Assembly: GCA_015272155.1 (NCBI GenBank)
Contig: JACYME010000010.1
Location: 1 to 57,935 of the forward strand
Reading direction: 5' to 3'
Length of the DNA: 57,935 nt
DNA from: Leptolyngbyaceae cyanobacterium T60_A2020_046
GTDB taxonomy: Bacteria > Cyanobacteriota > Cyanobacteriia > Phormidesmidales > Phormidesmidaceae
Made by a program: the position numbers and the translations under genes. Under the pieces are notes generated by a model. That model did not search any database. It saw nothing but the letters and a program-made list of their open reading frames with translations, and was not told where the DNA came from. Positions 1 to 57,935 of this stretch are shown one piece after another (within the stretch, counting starts at the first letter, position 1; the number at the start of each line of letters is the position of its first letter).

Positions 1-1363
1 CCGCGATCGCGAGGCTGATCCCCAACAGGCCCAGACTTCCGGTGATGCACAGATTATCGAGCTGATAATCCGTCAGGCTAAAAACGGCGTAGCTGAGCAG
101 CCCCACCCCTACCCCCACCATCGGGGCGTCAAGCCATGATCTAACCCCAGTCTGAGCCGATGGACGCAGCCCACGATAGGCCAGGGCCAGCACTCCGGCG
201 ATCGCGCCCAACCACAGCAGCAGCCCGCCGATTCCCAACTCGGCCCCGAGTTGCAGGGGCGTGCTGTGGAGCTGGTGAATCAGTTCGGCTTCGCGCCCGG
301 CCCAGGCGGGCCGATAGTGCTGATATTGCAGAGGGACACTGCCGAGCCCTTGACCCAGCAGCGGACGATCGCGGCCCATGTGCCAGGCTGTGACGGCCAT
401 AATCCAGCGATAGACCAGTTCGCCTTCGCCCAAATTGCCCTGGGCGATCGCGCCCAGCAGGCGCAGTAGGCGCTGATTTAGCGTCAACAGGGCGGCCCCT
501 GCCCCTAGCCCGCCCAGCAGTAAGGCCCAACGCCAGCGGGTCGAAATTGGCGATCGCAGCCCCAGAACGCCCAGCCCCAGGAGAATCGAGATCGCCAGCC
601 CCACCAACCCACCCCGAGATCCTGTGGTGTATAGGGTTGCGATCGCCAACGCCCCGCCGAGCCCCCAGGCAACTCGCCGCCACCCCGACGACGACCAGGC
701 CAGACCTGCCACCAGCGGCAGATTCAGCACCAAAAAGCCTGCCGTATAGTTTTGGTGGCCGATGGGATACCAGTTGCGTAGGTTCAAAATGCTGAGGTTG
801 AAGGGGAGCGACAGGCCAAAGTCTTGCTGAATGAGACGCAGGCGCGCCAGCTCTGGCCAATACACGCCAGATAGCCACAGCGCCAAACTCAGCCCTGCCA
901 ACACGATCGCGATCCCGCCTTGAAACTGAAGCAGTCGGCGCAGGCGCTGGAGCGATCGCACTTCCCCCGCGAGGCCGTACAGGACCGCAATGCCGCCAAA
1001 CAGCGCCAAGCTGTGCCACCGGGCTTGGGCGGGCAGCGGAGCCCCCAACGTCGAGAGCCCCACGATCGCGATCAGCACCGCTGTATAGCTGTGCCATCCC
1101 CAACCCAACCCAGCGGCGCGCCCCAGCCCCGGCAGCACCGATCGCCCTTGCCACAGTTGCCCCACCAAGCCCAGCACGGGCAGCGCGATCGCTAGCCACC
1201 ACAATGCCACCCCTGGCCAACTCACCATCACGCTGTTGCTGTTGGGCCACAGCGTCCAGAGGGCATAGGCCAGGGCAGACAAGGCCCAAATCAGCGATCG
1301 CCCCGTCATCCAGCGCCAGACACTTTCTGCTGCGGACGGTGCAGCGGAATCTCGTTTCGTCAT
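1..1363 (-). CDS. O-antigen ligase-like membrane protein (partial, runs off left edge)
   Basis: The reading frame is open from an ATG at 1363 to the window edge (454 codons seen), so the 3' end is missing. It encodes a run of hydrophobic helices and the layout of the O-antigen ligase/polymerase family: a short GHQNYTAGFLVLNLPLVAG stretch, a GSRGGLVGLAIS loop and a LHSTPLQLGAELGIGG segment near the end, where the family has its conserved His-containing periplasmic loop. The start overlaps the stop of the upstream paralogue by 4 nt (ATGA), so the two are co-translated. It probably joins or polymerises lipid-linked sugar chains at the periplasmic face of the inner membrane. Ligase, polymerase and bicarbonate-transporter-like members of this family cannot be told apart by eye. 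Confidence 0.8.
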   Translation of the reverse strand, partial: MTKRDSAAPSAAESVWRWMTGRSLIWALSALAYALWTLWPNSNSVMVSWPGVALWWLAIALPVLGLVGQLWQGRSVLPGLGRAAGLGWGWHSYTAVLIAIVGLSTLGAPLPAQARWHSLALFGGIAVLYGLAGEVRSLQRLRRLLQFQGGIAIVLAGLSLALWLSGVYWPELARLRLIQQDFGLSLPFNLSILNLRNWYPIGHQNYTAGFLVLNLPLVAGLAWSSSGWRRVAWGLGGALAIATLYTTGSRGGLVGLAISILLGLGVLGLRSPISTRWRWALLLGGLGAGAALLTLNQRLLRLLGAIAQGNLGEGELVYRWIMAVTAWHMGRDRPLLGQGLGSVPLQYQHYRPAWAGREAELIHQLHSTPLQLGAELGIGGLLLWLGAIAGVLALAYRGLRPSAQTGVRSWLDAPMVGVGVGLLSYAVFSLTDYQLDNLCITGSLGLLGISLAIA

Positions 1364-3969
1364 GACTCTGGCGGCGGCGGCAACTCAACGGACAAGCGAT
1401 ACCCATTACGGGTGGGATGGGGCAGCCCCAGTTCAGCAGTTTTTACTGCCTCGACGAGGCGATCTAACTCAGGAAATTCGCGCGACCAGTCAGCAAACAA
1501 ACCACTGAGCTTGAGGAGGGTATAGGGCGCGAGATTCCCTGGACGCAAGAGTAATGAAATATAGTTCGCTTCGCGGTTGCGATAGGCGAAGGCCAAGCCC
1601 TTGCGCAGCCGCTGTCCATCGCCATCGGTTAGGGAAGTCAGCCACGGCTTGAGATCGCGAAACTGCACAATATGTTCGCGAATGCGAGACAGCACTTCGG
1701 CATCGGCCCCAAGGTCAGACTCGGCGACAAATTCCTCAAGGTAGGCATCGGGCTGAAGCCAAGCCCGCAGCAGCCGATAGCTGTTGAGGAGTTCCCCCTG
1801 ACTGGCTGGGGTATCGGCGATCGCCTGTGTTAACACCGCGACCGCCTCTTCCGGATCCTCCGTCCAGGTCAGCGCGGCGCGGGTGAGGGGAGAAATGAAG
1901 TCTTCCATCGGCAGCAGTGGGCGATTGTGCCACCAGCGCAGCAGTTGCGCGTATTCGTAGAGGACTTGGTAGTTAAACTGCTCAGGGGGCACCTGACGCA
2001 ACAGCGCATCATAGAGGGTCAGCGTGGCTTCGACCACCACAGGCGCGAAGTCCGAAAAGGGCTCGGTTTGCCATAGGGGCAGGGTTGTGAAGTCGGGGGA
2101 AACGAGCCCTTCCAGGGCAAAGGCCGTCATCGCCGCCTCAAACTTATCCTGGTTGAGGTAGCTGAGCCCCAGGGTGTAGTAGGTGTAGTTGAGGTTGCGG
2201 GGCAGTAGCTCCACTGCGCGACTGGCAAAGATTTCTGCTTGGTCGGGTTGAGTGGGCAACAGACGCACCGCTAGGTTGTGGTTAAACCACGCATCGTTGG
2301 GAGCGGCCTCTAGGGCACTCCACAGGTTAGTCACAATTCCTTCTTGAAAGGCGCGCAGGTCTTCTGCGCCTTGGATGGCGGGCTCTAGCTCAATCAGTTG
2401 TTGCGCGGCTAGGGCTCCCGCGGTTGGATCCCACGGGGCCAGGATGGCGGCTTTCAAAAACTTTTCTTGGGCTGGGCCGAGGCGATTTGCCTCGATATCT
2501 GCGATCGCGCCAGCATTTAACGCCAGGGCAATGTTGAAGGGCAGCCATCCCTGGAGCAGTAGCGCAACTAAGACCAGCAGCCCCATGCTGCTCAGCCGTC
2601 GATGGAGGGCCGACATGGGCGGTGCGGTCGCGATCGCTGCCGCATCGGCCACCCGCAGCAACAGTGCAATGTTGATGACCAGGGTTAGGGCGATCGCGAT
2701 ATTTTCGAGCTGATAGTCGGTAATACTCGACACCCCATAGGCCCAAAAGCTGCCCCCAATGCCATAGACCAAGGGCCGCTGCCACGCTGGGGCATCTGTG
2801 GGCAAGCCCCGCACCAAGCGCACCCAGAGCCATCCCACCAGGCCCAGCCACATCAGGTAAATGCCAATCCCGACTAGGCCCATTTCCCCCAGGAAGTGAA
2901 TGGGCGTGTTGTGGAGCTGCTGCACATGATCCAGCCCGTTGCCCATCTCGATGGGGCGATAGAGGTTGAACACGCGGGACAGGTTGCCAGGGCCAACCCC
3001 AAACCACGGGTGATCTTTGAACAGGTTGAACCCCGCCTGCGCCATAAAGATGCGATCGACCAGCGGCCCATCGGACTGGGACAATAGGCTGAATTCCATC
3101 CACTGCCCGGTGAGCAGCACCCGCAGCGTGCCGCGCACGCGCGGATTGCTGAACAGCAACACGCCCACGCCCGCCAAGACCAGCAGACTGCCTAGGGCAA
3201 ACCAGCGGCGCTGCGCGCCCTGGCTGCGCCAGACGCGGCTCAGCACCATCACCACCAACCAAGCCACCAACCCCAGCAGCGCACCGCGCGAACCACTGGC
3301 ATAGAGGCCAACTGCGACGATCGCCGCCCCGACGATCGCAAGGCCCCGCCGCCAGCCTTTTTCCGCTTGGGCTAGGGCCACCACCAGCGGTAGGCCCAGT
3401 ACAAAATAGCCGCCCACAAAGTTGTGGTGCCCCAGCGGTTGCAGATTGCGTAGTAGCTCTTCAAAGCTGGCGTCTTGCCACATGCTGGGGTTCGGTCGCC
3501 AAAACCCGAGGCTGATCGCCGCACTGCCCACCACCGCGATCGCACTTCCACGCCACAGGGCGATCGCGGCAATTTGCCCCGGCCCCACGCCATTGCGCAG
3601 CACATAGAGCAGCAGCCCATAGCTTGCCGCCATCAGCACATTCCACAGGGCCAACACCCGAAAGGGAGCCAACAGCGACGACAGCACCAGGCCCAGCGCC
3701 GTCAGCCCAATGCAGCCATCCAAGCCATAGCCCAGCCAATGCCAGGGCTGCTGAAACTGGCGCACGCGCCAAATTCCCCAACCCACGAGCGCCAAAAAGG
3801 CGAGCTGCCAGACCAAAATTCCCGGCCAGCCCACCATCTGGTAGTAGCTCATGGGCAACCAGGCAAATAGCCCCAGGGCCAGCAACACGGCGATGATGAG
3901 TCCGTGGCTCTTCCAGAGGGGAATGGGCGCGATCGCAGACGACTCGTGGGCAGAAGACATGAATGCCAC
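1360..3969 (-). CDS. O-antigen ligase family protein with C-terminal TPR-like region
   Basis: 869 residues. The N-terminal half (about residues 25-470) is a polytopic membrane domain with O-antigen ligase/polymerase features: HHNFVGGYFVLGLPLVVAL, ASGSRGALLGL, and a periplasmic loop with VGPGNLSRVFNLYRP followed by HNTPIHFLGEMGLVG. The C-terminal part (about 480-860) is soluble and helical. It has TPR-like units such as NHNLAVRLLPTQPDQAEIF and YTLGLSYLNQDKFEAAMTAF. Ligase-TPR fusions are common in cyanobacterial polysaccharide loci and probably contact partner proteins or glycan. It lies 14 nt downstream of the priming transferase and overlaps the next ligase-like gene by 4 nt, so it is part of one minus-strand operon. 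The exact reaction (ligation versus polymerisation) is inferred only. Confidence 0.85.
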   Translation of the reverse strand: MAFMSSAHESSAIAPIPLWKSHGLIIAVLLALGLFAWLPMSYYQMVGWPGILVWQLAFLALVGWGIWRVRQFQQPWHWLGYGLDGCIGLTALGLVLSSLLAPFRVLALWNVLMAASYGLLLYVLRNGVGPGQIAAIALWRGSAIAVVGSAAISLGFWRPNPSMWQDASFEELLRNLQPLGHHNFVGGYFVLGLPLVVALAQAEKGWRRGLAIVGAAIVAVGLYASGSRGALLGLVAWLVVMVLSRVWRSQGAQRRWFALGSLLVLAGVGVLLFSNPRVRGTLRVLLTGQWMEFSLLSQSDGPLVDRIFMAQAGFNLFKDHPWFGVGPGNLSRVFNLYRPIEMGNGLDHVQQLHNTPIHFLGEMGLVGIGIYLMWLGLVGWLWVRLVRGLPTDAPAWQRPLVYGIGGSFWAYGVSSITDYQLENIAIALTLVINIALLLRVADAAAIATAPPMSALHRRLSSMGLLVLVALLLQGWLPFNIALALNAGAIADIEANRLGPAQEKFLKAAILAPWDPTAGALAAQQLIELEPAIQGAEDLRAFQEGIVTNLWSALEAAPNDAWFNHNLAVRLLPTQPDQAEIFASRAVELLPRNLNYTYYTLGLSYLNQDKFEAAMTAFALEGLVSPDFTTLPLWQTEPFSDFAPVVVEATLTLYDALLRQVPPEQFNYQVLYEYAQLLRWWHNRPLLPMEDFISPLTRAALTWTEDPEEAVAVLTQAIADTPASQGELLNSYRLLRAWLQPDAYLEEFVAESDLGADAEVLSRIREHIVQFRDLKPWLTSLTDGDGQRLRKGLAFAYRNREANYISLLLRPGNLAPYTLLKLSGLFADWSREFPELDRLVEAVKTAELGLPHPTRNGYRLSVELPPPPES

Positions 3970-3983
3970 CTTTTGTAGCCCTT

Positions 3984-5504
3984 TCAGTATGCGCCTTTCC
4001 CTAATAAGACGATCTGAAGGGTTTCCATGAGAATTTCAAGATCTAGGTTAAGAGACCAGTTATCGATGTAGTGCAGATCCAGGCGAGCCGCATCGTCGAA
4101 GTTATCAATATCTGACCGCCCGGAGATTTGCCACAGCCCCGTTAGCCCCGGCAAAACCTGATGCCGAATGTGATGCCACGGGTCAAACTGAGCCACATCT
4201 CGCAGGGGCAGCGGGCGCGGCCCCACCAAGCTCATTTGCCCCATCAGCACATTAAACAACTGCGGCAGTTCATCCAGGCTGGTGCGCCGCAAAAATTGCC
4301 CCACCCGCGTCACCCGAGGATCGTGTTTGATTTTGAACAGCACGCCATCCCCGCTCTGGTTTTGAGCCTCCAAGGTGGCTTGGAGCTTGGGGGCATCGGC
4401 GATCATGGTGCGAAACTTCCACACCTGAAAGATGTGGCCGTGCAGTCCTATCCGTTCTTGGCAGAAAAACACTGGCCCGGGGGTATCGAGGCGAATGGCG
4501 ATCGCGATCGCCACCATCAGCGGAGCCAGCAGCACCACCCCAATTCCCGCCCCTACATAGTCCATCAGTCGCTTGATGCGATAGTCAAACCCGTCCACCA
4601 GTGGCGCTTCCATTCGCAGGGTGGGCAGGCCGGCAAAAATCTCTGGGGTGCCGCGCCGATACAGCATTTCTCGACTGGAGGGGATCAGCCGTAGCTCAAT
4701 GCCCGATCGCCGGAGTTGCCAGTAAAACTGCGATGCCAGCCGCGCGATGGGCAGCTCCTCTGCCAGTACCAAAGTTGCCCCTGAGGTGGTGATGGCCTGG
4801 AGCGTGGTGGGGCTGTTGAGGGTCGAGGACAGCGCCGCGCCGACAATGGTGTAGCCCGATCGCTTTTGGATTACCTCCGACAGCACCCGCAGTCGCTTGG
4901 CTGGGGCAATCAAAAACACCGCTGTATTTTCCCGCGATCGCTCCATGGGCCGCAGCGCCAGATTCACCAACAGCCGTGACACAATGACCAACACCACGCT
5001 GCCCACCCAGGCGGTAAAAAAGAGCGATCGCGGTGGGTCGAGCTTGGGATCATAGAAATAGGTCAGCACCAGCGACGACAGATACACCAAACTCACCAAC
5101 TGGCCCGCCCGCACGTAGTTTTTGACCTGGGTAGAGCGACCATAGAGCCCACTGTTGGCAAACAGCGCTAGGGTCGCTGCCACAAACACCCAAAACAAAC
5201 TCGGCAGGTCAAACCACACCCACCACACCAACTGGGGCGGAATCGGGGAGAAAAATTGGTTCAAAAAGCGGGCAAACTGCCACGCGATCGCAAAGGCCAG
5301 AATGTCGCTCAGGGCCAACACTGCCACCCGTCGCCCTCGCCACGACCACACATGCCGCCAGGGTTGACCGCTGGGGGCACGCAGATCCTTCAGGGGCGAT
5401 GCCGCCGCCGCCACGGGGCGATCGCGGGGCCGGGGGCCATGATTAGCAGCGTGACGATCCATACGAACTTGGGGGAAATGGTGCGTTTTGGCAGTCATCG
5501 GCAT
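3984..5504 (-). CDS. Polyprenyl-phosphate sugar-phosphate transferase (WbaP/CpsE-like)
   Basis: 506 residues with the full-length architecture of exopolysaccharide priming transferases. There is a basic cytosolic N-terminus, about four TM helices (residues roughly 60-185), a Rossmann-like middle domain, and a C-terminal bacterial sugar transferase domain from about residue 305. The catalytic domain shows [63 protein letters not shown] and [13 protein letters not shown]. It should transfer a hexose- or HexNAc-1-phosphate from UDP-sugar to undecaprenyl phosphate, starting repeat-unit assembly at the inner membrane. ATG codons at 5504, 5498 and 5462 are all possible starts; none has a clear ribosome binding site. 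A second, shorter transferase of the same family is at 26701-27429. Confidence 0.9.
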
Positions 5505-5555
5505 TCGGGATACCAGGCTTCAGGGTTAGTATTCCACACCACCCCATCGAACCTT

Positions 5556-6341
5556 TCAGCGGATCACTTTCTTCAAACCCAGCCGCTGCCCCAGCACTTG
5601 TAGCCCAAACAGCACCACAAAAGCTGGATTATTCACACAATATCGCCGCCAGAGACGACGGGGCTCGCGGCTAAAGCGATAGAGCCATTCGAGCCCGAGG
5701 CCCATCATCCAGCGCGGAGCCTGAGACACGGTGCCACTGTGAAAGTCAAAGGCGGCCCCCACGCCCACCATCACCGCTGCTAACTGTCCCCACTGGCGCG
5801 CCATCCAAAATTCTTGCTTGGGGCAGCCCAGCCCGACAAACACCACCCGTGCCCCAGAGGCGGCAATGCGGGCGCGATCGGCCTCCTCCTCTGCTGGGGT
5901 CAGGGGGCGAAAGGGGGGGGCATAGTCCCCGGCGATGATCAAACCAGGGAAGCGCTCAGTCAATGTAGTCCGTAAACGTTCGAGCGTTGCTGTCGTGCCG
6001 CCATAGAGATAGATGGAGATCTGGGTCTGCGCAGCGCGATCGCACCAGGCCAGCATCAAATCTGGGCCGTAGACGCGGGTTTGACTCGCGAGGCCCAACA
6101 GCCGCAACCCCCACACCAGGGGCATACCATCGGGGGTGACGAGGGCCGCCTTGGCCAATACCTGGCGGTAGGTCGCATCCCAGTAGGCCGTCATAACCAC
6201 ATGTACATTTGCCGCCACCACGTAGGCAGACTGACCCTGCTCAGCCCAGTGCTGGATGCGATCGCAGGCGTCATCATAGCGGGTGCCATCGATGCGCACG
6301 CCCAAAATTGATCTTGCTGCTAGTGGTGCAGGCTCTATCAC
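5556..6341 (-). CDS. WecG/TagA/CpsF family glycosyltransferase
   Basis: 261 residues, the usual family length. Diagnostic stretches are ILGVRIDGTRYDDA near the N-terminus, AANVHVVMTA, TPDGMPLVWGLRLLG, VYGPDLMLAWC, FVGLGCPKQEFWMARQ and GVGAAFDFHSGTVSQAPRWM, in family order. Members add the second sugar (for example ManNAcA or ManNAc) to a polyprenyl-diphosphate-linked primer on the cytosolic face of the membrane. The neighbouring genes, a priming transferase downstream and GT2 enzymes upstream, fit this second step. wecB at 19329-20462 could supply UDP-ManNAc as donor, which is an inference from co-occurrence. Confidence 0.9.
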   Translation of the reverse strand: MIEPAPLAARSILGVRIDGTRYDDACDRIQHWAEQGQSAYVVAANVHVVMTAYWDATYRQVLAKAALVTPDGMPLVWGLRLLGLASQTRVYGPDLMLAWCDRAAQTQISIYLYGGTTATLERLRTTLTERFPGLIIAGDYAPPFRPLTPAEEEADRARIAASGARVVFVGLGCPKQEFWMARQWGQLAAVMVGVGAAFDFHSGTVSQAPRWMMGLGLEWLYRFSREPRRLWRRYCVNNPAFVVLFGLQVLGQRLGLKKVIR

Positions 6342-6378
6342 CCCTGACCTCCTTGGGTTTCTCCGCTCGGTTTTGCCG

Positions 6379-7302
6379 TCACCGTTGCCGCCCCGCTGCG
6401 ATCGCCACCCGCCGAAAGAGCCTTGCCGGAATCAAAAAGGCCGCGATCGTCGAGAACTGACATTCGCCCCGGCGGATGTGCTGCCACACGCAGCGGCGAT
6501 AGTGACGAATTTCGTCGCGATCGCCCATCCATTTACTGCCCAACAACAATAGCTCATGGGCACGGTAGGCAAGCCCCTCTTTCTCATAGAGAGAAAAGTG
6601 TTTTTTTGCTACCCGATACCAAGCCATCGGCGTCACTTTTTTACTGTTTTGGCCAAAGTATTTTCGCCAAATGTAAATCACCTCACGGGTCGGATAATGG
6701 GCACAGGGCAATGCCATTGCCCGCATCCAAAACTCCACATCATGGAGGTCTGCGGCCCCCATGTGGGCATCACTCTGTCCTACTGCTTCCCAAAGCCACT
6801 TGCGCAACGGAGCCGTACCAATCAGTTGCCAATTGCTGCTCAGAGAGAAAGGGCGCGATCGCAACATTTCGCGCAGGGTTAACGGTTTGGCTAGGACGAG
6901 TCGATTCTCACCAGGGCGATCTTGTCGAGAGTAGCTGCCATAAATAAAGCCCGCATCGGGATGCGCATCAAAGGCCGCCGCGATCGCTGCCAATGCCCCC
7001 TCCGGCAATAGATCATCGGCATCCAGCGGCACCAAAATTGCGCCATTCGCCGCTGCAAAGCCCGCATTTCGAGCAATTGAGGGGCCACCATTTTGGGCCT
7101 GCCAAAGCACAGTCACGTCGCCCTGTTTCTCCAGTTCTCGACAGACCTGATTGGTCGCTTCATCGGGAGATGAATCATTGACTAAAATAATTTCCCTGGG
7201 CAAAACTGACTGGCTTAATACACTCTGAATCCCTTCGAGCAACAGCCGCCCTTCTCGATAGCAGGTCATCACAACGCTGAGGTCAGACTGCGGATTTAAC
7301 AT
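6379..7302 (-). CDS. Family 2 glycosyltransferase
   Basis: 307 residues from the ATG at 7302, which lies 5 nt after the stop of the upstream GT2 gene. The open frame extends further upstream (to 7425) but would overlap that gene, so the shorter start is preferred. The GT-A fold is clear: DLSVVMTCYREGRLLLEGI at the N-terminus, VNDSSPDEATNQV, NGGPSIARNAGFAAANG and the metal-binding LDADD motif. A WMRAMALPCAHYP stretch resembles the acceptor-side region of SpsA-type enzymes. It probably adds one sugar of the repeat unit in the cytosol. Donor and linkage cannot be inferred. Confidence 0.88.
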   Translation of the reverse strand: MLNPQSDLSVVMTCYREGRLLLEGIQSVLSQSVLPREIILVNDSSPDEATNQVCRELEKQGDVTVLWQAQNGGPSIARNAGFAAANGAILVPLDADDLLPEGALAAIAAAFDAHPDAGFIYGSYSRQDRPGENRLVLAKPLTLREMLRSRPFSLSSNWQLIGTAPLRKWLWEAVGQSDAHMGAADLHDVEFWMRAMALPCAHYPTREVIYIWRKYFGQNSKKVTPMAWYRVAKKHFSLYEKEGLAYRAHELLLLGSKWMGDRDEIRHYRRCVWQHIRRGECQFSTIAAFLIPARLFRRVAIAAGRQR

Positions 7303-7307
7303 TGCAA

Positions 7308-8207
7308 TTATCCCCCAACCTTTTCCTGGCGAAAGATGCGATAACGCCAGCCCCCAGGCAAACACCGCAAAATTGTTAGGGGCACAATACTGGCGTATTT
7401 CTTGAGAAACATCACCACACCCCACAGCCCATAGGCTTGGCGATTAATTTGCCACCAAACTCGCCAGCTTAGACCAGAGTAGGGGTTAAACACTAATCGA
7501 ATCAGCTGCCACGGATCTCCAGGGGTCATCAACCAATCTGAAGGGCACAGTCGTGATTCTCCCGTGGTGTTATAGACCGAATGACGACCATCTACAAATA
7601 GATGAAACCCACATCGCTGTGCCTTGAGCAAATACAAGGAATCTCCAGCATAGTGTGGTGCAGTGGTCATATCGGGATAGCCGATTTGCTCAATAACTGC
7701 ACGCGGAAAACAGACCAGGTTGCCGCTCAGCAAGTCACAGGAAATGACGGATTCTTCGGGAGCTTCAATAAAGCGAAAGCCGCGCCAGGTTTTACGCTTT
7801 CCGCCAAAGGAAAGGCGCGTTGGGTCAGACTTTTCATAGCCCTGGCCACCCACAATCGCCTTGGGAGTAGTGCGGCAAAATTCAACTAAATCCGCGATCG
7901 CAGCCGCCGAGACTAGACAATCATCATTCAGCCAGATCAAAAACTCGGCTCCGGCAGCGACGGCGTATTCCATGCCCAGCGCGATCGCCCCTGTCCACCA
8001 CAGATGACCATCTCCCTCCAGCACCATCACCTCAGGATAGTCGGCTCGAATCGCCGCCCGCGTCCCATCCGTTGAGCCATCGTCAACAACAATAACGGTT
8101 GCCCATTCAAAGATGCGATCGCGTCTGAGTTGGGATAGACAAGACAACGTAATTTCCCGGCGATTGTGAACTGGAATAATGAGTGCAACCCGCTGATTTT
8201 CCATCAC
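7308..8207 (-). CDS. Family 2 glycosyltransferase (rhamnosyltransferase-like)
   Basis: 299 residues from a GTG at 8207; an in-frame ATG directly follows at 8204. Motifs: VALIIPVHNRREITLSCL, VIVVDDGSTDGT, GDGHLWWTGAIALGMEYA and IWLNDDC, with the WND-type metal site in place of DxD. A C-terminal GDSLYLLKAQRCGFHLFVDG follows. The GDGxLWWTGA pattern is typical of GT2 enzymes annotated as rhamnosyl- or related transferases in O-antigen clusters. It abuts the stop codon of the upstream paralogue (8208) with no gap and aligns with it end to end without gaps in the first 71 residues, so the pair is a tandem duplication. Its specific sugar is unknown. Confidence 0.88.
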   Translation of the reverse strand: MMENQRVALIIPVHNRREITLSCLSQLRRDRIFEWATVIVVDDGSTDGTRAAIRADYPEVMVLEGDGHLWWTGAIALGMEYAVAAGAEFLIWLNDDCLVSAAAIADLVEFCRTTPKAIVGGQGYEKSDPTRLSFGGKRKTWRGFRFIEAPEESVISCDLLSGNLVCFPRAVIEQIGYPDMTTAPHYAGDSLYLLKAQRCGFHLFVDGRHSVYNTTGESRLCPSDWLMTPGDPWQLIRLVFNPYSGLSWRVWWQINRQAYGLWGVVMFLKKYASIVPLTILRCLPGGWRYRIFRQEKVGG

Positions 8208-9110
8208 TTAAAACTTTTCTGAAATTCGATCTTTGACTCGCTTCAATTGCTTCACAATTGAAATTGGAAGAATAGCCCTTAACAGGGTAAACCCAGTAAG
8301 CATAATGTAAGACCGACAAAACGGATAGATCCCCTGCCACCCATAAAATCGCAAGCAGAACCGCCAATTTGTGGGCACATGTAAGCTCGATCGATAGGAA
8401 CCCATTGACCTCCACCAATCCAGCATAGGAATTGCACTCGACGACCATCCCTCCAACAGCGGGTTCAATTCACAAACTGCCTTTGCATCTCCAACTACCT
8501 TCACGTCATATCCTGCTTTTTTTGCCTCCCAGGTGTAGACAATATCAGCAGAACAATGGGGCAGGATATCCGCCGGAGGAAACCCCAAATCATCAACCAC
8601 CGATCGCGGCAAACACACCAAGTTTCCGCTCAAGCAATCGCAGGCGAGGACTTCCCCATCTCCCGCTGCAATTAAGCGCGTTGAAAATCGATAACGCATC
8701 TGACCTCCATAGGTCGGCTGATTAAAGTCTGTGGAGGCATAACACTGCGCCGAGGCTAAACACCGGGGATGATGCTCACAGTAATTCACCAAAGTTGCGA
8801 TCGCCCCTGCCGCAGGTATCACGTCATCATTCAGCCATAGGAAATAGTCAGCGCCTTCTTCATAGGCTGCCTGCATTCCCAACGCGATCGCCCCCGTCCA
8901 CTAGAGGTTCCCATCCCCATGCAAGACAGTCACTTCAGGAAAGTGCGTTTGAATCGCGATCGCGGTGCCATCTGTAGATCCATCATCCACCACAATCACG
9001 GAATACTGCTTAAATACTCCCTGATGCCGCAGCGTAGCCAAACAGCGCAGCGTAATTTTCCGACGGTTATGAACCGGGATAATGATAGAGACACAGTGCG
9101 CAATTTTCAT
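8208..9110 (-). pseudogene. Family 2 glycosyltransferase interrupted by an in-frame TAG
   Basis: The frame 9110-8208 is 301 codons, in phase throughout, but codon 70 is TAG (positions 8903-8901). Before it are SIIIPVHNRRKITLRCL, VIVVDDGSTDGT and VLHGDGNL; after it are WTGAIALGMQAAYEEGADYF, LWLNDDVIP and a normal C-terminus. The downstream paralogue has Trp-70 Trp-71 at this point (GDGHLWWTGA), so a single TGG-to-TAG change explains the stop. The rest of the protein, including the metal-site WLNDD, is undamaged, which implies a recent event, suppression or an assembly error. Reinitiation at Met-79 (ATG at 8876) would give a protein lacking the nucleotide-binding half. It is the first gene of the minus-strand polysaccharide operon. 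Confidence 0.85.
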
Positions 9111-9386
9111 CGTTCATTTCCTGAACTCCCAAGTCAAACCCGCCCCAGATGAACCTGAGCTTTCATGTCAATATCAAGCACACATTACAAATTTTTTAAA
9201 CAAGTGTCCCTCTATACAAAATTCCCGGAACCCTTAAAGTTATCCAAGGGGGATCACAAAAGTTCACTTGCTGATATTGTGAGTTCACAGCACCCAAGGC
9301 AGAAAAACAGCCTGCTTCTGCCAATCCACCATAAAAATTCCCCGAAAATTGGGCACTCTAAACAAGTGGTTGCTTGAGATACAGTC
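9111..9386. promoter_or_regulatory. Divergent intergenic region between the two polysaccharide arms
   Basis: This AT-rich gap separates the minus-strand glycosyltransferase operon from rfbA on the plus strand, so promoters for both arms must lie here. I see no coding frame with recognisable content and no strong inverted repeat. It also marks the left border of the AT-richer segment. Confidence 0.5.
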
Positions 9387-10277
9387 ATGAAAGGAATTAT
9401 TCTTGCCGGTGGATCGGGGACACGCCTTTATCCCCTCACCCAGGGCATCAGTAAGCACCTGCTTCCCATCTATGATAAGCCGATGATTTATTATCCCTTA
9501 TCAACGCTGATGCTGGCCGGCATTCAGGATATCTTGATTATCGTTAATCCCAGAGATATCAGTGCCTTCCAGGCATTGCTCGGCACTGGAGAGCAATGGG
9601 GTATTCGGCTACAATATGCAGAGCAGGCGGTTGCCCGTGGTGTTGCCGATGCATTTCGGATTGGGGCTTCATTTATCGGCACCGATACCGTTACGCTCAT
9701 CCTTGGAGATAATGTCTTTTATAGTGAGGGACTGACCACACTTTTAGAAAAGGCAAGTAGTCTTGAAGTTGGTGCAAAAATTTTCGCCTATTACGTCAAT
9801 GATCCCCGCCCCTATGGCGTGATTGAGTTCAATCGATTGGGTCAAGTGATCGAGATTCAAGAAAAGCCGGAAAACCCTCGATCAAACTATGTTGTTCCTG
9901 GTATCTACTTCTACGATAATTCCGTCATTCAAAAAGCTCAAGTTATCCAGCCGTCAAACAGAGGGGAGTTGGAAATTGGAGACATTAACGAGCAATATCG
10001 CCAGGAAGGAAAACTGGCGGTTGAGGTGCTGGGTCGGGGGATGGCTTGGCTCGATGCCGGAACCTACGACTCGCTTCTTCAAGCCTCTAACTTTATTGAA
10101 GCCATTGAAAGCCGACAGGGCTTGAAGATTGCGTGTTTAGAGGAAATTGCCTATCGACGCCATCTCATATCATTAGAGCAGGTCAACGCGATCGCGAGCC
10201 AGATGTACAACACTGCCTATGGCCAGTATCTTTTGAAGCTGTGCCGTGAAGAAGCGGAAAATAAAGGGTTGAGATAG
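9387..10277 (+). CDS. rfbA: Glucose-1-phosphate thymidylyltransferase
   Basis: 296 residues, the normal RmlA length. The N-terminal nucleotide-binding signature MKGIILAGGSGTRLYPLT, the KHLLPIYDKPMIYYPLSTLM block, LILGDNVFY, IQEKPENPRSNYVVPGIYFY and MAWLDAGTYDSLLQAS are all RmlA hallmarks. It makes dTDP-glucose from dTTP and glucose 1-phosphate, the entry point to dTDP-rhamnose and dTDP-amino sugars. rfbB, rfbC and rfbD are not in the window. With a DegT aminotransferase downstream, a dTDP-amino-deoxy sugar product is plausible, provided a 4,6-dehydratase is encoded elsewhere. The following 288 nt (10278-10565) contain no gene I can recognise. Confidence 0.95.
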   Translation: MKGIILAGGSGTRLYPLTQGISKHLLPIYDKPMIYYPLSTLMLAGIQDILIIVNPRDISAFQALLGTGEQWGIRLQYAEQAVARGVADAFRIGASFIGTDTVTLILGDNVFYSEGLTTLLEKASSLEVGAKIFAYYVNDPRPYGVIEFNRLGQVIEIQEKPENPRSNYVVPGIYFYDNSVIQKAQVIQPSNRGELEIGDINEQYRQEGKLAVEVLGRGMAWLDAGTYDSLLQASNFIEAIESRQGLKIACLEEIAYRRHLISLEQVNAIASQMYNTAYGQYLLKLCREEAENKGLR

Positions 10278-10565
10278 GGCTCAGTCTGATTCAACGGGTA
10301 GGATTTGCCCAGCGAGGTGCTTGGTGACTGACGCAACATCCTGAATCACGGGAATTCACGGAGCATCCTATGCTCAGGCTAGGGCAACCTAACAATATCG
10401 TCTTTTACTCAAAATCCGTTGTGCCGCATTCCGGTGATAGGCCCAAGTAACCACGCGGGTTCTCATTTATCTGGGAGATATTCTTGTATCGAAACGTGGG
10501 TTGTCAAGATTAGTCGCGATCGCAATCACCGCACCATAAATTCACGCTAAGGGAAACAACGTTAA

Positions 10566-11354
10566 ATGGGCGTTATCCCCAATTCACTCAAGTTCGTTAA
10601 GCAGCATATCAAAAAACGCCTTGATCAGGAAAGTTTCCATCCTGAGCTTATTGGGATATTGACTAATCCCTTCTATTTTGCGCGGCGGGGACTCTCAAAA
10701 AATATTGAGAGGCTAAGCTCAGAGATTCAGGGAAAAGTCTTAGATGTCGGATGCGGCACTCAACCCTACCGTCAATTTTTTAGTCAGTGTAAGTATCATG
10801 GTTTAGAACTCGATACTCCAGAAAACCGCAGTAGCAAAGTTGCGGATTCATTTTACGATGGCAAGGTTTTACCCTTCGCCGAAAATAGCTTCGATTCTCT
10901 TATCGTTAATCAAGTTTTGGAGCATATTTTTGAACCCGATCGTTTTCTCGATGAAGCTCATCGAGTCCTAAAACCTGGAGGACACCTATTGCTAACTGTC
11001 CCATTTCTCTGGGACGAGCATGAGCAACCCTTTGACTATGCGCGATATTCATCATTTGGCATTGTCTATCTCTTAGAGAAACATCAGTATTCAATCATCG
11101 AGTCACATAAAAGTGTTTGCGGAATCCAAGCTATCGTTCAAATCTGGAATGCCTATCTTTACAAAGTTACCTTTCGAAACTCACGGCTCTGGAACTTGAT
11201 TGTGGCGCTATTGTTGATGGCTCCAGGGAATATCCTGGGGATCCTTCTCTCCTGGATTTTGCCACAAAACTCAGACATCTACCTGGATAATATTATCCTC
11301 GCTAAAGCAGAACAAAAAACTCATCTATCCCATGAAAATGCTGCCGAGACTTGA
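10566..11354 (+). CDS. SAM-dependent class I methyltransferase
   Basis: 262 residues. Motif I is VLDVGCGTQPYRQFF (near residues 58-72), followed by the acidic YHGLELDTPENR strand, VLPFAENSFDSLIVNQVLEH and EAHRVLKPGGHLLLTVPFLW. That is the Methyltransf_11/UbiE-type layout. After residue 190 there is a hydrophobic C-terminal stretch (LWNLIVALLLMAPGNILGIL) that could associate with the membrane. It lies in the O-antigen cassette and its 3' end overlaps the next gene by about 20 nt, indicating co-translation. It probably methylates a sugar or a glycolipid intermediate; the acceptor is unknown. Confidence 0.85.
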   Translation: MGVIPNSLKFVKQHIKKRLDQESFHPELIGILTNPFYFARRGLSKNIERLSSEIQGKVLDVGCGTQPYRQFFSQCKYHGLELDTPENRSSKVADSFYDGKVLPFAENSFDSLIVNQVLEHIFEPDRFLDEAHRVLKPGGHLLLTVPFLWDEHEQPFDYARYSSFGIVYLLEKHQYSIIESHKSVCGIQAIVQIWNAYLYKVTFRNSRLWNLIVALLLMAPGNILGILLSWILPQNSDIYLDNIILAKAEQKTHLSHENAAET

Positions 11355-12324
11355 TGGAAAAACAGTCCTGATCTTAGGAGGGCTTGGCTTTATTGGGACA
11401 GCGTTGGCACATCGATCTATTGCTCTTGGCGCGACCACAATTGTTGTGGACAACTTACTCCAGGACCACGGAGGAAACCCATATCACTTTGAACAACTTA
11501 AGAACCAAGCCGAAATTTATATCAAGGATATCCAGAGTTCTGATGTTCTCGCTTCTCTTATTTCCAAGGCAGATTTTATCTTTGACCTTGCTGCCCAGAC
11601 TGGGCATCTTAGATCGATGCAAAATCCCTGCCTTGACTGCGACATCAATGTTGTTGCCAAACTGAAAATCCTGGAGCTTTGTAGGCAACTCAATCCTTCA
11701 GTAAAAATTATTTTTACGAGTACGCGACAAGTCTATGGAAAACCCCAAAGGCTGCCTGTCGATGAAACCCATCCAGTTCATCCTGTCGATTTCAACGGGA
11801 TTCACAAGCTCACTGCTGAGTGGCATCTTCAGATGTACCACCAAATCTATGGGATTCCCTCTGTCATTTTGAGGCTTACTAATATCTATGGAAGAGGAAT
11901 GCGAATCAAGGATACAACTCAAAACTTCATCGGTTTTTGGATCCGTCAAATCTTAGAAGAAAAGCCAATTCCCATCTATGGAGATGGCAAGCAAATTCGA
12001 GATCCGTTGCATGTCGATGATTTGGTTCAAGCACTTTTGCTTGCTGCATTGAGTAAACACTCAACTGGGCAAATTTTCAACCTAAGTGGTTCTGAGCCTG
12101 TCACCCTAGATACGCTTGCCCAGAAAATGATTCAAGCTTATGGCTCTGGAAGTTGCCAATACATTGATTTCCCAGAAGGCAAGAAATCCATCGACATTGG
12201 TAGTTATTTTGGCGATAGTCAGAAGATTAAAATAAACTTGAGATGGGAGCCATTGGTCTCGCTGGAAGATGGCCTTAGGGATACCTTAGAGTATTATCAA
12301 AAACATCAATCTTTCTATCTATAA
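11332..12324 (+). CDS. NAD-dependent epimerase/dehydratase (extended SDR) with atypical active site
   Basis: 330 residues from ATG 11332 (a second ATG is at 11338). The Rossmann motif GGLGFIG at about residues 16-22 and VVDNLL, DLAAQTGH, FTSTRQVYGKPQRLPVDE, RLTNIYGRGM and GDGKQIRDPLHVDDLVQALL place it among extended SDR nucleotide-sugar epimerases and dehydratases. The usual catalytic YxxxK is read as NGIHK: the lysine is present but the tyrosine position is asparagine. The protein is otherwise complete. It may be a specialised epimerase or reductase that uses another base, or may have lost activity. It overlaps the methyltransferase and is followed 3 nt later by the aminotransferase. Confidence 0.85.
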   Translation: MKMLPRLDGKTVLILGGLGFIGTALAHRSIALGATTIVVDNLLQDHGGNPYHFEQLKNQAEIYIKDIQSSDVLASLISKADFIFDLAAQTGHLRSMQNPCLDCDINVVAKLKILELCRQLNPSVKIIFTSTRQVYGKPQRLPVDETHPVHPVDFNGIHKLTAEWHLQMYHQIYGIPSVILRLTNIYGRGMRIKDTTQNFIGFWIRQILEEKPIPIYGDGKQIRDPLHVDDLVQALLLAALSKHSTGQIFNLSGSEPVTLDTLAQKMIQAYGSGSCQYIDFPEGKKSIDIGSYFGDSQKIKINLRWEPLVSLEDGLRDTLEYYQKHQSFYL

Positions 12325-12327
12325 CAA

Positions 12328-13434
12328 GTGACGATGATTAGTTTGAATCACTTTCAGGCAGAGCCAGAATCCCTTATTCGTGCAGAGCTAGATGCGGTGG
12401 AAAGTGTGCTTCGCTCTGGATGGTATGTTCTGGGCGATCGCGTACAAACCTTTGAAGATGAGTGGAGTAAGTCCTGCGGAACTCGATTCGCAATCGGCGT
12501 GGGCAATGGGATGGATGCCATTGAGATCGGCCTTCGTGCCCTTGGTATCGGGTCAGGGGATGAGGTGATCACCACGAGTATGACGGCGTTTGCAACAGTC
12601 CTCGGTATTTTACGGGCAGGGGCAACTCCAGTTTTAGCCGACATTGATTTAGATACTGGGCTCATTCATATTGACAGCGCCCAACGTTGCATTACATCCC
12701 GTACCAAGGCAGTGCTGTTGGTTCATCTTTATGGTCGGATTTGCAACATGGCTGACTGGGTTCAATTCTGCCAGCAGCAGCATCTTTATCTTTTAGAAGA
12801 TTGCGCCCAATCCCACCTCGCAAGTTGGGATGGTAAGGTCGCTGGATCATTTGGCGAATGGGGTGCCTACAGTTTCTATCCCACCAAAAATCTTGGGGCA
12901 CGTGGCGATGGAGGTGCATTAGTCACGAATTCGGATTCAATTAATGACCAGGCGAAAATCTTGAGAAATTACGGGCAGGATGCTCAATATCATCACGAAA
13001 TTGAAGGGCTAAATAGCCGACTCGATGAATTGCAAGCTGCCTTACTATCTGTGCGCATCAAATGGTTAATGTCATTTACGGATAAGCGCCGCGCGATCGC
13101 GGATGCGTACTATTCAGGGATTGATAACCCCGGTGTGAAGCTATTGAGGCGAGAGTCCGATCGCCAGCACCATGTGTATCATCTATTTGTCATTCAAGTC
13201 GAGTCCCGAGACAAGTTGCTTCCCCATTTAAGAAACCACAACATTCGAGCAGGAATACACTATCCCATTCCAATTCATCATCAGCCCGTATGCAGAACAA
13301 TTCAGTACGATCCAAACGGGCTTGCCGCTGCGACCACCCATGCCCAGCACTGTCTTTCGTTACCTTGCCATCCTCAAATGAGTGACTCAGAGATTACTAC
13401 TGTCATCGAGGCTGTCAATGCATTTAGACCCTAA
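12328..13434 (+). CDS. DegT/DnrJ/EryC1/StrS family sugar aminotransferase
   Basis: 368 residues from GTG 12328; ATG at 12334 is the alternative. It has the aspartate-aminotransferase fold typical of sugar aminotransferases: SGWYVLGDRVQTFEDEW, GNGMDAIEIGLRALGIGSGD, HLYGRICNM, LEDCAQSHLASWDG, and the PLP-lysine segment YSFYPTKNLGARGDGG. It also has NSRLDELQAALL and HVYHLFVIQ. It should transfer an amino group from glutamate to a keto-deoxy nucleotide sugar, C3 or C4 undetermined. Together with rfbA it suggests synthesis of a dTDP-amino-deoxyhexose for the O-antigen. Its 3' end overlaps the start of the glycosyltransferase at 13418 by 17 nt. Confidence 0.92.
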   Translation: MTMISLNHFQAEPESLIRAELDAVESVLRSGWYVLGDRVQTFEDEWSKSCGTRFAIGVGNGMDAIEIGLRALGIGSGDEVITTSMTAFATVLGILRAGATPVLADIDLDTGLIHIDSAQRCITSRTKAVLLVHLYGRICNMADWVQFCQQQHLYLLEDCAQSHLASWDGKVAGSFGEWGAYSFYPTKNLGARGDGGALVTNSDSINDQAKILRNYGQDAQYHHEIEGLNSRLDELQAALLSVRIKWLMSFTDKRRAIADAYYSGIDNPGVKLLRRESDRQHHVYHLFVIQVESRDKLLPHLRNHNIRAGIHYPIPIHHQPVCRTIQYDPNGLAAATTHAQHCLSLPCHPQMSDSEITTVIEAVNAFRP

Positions 13435-14383
13435 GCACGAACACTTCTGCACGTTATTCAACAGTAAGTTTTTGCCCATGGGCTTGGCACTCTATGAGTC
13501 CCTGCGACAGCACTATGGGGAGCATTTTACGCTATGGGTAATTTGCATGGATGAAACGTTAGAGGACTACTTCCAGCGACTAAACCTGAGACAAATTCGA
13601 GAAATTTCCCTTCGCCAAATTGAAGATCAGGACTTACTTCAGGCAAAACAAACTAGGAATTTTCAGGAGTATTGCTGGACAGTAACGCCCTTTACATTTT
13701 CTGCCGTTTTCTCAGCAGATCCTGGCATTCAGAGAGTTACCTATCTAGATGCGGATCTTTATTTTTTTCAACGAGCAGATCTGATCTTTCAAGAACTAGA
13801 AGATAGTGGAAAGGATATTTTGATTACAGAGCACGCCTACGCTCCTGAATATGACTACTCGGAAGTTTCGGGTAGATTTTGTGTCCAGTTTATCACGGTT
13901 AAGCGAACGGAAAAAGCTCAAAAAATTATTGAAATCTGGCAAAAGCAATGTTTAGAGTGGTGCTATTCATACCCGGACGCTGGCAGGTTTGGCGATCAAA
14001 AGTATTTAGATCAATGGCCGACTGAATTCCCAGATAGTGTTCACATTTTGGAGGATCAGCAGCTTGCGCTAGCCCCTTGGAATGCCAGTTATATTGCTAG
14101 GACTAGAGGGAGTCTAGTCCCTGTGTTTTACCACTTTCACGGCTTTAGAATCTTTTCGGAGAAAAAAGCCCGAGCATTCTTTGGATATCGTATCTGTCCA
14201 GCGGCTGAAGTGTTTTATTTAGCCTATGTTCGGCATCTCCGATCGATCCTGATGCGAATAAATCAGCATGGAATTGCAACCCCGTTAATCCCTCTTAGTC
14301 CAGAGTCTCTGCACTGGAAACTCCCTTTTCGCCTCATTGCTCGGCGATTCAGAAAAGAAGTCAAGTATTATGCACTGAAGTGA
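13418..14383 (+). CDS. GT8-like nucleotide-diphospho-sugar transferase
   Basis: About 321 residues from ATG 13418, preceded by a GAGG ribosome binding site. A longer frame from 13382 would overlap the aminotransferase more deeply. The start HFCTLFNSKFLPMGLALYES, the metal-binding VTYLDADLYFF (DxD), FCVQFITVKRTEKAQ, RFGDQKYLDQWPTEF and an HFHGFRIF near residue 240 match the GT-A-fold family annotated as glycosyltransferase family 8 or nucleotide-diphospho-sugar transferase. It is the last gene of the plus-strand cassette and is coupled to the aminotransferase, so it may use that amino sugar as donor (inference). Confidence 0.8.
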   Translation: MHLDPKHEHFCTLFNSKFLPMGLALYESLRQHYGEHFTLWVICMDETLEDYFQRLNLRQIREISLRQIEDQDLLQAKQTRNFQEYCWTVTPFTFSAVFSADPGIQRVTYLDADLYFFQRADLIFQELEDSGKDILITEHAYAPEYDYSEVSGRFCVQFITVKRTEKAQKIIEIWQKQCLEWCYSYPDAGRFGDQKYLDQWPTEFPDSVHILEDQQLALAPWNASYIARTRGSLVPVFYHFHGFRIFSEKKARAFFGYRICPAAEVFYLAYVRHLRSILMRINQHGIATPLIPLSPESLHWKLPFRLIARRFRKEVKYYALK

Positions 14384-14443
14384 TTATTAGTTCTTGCAAT
14401 ATGCTGTGAGGTCGAGATTGAATTCCTGTCTCTGTCTCTGTGT

Positions 14444-15730
14444 CTAGTTGTCAAGGGTTGTTAATTCCCAACTTAGTCTGGGGGCAATCACTCCTGGCCA
14501 AGATTCAGGAAGGAAGGAGCCATGCTGTCCTGCGCTTTCGATAAAAAAGCTCAGAAACTTTGTTTCTGCAAGGATGACTTTAAAGCCAGGGATGTCAATT
14601 GCGATCGCAACGTAGTGCAATCCAGGCTTGAATAGGTCGCCATAGATGTGGCACTGTGACCGATAGCACCCTGGCGGTGAGTCTGGGGGGCGAGTGGCAT
14701 GATCCGTCGATGCAAACAATATGACCCCAGACAGATCAGATACCTCGACCGTGAGCCGAAACCCGCTCACCTTCTTGAAGAGACAGTAATCAATTTCAAC
14801 GGTGATTGGAGCGGCGGGATCAAAGGAGCTTTGGATTTTTCCATCTGGGTTGAGTAGTCTCACTGCACTCAGCCGGATTTCATCATTGCCGGGTGCCTTA
14901 GAGAGATCAGCCCACTTTTTCTCGCCCTGGGACGAATCTTCATCTTCTCCAGAGGCCAGATAGGCTTCAATCACAGCATCCGTTGTCCCGTGTTGAATCA
15001 ATTGTCCTTTTTCTAGAAAAATGGCGGAGTTGCATAAAGATTTCACTGCCCCCATGTTGTGGCTGACAAACAAAATACTTCTGCCATCTTTTCCAGAGGT
15101 ATCTTCCATTTTTCTGAGACATTTTTTCTGGAAGTTGACATCTCCGACGGCAAGGACTTCGTCAATGACCAGAATTTCTGCGTCTAAGTGTGCAGCTACT
15201 GAGAACGCAAGTCGCATATACATGCCTGATGAGTAGCGTTTCACCGGAGTATCTAGAAAGCGCTCCACCTCGGCAAACGCCACAATTTCATCAAACTTCT
15301 TCCGAATCTCGACGCGACTCATGCCTAAGATTGAGCCATTGAGAAAAACATTTTCTCGCCCTGTCAATTCTGGATGAAATCCCGTACCGACTTCTAGCAA
15401 ACTCGCAACCCGACCTTGGATAGTAATGCGTCCAGCACTCGGCTCTGTGATTCGGCTGAGAAGCTTTAGCAGCGTTGACTTACCTGCTCCATTGCGACCA
15501 ACGACACCTAAGACTTCACCCGCTTTGAGGTTGAAGGAAACATCTTTTAGGGCCCAAAAAGTTTCTTGGTTTTGGTTTTCTCGGAAAACGTTTTTTCGTT
15601 GTCTGAGCGATCGCCCCAGGGTTTTCACACTATCGGTTAACACGTCGCGCAGTGCAGTGTAGCGCTGTGGTTGATGCCTTAGCGTATAGGTTTTTCCCAA
15701 GTTATTCACTTGAACTACGGTGTCTGACAT
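14444..15730 (-). CDS. wzt: Polysaccharide ABC exporter ATPase with Wzt-type C-terminal domain
   Basis: 428 residues. The nucleotide-binding domain occupies about residues 1-245, with Walker A GRNGAGKSTLLKLL, ABC signature RYSSGMYMRLAFSVAA, Walker B ILVIDEVLAVGD and H-loop FVSHNMGAV. The last 170 residues (from about 260) form an extra beta-rich domain of the Wzt C-terminal type, which in O9a-like systems binds the modified end of the finished polysaccharide. It should power export of a lipid-linked glycan across the inner membrane with the permease at 16677. The methyltransferase gene between ATPase and permease fits a terminating modification recognised by this domain. Confidence 0.93.
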   Translation of the reverse strand: MSDTVVQVNNLGKTYTLRHQPQRYTALRDVLTDSVKTLGRSLRQRKNVFRENQNQETFWALKDVSFNLKAGEVLGVVGRNGAGKSTLLKLLSRITEPSAGRITIQGRVASLLEVGTGFHPELTGRENVFLNGSILGMSRVEIRKKFDEIVAFAEVERFLDTPVKRYSSGMYMRLAFSVAAHLDAEILVIDEVLAVGDVNFQKKCLRKMEDTSGKDGRSILFVSHNMGAVKSLCNSAIFLEKGQLIQHGTTDAVIEAYLASGEDEDSSQGEKKWADLSKAPGNDEIRLSAVRLLNPDGKIQSSFDPAAPITVEIDYCLFKKVSGFRLTVEVSDLSGVILFASTDHATRPPDSPPGCYRSQCHIYGDLFKPGLHYVAIAIDIPGFKVILAETKFLSFFIESAGQHGSFLPESWPGVIAPRLSWELTTLDN

Positions 15731-15821
15731 GTGTTCTAGGGGCGTTGTCTATAACTATCTTTATCTTGCGATCGCGCGACGATCCGACATCAGCCACTTC
15801 AACCATCATTGGAAACTGGAG

Positions 15822-16655
15822 TTAGCACTCGGTTAGCCGCTCGAAGATGAGCCCACGATGGATGCCATCATGGATGACTGCCGCACTATCGGGGGTGTCA
15901 AATTCTGCCACCAGTTGGTATTTTCCTGAGAAATGGGAGAGAAACGTTTCTCGGTTAAAGAACCATGCAGGAAAGCTCGTTTGGGGATAGATGGACGGCG
16001 GCACCGTTTGAACGACGATACGATCTGTGCGATCGCTGAGCACAAATGAGGTGCGATCGATCAGAATCGTCTGAATCCCAAGACGGACAAACTTCTCCAA
16101 GAACTCGTGGGGACTTTCTAGGGCTTGCAGCACAGCCGACAGCAGTAGCACATGAATTGACGGGATCTGATCAAGGCACTCTTCCACGGTCGCGAAGAAC
16201 TTTAGCTCATGATCTTGAAATTCAGCTTGGCCAATCTCGACAAACTTTCCTTGTTCGACAATGCACCACTGCAAGTCTGAAACTGGCTTAAGCATTTGAC
16301 GGTTTTGATAGTAGCTACTGCCGAGCCCTCCGCCAAAATCTAGCACGTGGAGCTTGCCGCCGTGGGCTAGGGCGGCGCGTAGAAGACCACTTAGAAGTGG
16401 CCACGAGTAATGAACTTGATCAAATAAAACTGAGTCGCGCTCGTAAACTGCCTCGCCCTGCTTTACTTTGAGCGCTGCTTTGCGAACGCGACCAAAAACA
16501 GTGTCTGAGTTCCAACTTGTACTGACTTTTACTGCGGCTTCCCAGGTGGGATAATCCCCTGAAAACCCGAAGAAACTACCCTCTCTCAGATATTCCCGAA
16601 TTCTAAAAAAGGCGGGCGGTATGAACTCTTTGAGATGTCGTTTAAGCTGATTCAT
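15822..16655 (-). CDS. Methyltransferase of the TIGR04325 type
   Basis: 277 residues. The protein has FFGFSGDYPTWEAAVKVSTS near the N-terminus, a DFGGGLGSSYYQN motif I at about residue 107, QWCIVEQGKFVEIGQ, VLLLSAVLQALESPHEFL, and TILIDRTSFVLSDRTDRIVV. This combination is characteristic of the TIGR04325 family of putative methyltransferases found in LPS clusters. It sits 21 nt downstream of the permease and 91 nt upstream of the ATPase of an ABC polysaccharide exporter. A role in capping or modifying the exported chain is likely but not proven. Confidence 0.85.
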   Translation of the reverse strand: MNQLKRHLKEFIPPAFFRIREYLREGSFFGFSGDYPTWEAAVKVSTSWNSDTVFGRVRKAALKVKQGEAVYERDSVLFDQVHYSWPLLSGLLRAALAHGGKLHVLDFGGGLGSSYYQNRQMLKPVSDLQWCIVEQGKFVEIGQAEFQDHELKFFATVEECLDQIPSIHVLLLSAVLQALESPHEFLEKFVRLGIQTILIDRTSFVLSDRTDRIVVQTVPPSIYPQTSFPAWFFNRETFLSHFSGKYQLVAEFDTPDSAAVIHDGIHRGLIFERLTEC

Positions 16656-16676
16656 GATGGGTAATGCAGGAAGGTC

Positions 16677-17507
16677 TTAGATGATATCGGCAAAGGTCTT
16701 TTCTACTTTGCGGAAGTTAAGGATGCCACTGATGAGTAGTAGATTAACAAGGAAGAACGACACCATAAATCCGGGCCAGTAGAGCTGGACATCGCCGCCG
16801 ATAATAGCCCAGCGAAATCCATCAATGACGCTCACCATTGGGTTGAGGGAGTAGAGCAACCGCCAGCGTTCAGGGACGATCGCGCTGCTAAAGCCCACGG
16901 GCGAAATATATAATCCAAACTGCACCAAGAACGGTACAACATATCGAAAGTCTCGATACTTTACATTTAATGCTGCGAGCCAGAGCCCGCTGCCCATGGC
17001 TGCGGCAAACCCAATCGCGATGAAAATCGGTAGCGTGATAATTCGCCAGGAAGGGACAGCATCGTACCAAGCCATCAGCCCCAATAGGATAAATCCAGAG
17101 ATCAAAAAGTCTACGAAGCTGACAATTACAGCACTGGCAGGAATGATTAGGCGCGGGAAGTAGATCTTTGAAATCAAGTTTGTGTTTTCAATTAGGCTAT
17201 TGCTACATTCTGTGAGGGCATTGGAAAAGAACTGCCAGGGCAGCATTCCAGCAAATACTAGGACGGGGTAAGGGGCATTGCCTTCGCTGGGCAAATTTGC
17301 CAGTCTTCCAAAGACGACGGTAAATACGAGCATGGTGAGAAAAGGGCGTAGGAGCGCCCAAAATACCCCGATCGCAGTTTGTTTGTAGCGTACTAAGATA
17401 TCGCGCCACGCCAGAAAGTAAAACAGCTCGCGATAGCGCCAGAGATCCTGCCAGTATTGGGCTTCTGTGCGGCCCGCTTCAATGATGATGGGGGAGTGTG
17501 GCGACAT
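16677..17507 (-). CDS. wzm: Polysaccharide ABC exporter permease (ABC-2 type)
   Basis: 276 residues with six predicted TM helices. The cytosolic N-terminus YWQDLWRYRELFYFLAWRDI and VRYKQTAIGVFWALLRPFL are the classic start of Wzm/TagG permeases. FAGMLPWQFFSNALTECSNS, NTNLISKIYFPRLIIP and VKYRDFRYVVPFLVQFGLY follow in order. It forms the channel for an undecaprenyl-diphosphate-linked polysaccharide, energised by the Wzt-like ATPase at 14444. It is the first gene of a three-gene minus-strand operon. Confidence 0.93.
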   Translation of the reverse strand: MSPHSPIIIEAGRTEAQYWQDLWRYRELFYFLAWRDILVRYKQTAIGVFWALLRPFLTMLVFTVVFGRLANLPSEGNAPYPVLVFAGMLPWQFFSNALTECSNSLIENTNLISKIYFPRLIIPASAVIVSFVDFLISGFILLGLMAWYDAVPSWRIITLPIFIAIGFAAAMGSGLWLAALNVKYRDFRYVVPFLVQFGLYISPVGFSSAIVPERWRLLYSLNPMVSVIDGFRWAIIGGDVQLYWPGFMVSFFLVNLLLISGILNFRKVEKTFADII

Positions 17508-17921
17508 AAACTATCGGGGCTTGTGCAAGGGGCTGATGCTGCCAATCTAGCGGGGTTCAAACCCCTGGCAATGACAAGAAACCGAGAAATGTGGATGGAC
17601 TGTGAAGCAAACCCATGGCGTTGTATGGTCATTGTGCCCTGGTTTGCCCGAAAAATTTATCGAGATTTTGCCGCGATCGCGATCGCGCAACCCACTGGGG
17701 AAAGCTGCTCCAAGCCTGAACCGCCTGCAAACTACCGTGGGGAGTGGAGCGCTATCCTGCGATACGAGTGTCGGCATGATGCAATCGCGCTTAGCTAAGG
17801 TTCGGGAAATTCACAGAGCGATCGCATAAAGATTTCTTAAGGGCTACGGGCATAATAATCCCAGTAAAATCCCGTGACTTTAATTCCCTGTGTGCTCTGC
17901 ACTCTTAACTAGGGAACGCCG
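17508..17921. other. Intergenic region between wzm and the ethylene-receptor-like kinase
   Basis: 414 nt between divergent genes. It contains overlapping HIP1 copies near 17673-17688 and a short hairpin around GGGGTTCAAACCCC (about 17552-17565) that resembles a tRNA T-arm but lacks the rest of a tRNA. Promoters for both flanking genes must lie here. No convincing coding frame was seen. Confidence 0.5.
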
Positions 17922-19319
17922 ATGTTGTTTAGCTCTGCACTTTTGGCCTACATCCCCCACGGCCACTGTTACCTGTGGCAAACGGGGTTAGTCAGCCTTC
18001 ATATCACCGCTGATCTGTTGATTGCGCTGGCCTATTTCTCCATTCCATTAGCGCTCATTTACTTTGCCCGCAAACGCCAGGATTTGCCTTTCAAAGGGGT
18101 TTTCGTCCTCTTTGGGGCATTTATTGTCTTCTGCGGTACAACCCATCTCATGGCGATTTGGACGCTGTGGCATCCAGACTATTGGCAAGCTGGTGCGCTC
18201 AAAGCCGCTACCGCCTTTGTGTCTGTGATGACAGCGGTGACCTTGGTGCCTGTGGTGCCCAAGGCCCTGAACCTACGTAGCCCTGCGGATCTGGAGGCGG
18301 CGAATGTGGCGCTGGCACAGGAAGTTCGCGATCGCCAGGCCGCAGAGACCCAACTTCAGGCCCAGAACCAAGCCCTGACTGACACACTCAACGAGTTGCA
18401 CAAGACCCAAATCATGCTTGTCCAAAACGAGAAAATGTCAAGCCTTGGGCAGCTTGTCGCAGGCATCGCCCACGAGTTGAACAACCCCGTCAGCTTTATC
18501 TCGGGCAATTTGCCCCACATTCAAACCTACGCAGACGACCTGTTTCGCCTTCTTCAGGCGTATCAAACCTGTTATCCCAATGTGGATGAGTGTGTCGCCG
18601 CGATCGCGGCCGACATTGACCTCGCCTTTTTGCAAGAGGACTTACCTCGTCTGTTGGGTTCTGTGAAGGCAGGCTGCAACCGAATTCGCGAAATTGTCCT
18701 GTCCCTGCGCAGCTTTAGCTGCCTGGATGAATCAGGGATCAAATCCATTCATCTGCACACGGCCCTCAACAACACCCTGGTGGTGTTGAGCAATCGGCTG
18801 CGCGGCCATGGCCAGCGCCCAGATATTCAGGTCGAGACGCACTATGGTGATCTACCAACCGTGGAGTGCGATGCTGGGGCACTCAATCAGGTGTTTTTGA
18901 ACCTCTTGAGCAACGCGATCGAAGCCATTGAAGCGCGGTGGTCACTGGACAACGAGCTTGCTGGGCAGGGCCGCATCACCATTTACACGGATCTGAAGGC
19001 TACGGGGATGGTGCGTGTTGCGATCGCAGACAACGGCATTGGCATTCCGCTTGAGGTGCAGCGGCGCATGTTTGACCCATTCTTCACCACCAAGCCCGTT
19101 GGCCAAGGGACAGGGATGGGGCTAGCCATCAGCTATCAAGTGGTGGTTGAGCAACATCGCGGCACGCTGACCTGTGAGTCTCAGGTTGGTGAGGGAACAA
19201 CAGTGGTGATGGAAATTCCGGTGCGATCGCGGGTTTCCCGTAATCCGCGATCGCCCTTTCCGTCAGAATCCTCTTGCCCGTTGCCTGGTGTGCAAACCGT
19301 CCGCCCTGCGATCACATGA
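17922..19319 (+). CDS. Ethylene-receptor-type sensor histidine kinase
   Basis: 465 residues. Residues 25-115 form three TM helices that match the plant ETR1 ethylene-binding domain closely (AYFSIPLALIYF, FGAFIVFCGTTHL). With a constant offset of 6, all the key ETR1 positions are present: Asp31, Tyr38, Ile41, Pro42, and the copper ligands Cys71 and His75. A coiled-coil linker (about 120-170) leads directly, without a GAF domain, to a HisKA domain with phospho-acceptor His184 in GQLVAGIAHELNNPVSF. An HATPase domain follows (N-box LNLLSNAIEAIE, DNGIGIP, TKPVGQGTGMGLA). No receiver domain and no adjacent regulator gene. It probably senses ethylene through copper at the membrane, as known for Synechocystis Etr1; the output here is unknown. 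Confidence 0.9.
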   Translation: MLFSSALLAYIPHGHCYLWQTGLVSLHITADLLIALAYFSIPLALIYFARKRQDLPFKGVFVLFGAFIVFCGTTHLMAIWTLWHPDYWQAGALKAATAFVSVMTAVTLVPVVPKALNLRSPADLEAANVALAQEVRDRQAAETQLQAQNQALTDTLNELHKTQIMLVQNEKMSSLGQLVAGIAHELNNPVSFISGNLPHIQTYADDLFRLLQAYQTCYPNVDECVAAIAADIDLAFLQEDLPRLLGSVKAGCNRIREIVLSLRSFSCLDESGIKSIHLHTALNNTLVVLSNRLRGHGQRPDIQVETHYGDLPTVECDAGALNQVFLNLLSNAIEAIEARWSLDNELAGQGRITIYTDLKATGMVRVAIADNGIGIPLEVQRRMFDPFFTTKPVGQGTGMGLAISYQVVVEQHRGTLTCESQVGEGTTVVMEIPVRSRVSRNPRSPFPSESSCPLPGVQTVRPAIT

Positions 19320-19328
19320 GTGACGAGT

Positions 19329-20462
19329 TTAGGCGTGGGGCAACCCGGCCTGGCGCACAATTTCGAGAATGCGCCGAGCGGCTTGACCATCCCCAAAGGG
19401 GTTCACGGCCTTGGCCATCTGGTCATAGGCGACGGGATTGCTGAGCAGCTCGCTCGCTGCCGCCGCGATCGCGGGGGGATTTGTCCCCACCAGCTTGGCC
19501 GTGCCCGCCTCCACCGCCTCGGGGCGCTCTGTCGTCTCCCGCAATACCAGCACGGGTTTCCCGAGCCCCGGCGCTTCTTCCTGCAACCCGCCAGAATCCG
19601 TCAGCAGCAGGGTGCAGCGCTGCATCGCGCCCACCAGGTGGTGGTAGTCCAGCGGTTCTGTCAAAAATACGCGCGGATGATCCCCAAGGCGCTGGGTCAA
19701 GGGCTCGCGCACGGTGGGGTTGCGATGCAGCGGCAACAGCAGCGCCGTATCGGGAAATTTATTGAGGATGGTCAAAAAGCCTGTGGCGATGTCGTGCAGG
19801 GGCTCGCCCCAATTTTCGCGACGGTGAACGGTGGCAAGAATAACGCGATGCTGGTTCCAGTCGAGCCCTGGAATGTCACAGGCGGGATGCTGTGCCGCGA
19901 TCGCCAACAGCGCATCAATCACCGTATTCCCGGTTTGGTGAATGGCACCCACCACGCCCGATCGCCGCAAATGCTCCACCGAAGTCCGCGTCGGCGCAAA
20001 GTGCAGGTGGGTAATCTGCGAAATCAGCCGTCGATTCGCCTCTTCGGGAAACGGATTCCACAGATCATCCGTCCGCAGACCCGCCTCCACATGGCCAACC
20101 GCAATCTTTTGATAAAAGGCCGCCAGGGCCGCCGCAAAGGCCGTCGTCGTATCGCCCTGGACGATCACCAACTGGGGCTGATACTTCTGAAAACAGCGCT
20201 CTAGCCCGTGCAGGCTGCGGCAGGTGATATCGGTCAAACTTTGCTGGGGCTGCATGATGTCGAGATCTTCATCGGCCCGGAGTTGAAACAGGTCCATCAC
20301 CTGCGCCACCATTTCGCGGTGTTGCCCCGTCAAAATGACGCGCGTGTCCATGTCTTCGGCCTGTTGGAAGACCCGAATCACCGGAGCTAGCTTAATTGCC
20401 TCGGGTCGAGTGCCAAGGGTAATGCAAACGCGAAGGGGGGATGCGGTAGACATAGCGGGCAA
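19329..20462 (-). CDS. wecB: UDP-N-acetylglucosamine 2-epimerase (non-hydrolysing)
   Basis: 377 residues from ATG 20462; ATG 20453 is equally possible. Family motifs: CITLGTRPEAIKLAPVI, ILTGQHREM, VQGDTTTAFAAALAAFY, VGHVEAGLRT, NPFPEEANRRLI, TVHRRENWG, LTDSGGLQEEAPGLGKPVLV and ETTERPEAVEAGTA. It interconverts UDP-GlcNAc and UDP-ManNAc in the cytosol, feeding ManNAc or ManNAcA into surface glycans, and may supply the WecG-like transferase at 5556. It converges with the kinase gene with only 9 nt between stops. The long open frame on its opposite strand is a shadow. Confidence 0.95.
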   Translation of the reverse strand: MPAMSTASPLRVCITLGTRPEAIKLAPVIRVFQQAEDMDTRVILTGQHREMVAQVMDLFQLRADEDLDIMQPQQSLTDITCRSLHGLERCFQKYQPQLVIVQGDTTTAFAAALAAFYQKIAVGHVEAGLRTDDLWNPFPEEANRRLISQITHLHFAPTRTSVEHLRRSGVVGAIHQTGNTVIDALLAIAAQHPACDIPGLDWNQHRVILATVHRRENWGEPLHDIATGFLTILNKFPDTALLLPLHRNPTVREPLTQRLGDHPRVFLTEPLDYHHLVGAMQRCTLLLTDSGGLQEEAPGLGKPVLVLRETTERPEAVEAGTAKLVGTNPPAIAAAASELLSNPVAYDQMAKAVNPFGDGQAARRILEIVRQAGLPHA

Positions 20463-20583
20463 TGGGGCAACACGCGGCAGGCAAACCCACCGTCAAACGA
20501 CTGTCCTATCATGGCACGAGGCGACAGCTTGCCCACCCAACCTGGCAGAATGAGAAAGCTGGACTGTCTTGAAAGGCGATCGC

Positions 20584-21066
20584 ATGGCGCACACCATTGC
20601 CCTAACTTCTGAAACCCTGCTCACCCTCAACCTGGCCCCGGCGACCCAGGTCATTGAACCCCTGTTGACTGGGGGCAAAATTCTCGACCCAGCAACTCAG
20701 TTACAGTTTCAGATCGACTTTGAGCGTGATCCTACCGATCCTCGTGAACTGTCCGAAATTCCCGAAGTGCGGCTGTGGTTTATTCGCCTCGATCAGGTCT
20801 ACCCGTGGCTGCCCTTGGTGTTGGATTGGGAAGCGGGGGAGCTGGGTCGCTATGCGGCCATGCTGGTGCCGCACCAGTTCAGCCCGAAGGATGGGATTCG
20901 CTACAACCCGGAGGCGCTGGAAATTTTTGTGATGGGGAAGATTTTCGCGATCGCCCAGTGGCTCAACACCCAGGACAACCCCCAACCCACCCGGCTGAAG
21001 TTTATGACCCAAGTGCTGGGCTACGACATCGATGATGGCTTGTTTGACCTGTTGCGCGATCGCTAA
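20584..21066 (+). CDS. crr6: CRR6-family NdhI maturation factor
   Basis: 160 residues from ATG 20584; five more codons are open upstream (to 20569). The sequence shows the CRR6 core: a VIEPLLTGGKILDP segment, ERDPTDPRELSEIPEVRLW, RLDQVYPWLPLVLDWEAGEL and AAMLVPHQFSPKDGIRYNPE. In chloroplasts CRR6 is a stromal factor for assembling NdhI into the NDH-1 hydrophilic arm, and cyanobacterial homologues act likewise. It is a single-gene unit, divergent from wecB. The assignment rests on my recognition of the family pattern. Confidence 0.8.
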   Translation: MAHTIALTSETLLTLNLAPATQVIEPLLTGGKILDPATQLQFQIDFERDPTDPRELSEIPEVRLWFIRLDQVYPWLPLVLDWEAGELGRYAAMLVPHQFSPKDGIRYNPEALEIFVMGKIFAIAQWLNTQDNPQPTRLKFMTQVLGYDIDDGLFDLLRDR

Positions 21067-21862
21067 ATTCATTCCCGGCGTTGCTGATTTCCAGGATGAA
21101 TTACCCACCCTGCGGGAAGCCGCAAAGCGTCTACATCCCAAACCCTTCTCCTTGGGAAAAAGGGCTTAAAAGGCAGCTTCCCTCTCCCCTCGGGTATCCT
21201 TCAGGCAGAGATCGAGCAAAGCTATGCCAGCAGGGGCTTCTTGGCTCCACTTGGGCGCTTAAACCCTCACCGTCTGCGGCAGCTTTCTTTGACTGAGGGT
21301 TATTCACAAGTGGGTGAAAAATTTGGCTCGCCTCTGACAGGGATTTCGGTTCCTCTCCTTGCCAAGGAGTGCATTGGCTGTTTGATTCGCCGGAGAGTCG
21401 TGTGGTGACTGACAGGGGTTCCGGTTCCTCTCCTTGCCAAGGAGAGGTTAGGTGAGGTTCTACAGCCTGTAAAACTGCCGCAACCGTTTTGCTAAAACCG
21501 TAAACTGACTAGCGATACAGCAACCTTTGTGTAATGGATAGCCCCTCGGGAGAGGGGCTCGGGAGCGTTCATCTCCAGATACAGCAACGCCGCCACTTTG
21601 AACCTTGAAATCTTGAACCTTGTACCCTAGCCATCGCCGGGTTTTTCGGGCAATGCTAGCGCAGGGGGCGCAACATTGAAATCTTGAACCTTGTACCCTA
21701 GCCATCGCCGGGGGCAGTGTGATGCCGCCCTTCACCAGGTTGAGGTTTTGTCCACAGCTCTAATGGCGCTCTCACTGCCCGCCTTGCCGACAACCTCTTC
21801 ACTCGACTCAGGCAATACCAAGCTTAGTTCGTGGCAGGGCAAAGATAGCTAAGACACTCCCA
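21067..21862. repeat. Repeat-rich intergenic patch
   Basis: About 800 nt without a convincing gene but with several repeats. A 36-nt direct repeat occurs at 21334-21369 and 21409-21444 (2 mismatches). A 37-nt exact direct repeat occurs at 21605-21641 and 21676-21712. The second copy of the first repeat contains a perfect hairpin (21427-21447, 9-bp arms, GCC loop). Another perfect hairpin is at 21540-21559 (AGCCCCTC arms, GGGA loop). Segment 21441-21540 recurs in inverted orientation at 24372-24470. It looks like a landing site for short interspersed elements rather than coding DNA. Confidence 0.75.
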
Positions 21863-23116
21863 TTATGGTGATACTTGGGCTGGGCGGCAGATGCCAAACA
21901 CCGACGTATAACCGTGGAGAAACGTCGTGCCGCCAATGGGGCCGATTTCACCCCCGCAGAAAAAACCCGATAGCGGCACCGTGTCCAACACTCGCCCAAA
22001 CAGTTGCGAGTCAAAGTTGGGTTTGCGATACAAACCCTCGCCTCGGCCCGCACAGGCAAACATCAATGCGCCTGCCGCAGGGGCTGATGCGTTGAGCGAT
22101 CGCTCGGCTTGGTAGCGCAGCAGCAGCGTTTCCAAATCTTCCGCCGAGGTGCGGGCATCGCGCAGGTGAAACTGCACCCGCTGCCCCGGACGAATGCGAT
22201 CGCCCACCGCGATCGCGCCACTGCGCGGATCCACCCCCAGCAAATTGCGGATCAAAAAATCCCCCGGATGCAGATCAATCTTGAAACCATCCTGCACCAC
22301 ACCGATAAAGAGAGAATGCTGAGCCAGCTTGCGATCGCCCTCATCCAGCCCTTTCAAAATTCCCTGCAACGCTTCCAAGGGCGTCTGTAGGTCACCATCG
22401 CCAAAAGAGTCTGGACTTTCGAGCTTGAGCACAATATTTCGCTCAGCCTCTACCACGCGATAGGGCTTGCCAATGGGACGGCATCCCTGGGCCACGATCG
22501 CATCAATCGCGATATTGCCCGCCAGCGCCACGCCAACCAATCCACTACTATGCAGTGTTTGGTTAAGAAACAGGGTGCTGCCCCCCTGAAAGTCATTGAC
22601 CCCAGCCAACCCGCCCACCTTCACCGCACCCGGATAGGCAAAGTCGAGCCCTTGCAGCACATCGTTTACGCTAGAGGAAAAGGGATCAGCCATCAAAATA
22701 AAGTGGGGGGCATCCGCAGGGTCAGCACCAATTTGTTCCACCCAGGTATCGGGCGGGCTGTCGAGATCAGGCAGGGTGCCTTGACTCAGGTGAAAGGGCG
22801 TCACCGTCACCCCAGGCAAGGTGGCCAAACACAGACTCAGGGCAGGCTTCTGTTCCACTTCGACGACTTGGCCGCGATCGTTCACCCCAATCACGCCGCC
22901 ACCGCTGCACCCAATCAGCACTGGAAGTTCGATCGCATCGTGCAGGAGGGGTAGCAAGCGCGGAAACTCGCTCGTAAACGCTGACGAAATAAACACTAGC
23001 CCCAAATCGGGCATCGCAGAAAGGCGACGCTTGGCCTGTTCTGCCACATCGCGCACGGCAGCTTCTAAGGAGGCTTGCGTCGAGAGCACACTCACCCACT
23101 GCATGGGAGTCGTCAT
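21863..23116 (-). CDS. FIST-domain signal transduction protein
   Basis: 417 residues from ATG 23116, chosen because a strong AGGAGG ribosome binding site lies just upstream (about 23122-23127); a longer open frame to 23185 ignores it. The FIST N domain spans about 30-220 (LVFISSAFTSEFPRLLPLL, LIGCSGGGVIGV, HFILMADPFSSSVNDVLQGL, KVGGLAGVNDFQGGSTLFLN). The FIST C domain follows (GCRPIGKPYRVVEAERNIVL, PGDFLIRNLLGVDP, GALMFACAGRGEGLY, SGFFCGGEIGPIGGTTFLHG). FIST proteins are predicted small-ligand sensors, possibly for amino acids, often linked to kinases or cyclases. No partner is adjacent here. Confidence 0.9.
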   Translation of the reverse strand: MTTPMQWVSVLSTQASLEAAVRDVAEQAKRRLSAMPDLGLVFISSAFTSEFPRLLPLLHDAIELPVLIGCSGGGVIGVNDRGQVVEVEQKPALSLCLATLPGVTVTPFHLSQGTLPDLDSPPDTWVEQIGADPADAPHFILMADPFSSSVNDVLQGLDFAYPGAVKVGGLAGVNDFQGGSTLFLNQTLHSSGLVGVALAGNIAIDAIVAQGCRPIGKPYRVVEAERNIVLKLESPDSFGDGDLQTPLEALQGILKGLDEGDRKLAQHSLFIGVVQDGFKIDLHPGDFLIRNLLGVDPRSGAIAVGDRIRPGQRVQFHLRDARTSAEDLETLLLRYQAERSLNASAPAAGALMFACAGRGEGLYRKPNFDSQLFGRVLDTVPLSGFFCGGEIGPIGGTTFLHGYTSVFGICRPAQVSP

Positions 23117-23542
23117 ATCAAAACCTCCTGCCGCGATCCATCTACTAACGATTGTAAAAACTGAGTTCAAAAGGCGCGATCGCAAAAGTTAACGCCGCGT
23201 TGTTCTGGTGCATCCGATGCCTAAAACAGAGATAGTGCCACACTGTCACCATTTTTCGCACATTTCGATCGAAACGCCCGTCCTAAATCCTGCGGATGAC
23301 CCAACTGTCGATCGCCTAAGCGCGCGGTACTCTGGGTTGTAGTAGCGCTATTCCTTCAGGGAAGAATATCGACACTGTGACCCATCAGATTTTGTCAAAA
23401 TCTGCCGCAGTGATGACGTTTTCCCATCATCGGAGGGATGTCGTCATGCCGCGAAGTCCGATATGGTCTACCCTAGAGGCTGTTCGCACAACACCTCCGC
23501 AATCCAAAAACCCACTTTGCAGAACACGTTGAATGGGGTCCT
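23117..23542. promoter_or_regulatory. FIST/cp12 divergent intergenic region with two inverted repeats
   Basis: 426 nt. It holds a perfect inverted repeat CAGATTTT-GTC-AAAATCTG at 23386-23404 and a second pair ATGACG (23413-23418) / CGTCAT (23442-23447). Both lie 90-160 nt before the cp12 start, in the likely promoter or leader. CP12 expression responds to light and redox, so operator or leader-structure roles are possible, but this is inference. Confidence 0.5.
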
Positions 23543-23764
23543 ATGAGCGATATTCAAGAAAAAATCCAACAAGAAGTTCAATCCGCACGGGAAGCGTGTG
23601 ATTCCTCCGGGTCTTCCTCGTCTGAGTGCGCCGCAGCTTGGGATGCGGTTGAAGAACTCCAAGCTGAAGCGTCTCACCAGCGTCAAAAGCAGGCCAAAAA
23701 CTCCCTGGAAACTTACTGCGAAGATAATCCTGAAGCAGCGGAGTGCCGCGTTTACGAAGACTAG
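23543..23764 (+). CDS. cp12: CP12 Calvin-cycle regulator
   Basis: 73 residues, the standard length. It has the N-terminal cysteine pair Cys19 and Cys29, the core AWDAVEELQAEASHQR, and the C-terminal pair Cys59 and Cys68 in YCEDNPEAAECRVYED. CP12 is an intrinsically disordered linker. When oxidised in the dark it forms disulfides and binds GAPDH and phosphoribulokinase, switching off carbon fixation in the cytosol. It is monocistronic, followed by a clear terminator at 23825. Confidence 0.97.
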   Translation: MSDIQEKIQQEVQSAREACDSSGSSSSECAAAWDAVEELQAEASHQRQKQAKNSLETYCEDNPEAAECRVYED

Positions 23765-23824
23765 GTTGTCTCGCGCAGTCGAAGGGCTGGGATAATTCTC
23801 AGTTTTCTAGGTGCTGCGTTGATA

Positions 23825-23857
23825 AAGCCGCTTTTGCTTTGGCAAGGGCGGTTTTTT
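23825..23857 (+). terminator. Rho-independent terminator of cp12
   Basis: A hairpin with outer arms AAGCCGC/GCGGTTT (one G-T pair) and an inner TTGC/GCAA stem ends in a run of six T (23852-23857), about 60 nt after the cp12 stop. Confidence 0.8.
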
Positions 23858-23968
23858 AGGTGGTCATTGTTCTGGCGATCGCACCCACCGCGATTGTCCA
23901 ACGACGCAACCCTTAACCTTTTCCTGTTCTCCCACCTAAGCCCCCTGCTCCCTTTCGTGAGGTTTTTG

Positions 23969-24334
23969 ATGAGCACCCTTCAGGTCTACGGCATTCCCAA
24001 CTGCGGCACCTGCAAGAAGGCGATCGCGTGGCTGGAGCGTCACGACATTGCGTATACCTTTGTAAACACCAAAGAACATCCCCCCACTCGCGACGCGATC
24101 GCGGCATGGGTCAACGCCTTGGGGGCAAAACCCATGCGCAACACCTCTGGGCAGTCCTACCGTGCTTTGGGTGATGTCAAACAGGACTGGGACGACGCCC
24201 AGTGGATTGACGCCTTTTCCCAGGATGCGATGTTACTCAAGCGTCCGCTCTTTGTGAAAGCGGGCAAAGCGGTGCTTGTCGGCTTTCGAGCTCAGGAGGC
24301 CGATCTCCTGGCGCTGCTCAAAGACCAAAATTAG
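23969..24334 (+). CDS. ArsC/Spx-family thioredoxin-fold protein
   Basis: 121 residues from ATG 23969. The open frame extends to 23819 but would run through the cp12 terminator, so the short start is preferred. The N-terminal LQVYGIPNCGTCKKAIAWLE contains Cys12 and Cys15 in a CxxC arrangement. It is followed by HDIAYTFVNTKEHPPTRDAI and LLKRPLFVKAGKAVLVGF, with the family cis-Pro-like KRPLF. The size and pattern match the ArsC/Spx/MgsR group (YffB-like) rather than a dedicated arsenate reductase. No arsenic genes are nearby. It is probably a glutathione- or thioredoxin-linked reductase of unknown substrate. Confidence 0.85.
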   Translation: MSTLQVYGIPNCGTCKKAIAWLERHDIAYTFVNTKEHPPTRDAIAAWVNALGAKPMRNTSGQSYRALGDVKQDWDDAQWIDAFSQDAMLLKRPLFVKAGKAVLVGFRAQEADLLALLKDQN

Positions 24335-24703
24335 GGCCAGCGTGAGGCTCCCCCCTGCCCCCCTTGATAAGTATCCCTTACACAAAAGCTTCTGTATCGC
24401 CTTCTGGTCAATGGTTGCGGAAATTGGTTGTGGCAGTTGCAAGAACTGTAGAACCTCACCTAACCTCTCCTTCTAAAGGGATGTGCCACAGGCGATGAGG
24501 TTTTCGTCCAAGCGGAGTCTATAAGCCCCTGTTGACATGACTTTGAGTGACTGTGCTGCATGGATAGCTTGATAAGGATGGGGTCGGTCGCCGGGAGTAT
24601 CTTGAGAACGTTGAGAATTCTGATCGTGCGTCAGTCCTGTACATCCCTCTGATGCCAGGGTGTGCCCATTGTGCACAAAAGTCGGCTCTCGGTGATTCTG
24701 CCA
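24335..24703. repeat. Intergenic region with inverted copy of a dispersed repeat
   Basis: 369 nt between a plus-strand and a minus-strand gene. Positions 24372-24470 match the reverse complement of 21441-21540 with one gap and scattered mismatches, including 25 identical nt at the right end (24446-24470). No coding frame with recognisable content was seen in the rest. Confidence 0.65.
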
Positions 24704-24940
24704 TCAGCGCTCATTCAGCACCGGGATGAGGTATAGCGCAATAAACGCCTTGGCTGCTTGGGGATCCAGGGCATTCAGGGCGCGCACAATTTCGACAATC
24801 GTCTCGCCCGTTGGGTCAGTGCGCTCATGAACCCAGCGGTAGACCACTGTGCGCTCCATACCCATCGTGACGGCCAGCTTGTTTTGGCTGATGGCGTAGG
24901 TTTCCAAGGCTTCCTTCAAAGCTCGGCCCGCTCGTCCCAT
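24704..24940 (-). CDS. Small helix-turn-helix (XRE-like) protein
   Basis: 78 residues from ATG 24940; a 21-residue extension to a TTG at 25003 is open but unlikely. It is essentially a single HTH domain: LKEALETYAISQNKLAVTMG (helices 1-2), MERTVVYRWVHERTDPTGET (recognition helix region), VEIVRALNALDPQAAKAFI. The pattern resembles short conserved cyanobacterial XRE/Cro-type proteins with no ligand domain. It may be an autonomous transcription factor. Neighbours give no clue to its targets. Confidence 0.75.
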   Translation of the reverse strand: MGRAGRALKEALETYAISQNKLAVTMGMERTVVYRWVHERTDPTGETIVEIVRALNALDPQAAKAFIALYLIPVLNER

Positions 24941-25160
24941 TGGTGATTGGTGTCTCGTTTCAGGATGAGTTTCTATGCTCACACATTGCGTAGGCGGGAT
25001 CAAAAAGGTGGGACTTTTGCCGTCACGTTGGAGAGCTGCACTGGGCCAGTCGTGCTCGCGATCGCGGCGGTAGGTTAAGACTTTCCGGGAATTTGCTGCC
25101 CCAATTTGAAAAACTCGTCATGATATCAAAGGCCGAGCAAAGTCGGAAGAGGAAAATACG

Positions 25161-26129
25161 ATGGGTTGTCGATGGCTTCATAGCGCGATCGCGGTGACGA
25201 GTCTGGGTGTCGCGAGTTTTGGGCTTTTCGCACCCGCGATCGCCGCAGAACCGCCCACCCTCGACTTTGGGAGCGAGCGTCTGAGGAACGCCACGATCGA
25301 GTCTGGCCCGGTGCGGGTTGTCGTTTCCTATACCCCGAGGGAGGGCTACGAAGAAACCGAACGCGACAACCTCAGATATCGCATCTTTGTCAACGGCACT
25401 CTAGAAGCTGAGGGGAGTGAAGCCATTTGGATGCATGGTCGAGTCACCCTTCAAGATTTGGATAGTGATGCGATTCCTGAAGTCGTTTTCAATACCTATA
25501 CGGGCGGCGCGCACTGCTGCACAATCTTCACCCTCTATTCTTGGCGGGGTGACCAGTTTCGGCTCACCCAAACCTTTCCCCTTGATGGCGACGGGGGACA
25601 TTTTGAAGACCTGAATGGCGACGGCTTCAGCGAGTTCGTTACCTTTGACAATACATTTCTCTATGCCTTTAGCGGCTATGCCAGCTCCTATCCGCCGACG
25701 ATTGTGCTGTCTTTTCAAGCGGGTGGGTTGGTGGATGTGACGCGCAATTTTCAAGACCTGATGCGATCGCACGCCTATGGGATGTATTTGGCGACGCGTG
25801 ATCGCGAGAATTCGGCAGGGGTGAATGGCGTGCTGGCTGGGTATGTTGCCCAAAAAATCCTGTTAGGCGAATATCAGCAGGGCTGGGAGTTCATGCTGGT
25901 TCACTACGATCGCGCTGATGACTGGGGCCTCGAAACCCTGAATCCGCAGGGGCAGCGCGTGCGCGAATTTGCTGACTACCCCAGCGCATTGCGCGCGTTT
26001 TTGATCGATCGCGGATATTTGACTGCTGATAACCGCCCAAATATCGCGATTGATTTGAGCGATCGCGTGGTGGCGTCTGACACATGGATTCCGCCTGCCG
26101 CGCGATCGCGGCCTCAAAATCGTCGGTGA
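25161..26129 (+). CDS. Exported protein with FG-GAP-like metal-binding loops
   Basis: 322 residues. The N-terminal signal peptide (hydrophobic residues about 10-28) ends with an AIAA site before EPPTLDFGS. The body contains two Asp-rich loops, DLDSDAIPEV and DLNGDGFSEF, of the FG-GAP/EF-hand type. It also has TYTGGAHCCTIFTLYSW, a Gly-Gly-Ala-His-Cys-Cys pattern seen in other exported cyanobacterial proteins of unknown function. I do not recognise an enzymatic domain. It is probably a periplasmic or secreted beta-rich protein, monocistronic. The Cys pair could form a vicinal disulfide or bind metal. Confidence 0.75.
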   Translation: MGCRWLHSAIAVTSLGVASFGLFAPAIAAEPPTLDFGSERLRNATIESGPVRVVVSYTPREGYEETERDNLRYRIFVNGTLEAEGSEAIWMHGRVTLQDLDSDAIPEVVFNTYTGGAHCCTIFTLYSWRGDQFRLTQTFPLDGDGGHFEDLNGDGFSEFVTFDNTFLYAFSGYASSYPPTIVLSFQAGGLVDVTRNFQDLMRSHAYGMYLATRDRENSAGVNGVLAGYVAQKILLGEYQQGWEFMLVHYDRADDWGLETLNPQGQRVREFADYPSALRAFLIDRGYLTADNRPNIAIDLSDRVVASDTWIPPAARSRPQNRR

Positions 26130-26700
26130 CGCCCCCCAACTCGCCTGTACTGCCCTCTCATGCTCTGGCATACCCTGCGGCACTTTGGCCTATTTTTCCA
26201 ACGGCTCTGGCAGTACAGTAACGCCAGGATCACCGTAAGATTAGCGGGGCAGCAGGGGAGGAATGCGGCGCTGTGTTGCCTCAGCATCACAGGCGTTTCT
26301 ACGATGCCTGCCCAAGCTCCACGGTGCAGTATCTTCTCGGAATTGGCCAGCGGCGAGGATGTCTTGACCCAGTCGTGGGTTAAGCACTTTTATCTTCACG
26401 GGGAATAAAGCCGAGCGATCGACAACATTTCCCCGCAGGGGGCTACGTGAAATCCAGCAAGGTCTCTGACTGTAATATGAAGGCGAGATGAAGACCATCA
26501 TTTTCTCCCGTTTCTCTGAGGGGAGGACCAGAAGCCCCGTGTATCGCGGCTGGCCTGACTTCGGAATTTACGGAGAACACTTCACAAAAGCCTAGGCGAA
26601 TTCAAAGATTGGGCAAACTCTTCCCTAGATCACTTTTCCCTCGCAAAGAGGACGCATAGGCTGTGACTAGCCTGAGACCGTTATCTAGGAGCTAGAGCCC
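26130..26700. other. Intergenic region upstream of the second sugar transferase
   Basis: 571 nt. Short open frames exist on both strands but none has a plausible start, ribosome binding site or recognisable domain. No strong repeat was found. The promoter of the plus-strand transferase should be in the right half. Confidence 0.4.
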
Positions 26701-27429
26701 GTGGTCAGCTTGTCTAGCCAATTTCCGCCCGCCCCCGCTGATAGTGATGCTTCCCAGACTTATTTGGTATCGAACTATACACAGTCTCGTCGGCTGTTGA
26801 ACTCTACTACTTGTGATGTTACGCATATCTCGGTCAGGCACCCCATCAAGCGCATGGTGGATATTGTTGGTGCGCTGGTGGGGCTGTCGATCACGGCTCT
26901 GCTATTTATCCCGATCGCGATCGCCATCCAGCTCGACAGCCCTGGCCCAGTTCTCTACAGCCAAGTGCGCTGCGGCTACAAGGGTAAGCCCTTCCGCATC
27001 TGGAAGTTTCGATCCATGGTGGTCAATGCTGATCGGCTCCAGCACCTTGTGACCAACGAAGCCCAAGGGCTGATCTTCAAAAACAAGCAGGATCCACGGA
27101 TTACCCGGGTGGGTCGGCTGCTTCGCAAAACCAGCTTGGATGAGTTTCCTCAGTTTTGGAATGTGCTCACGGGCGAAATGAGCTTGGTCGGTACCCGTCC
27201 CCCTACCCTAAATGAGGTGATGCAGTATCGCCCGCACCACTGGCAACGGCTGGATGTCAAGCCTGGCATCACAGGGGAGTGGCAGGCTCATGGACGTTCC
27301 ACCGTCTCGGATTTTGAAGAAATCGTGCGGATGGATCTGCGCTATCAAAACGAGTGGTCTGTGGGCTATGACCTGCGCCTCATCCTCGAAACGGTGCTGG
27401 CTGTTCTCCAGCGAAAGGGCGCGTTTTAG
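26701..27429 (+). CDS. Sugar-phosphate priming transferase (short form)
   Basis: 242 residues from GTG 26701. It is the short form of the family: one hydrophobic hairpin-like segment (KRMVDIVGALVGLSITALLF, about residues 50-75) and the catalytic domain. The domain shows DSPGPVLYSQVRCGYKGKPF, WKFRSMV, LLRKTSLDEFPQFWNVLTGE, MSLVGTRPPTLNEV, KPGITGEWQAHGRS and a final VLQRKGAF. It should load a sugar-1-phosphate onto undecaprenyl phosphate. It stands alone, far from the main glycan cluster, so it may prime a different polymer (exopolysaccharide or capsule) than the 506-residue enzyme at 3984. Confidence 0.9.
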   Translation: MVSLSSQFPPAPADSDASQTYLVSNYTQSRRLLNSTTCDVTHISVRHPIKRMVDIVGALVGLSITALLFIPIAIAIQLDSPGPVLYSQVRCGYKGKPFRIWKFRSMVVNADRLQHLVTNEAQGLIFKNKQDPRITRVGRLLRKTSLDEFPQFWNVLTGEMSLVGTRPPTLNEVMQYRPHHWQRLDVKPGITGEWQAHGRSTVSDFEEIVRMDLRYQNEWSVGYDLRLILETVLAVLQRKGAF

Positions 27430-27498
27430 CGCCTTCGTCAACGCCAGGGATGGTCTTGGTCTGGTTCTCAGATGTGGTTTTCTCAGTTGGGATTCGGA

Positions 27499-27534
27499 GT
27501 GTCCATCAACGATATCGGTTGATGGGCACTTTTT
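27499..27534 (+). terminator. Terminator between the converging sugar transferase and adenylate cyclase genes
   Basis: A 12-bp stem (27499-27510 with 27518-27529, one G-T pair) carries a seven-nucleotide loop and is followed by five T. It is oriented to end the plus-strand transferase transcript. There is no A-run on the left, so it is probably one-directional. Confidence 0.85.
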
Positions 27535-27622
27535 GTTGATTGACGCACGATGGCGATCGCCCCTTCGGTGATTCAGGGGCGAGGTTCTGGTGAAGGAAGG
27601 TCGCGACTGTGGGATATGAAGG

Positions 27623-29062
27623 TCACATCGGGGCGCGATTGCGATAGAGATAGGTGTGCATCATGCCCCGTCCCTTCACTGCGACGCGGCCTCGGTCTTC
27701 AAAGTCGTAGCGATCTTTCAGGCGCGTGTAAGTCATTTCGCTAACTTGGATGCGATCGATGACCCCTTGGGATTCCATGCGGCTGGCGATATTGACCGCA
27801 TCGCCCCATAGGTCATAGCTGAACTTTTTGATGCCAATCACACCGGCTACCACGGGGCCGGTGTTGATGCCAATGCGGAGATGAAAGGGGTTACCATCAC
27901 TGCGGCGTAGATGCGCGATCGCCTGCTGCATTTCCACCGCCATTTCCAGAATGGCTTCGGCATGGTCGGGGCGGGGGTTGGGTAACCCACCGACAACCAT
28001 GTAGGCATCACCAATGGTTTTAATTTTCTCTAGGCCCAGGCGCTCGGCGATACAGTCAAAGGCCGAAAAAATCTCGTTGAGCAGGCATACCAGCTCGTTG
28101 GGCGAGACGCTGACAGACAGGGTGGTAAAGTCCACAATGTCGGCAAAGAGGATGGTTACTTCGTCAAACCGAGACGCGATCGCGCCGGTTTCGGCCTTCA
28201 GTTGCTCGGCGATGGACTGGGGCAAAATGTTGAGCAGCAGGCGTTCCGTTTTTTCGCGCTCCTCGGTTAGGGCGGCCTCGGCCTGCTTGCGGGTCGTAAT
28301 TTCTTGATGCACCCGCTCAAACATTTCTAAAAAGGCTTTGGATACTTCTCCCAGTTCATCGTTTCGCTTGAGGCTGCGGGTGTAGAAGTTGGGCTCTCCA
28401 TCCTGGCTCACCAGTTCTCCGGCTTTGCACAAATCATCGCGGAGGCGCAAAATCGGCATGATCAAAATCCGCTCCAATACGATGATCGTGACGAAGGTGA
28501 CAAAGAGGGAAATGATGATCACTAACCCCGCGATCGCCAGCACATACTGGCGCATTTCTTGATTCACGCGGGTGGCGTCATGGCGCACCATAATCGCATA
28601 CTCATTCATGCCCGATCGCCCGGGCCAGGCTACATCGTAATGGCGGCGATCGCGACTGATGCGCCGCACAATTTCTCCCTCTGCCAGGGCCGCAAAGGCC
28701 ACCTCGGGCAAGAGCCCAACCTGGGCAATGAGGCGGCCATCCGGCGCATACACCGCCACCCCACGGATGACCGAATCGGGCTGGAGAAACAAATCAATGT
28801 TGTTGAGGATGTCCGAGGTGTCAGACTCGACCATCGCATTTGCCTTGACGGTGAACAACACCTCTGCCGACAACTCCTCAAGGCCCCGGAGTTTCTCGCG
28901 GCGGCGGCGGTGATAGGACGGCACAAAGATGATGCCCTCGATCACCAAGATGCTGAAGAATACCCACGCCACAATGCGCCGTGAGAGGCGCGATCGCAGC
29001 AGCCCTAGAGAGGATTGCAGAATGCTGGGCATGGCAAGGGTATGAATTGCGCAAAACTTCAT
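27623..29062 (-). CDS. Membrane-bound class III adenylate cyclase with HAMP domain
   Basis: 479 residues: TM helix at about 29-48, periplasmic sensor region (about 50-175), second TM (about 178-200), HAMP linker (about 205-260), short coiled coil, then the catalytic domain (about 300-475). Catalytic signatures: VTILFADIVDFTTLS (metal Asp residues), LEKIKTIGDAYMVVGGLP, LRIGINTGPVVAGVIG and YDLWGDAVNIASRME. The substrate-specifying residues are Lys (EKIK) and Asp (YDLWGD), which is the adenylate rather than guanylate cyclase pattern. Transition-state Asn and Arg (NIASR) are intact. It likely makes cAMP in response to a periplasmic signal. Confidence 0.92.
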   Translation of the reverse strand: MKFCAIHTLAMPSILQSSLGLLRSRLSRRIVAWVFFSILVIEGIIFVPSYHRRRREKLRGLEELSAEVLFTVKANAMVESDTSDILNNIDLFLQPDSVIRGVAVYAPDGRLIAQVGLLPEVAFAALAEGEIVRRISRDRRHYDVAWPGRSGMNEYAIMVRHDATRVNQEMRQYVLAIAGLVIIISLFVTFVTIIVLERILIMPILRLRDDLCKAGELVSQDGEPNFYTRSLKRNDELGEVSKAFLEMFERVHQEITTRKQAEAALTEEREKTERLLLNILPQSIAEQLKAETGAIASRFDEVTILFADIVDFTTLSVSVSPNELVCLLNEIFSAFDCIAERLGLEKIKTIGDAYMVVGGLPNPRPDHAEAILEMAVEMQQAIAHLRRSDGNPFHLRIGINTGPVVAGVIGIKKFSYDLWGDAVNIASRMESQGVIDRIQVSEMTYTRLKDRYDFEDRGRVAVKGRGMMHTYLYRNRAPM

Positions 29063-29539
29063 TCCATCCTACTGGAGGTGCCAGGAAACTTCCGGGGTGA
29101 TGCCCTAAGTTGCCCCTGAACCCCAACTGAGAATCTCCTGAGCACTGCCCCAATGCCGCGCGAGGGGCGGGTGCCAGAGCCAGAACGCTCGGCACATCGG
29201 ACAGCCTGAACGGCTTGCGCAGTCAGCTCCTTGGTGAAACGTTGCGTCAGTTCTAAAACTGGGCTTCTAGCGACTGACTCTTGGCACAATTGAGGCATCT
29301 CTGACCTCCAACCAGTCGCATTAGAGGATTCTGAAGGGCTACTCTATCGAGAAAGACTGCGATCGCGATACGCCATGCAAGCCCCCTCCACAACGAAGAG
29401 TGACAGCAGGAGGTGGATATCCATTGAGACTCGATTCTGAATTCCCTCAAAAATACATTTGAGAGTAACTATCAACAATGCTACATTAACTCATGGTCAT
29501 CTTAATCGAAGCTATTCTCAATAGACTGCGAGGAAATCC
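29063..29539. other. Intergenic region upstream of the cyclase and futA-like genes
   Basis: 477 nt between divergent genes. A 79-codon minus-strand frame (29059-29298) is open but I recognise no domain in it. The last 80 nt before the iron-binding protein gene are AT-rich and include TATCAACAATG and TATTCTCAATAG, weakly reminiscent of a Fur operator. I would not call a site on that alone. Confidence 0.4.
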
Positions 29540-30592
29540 ATGGAAACCCTGACTCGACGTATCTTTTTGGCCGCAGGAGGAGCCACAGCCGCCGCCGCTC
29601 TGACCCAGGTTCAGCGTCCTCAGCGGGCGATCGCCCAAACTGACGAACTCAACCTCTATTCCGCCCGCCATTACAACACCGATGATGAGCTGTATGCCGG
29701 TTTTACCCGGCAAACCGGGATCCGCGTCAACCTGATTGAAGGCGATGCTGACGCCCTGCTCGAACGGGTGCTGAATGAGGGGCAAAACAGCCCCGCAGAC
29801 GTGTATATGACCGTGGATGCCGGTCGTCTGTGGCGCGCCCAGGAAGCAGGCATTTTGTCGCCCGTCTCTTCACCGACGCTGGAAGCCAACATTCCTGAAA
29901 ACGTGCGCCATCCCGATGGGCTTTGGTTTGGCTTCTCAAAGCGGGCACGCGTCATCATGTACAACAAAGACCGCGTAAATCCAGCGGATTTGTCCACCTA
30001 CGAAGATCTGGCGGATCCCAAATGGCGGGGTCGGATTTTGGTGCGGACTTCGACCAATATTTACAACCAGTCTTGGATAGCGTCGATTCTAGAGGCCAAT
30101 GGCCGCGCCGCAACGGAAGAATGGGCACGGGCCTTTGCGGCGAACTTTGCGCGTCCGCCCGAGGGGAATGACACCGCCCAAATCGAGGCCGCAGCCGCAG
30201 GCTTAGGGGATATTGCGATCGCCAATACCTACTACTTGGCGCGCCTCGGAGCGTCCGAGGATCCGGCCCGGCGGGCGATTTATGACCAGATGGGCGTCTT
30301 CTTCCCCAACCAAGATGGCCGTGGCACCCACGTCAACATCAGCGGGGCTGGGGTGTTGAGAACTGCGCCGAACCGTGCCGCCGCGATCGCCTTTTTGGAG
30401 TATTTGTCTGGGCGCATGGCTCAGGCATTCTTTGCCCAGGGCAACTATGAATATCCTGTGCTGCGGGGCACCGCGATCGATCCGCTGCTGGCTGACTTTG
30501 GCAACTTCAAGGAAGATAGCATCAACGTTGAAGTGTTGGGTCGGCGCAGCGCTGAAGCAGTGCAGATCGCTGACCGAGCTGGCTGGCGTTAA
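29540..30592 (+). CDS. futA: Periplasmic Fe(III) ABC transporter substrate-binding protein
   Basis: 350 residues. It begins with a Tat-type signal: TRRIFLAAGG then a hydrophobic Ala-rich stretch and QRAIAQ before the mature protein. The mature chain shows the FutA/FbpA fold: LNLYSARHYNTDDELYAGF (His-Tyr iron ligands), RVLNEGQNSPADVYMTVDAG, WFGFSKRARVIMYNKD, GRILVRTSTNIYNQSWIAS, and the Tyr-pair segment IAIANTYYLARLG. FTRQTGIRVNLIEGDADALL is also typical. It binds ferric iron in the periplasm for the Fut transporter. Membrane and ATPase genes are not adjacent, as usual in cyanobacteria. Both FutA1 and FutA2/IdiA roles are possible. Confidence 0.9.
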   Translation: METLTRRIFLAAGGATAAAALTQVQRPQRAIAQTDELNLYSARHYNTDDELYAGFTRQTGIRVNLIEGDADALLERVLNEGQNSPADVYMTVDAGRLWRAQEAGILSPVSSPTLEANIPENVRHPDGLWFGFSKRARVIMYNKDRVNPADLSTYEDLADPKWRGRILVRTSTNIYNQSWIASILEANGRAATEEWARAFAANFARPPEGNDTAQIEAAAAGLGDIAIANTYYLARLGASEDPARRAIYDQMGVFFPNQDGRGTHVNISGAGVLRTAPNRAAAIAFLEYLSGRMAQAFFAQGNYEYPVLRGTAIDPLLADFGNFKEDSINVEVLGRRSAEAVQIADRAGWR

Positions 30593-30677
30593 GGTCTGGT
30601 CGGGATCTGGGCGCTGATCCTCATTCAGAGATCTGGGGTGATGGCGCAAACGATCCCTCAAAAACGGGTTACCCTAG

Positions 30678-30711
30678 CTCTCGCGTGTTGAACGGCACGC
30701 GAGAGTTTTTT
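30678..30711 (+). terminator. Terminator of the iron-binding protein gene
   Basis: A perfect 10-bp GC-rich stem (CTCTCGCGTG / CACGCGAGAG) with an 8-nt loop is followed by six T, 85 nt after the stop codon. It is a textbook intrinsic terminator. Confidence 0.92.
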
Positions 30712-30805
30712 GCGGTTGTCGTTCCCAGCGCTGGGATGGCATCCCACGGGGCCAGAATTCTGCCGTGCCGTGTTCTGCCTGGAGGCTAGCTCCTAGAATG
30801 GACGC

Positions 30806-33800
30806 ATGTTGGAAAAACGCCTGTGGCATTGGTCGGGTTGGCCCTGGATTGTGGGGCTGGTTTTAACCTGTCTTTTGGGGCAGGTGTTGCTCTATGTTTG
30901 GGCGGAGAGGCTGTGGTTCCAGGATGTGGGCTATGTCGCCACGTTTCAGTTACGCATTTGGACGCGCCTGTGCCTGGGGTTGCTGGGGTTTGGGGTGAGT
31001 ATGGCGGTGCTGGGGGGCAACCTGGCCTTGGCGCGCCGTTTTCCTTCTCCGCCGAGTTCCCTGCGATTGCCGCCTGTGGGTCAGGTGAGGCGGCCCCCTG
31101 GGCTGGGGTTGCGATCGCTGCTGCTATTCAGCTTTGCCTTAGCATTGTTGATGAGCCTCCAGATGCTGTATCTGGGGCGCGTGATGATAAGCTATTGGTC
31201 GCCCTCGGCTTCGGTCTATAACCCTGCGCCGCCGCTGCCCCTCTGGGCAAAACCCGCCGCCATTCAGGCGCTGGTGCAGCAGTTGATTCAGCAGCCGTGG
31301 CAGGGTATTGCCATTTTGATGGGGGCGATCGCGCTGCTGTGGGTGCCGCAATTTTTTACCGCGATCGCGGCGTTGTTTGCCAGCATTGCCCTCGGCATGG
31401 TGTTGTCTGAGCAGTGGACCAAGGCGCTGCTTGTCCTCAACCCAACTCGATTTGGGGAAGTTGATCCCCTGTTTGGTCGCGACATCAGCTTCTACCTGTT
31501 TCAGCTTCCAGTGTGGGAGGTCTTGGAATTTTGGCTGATTAGCCTTGTCTTTTTTGCGCTGGTGAGTGTCACCCTGGTGTATCTGCTGTCGGGTGAAACG
31601 CTGAGCCAGGGACGCTTTACAGGCTTTTCGCCACCCCAGCAGCGTCATCTCTATGGCTTGGGTGGCGTGCTGCTGCTGTCCACTAGCCTGAGCCACTGGC
31701 TGGGGCGGTATCAAGTTTTGTACTCGCAGCAGGGCATTGTGCGCGGGGCGAGCTTTACCGATGTGCATGTGGATTTGCCTGCGTACACCACCTTGAGCGC
31801 GATCGCCCTCTTCATCGGTCTGTTGCTGCTCTGGCGCACCCTGTTTTGGAGCATCAGCCCCCAGGGATTTTTAGAGTGGTTTGGCAAAATCGGTTCTCGC
31901 CGCTATGCCATGCCGCCGCCACTGCCCTATCGACCCTTGACCAACCGCAGCTTTGTGTGGGGCGTGGCAGTGTACTTAGTGCTGGCGGTCTTGGGGATTT
32001 TGTTGATTCCGGCGAGCGTACAGAGCCTGCTGGTGCAGCCCAACGAACTGCTGCGCGAAGCTCCCTACATTACGCGCACGATCGCCTACACGCGCCGCGC
32101 CTTTGGCCTCGACGACATCGACACCCAGTCCTTCATTCCCGATGGGGTGCTCACCGTTGCCGACCTTGAGGCCAACCGCCTCACCCTCGACAACGTGCGC
32201 CTGTGGGACACTCGCCCGCTGCTGGAAAGTAACCGCCAGCTTCAGCAAATTCGTCTCTATTACGAATTCAGCGATGCAGATGTCGATCGCTACACCTTTT
32301 ACCAAGACGATGGTTCCGTCGACCGGCGTCAGGTCTTGATTTCGGCCCGCGAGCTGAACTATGAGCGCGTGCCCGAGGAAGCCAAAACCTGGGTCAACGA
32401 ACATTTGGTGTACACCCACGGCTACGGCTTTACCATGAGCCCGGTGAATACGGCCAATGAAGATGGGTTGCCGACCTACTTCATTCAAGATATTGCCCAT
32501 ATTCCCAGCAGTGAGGCCGTCCGGCGCAGCATTCCGATCGAGAGCCCACGCCTATACTTCGGTGAGCTGACCCAGCCCTATGTGATGACCAACACCGCCG
32601 TCCCAGAGTTGGACTACCCCAGCGGCAGTGACAACGTGTATACGGTCTATGCAGGGCAGCGGGGCATTCGCCTCAATAGCCTGTGGCGGCGCTGGCTGAT
32701 GGCGTGGCACCTTAAAGACTGGCAGATGATCTTTACCCAGGATTTTACGCCGCAGACTCGGTTGTTATTTCGGCGCACGATTACGGAGCGGGCACGGGCG
32801 ATCGCGCCCTTTCTGCGGTTTGACACTGACCCCTACCTTGTGGTGGCAGATATTGGGGAAGACAGTCGTACGTGGGGCACCAATCCCTCGCCAAATGCAC
32901 CGGATGAGGACGAGCGATCGCCCGCTAGCTACCTCTACTGGGTGATTGATGCCTACACCACCAGCGATCGCTATCCCTATGCCGACCCCATGGGGAACGA
33001 TTTCAACTACATTCGCAACTCGGTCAAGGTCGTCATCGATGCGTATCACGGTTCCGTGCGCTTCTTCATCGCAGAGCCCGACGACCCCATCATCCAAACC
33101 TGGAGTAAGCTGCTGCCCGGCATGTTTGAGCCATTGTTGGCCATGCCGCCCAGCTTGCTTGAGCATTTGCGGTATCCCCAGGATTTGTTTCAGGTGCAGT
33201 CGCAGCATTTGATGACTTATCACATGACCGACCCGCAGGTGTTTTATGACCGCGAAGACCAGTGGCGCGCCCCCAATGAAATCTACGCTAGCGAAGCCCA
33301 GCAGGTGGAGCCCTATTACCTGATCATGAAGCTGCCGGAGGAGGACACGGAGGAATTTATTCTGCTGCGGCCCTTTACGCCCGCTCAGCGGAATAACCTG
33401 GTGGGCTGGCTGGCGGCTCGGTCAGATGGCGATCGCTATGGCAGTATGCTGCTCTATCGCTTTCCTAAACAGGAACTGGTGTTTGGCCCTGAGCAAATCG
33501 AGGCTCGCATCAACCAGGATCCCGCCATTTCTCAACGGATTTCGCTGTGGAATACAGAGGAATCGCAGGCGCAGCAGGGCAATTTGTTGGTGATTCCCAT
33601 CGAGCGATCGCTGCTCTATGTCGAGCCGCTCTACTTGGAAGCGGAGCAAAACCGCCTGCCCACCTTGGCCCGCGTCATTGTGGTCTATCGCAATCGTATT
33701 GCAATGGCAGAAACCCTAGACGATGCCCTCAATGCGATCTTTTTGAGCGATCGCCCCACTGCGCCCCCTGTCCTGCGCGAATTACAAAACCCCGATGCCG

Positions 33801-33865
33801 CCCTCCAGGATCTACTGCTCGAATCAGCCCCTGCCACAAGCGATCCTGGCGGCCTTGCCCCATAG
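30806..33865 (+). CDS. UPF0182 family large membrane protein
   Basis: 1019 residues. The first 400 residues hold about seven TM helices. They include AERLWFQDVGYVATFQLRIW at the start, NPTRFGEVDPLFGRDISFYL, and GRYQVLYSQQGIVRGASFTD, both hallmark UPF0182 segments. The remaining 600 residues are a large soluble, probably periplasmic domain: VNEHLVYTHGYGFTMSPVN, PRLYFGELTQPYVMTNT, NSLWRRWLMAWHLKDWQMIF, DPYLVVADIG, YVEPLYLEAEQNRLPTLARV. The family is widespread and has no established function. It is followed 89 nt later by a GT2-GtrA gene, a weak hint at an envelope role. Confidence 0.92.
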   Translation: MLEKRLWHWSGWPWIVGLVLTCLLGQVLLYVWAERLWFQDVGYVATFQLRIWTRLCLGLLGFGVSMAVLGGNLALARRFPSPPSSLRLPPVGQVRRPPGLGLRSLLLFSFALALLMSLQMLYLGRVMISYWSPSASVYNPAPPLPLWAKPAAIQALVQQLIQQPWQGIAILMGAIALLWVPQFFTAIAALFASIALGMVLSEQWTKALLVLNPTRFGEVDPLFGRDISFYLFQLPVWEVLEFWLISLVFFALVSVTLVYLLSGETLSQGRFTGFSPPQQRHLYGLGGVLLLSTSLSHWLGRYQVLYSQQGIVRGASFTDVHVDLPAYTTLSAIALFIGLLLLWRTLFWSISPQGFLEWFGKIGSRRYAMPPPLPYRPLTNRSFVWGVAVYLVLAVLGILLIPASVQSLLVQPNELLREAPYITRTIAYTRRAFGLDDIDTQSFIPDGVLTVADLEANRLTLDNVRLWDTRPLLESNRQLQQIRLYYEFSDADVDRYTFYQDDGSVDRRQVLISARELNYERVPEEAKTWVNEHLVYTHGYGFTMSPVNTANEDGLPTYFIQDIAHIPSSEAVRRSIPIESPRLYFGELTQPYVMTNTAVPELDYPSGSDNVYTVYAGQRGIRLNSLWRRWLMAWHLKDWQMIFTQDFTPQTRLLFRRTITERARAIAPFLRFDTDPYLVVADIGEDSRTWGTNPSPNAPDEDERSPASYLYWVIDAYTTSDRYPYADPMGNDFNYIRNSVKVVIDAYHGSVRFFIAEPDDPIIQTWSKLLPGMFEPLLAMPPSLLEHLRYPQDLFQVQSQHLMTYHMTDPQVFYDREDQWRAPNEIYASEAQQVEPYYLIMKLPEEDTEEFILLRPFTPAQRNNLVGWLAARSDGDRYGSMLLYRFPKQELVFGPEQIEARINQDPAISQRISLWNTEESQAQQGNLLVIPIERSLLYVEPLYLEAEQNRLPTLARVIVVYRNRIAMAETLDDALNAIFLSDRPTAPPVLRELQNPDAALQDLLLESAPATSDPGGLAP

Positions 33866-33954
33866 TTCTCCCAGGCCCCTCCTTTCCCTGGCACCCCCAC
33901 CCTTGAACCCGTGTCCCTTTTCGGGAATAGTGGCGGAATGCCCTACCCATACCG

Positions 33955-35184
33955 ATGAACCGAATGACTGAGTTAACCGGGACAGGCGTGCTGGCGGTGC
34001 CCCAGGGCGATTTGTGTGTCTCGCCGGAGGGAGCGGCGGACGCGATCGCCCTGTCGCTGATCATCCCCACCTACAACGAAGGCAAAACCGTGCCGCTGTT
34101 GATCGATCGCCTAACTGCGGATCTTGACCGCATGTTGCCCAAGCGCTACGAGCTGATTGTGGTGGATGATGACAGCCCCGACGAAACCTGGCGCATTGCC
34201 CAGGAATTGACGACCTGCTATTCGCAACTGCGGGTGATGCGCCGCACCACAGAGCGAGGGCTGGCCTCGGCGGTGATTCGCGGTTGGCAAGGGGCGCGGG
34301 GCGCATGGCTCGGCGTCATTGATGCCGATTTGCAACACCCGCCCGAGGTGCTGTTGCAGTTGGTGGCGGCGGTGCAGGATGGGGCTGATTTGGCCGTTGC
34401 CAGTCGTCATGTGGAGGGGGGTGGCGTGAGTGAGTGGAGCTTTACCCGGCGGTTTTTGTCGCGGGGGGCGCAGGTGCTGGGGCTGCTGATTTTGCCTGCG
34501 GTGGTGGGGCGTGTGTCTGACCCGATGAGTGGCTATTTTGTGGTGCGGCGATCGGCGATCGCGGGGCCGCTGCTCAACCCCAAGGGCTATAAGATTTTGC
34601 TGGAAGTGCTCGGGCGCGGCCACATCAAGACCGTCGCCGAGGTGGGCTACGTGTTTCAAGAACGGGCTGCTGGGGAAAGTAAGGTGACTTGGCGGCAGTA
34701 TGTGGATTACTTGCATCACCTGGTGCGGCTGCGATCGCGGAGGCGCTTAGAGCGATTTCGCCGACAGCTTCCCCTCCGGCGGTTTCTTCAATTCGTTACC
34801 GTCGGCTTTAGCGGGCTGTTTGTGGATTACAGCCTGTTTTACCTGCTGTTTGGGCAATTGGGTCTGGGCCTGACTACCAGCAATGTGCTCTCGGCAGAAT
34901 GCGCGATTATCAACAATTTTTTGTGGAACGATGCCTGGACCTTTGCCGACTTTGCAAAACGACAGCGAGGCTGGCAAGCACGATCGAAGCGGTTTCTCAA
35001 GTTCAACCTGATTTGCCTGGCCGGGCTGGTGCTCAATACGCTGGTGGTGAACCTGCTGTTCAATGTGTTTGGGGTGAATGCCTACGTCGCGAAGTTTGTG
35101 GCGATCGTCGCCGTGACGCTGTGGAATTTTTGGGTGAATCTCAAACTGAGCTGGCGAGTCACCCAAGTTCCCCGCCAGCCCTGA
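33955..35184 (+). CDS. Polyprenyl-phosphate glycosyltransferase fused to GtrA domain
   Basis: 409 residues from ATG 33955 (ATG 33964 is an alternative). The N-terminal GT2 domain is of the dolichol-phosphate mannose synthase type: LSLIIPTYNEGKTVPLLIDR, LIVVDDDSPDETWRIA, GVIDADLQHPPEVL, DPMSGYFVVRRSAI, GYKILLEVLGRGHIKTVAEV. From about residue 270 there are four TM helices of a GtrA domain: FLQFVTVGFSGLFVDYSLFY, NNFLWNDAWTF, KFVAIVAVTLWNFWVNLKLS. It should make a polyprenyl-phosphate sugar and may help flip it across the membrane, supplying periplasmic glycosylation. Confidence 0.92.
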   Translation: MNRMTELTGTGVLAVPQGDLCVSPEGAADAIALSLIIPTYNEGKTVPLLIDRLTADLDRMLPKRYELIVVDDDSPDETWRIAQELTTCYSQLRVMRRTTERGLASAVIRGWQGARGAWLGVIDADLQHPPEVLLQLVAAVQDGADLAVASRHVEGGGVSEWSFTRRFLSRGAQVLGLLILPAVVGRVSDPMSGYFVVRRSAIAGPLLNPKGYKILLEVLGRGHIKTVAEVGYVFQERAAGESKVTWRQYVDYLHHLVRLRSRRRLERFRRQLPLRRFLQFVTVGFSGLFVDYSLFYLLFGQLGLGLTTSNVLSAECAIINNFLWNDAWTFADFAKRQRGWQARSKRFLKFNLICLAGLVLNTLVVNLLFNVFGVNAYVAKFVAIVAVTLWNFWVNLKLSWRVTQVPRQP

Positions 35185-35314
35185 TGCCAGGCTGGGTCGG
35201 GAATCTGTTGGCGGCTGGAACTGTTTTGGCGGCTGCAACTGTTGCAGATGTGCGGGTTTTGGGCGATCGCGGTTCTCATCTCGCGGCGATCGCCCAAAAC
35301 CCACACCCGACCCC

Positions 35315-36301
35315 TCATAGGTGGACAGCCTGCCCCGTTTCCGCCGCCTGCTGCGCCGCCGCCGCCACCCGCAGCGCCGCCAAACTGTCCTGGGGCGTCA
35401 CATACAGCGGCTTACCGTCAAGCAGCGCATCCAACACTTGCGCCGTATCCTTGGCGAACAAGCCCCGGCGACCGCCCACCTCAATCGGGCGCTGCTGCTC
35501 CGGCTGAATCAAAACGCCCGCATCGCCCTCAAAAATCAGCGCGCCCGCACTGCCCTGCACTTCCATACGGCGCTGGGGCTCCCACAGGTGTTCACCCTTG
35601 CCATAGAGCACCTCGGCAATGACTCCGTTCGTGAAGATCAGTTGGGCTGCACAGCGACAGGTTTTGAAATAGCGCCCAATCGACAACGGCCCCTGATCGT
35701 CGTAGCTCAGTTGGCAGGTCACCTGGCGCACCGGGCCAAAGAGATTGGTGAGGCGATGCACCCGCGACAACGCCCCCACCAGCGGAAACCCAAACTGTTC
35801 GGCGTGGTACGTCCACCTTTGGGGGGCAGGCCGCTGGGGCACAACGGTGGCATATCGCACGGCACTGGGCGCGCCAATCTCGGGAAGGTGGGCCTGCATG
35901 GCTTGGTGCAGCCCCCCCAACAGCTCGATATGCTCGACATGGAGCAGCAGCCCCTGCGCCTCCGCAAGCTGAATGAGGGCTTGGGCATCGGCAACGGTGA
36001 GGGCGAGGGGGTACTCTACCACCACGGCTTTGCCCGCCATCAGCGCCGCGTGAACCACTTCGCGATGGCCGCAGTTGGCATGGCAGACGACGACCAAATC
36101 TACCTCAGTCTGCTGGATGAGGGGCTGCCAATCGTCGAGGGGTTGGGGAATGGCGTGGGTCTCGGCCACAGCGATCGCGGACTCCAGGGTGCGCCCCGCG
36201 ATCGCCACCACCTGCGATCGTGAATCTTCCTGAAATGCTGCCGCTCGTAGCTTGGCGGCGTATCCCGTCCCCACAATCCCGACCCGAATCAATTCCGCCA
36301 C
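35315..36301 (-). CDS. Gfo/Idh/MocA family oxidoreductase
   Basis: 328 residues from GTG 36301, chosen because AAGGAG lies 9 nt upstream; an ATG ten codons earlier (36331) would place that site inside the gene. The Rossmann domain has RVGIVGTGYAAKLRAAAF and VVAIAGR. VDLVVVCHANCGHREVVHAA, AGKAVVVEYPLALTVADAQ and AEAQGLLLHVEHIELLGG follow, with the EYP replacing the common EKP of the family. The C-terminal alpha/beta domain ends near residue 325. These enzymes oxidise or reduce sugars or sugar nucleotides with NAD(P). Cyanobacterial biliverdin reductase is a relative, but I see nothing specific to it. Substrate unknown. Confidence 0.88.
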   Translation of the reverse strand: MAELIRVGIVGTGYAAKLRAAAFQEDSRSQVVAIAGRTLESAIAVAETHAIPQPLDDWQPLIQQTEVDLVVVCHANCGHREVVHAALMAGKAVVVEYPLALTVADAQALIQLAEAQGLLLHVEHIELLGGLHQAMQAHLPEIGAPSAVRYATVVPQRPAPQRWTYHAEQFGFPLVGALSRVHRLTNLFGPVRQVTCQLSYDDQGPLSIGRYFKTCRCAAQLIFTNGVIAEVLYGKGEHLWEPQRRMEVQGSAGALIFEGDAGVLIQPEQQRPIEVGGRRGLFAKDTAQVLDALLDGKPLYVTPQDSLAALRVAAAAQQAAETGQAVHL

Positions 36302-37011
36302 TGCCGCTATCTCCTTGCTCGTTGCCCTCATCCCCTGCCCCCTTCTCTGGGTGGGAGAAGAGAGGGTAAATCAAAGTCCTGCGCCCTCTGGTAAAGGGAT
36401 TCAGGTGAGGGGTGCAACCCTGGGATGCGCGCACGGCCTAAGCCGCTTCAGCCTCGCCAGCGCTCGAACCCCTCGCTCAAAAAACGTCGTTTTATTGCTC
36501 AAAAACAGAGCGCGACTCCGGTCTTGAAAGCTTTACCATAAAAGACTCAGGCGTAGTTTGCAAACCCGGTCTTAAACACATTATCCCTTGTCTTTAAACC
36601 CTCGCAATACAACACTGAACCCCCCTGAATTTGCGAGAGTTTCTAATACAATAGACCCCCCGCTTCAAGATATAAGTTATTTTTATGTAAAAATAATTAT
36701 TGATAACAATATGCGGTGTCATCTTTGCGCAACCCCAATTGATGAAGCGCTTGCCGACTCCCTGTAGTGCTTTTTTGAAAGGGTTTTGGGGAAATCCTGG
36801 GGTTTCACCTATAAGCCGACACTCTAGGAAATCACGATTTCGATTACGAATCCCATTGACTTATCAGGGTGGATTCTTCACACAGATTTGAGGTTTTCCC
36901 GTACTATCAATGATGGAACACAGCCAAGGCATCGGAGTTGCACCTCAATGCGTGATGGGTGCCTTTGGCTTTATGAAGACGATTGTTTTCATTCGTTGAG
37001 AGGATCGCAAC
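36302..37011. promoter_or_regulatory. Long upstream region of petF with palindrome and leader hairpin
   Basis: 710 nt with no gene I can support. Features: a 7-bp inverted repeat CTCGCAA/TTGCGAG (36601-36607, 36631-36637); a perfect AT palindrome of 9-bp arms at 36677-36696 followed by AATTATTGATAACAAT, which is Fur-box-like; and, 41 nt before the petF start, complementary arms AGCCAAGGCA (36922-36931) and TGCCTTTGGCT (36960-36970) that can form a leader hairpin with a bulged T. A long regulated leader for ferredoxin is plausible. Confidence 0.5.
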
Positions 37012-37311
37012 ATGGCAACTTACAAAGTCACTCTGGTTAACGAAGCTGAGGGCCTGAATCAAACGATTGAGGTCGCTGATGACGAGTACATTTTGGATGC
37101 GGCGGAAGAGCAAGGCATCGACCTGCCCTACTCCTGCCGTGCAGGCGCTTGTTCGACCTGCGCTGGCAAGCTCACCGCTGGCACCGTTGACCAGTCTGAC
37201 CAGTCCTTCTTAGATGATGACCAGATCGAAGCTGGGTTTGTGCTGACCTGCGTCGCTTACCCCACGTCCGACTGCACCATCGAAACCCACAAGGAAGAAG
37301 ATCTCTACTAG
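37012..37311 (+). CDS. petF: Plant-type [2Fe-2S] ferredoxin
   Basis: 99 residues. The cluster ligands are Cys42, Cys47, Cys50 and Cys80 in [13 protein letters not shown] and VLTCVAYP, the exact plant/cyanobacterial spacing. The acidic C-terminal end THKEEDLY binds FNR. It carries electrons from photosystem I to ferredoxin:NADP reductase, nitrite reductase and other acceptors in the cytosol. It is monocistronic with a long upstream region and a strong terminator, and its codon choice looks like that of a highly expressed gene. Confidence 0.97.
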
Positions 37312-37319
37312 GTCTTGTC

Positions 37320-37375
37320 AACGTTCGATTTAGAACGTTACGAGTATGAACCGGGGATCCAATCCCCGGTTTTTT
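37320..37375 (+). terminator. Double hairpin terminator of petF
   Basis: The first hairpin is AACGTTC-GATTTA-GAACGTT (37320-37339). The second is a perfect 10-bp stem (37349-37358 with 37362-37371, CCA loop) leading into a T run ending at 37375. It begins 8 nt after the ferredoxin stop. The second hairpin is the terminator; the first may stabilise the 3' end. Confidence 0.93.
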
Positions 37376-37415
37376 CCCGGTTTGTTGTGGCGGTCAGCCG
37401 CCGTGGCGATCGCGC

Positions 37416-39146
37416 CTACTGTGGGGCCATTTCTGTGGCGGGGGCGTCGTCCGTTGCTGTCGTCGGTTCTGGTGCGTCGGTCGCCGCACTGCCCGCTGCC
37501 CGCTGGTTGGGATCTCGCCAGAAAACTAAGTCATTGCTGATGGGGCGTAGCTCGGTGCCGGGGTAGTAGAACTGGAGGATGCGATCGCTGGGCCAATTCA
37601 GCGCGCCTAGGTTGTAGGCTCCGGTTTGGCTCATGCCGACCCCATGCCCAAAACCCCCGCCAATAAAGCGATAGCCCGTCAGGCGCTGTCCTTCTGGGGT
37701 GGTTTCATACAGTCCGCCCAGGTAAAACAGCAGGCTCAAAGGAGCCGAAAAGGCGCGGATGATTTCGTCCTTTTCGAGGGTGATGACCCCGACATCGGTG
37801 CCCACGTCAAGCTTTTGTACCCGGCCCGAGGCAGCGCGATCTCGCACCTGAATGCGCTGAATGGTGGTGAAGTTGGCGCGGGGATGCTGGCGAGTCTGGA
37901 GATAGCGCTTCAAATCTTGGGTGAGCTGGGTGAGGGAGCTGTCTTCTTGCCAGCGGAAGGTGCGCCAGGTTTCTTCGTTAAAGCCCTGATCAAGGGCGAG
38001 GAAGGCTCTCAGGTTGTCTTCATGGCTGAGGGGGCGTGCCGACAGATCCCATACGTTGCGCACGGAGTCCACCACGGGCCGCAGGTAGGGGCGATCGGGG
38101 CCATTCCACACGTCGCTGAAGGCGGCGGTGACCCCGCCCGCGTTGGAGGAATAGAGGGCGTCTACGAGTTCGCCTTGGTAGGTGAGGACGAGGCCACGGG
38201 TGGCCGCGATCGCGCGATCGCTGATTTCGGCTGAACCTGACAGCCCAAAATACACCTGGCACTGGGTATCGGCACAGAGTTGATAGTCATCGATCTCAAA
38301 GCGGCGCAGGTTGCGCAGCACATAGGTGCGCGCCAAAATGGCCTGGGCCTCAATCGTGGTGCGCGGTGCCCCAAGGCCAATTTCGTAGGGCACCACGCCG
38401 CGCAAATAGGTTTCGATGGGCACTAAATTGACGAGGGTATAAGTGCCGTAGGCGTTGGGCTGAAGCTGGGCATTGCCGCCATAGAGGCGCACGCTGTCTT
38501 GGCGATCGCCGATATTGCGGGTGACGCGCAGCCGTTGATTTTGGGTGGCAATTTGGACGCGATCGCGATTGTAGCGATAGCCATTGGCAATGACCGCCGC
38601 CTGAGGCACGCTCTGGTTGAGGCGACTGTCTAAAAACACCTCGTCGTGGCCCTCGGCCTGCAAGCTGTCGATCAGCAATCGCCGCAGCATCGGCGTGTCG
38701 TACACCTCGCGCTTGGCCCACACCTGCCAACTGCCGGGTTGGGCAATTTCGGTTTCGATGCCGCGCTGCCGCCACTGTTGGGCGCTATCTTCGGCACTTT
38801 CAAAGCTGCGATGGGTGCTGAGCACGACCCATTCTTGCAGTTGGGGTTCTGGGAGCGATCGCGGGGCCGTTTCTACCACCACCCGCGTTGTTGTTACGGT
38901 TTCTGGCTGGCCGTTGGTTTCAAAGCGCAGCGTAATCTGATCACCCGCGAGCGGCTCTAGGATGAGGGTTTCCGTCGCCTCTGCCCCAAACCGCTGCACC
39001 ACGCCAATTTCCAGCACGGGGTTTTGGGCCGCTTGACTCCGCGCGGGCGACTGTCCGGCAAGGGCGAGGCCCAGGGCAAACCCAACCCCCAACAGGGGCC
39101 GTGCCCACTGGGGCAAACGCTGGGGGGGCAGGGGCGATCGCGCCAT
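37416..39146 (-). CDS. SpoIID/LytB-domain exported protein
   Basis: 576 residues from ATG 39146, which follows a GGAGAG site; the frame is open to 39194. A signal peptide (hydrophobic about 14-32, ending near GQSPARSQA) is followed by an N-terminal region with an SPOR-like stretch (about 110-190). The SpoIID domain covers about 230-480: VPIETYLRGVVPYEIGLGAP, EAQAILARTYVLRN, CADTQCQVYFGL, AISATRG-like AIAATRGLVLTYQG, YSSNAGG, and near the end GGGFGHGVGMSQTGAYNLG. SpoIID proteins are lytic transglycosylases acting on denuded peptidoglycan strands. In cyanobacteria the role is probably cell-wall remodelling. Confidence 0.9.
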   Translation of the reverse strand: MARSPLPPQRLPQWARPLLGVGFALGLALAGQSPARSQAAQNPVLEIGVVQRFGAEATETLILEPLAGDQITLRFETNGQPETVTTTRVVVETAPRSLPEPQLQEWVVLSTHRSFESAEDSAQQWRQRGIETEIAQPGSWQVWAKREVYDTPMLRRLLIDSLQAEGHDEVFLDSRLNQSVPQAAVIANGYRYNRDRVQIATQNQRLRVTRNIGDRQDSVRLYGGNAQLQPNAYGTYTLVNLVPIETYLRGVVPYEIGLGAPRTTIEAQAILARTYVLRNLRRFEIDDYQLCADTQCQVYFGLSGSAEISDRAIAATRGLVLTYQGELVDALYSSNAGGVTAAFSDVWNGPDRPYLRPVVDSVRNVWDLSARPLSHEDNLRAFLALDQGFNEETWRTFRWQEDSSLTQLTQDLKRYLQTRQHPRANFTTIQRIQVRDRAASGRVQKLDVGTDVGVITLEKDEIIRAFSAPLSLLFYLGGLYETTPEGQRLTGYRFIGGGFGHGVGMSQTGAYNLGALNWPSDRILQFYYPGTELRPISNDLVFWRDPNQRAAGSAATDAPEPTTATDDAPATEMAPQ

Positions 39147-39375
39147 GATCCAATCTCTCCGTTGGTAAACCTGCCAGCATTCTAGCCGAGTCACTCCCCC
39201 CCATTGCCCAGAACTTTAGTCGTCAGGTTTTGCGAAGGCCCGGTGACTTGGCCCGATAGAATAAACCCTATCCAGACCATCCAGAGGCATGACAGCGGGA
39301 TGATCTCGCTGGGCGGTTAGCTTGCCGTAATGTAGTCTGGCGCTGGTCTGCGTGATGTTGATTATGGCCTTCGTC

Positions 39376-39637
39376 ATGCGCATTGAAGCGTTGCCCATTC
39401 ACCAGATTTGACGCCCCCTTCTATCGCTAAAATGATGCCGCCAAGGTGGAGGCGTTGATGGCCTCGATCGCTGAAATTGGTCTGCAAGAACCCATCGATG
39501 TGTTAGAGGTCGAGGGTGAGTTTTACGGATTTTCGGGCTGCCGTCGCTACAAGGCGTGTTTACGCTTGGGGCACGACAGCATTCGCTGCCGGGTGCGCCG
39601 GGCACCGCGATCGGTGCTCAAGCTGCATCTGGCTTGA
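39376..39637 (+). pseudogene. srx: Sulfiredoxin with nonsense and frameshift lesions
   Basis: The C-terminal 63 residues are sulfiredoxin: VEALMASIAEIGLQEPIDVL, EVEGEFYGFSGCRRY (with the catalytic Cys), RVRRAPRSVLKLHLA. The N-terminal part exists upstream but is broken. ATG 39376 starts MRIEALPIHQI, then TGA (39409-39411) sits where the family has Arg (IRRPLP), so CGA-to-TGA. In the AAAA run 39429-39432 one extra A shifts the frame; deleting it restores LNDAAKVEALM. In addition the GCHR motif reads GCRR, losing a His that helps bind ATP in characterised sulfiredoxins. Sulfiredoxin repairs over-oxidised 2-Cys peroxiredoxins, so loss would be physiologically meaningful. An internal-start fragment (from 39446) could be made but would lack the ATP/Prx-binding N-terminus. 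Confidence 0.85.
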
Positions 39638-39689
39638 CGGCAGCAAACGGCTCAGGGATCAATGGGGGCACTGACGTTTGTCTGTGCCC

Positions 39690-40334
39690 ATGACTGCTCC
39701 CTCGGCTGAGTTTGCCACTGCCACCCTGCGCCGCCTGATGGCGGCTGTCGAGATTCCTAGCTTTCGGGCCTTGAGCCGTGCGGCGGGGGTGTCGCCGTGG
39801 ACGATCGCGCAACTTCGGCAGGGGCGCATTGCTGCCTTGCGGGTGAGCGCGCTCCAGGCGATCGCGGCGGCCTTGGGCCTTTCCGTTGCTGAGGTGCTGG
39901 CCCAGTTTTTACCCGAGGCGGCGAGCCCCGTTGCAGAATCGCGCGATCGCGTAGCGGCCCTCCAGCACGAGTATCAGCGGCTCCAAACTCAGCTTGACAC
40001 CGTGACCCAGGACGCCCGTCAAACTGTCGAACAGAGCATCTTGACCCAGCTTGAGCCGTGGATGCTGCAATGGCCGACGGCTCGCCACGCCGTGAGCCAG
40101 AACCCAGACTTGCCTGCATCGCGACTGATTCCGTTGGTGGCTCCGGTGGAGCACCTGCTGACGATGTGGGGCGTGGAGGCGATCGCCAGCGTCGGCGATG
40201 AAGTGCCCTACGATCCCCACTGTCACCAACTGATGGGTGGCAGTGCGGAGCCGGGGCAACTAGTGCGTGTGCGCTATGTGGGCTATCGCCAGGGCGATCG
40301 CCTGCTCCATCGTGCCAAAGTTAGCCCACTGTAG
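39690..40334 (+). CDS. HTH protein with GrpE-like C-terminal region
   Basis: 214 residues from ATG 39690 (a TTG at 39678 is open). Residues about 10-75 form an XRE-type HTH: LMAAVEIPSFRALSRAAGVS, PWTIAQLRQGRIAALRVSAL, AIAAALGLSVAEVLAQFLP. A coiled coil follows (about 88-125), then the C-terminal region RLIPLVAPVEHLLTMWGVEA, GDEVPYDPHCHQLMGGSAEP and RVRYVGYRQGDRLLHRAKV. The PYDPxxHQ and RYVGYRxGDRLLxRAKV blocks recall the GrpE beta-domain, and similar cyanobacterial proteins are labelled GrpE-like. Whether it binds DnaK or DNA is unknown. It follows the decayed sulfiredoxin by 52 nt on the same strand. Confidence 0.75.
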   Translation: MTAPSAEFATATLRRLMAAVEIPSFRALSRAAGVSPWTIAQLRQGRIAALRVSALQAIAAALGLSVAEVLAQFLPEAASPVAESRDRVAALQHEYQRLQTQLDTVTQDARQTVEQSILTQLEPWMLQWPTARHAVSQNPDLPASRLIPLVAPVEHLLTMWGVEAIASVGDEVPYDPHCHQLMGGSAEPGQLVRVRYVGYRQGDRLLHRAKVSPL

Positions 40335-40533
40335 AGTGCTGGCCCAGCTTGGCGCGTTTGAGTTCTGCGCTGAACCTGGATTCACCCACGGCTTGGGGCG
40401 CAACATCGGGGCGTAGTCTTGCCCGAATTGAATTAGCTCGCGATCGCCCCATGACAGCCGCTGATCTCTGGGTCTGGCCCATGCCCATCAACGAGTCACC
40501 CTCACACGTTCCCGCAATGGCTAACCACCTGAG

Positions 40534-41910
40534 CTAATCTTGCTGCTTCAGGCGCGCCATAAAAAAGCCATCCATGTGGTGGCGATGGGGCCAAATCTTA
40601 ATCCACCCTTCGGCACTGGCAAAGGCCGCCACATCGCTGCCGGGCTCCGGGGGAAAGAGCTGCCAACGGGGATGGGTGCTGAGAAAATGCTTGATTTGAG
40701 CTTCGTTTTCTTGGGGATGCAGGGTGCAGGTGGCATAAACCAGGGTGCCGCCGGGCTTGACCCAAGTCGCTGCCCGGGCCAGCAATTGACGCTGCAAGTC
40801 CACCAGCCCTTGCACGGTGTCGGGGGTTTGTCGCCAGCGGGCATCGGCGTGGCGGTGCAAGGTGCCCAACCCCGAGCAGGGCGCATCGACCAGAACGCGA
40901 TCGCCCTGACCTTCAAATTTAGTCATCGTCGTGCTATCCCCGGTGTAGGGCTTCACGCTTGAGAGGTGTAACCGACTGATGTTCTGTTTCACCTTGTTGA
41001 GGCGAGAGGTGGTGCGATCGCAGGCCCAGACCACCCCGCGATCGCCCATCAGCTCTGCCAGGTGGGTCGTTTTGCCGCCGGGCGCTGCGCAAGCATCGAT
41101 CACCACTTCCCCCGGCTGGGGATCCACCAACGCGCTCACAAGCTGAGCGCTGGCATCCTGCACGACCCACCAGCCCGCTTCATAGCCCGGTAATGTTTGA
41201 ATCGCTCCGACGTGCCCCTTGAGGCGCAGGGCATTGGGCAAATGCGCCAGCCGTTCCGTCGCGATGTGGGCAGCGGCCAACTCAGCCTCCACTGCTTCCA
41301 CTGTCATCTTCAGGCGATTGACGCGCAAATCAATGGAGGGAGGCTGATTCAGACAGTCGCACAAAGCTGGGGTTTCGTCTTTACCTAGGGTGTCGTACCA
41401 GAGCTGCACCATCCAATCAGGAAAGCTGTGTTGCAGTGCGATCGCGGCTACCGGGTCTTCTGGCACACGCAGCGGATCTCCATCGCTCTCTGCCAAACGC
41501 AAATACTGCCGCAAAATTCCGTTGACCACACCGGACAATCGGCCCTGCCCCGTTGCCTTGGCCAGCCCAACGCTGGTGTGTACTGCTGCCGAAGGGGGAA
41601 TGTGGGTGAGATAGCGCAGTTGATAAAAACCAAGATGTAGCACTACCCGCAGGTCGAGGGGCTGCTGCTGGGCGGTTTTCTTCCCGAGTTGATCGATCAG
41701 TGCATCGAGGGTGCGTTGGCGACGCACGACCCCATAGACCAATTCTGTGACTAGGCCGCGATCAACCGCTGAGAGGGAGATTTGGGCGAGGCGACGATGA
41801 AGTACCACATCGGCATAGCCCCCGCGATAAATGTCTTTTAAAGCGTCAAAAGCCAGCCGTCGGGCTGGCAGATAGGTGTCGTCTGTGGCGATTGCGGAAA
41901 GTTCTGGCAC
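40534..41910 (-). CDS. rsmB: 16S rRNA m5C967 methyltransferase
   Basis: 458 residues. An N-terminal NusB-like RNA-binding domain (about 15-150: RRLAFDALKDIYRGGYADVV, DRGLVTELVYGVVRR, LRYLTHIPPSAAVHTSVGLA) precedes the Rossmann methyltransferase domain. SAM-binding DACAAPGGKTTHLAELM, the two catalytic cysteine motifs VDAPCSGLGTLHRHADARW and YATCTLHPQENE, and a C-terminal RHHMDGFFMARL are all present. It methylates C967 of 16S rRNA. It lies 15 nt downstream of a 54-residue membrane protein and shares its transcription direction with petN. Confidence 0.95.
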   Translation of the reverse strand: MPELSAIATDDTYLPARRLAFDALKDIYRGGYADVVLHRRLAQISLSAVDRGLVTELVYGVVRRQRTLDALIDQLGKKTAQQQPLDLRVVLHLGFYQLRYLTHIPPSAAVHTSVGLAKATGQGRLSGVVNGILRQYLRLAESDGDPLRVPEDPVAAIALQHSFPDWMVQLWYDTLGKDETPALCDCLNQPPSIDLRVNRLKMTVEAVEAELAAAHIATERLAHLPNALRLKGHVGAIQTLPGYEAGWWVVQDASAQLVSALVDPQPGEVVIDACAAPGGKTTHLAELMGDRGVVWACDRTTSRLNKVKQNISRLHLSSVKPYTGDSTTMTKFEGQGDRVLVDAPCSGLGTLHRHADARWRQTPDTVQGLVDLQRQLLARAATWVKPGGTLVYATCTLHPQENEAQIKHFLSTHPRWQLFPPEPGSDVAAFASAEGWIKIWPHRHHMDGFFMARLKQQD

Positions 41911-41925
41911 TGAGAGAGGGAGGGG

Positions 41926-42090
41926 CTACTTACGGCGACGCTTCACGGGTTCTTCGGCGTTTTTGCGCCGCCGGCGGTCGCGCCACTCAGCCGCTGTGAG
42001 GTAAACGACGCCACCCGTCACCAACACCATCAGCCCTGCGGCCACAAGTGCCAAGATCGTAAAGGTTTGGGTTTCCAACGCTAAGCTCAT
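41926..42090 (-). CDS. Small single-pass membrane protein (54 aa)
   Basis: A 54-codon frame from ATG 42090 to TAG 41926. Residues 1-8 are polar (MSLALETQ), about 9-32 form a TM helix (TFTILALVAAGLMVLVTGGV), and the rest is strongly basic (EWRDRRRRKN ... VKRRRK). It sits 30 nt downstream of petN and 15 nt upstream of rsmB, all on the minus strand, so an operon is likely. The composition, with short lumenal N-terminus, one helix and a positive cytosolic tail, resembles small subunits of thylakoid complexes, but I do not recognise the family. Codon use is normal and there is no competing gene, which supports it being real. Confidence 0.75.
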   Translation of the reverse strand: MSLALETQTFTILALVAAGLMVLVTGGVVYLTAAEWRDRRRRKNAEEPVKRRRK

Positions 42091-42120
42091 TCCGAATGCA
42101 ACCCCCTGGACGACGTGTGA

Positions 42121-42210
42121 TTAGAACCCGTTGCGGCCCCAAATCACCATCGACAGCGAGAAGGTGAAAACCACCAGCAACGAAACCCAGCCCAAGGTCA
42201 AAATATCCAT
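42121..42210 (-). CDS. petN: Cytochrome b6f complex subunit VIII
   Basis: 29 residues from ATG 42210 to TAA 42121: [20 protein letters not shown] then MVIWGRNGF. Length, the DILTLGWV start and the WGRNG end are diagnostic of PetN. It is a single-helix subunit needed for stability of the dimeric cytochrome b6f complex in the thylakoid membrane. It is divergent from the 151-residue membrane protein at 42291, leaving an 80-nt shared upstream region. Confidence 0.97.
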
Positions 42211-42290
42211 AGCGATGTCTTAAATCAGGCATTACACGGTGCTTCTTCATCATACGGTAAGACTGTTACCCCCGAGAATGCAGGATTGGA

Positions 42291-42746
42291 ATGAGCACTG
42301 ATACGCAATTTACCGCTGCCGAACGTGTGGAGTCGTTGAAGGCTGCGGCCTTGGGCAGTGGCATCGCCGCTGGTGTGAGTTTGGCGATCGCGGCGGTTCA
42401 TCGTTGGCCCACTCCGGCAGCGCGGTTTCCCCTAGGCGCAGCGACCAGCTTGTCAACTCTGACCCTAGGCATTGCCGTCGCGATCGCGACCTTGTCCGGG
42501 GCGCTCTTTGCGCTGACCTATCGCTACGCCGTTCGCCAAGACACTAACCCGCAGTTGAAAGCAGGCGTCATTCTGGCCTTTGCCCTAGTACGCGGCCTTG
42601 CCCAGGTGAATGTAGGATCTGCGATCGCGCAACATTTTTGGCCCTTTGCCGCTGCCGGGGCGGAGAGTTTGGCCCTGTTTGGGCTGGCGGGGCTGGGGCT
42701 CGATCAAGCTCTGCGCCAGGGTTGGGTGAAGCCTTTTGGGAAATGA
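42291..42746 (+). CDS. Conserved cyanobacterial membrane protein, unknown function
   Basis: 151 residues with about four hydrophobic segments: AALGSGIAAGVSLAIAAVH, LSTLTLGIAVAIATLSGALF, VILAFALVRGLAQVNV and AGAESLALFGLAGLGLDQAL. The polar connection RYAVRQDTNPQLKAGV separates helices 2 and 3. I recognise no enzymatic or transport motif. It is divergent from petN with 80 nt between starts, so the pair may share regulation. It could be an assembly or regulatory membrane protein of the photosynthetic membrane, but that is only guilt by position. Confidence 0.75.
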   Translation: MSTDTQFTAAERVESLKAAALGSGIAAGVSLAIAAVHRWPTPAARFPLGAATSLSTLTLGIAVAIATLSGALFALTYRYAVRQDTNPQLKAGVILAFALVRGLAQVNVGSAIAQHFWPFAAAGAESLALFGLAGLGLDQALRQGWVKPFGK

Positions 42747-42773
42747 AGGGGTAAGAGGGTGAGAGGGTGAGGC

Positions 42774-43463
42774 TTAATTCAGGGGAAAGGGCGTGATGGG
42801 CTGATTGCCGCTGAGGCGATCGCGATCAACTGCGGAAAAGACGCGCTGCTCGGTGTTGGGGGTGCGGAGGCAAGCGAGAATCAGGGCGGCAACATCGGCG
42901 CGGGTAATGCGCCCGGAAATCGTCGGATCTTCGGTCAAAATGCCGGTGCCCGTTGGGGGTTCGGTGGTGAGGCCGCCGGGCCGCACGATGGTGTATCGTA
43001 AGCCGCTGGCTTGAAGGTAGGCTTCGGCTTTTTCCTTTTCTACAAGGGCGGGGCGCAGTGCTGTGAGTACCTGATCCGGTAGTGCTACGACGCTCTCGCC
43101 TGCGCCAATGGACGAGACCAGCACCCAGCGATCGCAGGGCAAGGTCTGGGCCACGTCAATCAAATTGCGGTTTCCTAAATAATCGGAGCGGGGCTGGTCG
43201 CCCATTGCGCCCGTGCCGCCGAGGGTGGAGATGATAGCCAGGGGAGATCGCGCAATCGCGGTCAGTGCGGTCTTGAGTCCTTGACTGTCGAGGGCGTCGG
43301 CCAGGACGACCTGTGCCCCCATTGTCTCTAAATCTGCACGGGAGTTGGGGGTGCGAATCAGGGCGATCGTGGGGATCTCAGCTTCGGTAACTACCTTGAC
43401 GAGTTCTCGGCCTAGCCCTCGCGCAGCGCCTGCAATCAGGACGGTTGTCTCGGCTGTTGTCAT
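42774..43463 (-). CDS. Atypical SDR NAD(P)-binding protein
   Basis: 229 residues from ATG 43463; the frame is open to 43730 but that extension runs through direct repeats and HIP1 clusters and looks non-coding. The dinucleotide-binding motif is VLIAGAARGLGRELVKVVTE, followed by TIALIRTPNSRADLETMGAQ, VVLADALDSQGLKTAL and SPLAIISTLGGTG. WVLVSSIGAGES and YTIVRPGGLTTEPPTGTGIL are also typical of atypical SDRs (SDR_a5/NAD(P)-binding domain 10 group). Related cyanobacterial and plant proteins include Ycf39 and Tic62-like factors. No clear catalytic Tyr-Lys is seen, which is normal for the group. Confidence 0.85.
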   Translation of the reverse strand: MTTAETTVLIAGAARGLGRELVKVVTEAEIPTIALIRTPNSRADLETMGAQVVLADALDSQGLKTALTAIARSPLAIISTLGGTGAMGDQPRSDYLGNRNLIDVAQTLPCDRWVLVSSIGAGESVVALPDQVLTALRPALVEKEKAEAYLQASGLRYTIVRPGGLTTEPPTGTGILTEDPTISGRITRADVAALILACLRTPNTEQRVFSAVDRDRLSGNQPITPFPLN

Positions 43464-43597
43464 GGGGGCATTCCATCCTTGTGAATTGTATTGATGTGAG
43501 TTGTGCTGATCTGGTCTGTGGCTGAATGGGCCTGAGCCCCGATCAAAGGGAACCGAGGCGAATTTGGGGATCGCGATCGCGCGATCGCGGGCACGGT

Positions 43598-43630
43598 CTG
43601 TCCTGAAGCTGTCCTGAAACTGTCCTGAAG
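43598..43630. promoter_or_regulatory. Three tandem 11-bp direct repeats (PhoB/OmpR-type spacing)
   Basis: The unit CTGTCCTGAAG occurs at 43598-43608, as CTGTCCTGAAA at 43609-43619 and again as CTGTCCTGAAG at 43620-43630. The 11-bp period and the CTGTC core are those of binding sites for OmpR/PhoB-family regulators. The site lies about 127 nt before clpP and 135 nt before the divergent SDR gene. Confidence 0.55.
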
Positions 43631-43756
43631 CTCTCCGGTCGAACGGGTTGGGCCGGGGTTGCGGTGGCCGATTGATCAGATGGCGGTTATCCGCCCCCCT
43701 GAGAGAACTCCGCAAAGTAGGTAGAATCAAGACAGCAGTTGATGAAATGGACTTCG

Positions 43757-44368
43757 ATGATTCCCACTGTCATTGAGCAGTCTGGTCGCGGTGAACGCGC
43801 CTTTGACATTTATTCTCGCCTGCTGCGAGAACGCATTGTATTTTTAGGCCAGGAAGTCACGTCTGATTCCGCCAACCTCATCGTGGCGCAGATGCTGTTC
43901 CTGGAAGCAGAGGATCCTGAGAAGGACATTTACCTCTACATCAACTCGCCTGGTGGCTCGGTTACCGCTGGGTTGGGCATCTACGACACGATGAACCACA
44001 TCCGCCCGGATGTTTGCACCATCTGTGTCGGGTTGGCCGCCAGCATGGGCGCGTTTTTGCTCGCGGCGGGTAAAAAAGGCAAGCGCATGAGCCTGCCCAA
44101 CTCGCGCATCTTGATACACCAACCCCTTGGCGGTGCGCAGGGGCAGGCGACGGATATCGAAATCCAGGCGAAGGAAATTCTGTATCTGAAAGATTTGCTG
44201 AATCAATCCTTGGCAGAAAATACTGGCCAACCCCTGGAAAAAATTATCGCGGACACTGAGCGTGATTTCTTTATGTCTCCCCAGGAGGCGATGGAATATG
44301 GCCTGATCGATCAAGTGATCGATCGTCATTCCGTTGGGGGACGCCCAAGCCCAGTGGGCGCAACGTAG
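43757..44368 (+). CDS. clpP: ATP-dependent Clp protease proteolytic subunit
   Basis: 203 residues from ATG 43757, giving the usual cyanobacterial start [23 protein letters not shown] 43742 is open five codons earlier. The catalytic triad is present: Ser in [14 protein letters not shown], His in [16 protein letters not shown] and Asp in [11 protein letters not shown]. It is therefore a ClpP and not the inactive ClpR. It forms the barrel protease with ClpX or ClpC. Cyanobacteria have several clpP genes; which one this is cannot be decided without alignment. Its 3' end overlaps the converging gene by 43 nt. Confidence 0.95.
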
Positions 44369-45174
44369 GCGATCGCCCTAAGCTGCCCTACTTCCGCAGG
44401 TGTGGGCAGAGTTTCCAGATATAGCAAGAACTCCAGCAGTTCTTCGTCGCTGAGGTCGTGGCGCGATCGCTTCCCATAGGTTTTCTCTAGGTACTCGCGC
44501 CCCTGCTCCACCGACCAGCCCAAGCGCCGAAGTTCGACGCCAGTTTGGGCAATCACGTCGGACAGATCCACCGGGGAAGCCAGCGGTATCTCCGGCAAAG
44601 TCGGCGGGAGTGGCGTTGCAGCCTTACCCTCGGAGGGTTGTGGCTTCAATGCTGCGGGCTTCTCTGGGGCAGGTTGCTGCGGTTTGGTTTGGGGTTTCGG
44701 CTTGGGTTTGGTGCCAGCATCCGTCACCGCCAGGGTCGTCTGTGGGGGAGCCTGCTGTACCGTGGGGGCTACCGTCGCGACGGCAGGCCGCCCCGGATCT
44801 TCGGGCCAGGGCGATTCCTCAAGATCATCGGGCTCTGGCGTAATTGCGAGTGGCGTTTCTGGCGGCTCGGCTGGGTGGCTCAGGGGGCTGGGTACTTTAA
44901 CCCCGGTTTTGCCTGGACTGGCTTGAGGATCTGGCCGGGGCAGCGTGACCGCGTCTACCGTGAGGCCAATGCCCAAGGCTGCGATCGCGCGATGCCGGGC
45001 TCGGTCTTCCGCCGTTTCGAGCACGGCATCGGCGGCCAACCCCGTGGCGAGCACTGCCGTCTCAAGCTGGATGGTGACGCGCACCACAAATCGACCCGCT
45101 TGGCTCTCCAACACTTCGCTACAGAGCCCTGCCGTGGGGTAGCGATCGCGAAACTGGCGTAAAAAGACGGTCAT
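44326..45174 (-). CDS. Conserved cyanobacterial protein, unknown function
   Basis: 282 residues from ATG 45174 (frame open to 45219). The N-terminal part ([55 protein letters not shown]) is a compact alpha/beta unit with a vague resemblance to double-stranded-RNA-binding folds. A long Pro/Lys/Ala-rich linker covers about 100-220. The C-terminus ([40 protein letters not shown]) is a helical unit found at the end of several cyanobacterial proteins. I do not recognise a function. The last 43 nt are antisense to the clpP 3' end. Confidence 0.75.
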
Positions 45175-45333
45175 TCCAATCCTGGTCAGATGGCGTGAGC
45201 TGGGCCGCGCAGGCGGCACCGGGTTAAGAAGCCCGAGGGCTAAGGGAGTATTCTAAGCAAAGACCGTGCTGTTCCCGATGATGATTGCTAAGATGCGGCT
45301 TCACCGTGAGGCCCATTCCCCTGTTGTGTCGTT

Positions 45334-46170
45334 GTGAGTTTCCCCAGCAGCATGTTAGATAGATTGCTCGATATTTCATCCAACATCGGTGTCGATACGC
45401 TGCTGCTGATTCCGGTGCTGATTGCCCTAGAGGCGATTTTGTCAGCGGATAATGCGATCGCCCTAGCCGCGATCGCCCAGGGACTCAGTTCTGAAGAACT
45501 CCAGCGGCGTGCCCTTAACTTTGGCCTCGTGGTTGCCTTTGCCCTGCGGGTCGCTCTTATTCTAGCGGCGAGTTGGGTGTTGAACTTCTGGCAATTTGAG
45601 GTGTTGGGCGCAGCCTATCTGCTCTGGCTCACCTATCAGCACTTCACCGCCGAAACCGGGGCAGACCATCAACACCACAGCCCTCGCTTTTCATCCCTGT
45701 GGCAAGCGATCCCCACCATTGCCTTTACTGATGTCGCATTCTCCCTAGACAGCGTGACCACCGCGATCGCCCTCTCTCGCGACATTTGGGTGGTGTTGCT
45801 GGGTGGCACCATCGGCGTGTTGACCCTGCGATTTATGGCGGGCCTCTTCATTCGCTGGCTCGATGAATATGAGCACCTCGAAGATGCGGGCTTTGTCACG
45901 GTTGCCATTGTGGGCACACGCCTGTTGATTCGTGTCATCAACCCCGAGTGGGTGCCGCCCGAGTGGCTCATGGTGTGCCTGATTGCGATGTTGTTTGTCT
46001 GGGGGTTCTCGAAACGAACCGAGCCAGCGGAAGAGACAGAGGCGTCTTCGCGGGAGACGGTAGCTGTGGCTGAAGGGGCGCATCACACCGCGATCGCGCT
46101 GACTCAAGACGCTGACTCAGCATCGCGATCGCTGAGCCCCGATCTCGACCAAGAACCCGCAGATTGCTGA
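45334..46170 (+). CDS. TerC family membrane protein
   Basis: 278 residues from GTG 45334 (ATG 45352 is an alternative). The family signatures are LEAILSADNAIALAAIA and TDVAFSLDSVTTAIALS, each contributing conserved acidic residues within TM helices, plus FGLVVAFALRVALILAASWV and VLLGGTIGVLTLRFMAGLF. About seven TM helices end near residue 230, followed by an acidic soluble tail. TerC/Alx-type proteins are implicated in Mn2+ export and metal loading of secreted or thylakoid proteins. No tellurite genes are nearby, so a metal-ion role is more likely than tellurite resistance. Confidence 0.9.
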   Translation: MSFPSSMLDRLLDISSNIGVDTLLLIPVLIALEAILSADNAIALAAIAQGLSSEELQRRALNFGLVVAFALRVALILAASWVLNFWQFEVLGAAYLLWLTYQHFTAETGADHQHHSPRFSSLWQAIPTIAFTDVAFSLDSVTTAIALSRDIWVVLLGGTIGVLTLRFMAGLFIRWLDEYEHLEDAGFVTVAIVGTRLLIRVINPEWVPPEWLMVCLIAMLFVWGFSKRTEPAEETEASSRETVAVAEGAHHTAIALTQDADSASRSLSPDLDQEPADC

Positions 46171-46509
46171 CTCAGCATCGATAAGTAATATCAAGTCCGG
46201 TTGCTTACCCATACATAGAATTCCTGGAACCTTTACAGAGTTGGCATCGTTATTGCGGGTGATTAGCAGGACTTCATATAACGTGAAGCCAGACACCTCG
46301 GGAATTTGCGTGATTTCTTAACGTAAAGTCCTGTCGCCCCACGGGACGACGGGATTTTTTGACCGCTTTACAGCGTTTCCTTGCTTGGTGAGGTGCGCTT
46401 CATCCTCGGATGTCAATGGTTATGTAGCTGTTTTTGCATCTCACTGGCTTCAAAAACGCTGTATCCAAGGTTTTTTGGCTTGTGTCTAGTGATGACTTTC
46501 CAGTCAGGC
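46171..46509. other. Intergenic region between TerC and glutaredoxin
   Basis: 339 nt between convergent genes. Apart from the terminator at 46330-46360 I see nothing coding or repeated. Confidence 0.5.
46330..46360 (+). terminator. Intrinsic terminator downstream of the TerC gene
   Basis: Arms CCTGTCG (46330-46336) and CGACGGG (46347-46353) pair (one T-G), with an inner CCC/GGG extension, and six T follow at 46355-46360. It is about 160 nt after the TerC stop. Confidence 0.8.
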
Positions 46510-46833
46510 CTAGGAAGCGAGCGCGACTTGCACCGTTTCTTGGAGTTGGCCGCTTTGGTATAGCTCGATCAAAATGTCTGAGCCGCCCAAAAACTCGCCA
46601 TTGACATACACCTGGGGAATCGTTGGCCAGTTGGAATATTCTTTGATGCCCTGACGAATGTCGTAGTCCGACAAAACATCGAAGGTTTCAAAGGGCACGC
46701 CTAGGACGTTGAGAATCTGCACAACATTATTAGAAAATCCACACTGGGGCATTAGTTTTGTCCCCTTCATGAAGACCATGATCTTGTGGGTATTGATCAG
46801 GGTTTCAATGCGTTCTTTTACTTCGGGTGCCAT
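46510..46833 (-). CDS. grxD: Monothiol CGFS glutaredoxin
   Basis: 107 residues. KIMVFMKGTKLMPQCGFSNN carries the CGFS active site. VVQILNVLGVPFETFDVLSD, IRQGIKEYSNWPTIPQVYVN and GEFLGGSDILIELYQSGQLQ complete the Grx4/Grx5 fold with the glutathione-binding TIPQ and GGSD loops. CGFS glutaredoxins bind a [2Fe-2S] cluster between two monomers and act as iron-sulfur carriers and iron sensors. The bolA-like gene lies 120 nt upstream on the same strand, the usual partner. Confidence 0.96.
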   Translation of the reverse strand: MAPEVKERIETLINTHKIMVFMKGTKLMPQCGFSNNVVQILNVLGVPFETFDVLSDYDIRQGIKEYSNWPTIPQVYVNGEFLGGSDILIELYQSGQLQETVQVALAS

Positions 46834-46953
46834 GGTAACTGGGGTTCTCCTCGTTGAAAATACAGGACACGAAAACCAAGCTCGTTTAGCACAATACGGG
46901 GTACAGGAAGCGAAATGATGCGGTTATGCCGTGGTGCTGGACGGCAGGCATTC

Positions 46954-47214
46954 TCAAGCTTGGGCTGCGATCGCAGACCATGCAGCGGGGGTATAGGTTT
47001 TCAGGGCGAGGGCATGGATGGCCTCTGAGGACATCGCCGACTGCACGGCCCGATAGACGAGTTGGTGTTGCTGCACCAAGCTGCGGCCCTCAAACTGGGC
47101 AGAGACAACGCTGACTTCAAAGTGATCTCCGCCGCCCGTGAGATCGTTCACCTGAACTTGAGCATCGGGCATCTCAGCCTGAATCATGGAAATGACTTGA
47201 TCCGCGCTAACCAT
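46954..47214 (-). CDS. BolA family protein
   Basis: 86 residues: [59 protein letters not shown] and [13 protein letters not shown]. The GGGDHFEV loop and the conserved His of the LVQQHQLVY helix are the cluster-coordinating BolA/IbaG features. It forms heterodimers with CGFS glutaredoxin around a [2Fe-2S] cluster. Gene order bolA then grxD on one strand supports a shared iron-sulfur or iron-sensing job. Confidence 0.93.
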
Positions 47215-47305
47215 AGAGAAAACCTAGCGATCGCCGCTTTAAGGATTGAAAAGGCTTACAGTCCCTTAGTCTAACGGAAAATTTTAGCGGGTCAATCTTA
47301 GGGGG

Positions 47306-50300
47306 TTACTCAGGGACTTCTTGGGATGTTGCAGGGGCGGGACAAATGGCGCTGATTTCGGCTTCAACCTTGGCGTTGTTGCTTAAATAATCCCAAAGCC
47401 AGCGACAGCTATCATTCAGGAGATCATCGAGGTTTTCAATGGCTTGAAGGGTCCAGACCAGAACCGTGCGATCGCGGCTGGCGGATACGACAAACTTACC
47501 CTGGGGATCATAGGTCACATCGTTGATGCCGCCGCTGTGCCCCGGCAGCGTTGCCAGTAGCGTCCCGTCTAGACTCCAGAACCGCAGAGTGTTGTCATTG
47601 CTGGCGGACACGAGTCGATGCCCATCGGGATGGAAGCTGACGGACAAAACCCCGTCCTGATGCCCCTCTAGGGAGTGCAGCATCACCCCATCGTCCACGC
47701 GCCAGAGCTTGATGGTGTTGTCATAGCTGGCGGTTGCCAGGGTTTTGCCATCGGGGCTAAAGCTGGCATCTTGCACCCAGCCCCGGTGCATATCAAGGGT
47801 GCGCAGCACTACGCCCTCCGGTGTCCACAGGCGGGCGATGTGGTCGAGCCCTGTGGAGACGAGCTTGGTGCCATCGGGGCTAAAGGCGACACTCAGCACG
47901 CTGTCTCGGTGGGCGTTCAGGGTTTTGATCGGGGTGCCATCGGTTTGCCAGAGCCGGACGGTGCGATCGTCGCCCGCAGAGGCGAGCTGATCTCCGTTGG
48001 GGTGAAAAGCCACGTCATTTACTGGGCCGACATGCCCTTGGAGAACGCGGATGGGCTCCCCTTCTCGACTCCAGAGGCGCAGGGTGCCGTCGGCACTGGC
48101 GGAGGCAAACTGGGTGCCGTCGGGGCTAAAGGTGATGCTGCGCACGGCGGCGCTGTGCCCGTCGAGGGTTTTGATGAGCTCGCCATCGGGTCGCCAGAGC
48201 CGGAGGGTTTGATCTTGGCTAGCGGAGACGATAAGGCGTCCGTCTGGAGATACTGCGACGGCATTCACCGAGCCGGTGTGGCCTTGCAGGATTTCGAGGC
48301 GTTCGCGATCGAGGGCCCACAGGCGCACAGTGCGATCGCCGCCCGAGGTTGCCAAGAGATCACCCACGGGATTAATGGCAATGCCAGACACATGCCCGGT
48401 GTGCCCGACCAGAGTGGCTTTGAGGTTACCGTCGAGGTCCCAAAGCCGGACTGCTTTATCGGAACCCACGGTCACGATCCCGGTATTGTCTGCGGTAAAG
48501 CGAACGTTGTGAACCGGGCCGTCGTGGGCCTGAATTTCGAGTATGGTATTGCCCTCGGCAACGGTGGATAGACGCACCCAGCCGTCATAGCCGGCTGAGG
48601 CCACTACATTGCCCTCGGCGTTCATGTCGAGCGCCGCGATCGCAGAGGGATGAACCTGGCGCGATCGCTGCAACTGCCCAGTCTGCAACTCCCACACATA
48701 GAGGCTGCCCCGCTCATCGCCTGCAATCAGGGTTTGGCCATCGGGAGTCATCGCCAAATCTTGCAGACCACTCTGCCCCGCATCAAAGGTTCTTACCAGC
48801 TTGCCGTCCATCCCCCACAGCTTGACACTGGCATCGGCACTCGCCGTCGCCACAAAGCGACCATCTAAGGAAAACTGCACCGCGCGGGTGGGTTGGGTAT
48901 GGGCTTTCCATTGCTGCACCCGATCCCACTGCTGCCAACCATTGCCAACCTTATTCCAGAGGTAGACGCCGCCATCGGTGCCGACCGCTGCAATGCGATC
49001 GCCCGACGCCGCAAAATCCATATCACCCAGCGGGCTACCATTCCCCTTTAGCTCCGCCAGTTGCTCACCATTCAGACCCCAAATCGCCAAGGTACCATCG
49101 GCGCTGACCGACGCCAGGGCATCGCCGCCGGGGGTAAATTCCACCTGCCACACCGTCCCCGCGTGACCCTCAATGCGGTTGCGCTCTTGCACCCAAAACA
49201 ACGCCTGCTGAATGCCGCTCGTCACCTGGGCTCGTAGCGTTGGATCAATGCCAGAGTCTTCTAAGGAGGTCAGCAGTCGCCCCGCCTGGGTTGCTCGCAA
49301 CAGTGCCTCAAAGCGCTGATCGGATAAAAACAGCGCCTCTGCTGATTGGGTCAAGGCCCGGAGGCGCGCCTGTTCTGCGATGCGACGGGCTTGCTGCGCC
49401 TGCTGATACAGGCCCAGACTGGTGATCCCCAACGCGATCGCCAACACCGATACCGCCGTCACCGCCTTTAGCCATTGCCGCTGGCCCTGCAACGTCGCCG
49501 CCTGCTGGGCCAGTTCCGCCTCGCGCGTCGCGGCCTCCACCTCTGCACTGGCCAACACATATTGGTGGTGCAGCGCCGTCGGACGCGGTTCCTCATCGCG
49601 CCCTTGGGCCAAGTATTCATTGGCGCGTTGCAGATCCGTCCCGCGCAGGAGGTAACTGCCATCCCGACCGTTGCGATCCCACTCTAAGGCGCGCACCAGC
49701 AAACGGGTGTGGGTGCGCACATAGTCAATATCTTGATCGATCGCGGCCAACAACCCCTTGAAGCCTGCTTCATAGTCGTCCGTTGGTCGCAAAAAAATCC
49801 AGTTCAGCTTTGACAGTTCAGGATGCACCTGATCGGGCTGTACATCTTCGCACACCACCGGCACCAGCCGCTTGTTGTGCTGCACCGCATGGTCAATTTC
49901 CTGGCGACACACCTGAGACTGCACCGAGTCAGGGCTCAAGACGAACACAAAGGTATCTGCTAATTCGATGCCAAGCTGAATTTCCTGCCACCAATCCACC
50001 GCGAGGGGAATATTTTCCCAATCCACCCAGACTTCGCGTCCGGTACCCTCCAAAGCCGCATGGAGATTTTGCACATAGGGCTTGTTGCGGCGTGAGTAGG
50101 AGATGAAAACATTTGCCTGCTGGGTGTGACTTTCTAACACCCGCCACACATCCGTCGGCATCTGTCGGCCCGATTTCGGCGCAAGCCGCACCCGGTACAG
50201 CAGATCTGATGGCCCTTGGACGGTCTTGAGCAGCTCCTTGTTGAGCAAATCCGCTAGGAGGGGCTGCACGACCTCCAACGGTTTTCCCAGGTGGGTCGCT

Positions 50301-50461
50301 AGGTCAGCGGCGCTCGCCTCATATTGGCGCATCAGCGCATTCACTAACGACTGCTGATCCTCCGGCATCAGCAGAATATCCGAAACGCGCAGCCCTCGAG
50401 AAGAGCGCGATCGCCGCCGGGTCGAATCCTTTAAAAGCGCATCTAACGCATCTTCACCCAT
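47306..50461 (-). CDS. Winged-helix / TIR / TM / 14-WD40 repeat protein
   Basis: 1051 residues from ATG 50461 (frame open to 50533). Residues about 25-95 look like a winged helix (DQQSLVNALMRQYEASAADL, HLGKPLEVVQPLLADLLNKE). A TIR domain covers about 116-240: ANVFISYSRRNKPYVQNLHA, WVDWENIPLAVDWWQEIQLG (Glu160 lies where NAD-cleaving TIRs have their catalytic Glu), FVFVLSPDSVQSQVCRQEID. A single TM helix is at about 331-352 and a helical linker follows. From about residue 429 there are 14 WD40 repeats, enough for two seven-bladed propellers. It is 173 nt downstream of a DUF4231 gene and a SLOG gene. I infer a membrane-anchored sensor (WD40) with a TIR NADase-type effector. Confidence 0.9.
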   Translation of the reverse strand: MGEDALDALLKDSTRRRSRSSRGLRVSDILLMPEDQQSLVNALMRQYEASAADLATHLGKPLEVVQPLLADLLNKELLKTVQGPSDLLYRVRLAPKSGRQMPTDVWRVLESHTQQANVFISYSRRNKPYVQNLHAALEGTGREVWVDWENIPLAVDWWQEIQLGIELADTFVFVLSPDSVQSQVCRQEIDHAVQHNKRLVPVVCEDVQPDQVHPELSKLNWIFLRPTDDYEAGFKGLLAAIDQDIDYVRTHTRLLVRALEWDRNGRDGSYLLRGTDLQRANEYLAQGRDEEPRPTALHHQYVLASAEVEAATREAELAQQAATLQGQRQWLKAVTAVSVLAIALGITSLGLYQQAQQARRIAEQARLRALTQSAEALFLSDQRFEALLRATQAGRLLTSLEDSGIDPTLRAQVTSGIQQALFWVQERNRIEGHAGTVWQVEFTPGGDALASVSADGTLAIWGLNGEQLAELKGNGSPLGDMDFAASGDRIAAVGTDGGVYLWNKVGNGWQQWDRVQQWKAHTQPTRAVQFSLDGRFVATASADASVKLWGMDGKLVRTFDAGQSGLQDLAMTPDGQTLIAGDERGSLYVWELQTGQLQRSRQVHPSAIAALDMNAEGNVVASAGYDGWVRLSTVAEGNTILEIQAHDGPVHNVRFTADNTGIVTVGSDKAVRLWDLDGNLKATLVGHTGHVSGIAINPVGDLLATSGGDRTVRLWALDRERLEILQGHTGSVNAVAVSPDGRLIVSASQDQTLRLWRPDGELIKTLDGHSAAVRSITFSPDGTQFASASADGTLRLWSREGEPIRVLQGHVGPVNDVAFHPNGDQLASAGDDRTVRLWQTDGTPIKTLNAHRDSVLSVAFSPDGTKLVSTGLDHIARLWTPEGVVLRTLDMHRGWVQDASFSPDGKTLATASYDNTIKLWRVDDGVMLHSLEGHQDGVLSVSFHPDGHRLVSASNDNTLRFWSLDGTLLATLPGHSGGINDVTYDPQGKFVVSASRDRTVLVWTLQAIENLDDLLNDSCRWLWDYLSNNAKVEAEISAICPAPATSQEVPE

Positions 50462-50634
50462 AAGTCCGTGTCTGGCAGATGACAACCCGATCTCAAAATT
50501 GGAACCCCTTGCCCCGCAGGGAAAACGCCGCACCCCCTCCCCTTCAGCCTAACCCCTGTTCTTCCTAGCACCTGAGAAAATTGCCAATGACTCACCCCGC
50601 CGAATCCATCGAAAAGGGGACATGCTCAGCCCTT

Positions 50635-51405
50635 TCAGCCTTTGTTGTTGGGCGGGGCGGGTGGATCGGGCCGCTGGGGTGGCATGGGGGGACGCCGGAT
50701 CTGCGTCGGCGAAATATTGGCAGCGGGCGGCGTGGTTGTGGGAATCACATCATCGACCCCCAGGGGTTCGATGGTCTGCGCAGACCCCATTGACCCGAAA
50801 AAGCTGGTGCTCAGCGGCGAAATCTGACTCGGGGCGGCAACCACCTGATCCCCTTCCTCATCTTCTTTGCTATCGGTTTTAATCACTTCAGAGAGGTAGG
50901 TTTGCACGTCTCGGCGAATGATGCGCTCAACCCGCGTCGAAAATACCGGGTATGCCTGCAAATGGGTGCTGGCCTTGCGATAGGCTCCACTCAGTTGGAA
51001 AAATTGCCAGCCTTCGCTTTTCAGGCTTTCAGCGGTGGCGCGGTACTGCCGCCATTGGAGGCCGTACTGGAAAAATTCCTCGACTGCGGTACACACCGCC
51101 ACCACCTGAGTCAGGCCAAACAGCGTCATGGGAAACACCGCCTGGAGGCGACGCTGGTTTGTTTCCTCCAGCCCAAAGTTATTGAAGGCGACCAGAGCCG
51201 GGATGATTACTCCACCGATGACCGTCGTGAGCCGGAGAAAGTGATACCGCTTTTGACACTTGGTGGCTTTTTTGTCAGTCCAGAGAGTCTGATCGAGCCA
51301 GCGCGCCTTCATCGATTGGCGATACAGTTCCGGCAGTTCCAGCTCATTAACAAGGGCGGATAATTCGCCCTTAAGCATGTCATGATATGTCTCTTTCTTC
51401 GGCAT
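50635..51405 (-). CDS. DUF4231 / SLATT-like two-TM protein
   Basis: 256 residues. After a charged N-terminus there are two adjacent hydrophobic helices (about 58-77 RLTTVIGGVIIPALVAF and about 89-108 AVFPMTLFGLTQVVAVCTAV). They are followed by the signature YGLQWRQYRATAESLKSEGW and FFQLSGAYRK, which is the DUF4231 pattern. The C-terminal 55 residues are Pro-rich and probably disordered. DUF4231 belongs, as I recall, to the SLATT group of two-TM domains predicted to be membrane-perturbing effectors gated by SLOG or CD-NTase nucleotide systems. Its start overlaps the SLOG gene by 26 nt, implying translational coupling. Confidence 0.88.
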   Translation of the reverse strand: MPKKETYHDMLKGELSALVNELELPELYRQSMKARWLDQTLWTDKKATKCQKRYHFLRLTTVIGGVIIPALVAFNNFGLEETNQRRLQAVFPMTLFGLTQVVAVCTAVEEFFQYGLQWRQYRATAESLKSEGWQFFQLSGAYRKASTHLQAYPVFSTRVERIIRRDVQTYLSEVIKTDSKEDEEGDQVVAAPSQISPLSTSFFGSMGSAQTIEPLGVDDVIPTTTPPAANISPTQIRRPPMPPQRPDPPAPPNNKG

Positions 51406-52180
51406 GGGGGCTATGCACCTCTGTTGTGAGCAAGGTATGAAGCTGACGTTTGAGGAGGCTCAGCTCAGCTTCGAGATCGATGGCTGACAACAGCCCCGAC
51501 GCCATCAACGGTGATATACGGGGATCATCAACGGAACTGCCATTCAGGGCGGCGGCCATGATATCGGCGGTGCGGCCACTGCCCGCCATGATCAAGATTT
51601 CACGACCGGCCTGCACACTGGCATTGGCATCTTGCCAGGTCACAGAGCCGCCGTTGATGAGCACCGTCATGGAGGGTAATTCTCCAGAGAGCTGGGTAGC
51701 AACCTCGGCAATCCACGGAGATTCTGCGCCCCAGCGATCGCCCGGCACCAGCAAACAATGGGTATGGTGCGGCTCTAGGGTCGAGGCATCAGGGTGCGAG
51801 GCCGGGACATCAGGCAAATGCACCAGTTCCCGGGGGGCGACCCCAATGAGCCGAAAGCTACCTCCGATGTGGGTTCGTGCTTCGCCCATCATGCGCATCA
51901 CACCAGCATCGGTGCCGCCATCGACGACATAAAGCTGTAATTCTTCTGCTAGGGGAGCCAGCACGTCATCAAAGAGCGACTGAAGGCGATCGCGCTGGGC
52001 GTCGTCTAACCCGCTCGCCCCACCGACAATCACCAACGTCGGACGCTTCGCCCCCAAACCCAGCGTTTCGAGGGCTGATACCAATCCCACTGCTGAATCA
52101 AGGGAATACACCTTCACCCCTGGATGAGAGGCCGGAGAAACAAGATCTAAAAGCGCATAAACCTGGACGGAGGACTGCAT
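51380..52180 (-). CDS. SLOG-superfamily protein (LSDAT_prok-like)
   Basis: 266 residues from ATG 52180; the frame is open to 52249. A Rossmannoid domain has TLVIVGGASGLDDAQRDRLQ (about 48-67), VVDGGTDAGVMRMMGEA (about 85-101), LINGGSVTW (174-182) and IMAGSGRTADIM (about 197-208). The GGASG, DGGTDAGVM and GSGRTAD motifs are those of the SLOG domain of TRPM channels and its prokaryotic form. SLOG domains bind nucleotides or NAD-derived ligands such as ADP-ribose. The stop codon overlaps the start of the DUF4231/SLATT-like gene, so the sensor and effector are made together. Confidence 0.88.
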   Translation of the reverse strand: MQSSVQVYALLDLVSPASHPGVKVYSLDSAVGLVSALETLGLGAKRPTLVIVGGASGLDDAQRDRLQSLFDDVLAPLAEELQLYVVDGGTDAGVMRMMGEARTHIGGSFRLIGVAPRELVHLPDVPASHPDASTLEPHHTHCLLVPGDRWGAESPWIAEVATQLSGELPSMTVLINGGSVTWQDANASVQAGREILIMAGSGRTADIMAAALNGSSVDDPRISPLMASGLLSAIDLEAELSLLKRQLHTLLTTEVHSPHAEERDIS

Positions 52181-52524
52181 ACAACGCGCGTGAATAGAGG
52201 ACGGAGGGCGACAATTGCCAGGGCAGACTTCTCGATTTCGCCCCACCACAGTGGCGACACCGAGATCGAGAATGATTCCGGCATGGCCATCTCAACACCA
52301 AAATCATTTGGTGTTGAGTATAGTCGGCCCCTAAACCTTGCGCAGTGAATGTTGCAACATCTCAGCGGAATGTTACGTGCGATTGCGGAATTCAGGGGAA
52401 ATCCCTTTTTTCAGGCTGTTGTACCCGGCGAAGCATCGCTCGAACGTTGCTCATCCGGCTTGCTACGGCGTACCACCCCTCCGATCCCGCAAATCTACGT
52501 GCAGTTCACCCTGAGGTATCCTCC
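52181..52524. promoter_or_regulatory. Upstream region of the SLOG operon with a long perfect inverted repeat
   Basis: 344 nt between the SLOG gene and the divergent DUF2809 remnant. Positions 52291-52318 are a perfect 12-bp inverted repeat (CTCAACACCAAA and its complement around ATCA). A second, weaker structure pairs TCTCGAT (52230-52236) with ATCGAGA (52265-52271) around CGCC/GGCG. No T-run follows the 12-bp repeat in the SLOG direction, so an operator is more likely than a terminator. Confidence 0.7.
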
Positions 52525-52936
52525 ATGTCTCACCTTCGCTATCGCTGCCGACTCGCCCTCAGTCTGGCCTTCATTGTGCCTTCCTGGCCCCGGTCGGGCC
52601 TGGCTGAATGATGCGTTTGGGGGCATTCTCTACGAGCTGTTTTGGATATTTCTGGTGGCGTGGATATGGCCCCAGTTGCACCCTGGGGTCGTCGCGATCG
52701 CCGTTCTCCTGGCCACCTGTGCCCTCGAATTTCTGCAACTGTGGCAACCGACCTGGCTCCAGGCTGTGCGGGCTAACCTACTGGGTCGGCGGGTGCTGGA
52801 TAATGCCTTTGACTGGGGTGACTCCCGTACTATTTCATCGGCTGCGGGGTAGGGTGGCTTTGGTTGCGATCGCTGCGACCCACGCCCGATTATCCCCCCG
52901 CGATCGTGCCCGATACAGCCCCCCCACCCCCTGAAT
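52525..52936 (+). pseudogene. DUF2809 family membrane protein with two frameshifts
   Basis: Pieces of one DUF2809 protein lie in three frames. Frame A from ATG 52525: MSHLRYRCRLALSLAFIVP, lost around 52580-52594. Frame B: RAWLNDAFGGILYELFWIFL, PGVVAIAVLLATCALEFLQL and WQPTWLQAVRANLLGR, ending at D-W-G-D near 52822. Frame C: PYYFIGCGVGWLWLRSLRP from 52825. One missing T at 52823-52824 explains the second shift (DWGDFPYY expected). The first is probably a small deletion, because a few residues typical of the family are also missing there. Frame C has no early stop, so the original 3' end cannot be fixed; 52936 is approximate. DUF2809 function is unknown. Confidence 0.75.
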
Positions 52937-53198
52937 CCCGCGTGAGGCAGATTGCAAAAGGGTTCGAGATGTTGCAATTCTTAAAGCTTTCGCGGTCGAA
53001 ACGCCCACATCTCGTTGGTAGACTATGGGACAATAGCAAAGCGTATTGCCAGCGCCCCAAAGGCATACCCAACGCCCAGTTCAGAACTCTCTGTTCCGAA
53101 CAATGCGCCGGGTCATCCAGTGGATCTAGTGTCTGGGCTGGCAAATCACATCCTAGTATTTCGCCGACTGTGGCATCGCAACGTGCATTCGAGGACTC

Positions 53199-54275
53199 AT
53201 GGTAGATTCCCTAAAGAAACCTGAATTTCAAGAAATGCGGCCTGGGGTTAAGGTTCCGACCAAAGAAACCATCCTGACCCCCCGGTTTTATACGACTGAC
53301 TTTGACGAGATGGCAACGATGGACATCTCTGTCAATGAGGATGAGTTGCAGGCCATTCTCGAAGAATTTCGCGCTGACTACAATCGTCATCACTTTGTGC
53401 GGGATGCAGAATTTGAACAATCCTGGGATCACATCGACGGTGAAACGCGAAAGCTGTTTGTTGAGTTTTTAGAGCGCTCCTGCACCGCCGAATTCTCTGG
53501 CTTTTTGCTCTATAAGGAGCTGGGTCGTCGCCTCAAGGACAAGAGCCCGGTTTTGGCCGAGTGCTTTACCCTCATGTCGCGCGATGAGGCTCGCCATGCT
53601 GGCTTTTTGAACAAAGCCATGTCGGACTTTAACCTTCAGCTTGATCTTGGTTTCTTGACCAAGAGCAAGAAGTACACCTTCTTTAAGCCGAAGTTTATTT
53701 TTTACGCCACCTACCTGTCTGAAAAGATTGGCTACTGGCGTTATATCAAGATTTATCGTCATCTTGAATCCCATCCCGAAAATCGCATTTATCCCATTTT
53801 CCGGTTCTTTGAAAACTGGTGTCAGGACGAGAACCGCCACGGCGATTTCTTCTCGGCGCTGATGAAGGCTCAGCCCCAGTTTCTCAATGATTGGAAGGCG
53901 AAGCTATGGTGCCGCTTCTTCCTGCTGTCGGTGTTTGCCACCATGTATCTGAACGATCTTCAGCGGAAGGATTTCTACGCGGCGATCGGGTTGGATGCCC
54001 GTACCTACGATATTGAGGTCATTCAGGAGACAAATGAGACAGCGGCTCGGGTTTTCCCGGTTATCTTGAATGTGAACCATCCTGAGTTCTTTAAGGCGAT
54101 GGATGTAGCGGCGGCAGCAAACAACAAGCTGCTCGAGGTGGAGGCTACTGGCCAGCCCAAGCCCGTCAAACTGCTGAAGCAGTTGCCCCATGTGGCGACG
54201 ATCGCGTGGCAGATGGCGCGCCTCTACTTCATGAAGCCAATCGATGCAGTGCAGATGCGGTCCGTTGTTCGCTAG
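53199..54275 (+). CDS. acsF: Mg-protoporphyrin IX monomethyl ester oxidative cyclase, aerobic
   Basis: 358 residues from ATG 53199, preceded by GAGG. Typical segments: [60 protein letters not shown], and the diiron ligands in [19 protein letters not shown] and [18 protein letters not shown] (ExxH motifs). It forms ring E of chlorophyll using O2 at the membrane. Cyanobacteria often have two copies (ChlA I/II, for normal and low oxygen); which this is cannot be decided here. Monocistronic with its own terminator. Confidence 0.96.
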
Positions 54276-54353
54276 GGGAGATCGCGCATGGGATGCCTGG
54301 ACAATACCGGGTATCTCACAATATCGGCGGTTTCTCGTGTGTTGACTTTTGGT

Positions 54354-54382
54354 AAGACCCCGGTTTTGGCTGGGGTCTTTTT
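54354..54382 (+). terminator. Terminator of acsF
   Basis: An 8-bp stem AAGACCCC (54354-54361) / GGGGTCTT (54372-54379) is followed by T residues to 54382, 79 nt after the stop. Confidence 0.9.
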
Positions 54383-54510
54383 GTATGGGGAAACGTCATG
54401 ACTTAAGCTGCAGCAGGCGGCGATCGCGTCCCCATCGCAACACCAGAAATTGAACAGCGCGTGTTATGGTTTGGCAACGGAAAAATCATTGGATCAGACG
54501 ACTCGAACCC

Positions 54511-55536
54511 ATGAAAGCGATCGCGGGTCATGCTTGGTTGAGTTTTGGCGTTGGGGTTGGCACGTTGTTGGGAATGGCAACCCCCCTCCATGCCACTGAT
54601 GTTTCCCTTGAGGCCAGTTATGCCGGGTGCGGTGGGGCTGCGATCGCGGCCACAGGCTCTACTCAAGGTGCCTGCCTAGAAATGCCATTGGCTGCTGCTG
54701 GGCCTCACACATCAGCGGCGATCGTTGAGAGGCACGCGACCACTCCCTTCATAACCCACACAGTCGCAGACCTAACCGCCAAAGCAGTGCCGCTCAAATC
54801 AGAGGGGCCAACGGCCACTGCTACGGTGCTGCCCCGGACGGCTGACGCATTCCAAGCACAAGCGGCGGCGATTGATCAGACCATTACGGCGATCGCCGCC
54901 CCGCTGCAAGATGCCCATGCCGACGCGATCGCCAATGCCAACCCCATTGATGTCGATCCCCAAGTCATCGAAGACAGCCCCGTGCTGCGGCGTTGGCTAC
55001 AAGACATTCCCGACATCGCCGACGACATCCGGCGGGATCCCGCCCTTCGCACGCGGTTGCGGGTCGGGTACTCGCGCTTTCCCTCCACCGCCCAAACCAA
55101 CGGCTTTCAGATTGGCGTGCAGGATATTTTTGTCGGGCGGACTCCCCTGACGCTGAGTGCGGACTATGGGCGCAACGGGCGCGGCGATCGCGAAAGCTAC
55201 GGCATCGACGCTCAATATTACCTGCTGCCCCTAGGCTGGTATGGCAACCTGGCTCCAGTCGTCGGCTATCGCAGCATTGACACCCCAGATTTTGCCACCG
55301 ACGGCCTTAACCTGGGGTTTCGAGTCATTGTGATTCCCTCCCGCACGGGGGCAGCGGATATCAGCTTTACCCAAACCTGGGTGCGCCCCGGCAGTTCCGA
55401 AGAAGTCGGCGTCTCGACCCTCTCGGTGGGCTATGCCGTCACCCGTAACCTGCGCATCGCAACGGATATCCAAAAGCAGAACACCCCCGCCCGCCAGGAC
55501 AGTCGGGTGAGTTTGCTCTTGGAGTGGATGCCTTAA
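54511..55536 (+). CDS. Exported protein, probable outer-membrane beta-barrel domain
   Basis: 341 residues from ATG 54511 (frame open to 54466). Signal peptide about 1-28 (AWLSFGVGVGTLLGMATPLH, cleavage near LHA). A low-complexity Ala/Thr-rich segment runs to about 165. The C-terminal half (about 195-341) has alternating strands with aromatic girdle residues: TNGFQIGVQDIFVGRTPLTL, GIDAQYYLLPLGWYGN, APVVGYRSIDTPDFATD, STLSVGYAVTRNLRIATDIQ, and ends SRVSLLLEWMP. This resembles an outer-membrane barrel, although the final residue is Pro rather than the usual Phe. I do not recognise a transport family. A structural or small-solute role is possible. Confidence 0.7.
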   Translation: MKAIAGHAWLSFGVGVGTLLGMATPLHATDVSLEASYAGCGGAAIAATGSTQGACLEMPLAAAGPHTSAAIVERHATTPFITHTVADLTAKAVPLKSEGPTATATVLPRTADAFQAQAAAIDQTITAIAAPLQDAHADAIANANPIDVDPQVIEDSPVLRRWLQDIPDIADDIRRDPALRTRLRVGYSRFPSTAQTNGFQIGVQDIFVGRTPLTLSADYGRNGRGDRESYGIDAQYYLLPLGWYGNLAPVVGYRSIDTPDFATDGLNLGFRVIVIPSRTGAADISFTQTWVRPGSSEEVGVSTLSVGYAVTRNLRIATDIQKQNTPARQDSRVSLLLEWMP

Positions 55537-55704
55537 GCGCGGTGTGATAACCTGAACAAACAAAGTCGGGTGGCAACGCCCTGCTTTAATTTGCCTATTC
55601 TTGCTGAATGTTCTTGCCTGCGGGGCATCAACGCGACGGAACACCCAGTGAGGAGAATTTTGCGTTGTTTATTGAGTAGCTGTTGTTGATTTTCGAAGAT
55701 CTGT

Positions 55705-55881
55705 ATGACCCAAGTCGTTGTTGGTGAAAACGAAGGTATTGAGTCTGCGCTGCGACGCTTTAAGCGTCAGGTTTCTAAGGCCGGGATTTTTTCGGAAGTG
55801 AAGCGGCGGCGTCATTTTGAGACGCCTCAAGAAAAGCGGAAGCGGAAAGCGGTGGCCCGTCGGAAAAAGCGGTTCCGCTAA
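55705..55881 (+). CDS. rpsU: 30S ribosomal protein S21
   Basis: 58 residues from ATG 55705 to TAA 55879-55881: [40 protein letters not shown], then [15 protein letters not shown]. Length, the [15 protein letters not shown] start and the basic C-terminus are diagnostic of bS21. It binds the 30S platform near the anti-Shine-Dalgarno region. It converges with the response regulator, whose stop codon overlaps its own by 4 nt, leaving no room for a terminator between them. Confidence 0.97.
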
Positions 55882-56570
55882 GCCAATGGGTCTGACTCTG
55901 ACGGAGAGGCTTCGAGCTGAGATCGCACCGACGATGCAAGCAGGGCTGCCTGGGTGCGATCGCGGAGTTCCAAACGACTCAAAATATTGGTGACGTGGTT
56001 TTTTACCGTCCCTTCAGAGAGATATAGGGCGTGGGCAATTTCGCGATTGCTTGCGCCTTTGCCAATCAGGGCCAGCACCTCGCGCTCACGGGGCGTCAGG
56101 GTATGGAAGCCCGCTGGCAGAGGCGGACTCGCGGATGTCGGCGCGATCGCAGGCATCATCTTTTGCAAAATCCCTGGCCCAAACTGAGCATAGCCGCGAT
56201 GCACGCTGCGGATCGCGATCGCCAACTCCTCGGAGGGCGTGTCTTTGAGCAAATAGCCCACTGCCCCCGCTGCGATCGCCTGCTGCACCAAGGCATCCTC
56301 ATCAAAGGTCGTCAGCACCAGCACACGCACCGCCGGAAACCGCTGCCGAATTTCGCGACTGGTCGCCACCCCATCCATTACCGGCATCCGAATATCCATC
56401 AGCACCACCTCCACCTCATCGGGGGTGCCGACCCGCGCCTCAAGGCAGTCCAGCGCATAGCGACCATGCTCGGCATCGGCCACCACGCGAATATCTGCCT
56501 CCAAACCCAATAACGCCCGGAGCCCCTGGCGAATAATGGCCTGATCGTCCACCAACAGCACGCGAATCAT
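55878..56570 (-). CDS. NarL/FixJ family response regulator
   Basis: 230 residues. Receiver domain about 1-120: [20 protein letters not shown], phospho-acceptor Asp in [37 protein letters not shown] and [14 protein letters not shown]. LuxR-type HTH about 155-215: [20 protein letters not shown] and [20 protein letters not shown]. It should be phosphorylated by the kinase encoded 12 nt upstream and act as a dimeric transcription factor. Targets are unknown. Confidence 0.95.
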
Positions 56571-56582
56571 GGTTGGTTACCC

Positions 56583-57815
56583 CTACGATCGCACCCACGG
56601 TAGCCACACTTGCAGCGTACAGCCCTCCCCCGGCGCGCTGATGAGTTGAAACCGCCCACCCTCAGCTTCTGCACGCTCCTTCATGCTGTTGAGGCCAAAT
56701 CCTGAGCGGTTGTCATCCAAGAAAAAGCCCCGGCCATTGTCGCGAATAGTGAGGGAAAGCCCACCGCCATGGTCGGGGGGCACGGATTGCAGGGTGATGT
56801 CCACCGTGGTTGCCGCCGCATGTTTTGAAATGTTAGTCAGCGCCTCCTGCACAATGCGGTACAGATTGACCTGAATGGAGGGCGGTAATACCAAGGAACT
56901 GAGGCGCAGGGTGGGCGTGATGCCCGTGGCGTGGGCAAATTGCTGACTCACATCTGCGATCGCCTCCTCCAGTCGCTGAAACCGGAGCGGATTGGCCCGC
57001 ACCGTCGCCACCGCCTGCCGCACATCGCCCAAAGCCGTTGAACCCAGTTGCTTGGCCTGCATCAAAAACTCCCGCGCCCTGGGAGGATCTGCCTCCCACA
57101 ACTTGACCGCGCCTTCCAGTTGAATGTTGAGCGCCGTAAGCGAGTGCCCCAGGGAGTCGTGGATCTCGCGGGCGATGCGGCTGCGTTCTTGGGCCATTGC
57201 CAGGGCTTCAATTTGGGCTGCTGAGTCGCGCAGCTTGTCATTGGCCTCGCGCAGGTCTTCCCGGCGCTGGCGTTCGGCCAACAGGGCATTCACCATCAGC
57301 AGCACAAACACCAGCAACACCACAAAGAGAAAGGTGAAGTTGACCTGAATGCCCGCCAAAACGGGATAGAGGCGTCGCCCATCGCGGAAAGGCATCCGGG
57401 CTCCTAGGGTTTGTAGGCGCAACTGCACCACGCTGGCGAATACCACGATGGTGATACACAGTACCCCAATGCGCCCCGCTAAGGGCAGGATCAGGCAACT
57501 GCGGATCAGCACAATCAGGTATAGGAAGGGGAACAGCCGCAGCCCCGCCAGCCCCGCCTGGGAGGCGAGCAAAATCAGTACAAACTGCGCAGCAATGAGC
57601 ACCCCCTTGAGCAGGGTAAACTGGGCAGGCAATCGTAGCCCCAAGGCTCCGAAGCACAGCAGGGCGGCGATCGCAACGCCGGGGCCTGCGGTTTGGCGGG
57701 GAATGGGCACTGGCGTCATTTCGCTGAGCACCGCAATGCCCAGGAGCACCCATTCGAGATGGAGCAAAAAGGGAAAGGGATGGTTGCCAGGGCGAAGGAA
57801 GCGAGCGGTGTTCAT
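56583..57815 (-). CDS. NarL-type sensor histidine kinase (HisKA_3)
   Basis: 410 residues from ATG 57815 (the frame is open to 57866). The first 180 residues hold about five to six TM helices with little periplasmic sequence, suggesting membrane-state or intramembrane sensing as in DesK/LiaS-type kinases. A coiled coil leads to the HisKA_3 dimerisation domain with the phospho-acceptor His in IAREIHDSLGHSLTALNIQL, then the HATPase_c domain (LYRIVQEALTNISKHAAATT, TIRDNGRGFFLDDNRSGFG, GEGCTLQVWLPW). It forms a two-gene operon with the response regulator downstream. The promoter region at 57816-57935 contains CATGAC-type repeats. Confidence 0.93.
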   Translation of the reverse strand: MNTARFLRPGNHPFPFLLHLEWVLLGIAVLSEMTPVPIPRQTAGPGVAIAALLCFGALGLRLPAQFTLLKGVLIAAQFVLILLASQAGLAGLRLFPFLYLIVLIRSCLILPLAGRIGVLCITIVVFASVVQLRLQTLGARMPFRDGRRLYPVLAGIQVNFTFLFVVLLVFVLLMVNALLAERQRREDLREANDKLRDSAAQIEALAMAQERSRIAREIHDSLGHSLTALNIQLEGAVKLWEADPPRAREFLMQAKQLGSTALGDVRQAVATVRANPLRFQRLEEAIADVSQQFAHATGITPTLRLSSLVLPPSIQVNLYRIVQEALTNISKHAAATTVDITLQSVPPDHGGGLSLTIRDNGRGFFLDDNRSGFGLNSMKERAEAEGGRFQLISAPGEGCTLQVWLPWVRS

Positions 57816-57883
57816 GGCGGGCCAGCAATGCGGGTGCCCAGGGGCTACAGCTCTATCAAAGCGCACCTTGATACCGGGCGCAT

Positions 57884-57913
57884 CATGACTTTGGTCATGG
57901 TCGCAATCATGAC
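57884..57913. promoter_or_regulatory. CATGAC/GTCATG repeats upstream of the two-component operon
   Basis: CATGAC at 57884-57889 and GTCATG at 57894-57899 form an inverted repeat with a 4-nt TTTG spacer, and CATGAC recurs at 57908-57913. They lie 69-98 nt before the kinase start. Inverted hexamers are typical of LuxR-type HTH operators, so autoregulation is possible. Confidence 0.4.
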
Positions 57914-57935
57914 CTTTGCCGCAGGCGATCGCCGC

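Follow-up and report, generated by a model that had tools for sequence, protein, structure and literature searches.

A probable short-form ethylene-receptor histidine kinase with a conserved ligand site in the cyanobacterium Leptolyngbyaceae T60_A2020_046

The window analysed here, a whole stretch of 57,935 nucleotides, encodes at positions 17,922 to 19,319 of the forward strand a histidine kinase with an ethylene-binding domain. We consider it very likely that this protein is a short-form, membrane-bound ethylene receptor of the cyanobacterial type, working through the steps proposed below. All known key positions match those of the plant ethylene receptor; therefore, the window kinase probably senses ethylene, and the best reading of its sequence is a functional copper/ethylene sensor.

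The open reading frame is complete, running from ATG to stop over 465 aa, and the whole protein has a full-length relative (G010/L032) at 62% identity. Pfam placed ETR1_N (PF25487) at residues 23 to 118 (17,988–18,275), scoring 145.5 bits where the cut-off is 27 (E 5.8e-43), far above chance expectation, and hydropathy and the structural model predict three transmembrane helices in this domain. It is followed by HisKA (residues 175 to 199, 30 bits) and HATPase_c (residues 317 to 435, 90.2 bits). According to Pfam, motifs and the model, the dimerisation and phosphotransfer region spans 18,441–18,728 and contains the H-box IAHELNNP with His184, while the catalytic domain (18,870–19,226) carries the N box NLLSNAIEA (327), the G1 box DNGIG (370) and the G2 box GTGMGLA (396). 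All four kinase motifs are intact. Pfam detected no GAF, PAS or other domain between ETR1_N and HisKA, and this segment, from about residue 119 to 173 (18,276–18,440), is a helical linker.

The structure prediction was built from 12 aligned short-form receptors and had a mean pLDDT of 69 (57–66 in the transmembrane part); therefore, the model is only indicative. It shows helices at residues 22–51, 58–81 and 85–115, with hydropathy peaks near 30–42, 62–74 and 99–109, then an unbroken helix (121–216) spanning the linker and the phosphoacceptor His184, and a second dimerisation helix (234–269) ahead of the ATPase fold. Hydrophobic residues at the a and d heptad positions of the linker were moderately enriched (0.53 vs 0.36). 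Since the enrichment is only moderate, "helical, probably coiled coil" is a fair wording: the coiled coil described between sensor and kinase in the initial annotation holds as a helix in the model, and as a coiled coil only with probability. Our search for solved structures of the ethylene sensor domain found none.

In the alignment to Arabidopsis ETR1, the seven residues required for ethylene binding are all kept, with Asp31, Tyr38, Ile41, Pro42, Ile68, Cys71 and His75 corresponding to Asp25, Tyr32, Ile35, Pro36, Ile62, Cys65 and His69 at a constant offset of +6. The codons of Asp31, Cys71 and His75 lie at 18,012–18,014, 18,132–18,134 and 18,144–18,146, respectively. Past a three-residue loop difference, ETR1 Lys91 is matched by Lys94, and 46 of 113 aligned residues in the transmembrane domain are identical. 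In the AtETR1 sequence used for this alignment, all eight published residue numbers hit the expected letters. The literature names seven residues as needed for ethylene binding by ETR1 (PMC6682694, PMC11819568) and gives Lys91 a role in output (PMC11819568); the seventh required residue we take to be Ile62. The initial annotation had reported the offset of six for every one of these residues except Ile68, which it did not list and which also fits. In identifying a kinase of the ethylene-receptor type whose ligand site is intact, it is well supported by the sequence, in the ETR1_N match and the seven residues. Cys71 and His75, whose loss in close orthologues it had named as contrary evidence, are present in all aligned short-form relatives; moreover, the full set of seven is kept in 12 of 12 aligned short-form receptors.

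By homology to ETR1, SynEtr1 and AzoEtr1, Cu(I) would be held by Cys71 and His75 within the three transmembrane helices, with Asp31 positioning both, and ethylene would bind to the copper. Ethylene binding has been measured for the homologous SynEtr1 and AzoEtr1 domains, whose Cys and Asp mutants lose it (PMC6682694, PMC11819568). From the architecture seen in the sequence and in the moderate-confidence model, the signal may travel through the single continuous linker helix of the dimer into the His184 helix, and His184 would be autophosphorylated by the HATPase domain. The phosphate would then pass, by analogy, to one of the many response regulators encoded elsewhere in the genome, and ethylene probably lowers kinase output, as judged from SynEtr1. 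An orphan response regulator, which the initial annotation had suggested looking for, was not found on the contig, and no cognate regulator lies near the kinase. The sole receiver domain on the contig (56,211–56,561) is about 37 kb away and beside its own HisKA_3 kinase, and no receivers were seen among the scanned neighbours of related loci. Consequently, we regard the window kinase as an orphan.

It is important to consider that the conservation of the ligand site speaks more directly for copper binding than for ethylene as the signal. The protein might then bind copper and respond physiologically to Cu(I), another alkene, or the membrane or redox state, and in Nostoc genes for kinases of the same type do adjoin a HupE/UreJ-family metal permease. 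We consider this improbable because the non-metal residues Tyr38, Ile41, Pro42 and Ile68, the loss of any of which abolishes ethylene binding by ETR1, are also kept, homologous domains expressed alone bind ethylene (PMC6682694, PMC11819568), and the window kinase has no HupE gene alongside.

Upstream, the kinase gene shares a 414-bp intergenic region (17,508–17,921) with a divergent ABC export operon on the reverse strand (14,444–17,507), assigned by profile matches to an ABC-2 permease (16,677–17,507), a TIGR04325 methyltransferase (15,822–16,655) and a Wzt-like ATPase (14,444–15,730). Downstream, at 9 bp, lies the convergent wecB gene for UDP-GlcNAc 2-epimerase (19,329–20,462, reverse strand; TIGR00236, 520.8 bits). 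With the export operon diverging from it and wecB converging on it, the kinase gene stands alone, in no operon with either neighbour. Before the export operon, positions 1,360–14,383 hold a surface-polysaccharide cluster (O-antigen ligase, sugar transferase, WecG, GT2, nucleotidyl transferase, epimerase and DegT aminotransferase). Farther along the window, the reverse strand encodes an adenylate/guanylate cyclase catalytic domain (27,623–29,062; 214.9 bits); an HNOBA-like stretch there is weak, its 20.8 bits falling short of the cut-off of 23.4. Promoter and terminator scans gave hits no more often than in shuffled sequence.

The adjacency of polysaccharide export genes was described correctly in the initial annotation, with the specification that they lie on the opposite strand; the surface polysaccharide and pilus changes that it cited as an ethylene output are documented for Synechocystis (PMC6508509). 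Control of the adjacent export operon by the kinase on ethylene would be compatible with an ethylene receptor, and the 414-bp divergent region shared with a Wzm/Wzt-type operon could be read in this way, as could the ethylene-dependent changes in glycosyltransferase and pilus transcripts and in surface sugars of Synechocystis (PMC6508509). A sugar-transferase gene also lies 1–3 kb from the same-type kinase in four Nostoc loci; however, these represent one conserved block, with the transferase on the opposite strand. Furthermore, kinases do not regulate by proximity, no regulator gene accompanies the window kinase, both of its neighbours are on the opposite strand, and its closest relative has different ones. 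In that relative (L032), a divergent SBP_bac_5 (solute-binding-protein) gene is upstream, and downstream come ORFs that Pfam does not match and then a PASTA-domain gene; the neighbours at L036 and L107 are unrelated, mostly housekeeping genes. Polysaccharide genes were not enriched near the receptors, occurring at 1 of 36 receptor loci against none of the 40 loci of control kinases (p 0.47 by Fisher's test), with a panel of the window's own polysaccharide proteins (E 1e-12) that would miss distant glycosyltransferases equally in both groups. Relatives of these genes were found at six of the 80 named loci, four of the six being the Nostoc block. A conserved polysaccharide neighbourhood was therefore rejected as support after the synteny comparison with the seven same-type loci and the control-kinase comparison, and the neighbourhood does not support the output that the initial annotation had linked with it. 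The export genes are probably outside the kinase's system, and we doubt that it controls them. A surface-sugar or pilus output in general is plausible from the Synechocystis responses; the polysaccharide link to the adjacent genes of the window is weak.

Ethylene-receptor kinases, including the short version, are common in cyanobacteria, and the window protein is not unusual among them; the family is already known to be widespread there, and the window kinase adds one member. The ETR1_N domain was present in 25 of 39 relative genomes, and the window genome itself (4.2 Mb in 250 contigs) has two such sensors; the second (C134) belongs to a frame of 1042 residues that also contains a receiver domain. 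Because 101 of 112 aligned domains, AtETR1 included, keep all seven ligand residues, complete conservation is the norm. The exceptions are mostly Pro to Ala changes (seven), plus L025 (Cys to Gly) and L026, with several. Among the 80 named domains nearest to that of the window, 38 have their first phosphoacceptor box within about 105 residues of the sensor and 34 have it farther on; in eight the box was unplaceable. The kinase thus directly follows a helical linker in 38 of the 72 with a placeable box, so that among near relatives this arrangement is the more common one. Accordingly, the GAF and PAS domains, whose lack the initial annotation had contrasted with Synechocystis Etr1 and plant receptors, are truly absent by Pfam, but this is not distinctive. 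The Pfam scan of nine short relatives likewise found neither domain, and these receptors carry at least three kinds of kinase.

Several relatives depart from the usual residues. L026 (Asp to Glu, Pro to Ala, Ile to Thr and Cys to Ser) and L025, from relatives G008 and G015, are possibly ethylene-blind paralogues. L017, L019, L020, L021 and L022, with Ala at the Pro36 equivalent and the rest intact, are natural tests of the need for this proline. The Lys91 counterpart, thought to be important to output and not to binding, is Arg or Gln in the long multi-domain proteins L002 (C134 of the window's own genome), L012, L014, L024 and L027. In addition, a record titled Thiomargarita sp. (L057, a metagenome bin) has an ethylene-domain kinase that shares 66% identity with the window domain, either by gene transfer or through bin contamination. 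Damaged sites in relatives, at the ligand residues of L026 (Asp to Glu, Cys to Ser) and L025 (Cys to Gly) and in the altered kinase G2 motif of L061, raise the thought of a degenerate or non-signalling receptor, which is very improbable for the window protein, whose ligand and kinase motifs are all intact and whose 62% relative retains the whole frame.

Compared with characterised receptors, the window kinase shares with Synechocystis sp. PCC 6803 SynEtr1 (Slr1212), of demonstrated ethylene binding, an N-terminal ethylene-binding domain and a C-terminal histidine kinase (PMC6508509, PMC6682694). SynEtr1, however, has a chromophore-binding GAF (a cyanobacteriochrome, so that it is also a light receptor) in place of a simple helical linker, and it adjoins the response-regulator genes slr1213 and slr1214, whereas the window gene has no adjacent regulator. 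GeiEtr1 of Geitlerinema sp. PCC 7105 likewise combines a cyanobacterial ethylene-binding domain, the seven residues and a kinase with no receiver, but at 655 aa it has a GAF between sensor and kinase (PMC6682694). AzoEtr1 of Azospirillum brasilense is also a short bacterial receptor (525 aa) with three transmembrane helices and the seven residues, and its binding and mutants have been assayed; it differs in a PAS ahead of the kinase and in being followed directly by a stand-alone response regulator (PMC11819568). Arabidopsis ETR1 resembles the window protein in the transmembrane domain, Lys91 included, but also has a GAF and a receiver domain. Signalling by plant receptors is mainly independent of their own kinase activity and runs via a Ser/Thr protein kinase (PMC11819568).

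As in the window protein, a kinase of the HE(L/I)NNP type directly follows the sensor in seven relatives (L032, L036, L054, L098, L109, L061 and L107; L109 was outside the Pfam scan of short relatives). The closest, L032/L113 of Leptolyngbyaceae cyanobacterium RM1_1_2 (JAAUQI010000018.1), is 62.9% identical over 434 residues, and L036 54%. The RM1_1_2 protein also has 465 aa, the same domain order, the seven ligand residues and no GAF or PAS; it differs in having the SBP_bac_5 gene and no export operon. Of the 65 genomes searched in the order, only this one other (G010) gave a full-length match covering the sensor (E 8e-183). Kinases matching the kinase core at about 50% identity are numerous per genome across the order, and 19 matches in the window's own genome reach E 1e-60 or better. 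In a tree of 66 kinase cores, the window protein pairs with L032 (100/95), the four Nostoc proteins group (100/99), and L036 and L107 are placed elsewhere. This tree needs four changes, although a single clade of all eight was not rejected (AU p 0.24), and it suggests repeated fusion of the ethylene sensor to the HE(L/I)NNP family. At two or more Nostoc loci, at least L054:7472-8167 and L098:7615-8268, the HupE/UreJ-family metal permease is directly downstream on the same strand, and a copper-dependent receptor linked with it is possible in Nostoc.

These results show that the short receptor architecture is common, and the window kinase is at most a convenient small receptor in which, without chromophore or GAF, the effect of ethylene on kinase activity would be easier to study. 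Tentatively, the short form may be a minimal switch for ethylene, with the gas site acting through one helix on a generic cyanobacterial HE(L/I)NNP kinase that has been duplicated many times, and the sensor may have joined this kinase family more than once. If this were true, the ethylene-binding domain would be a freely exchangeable input module.
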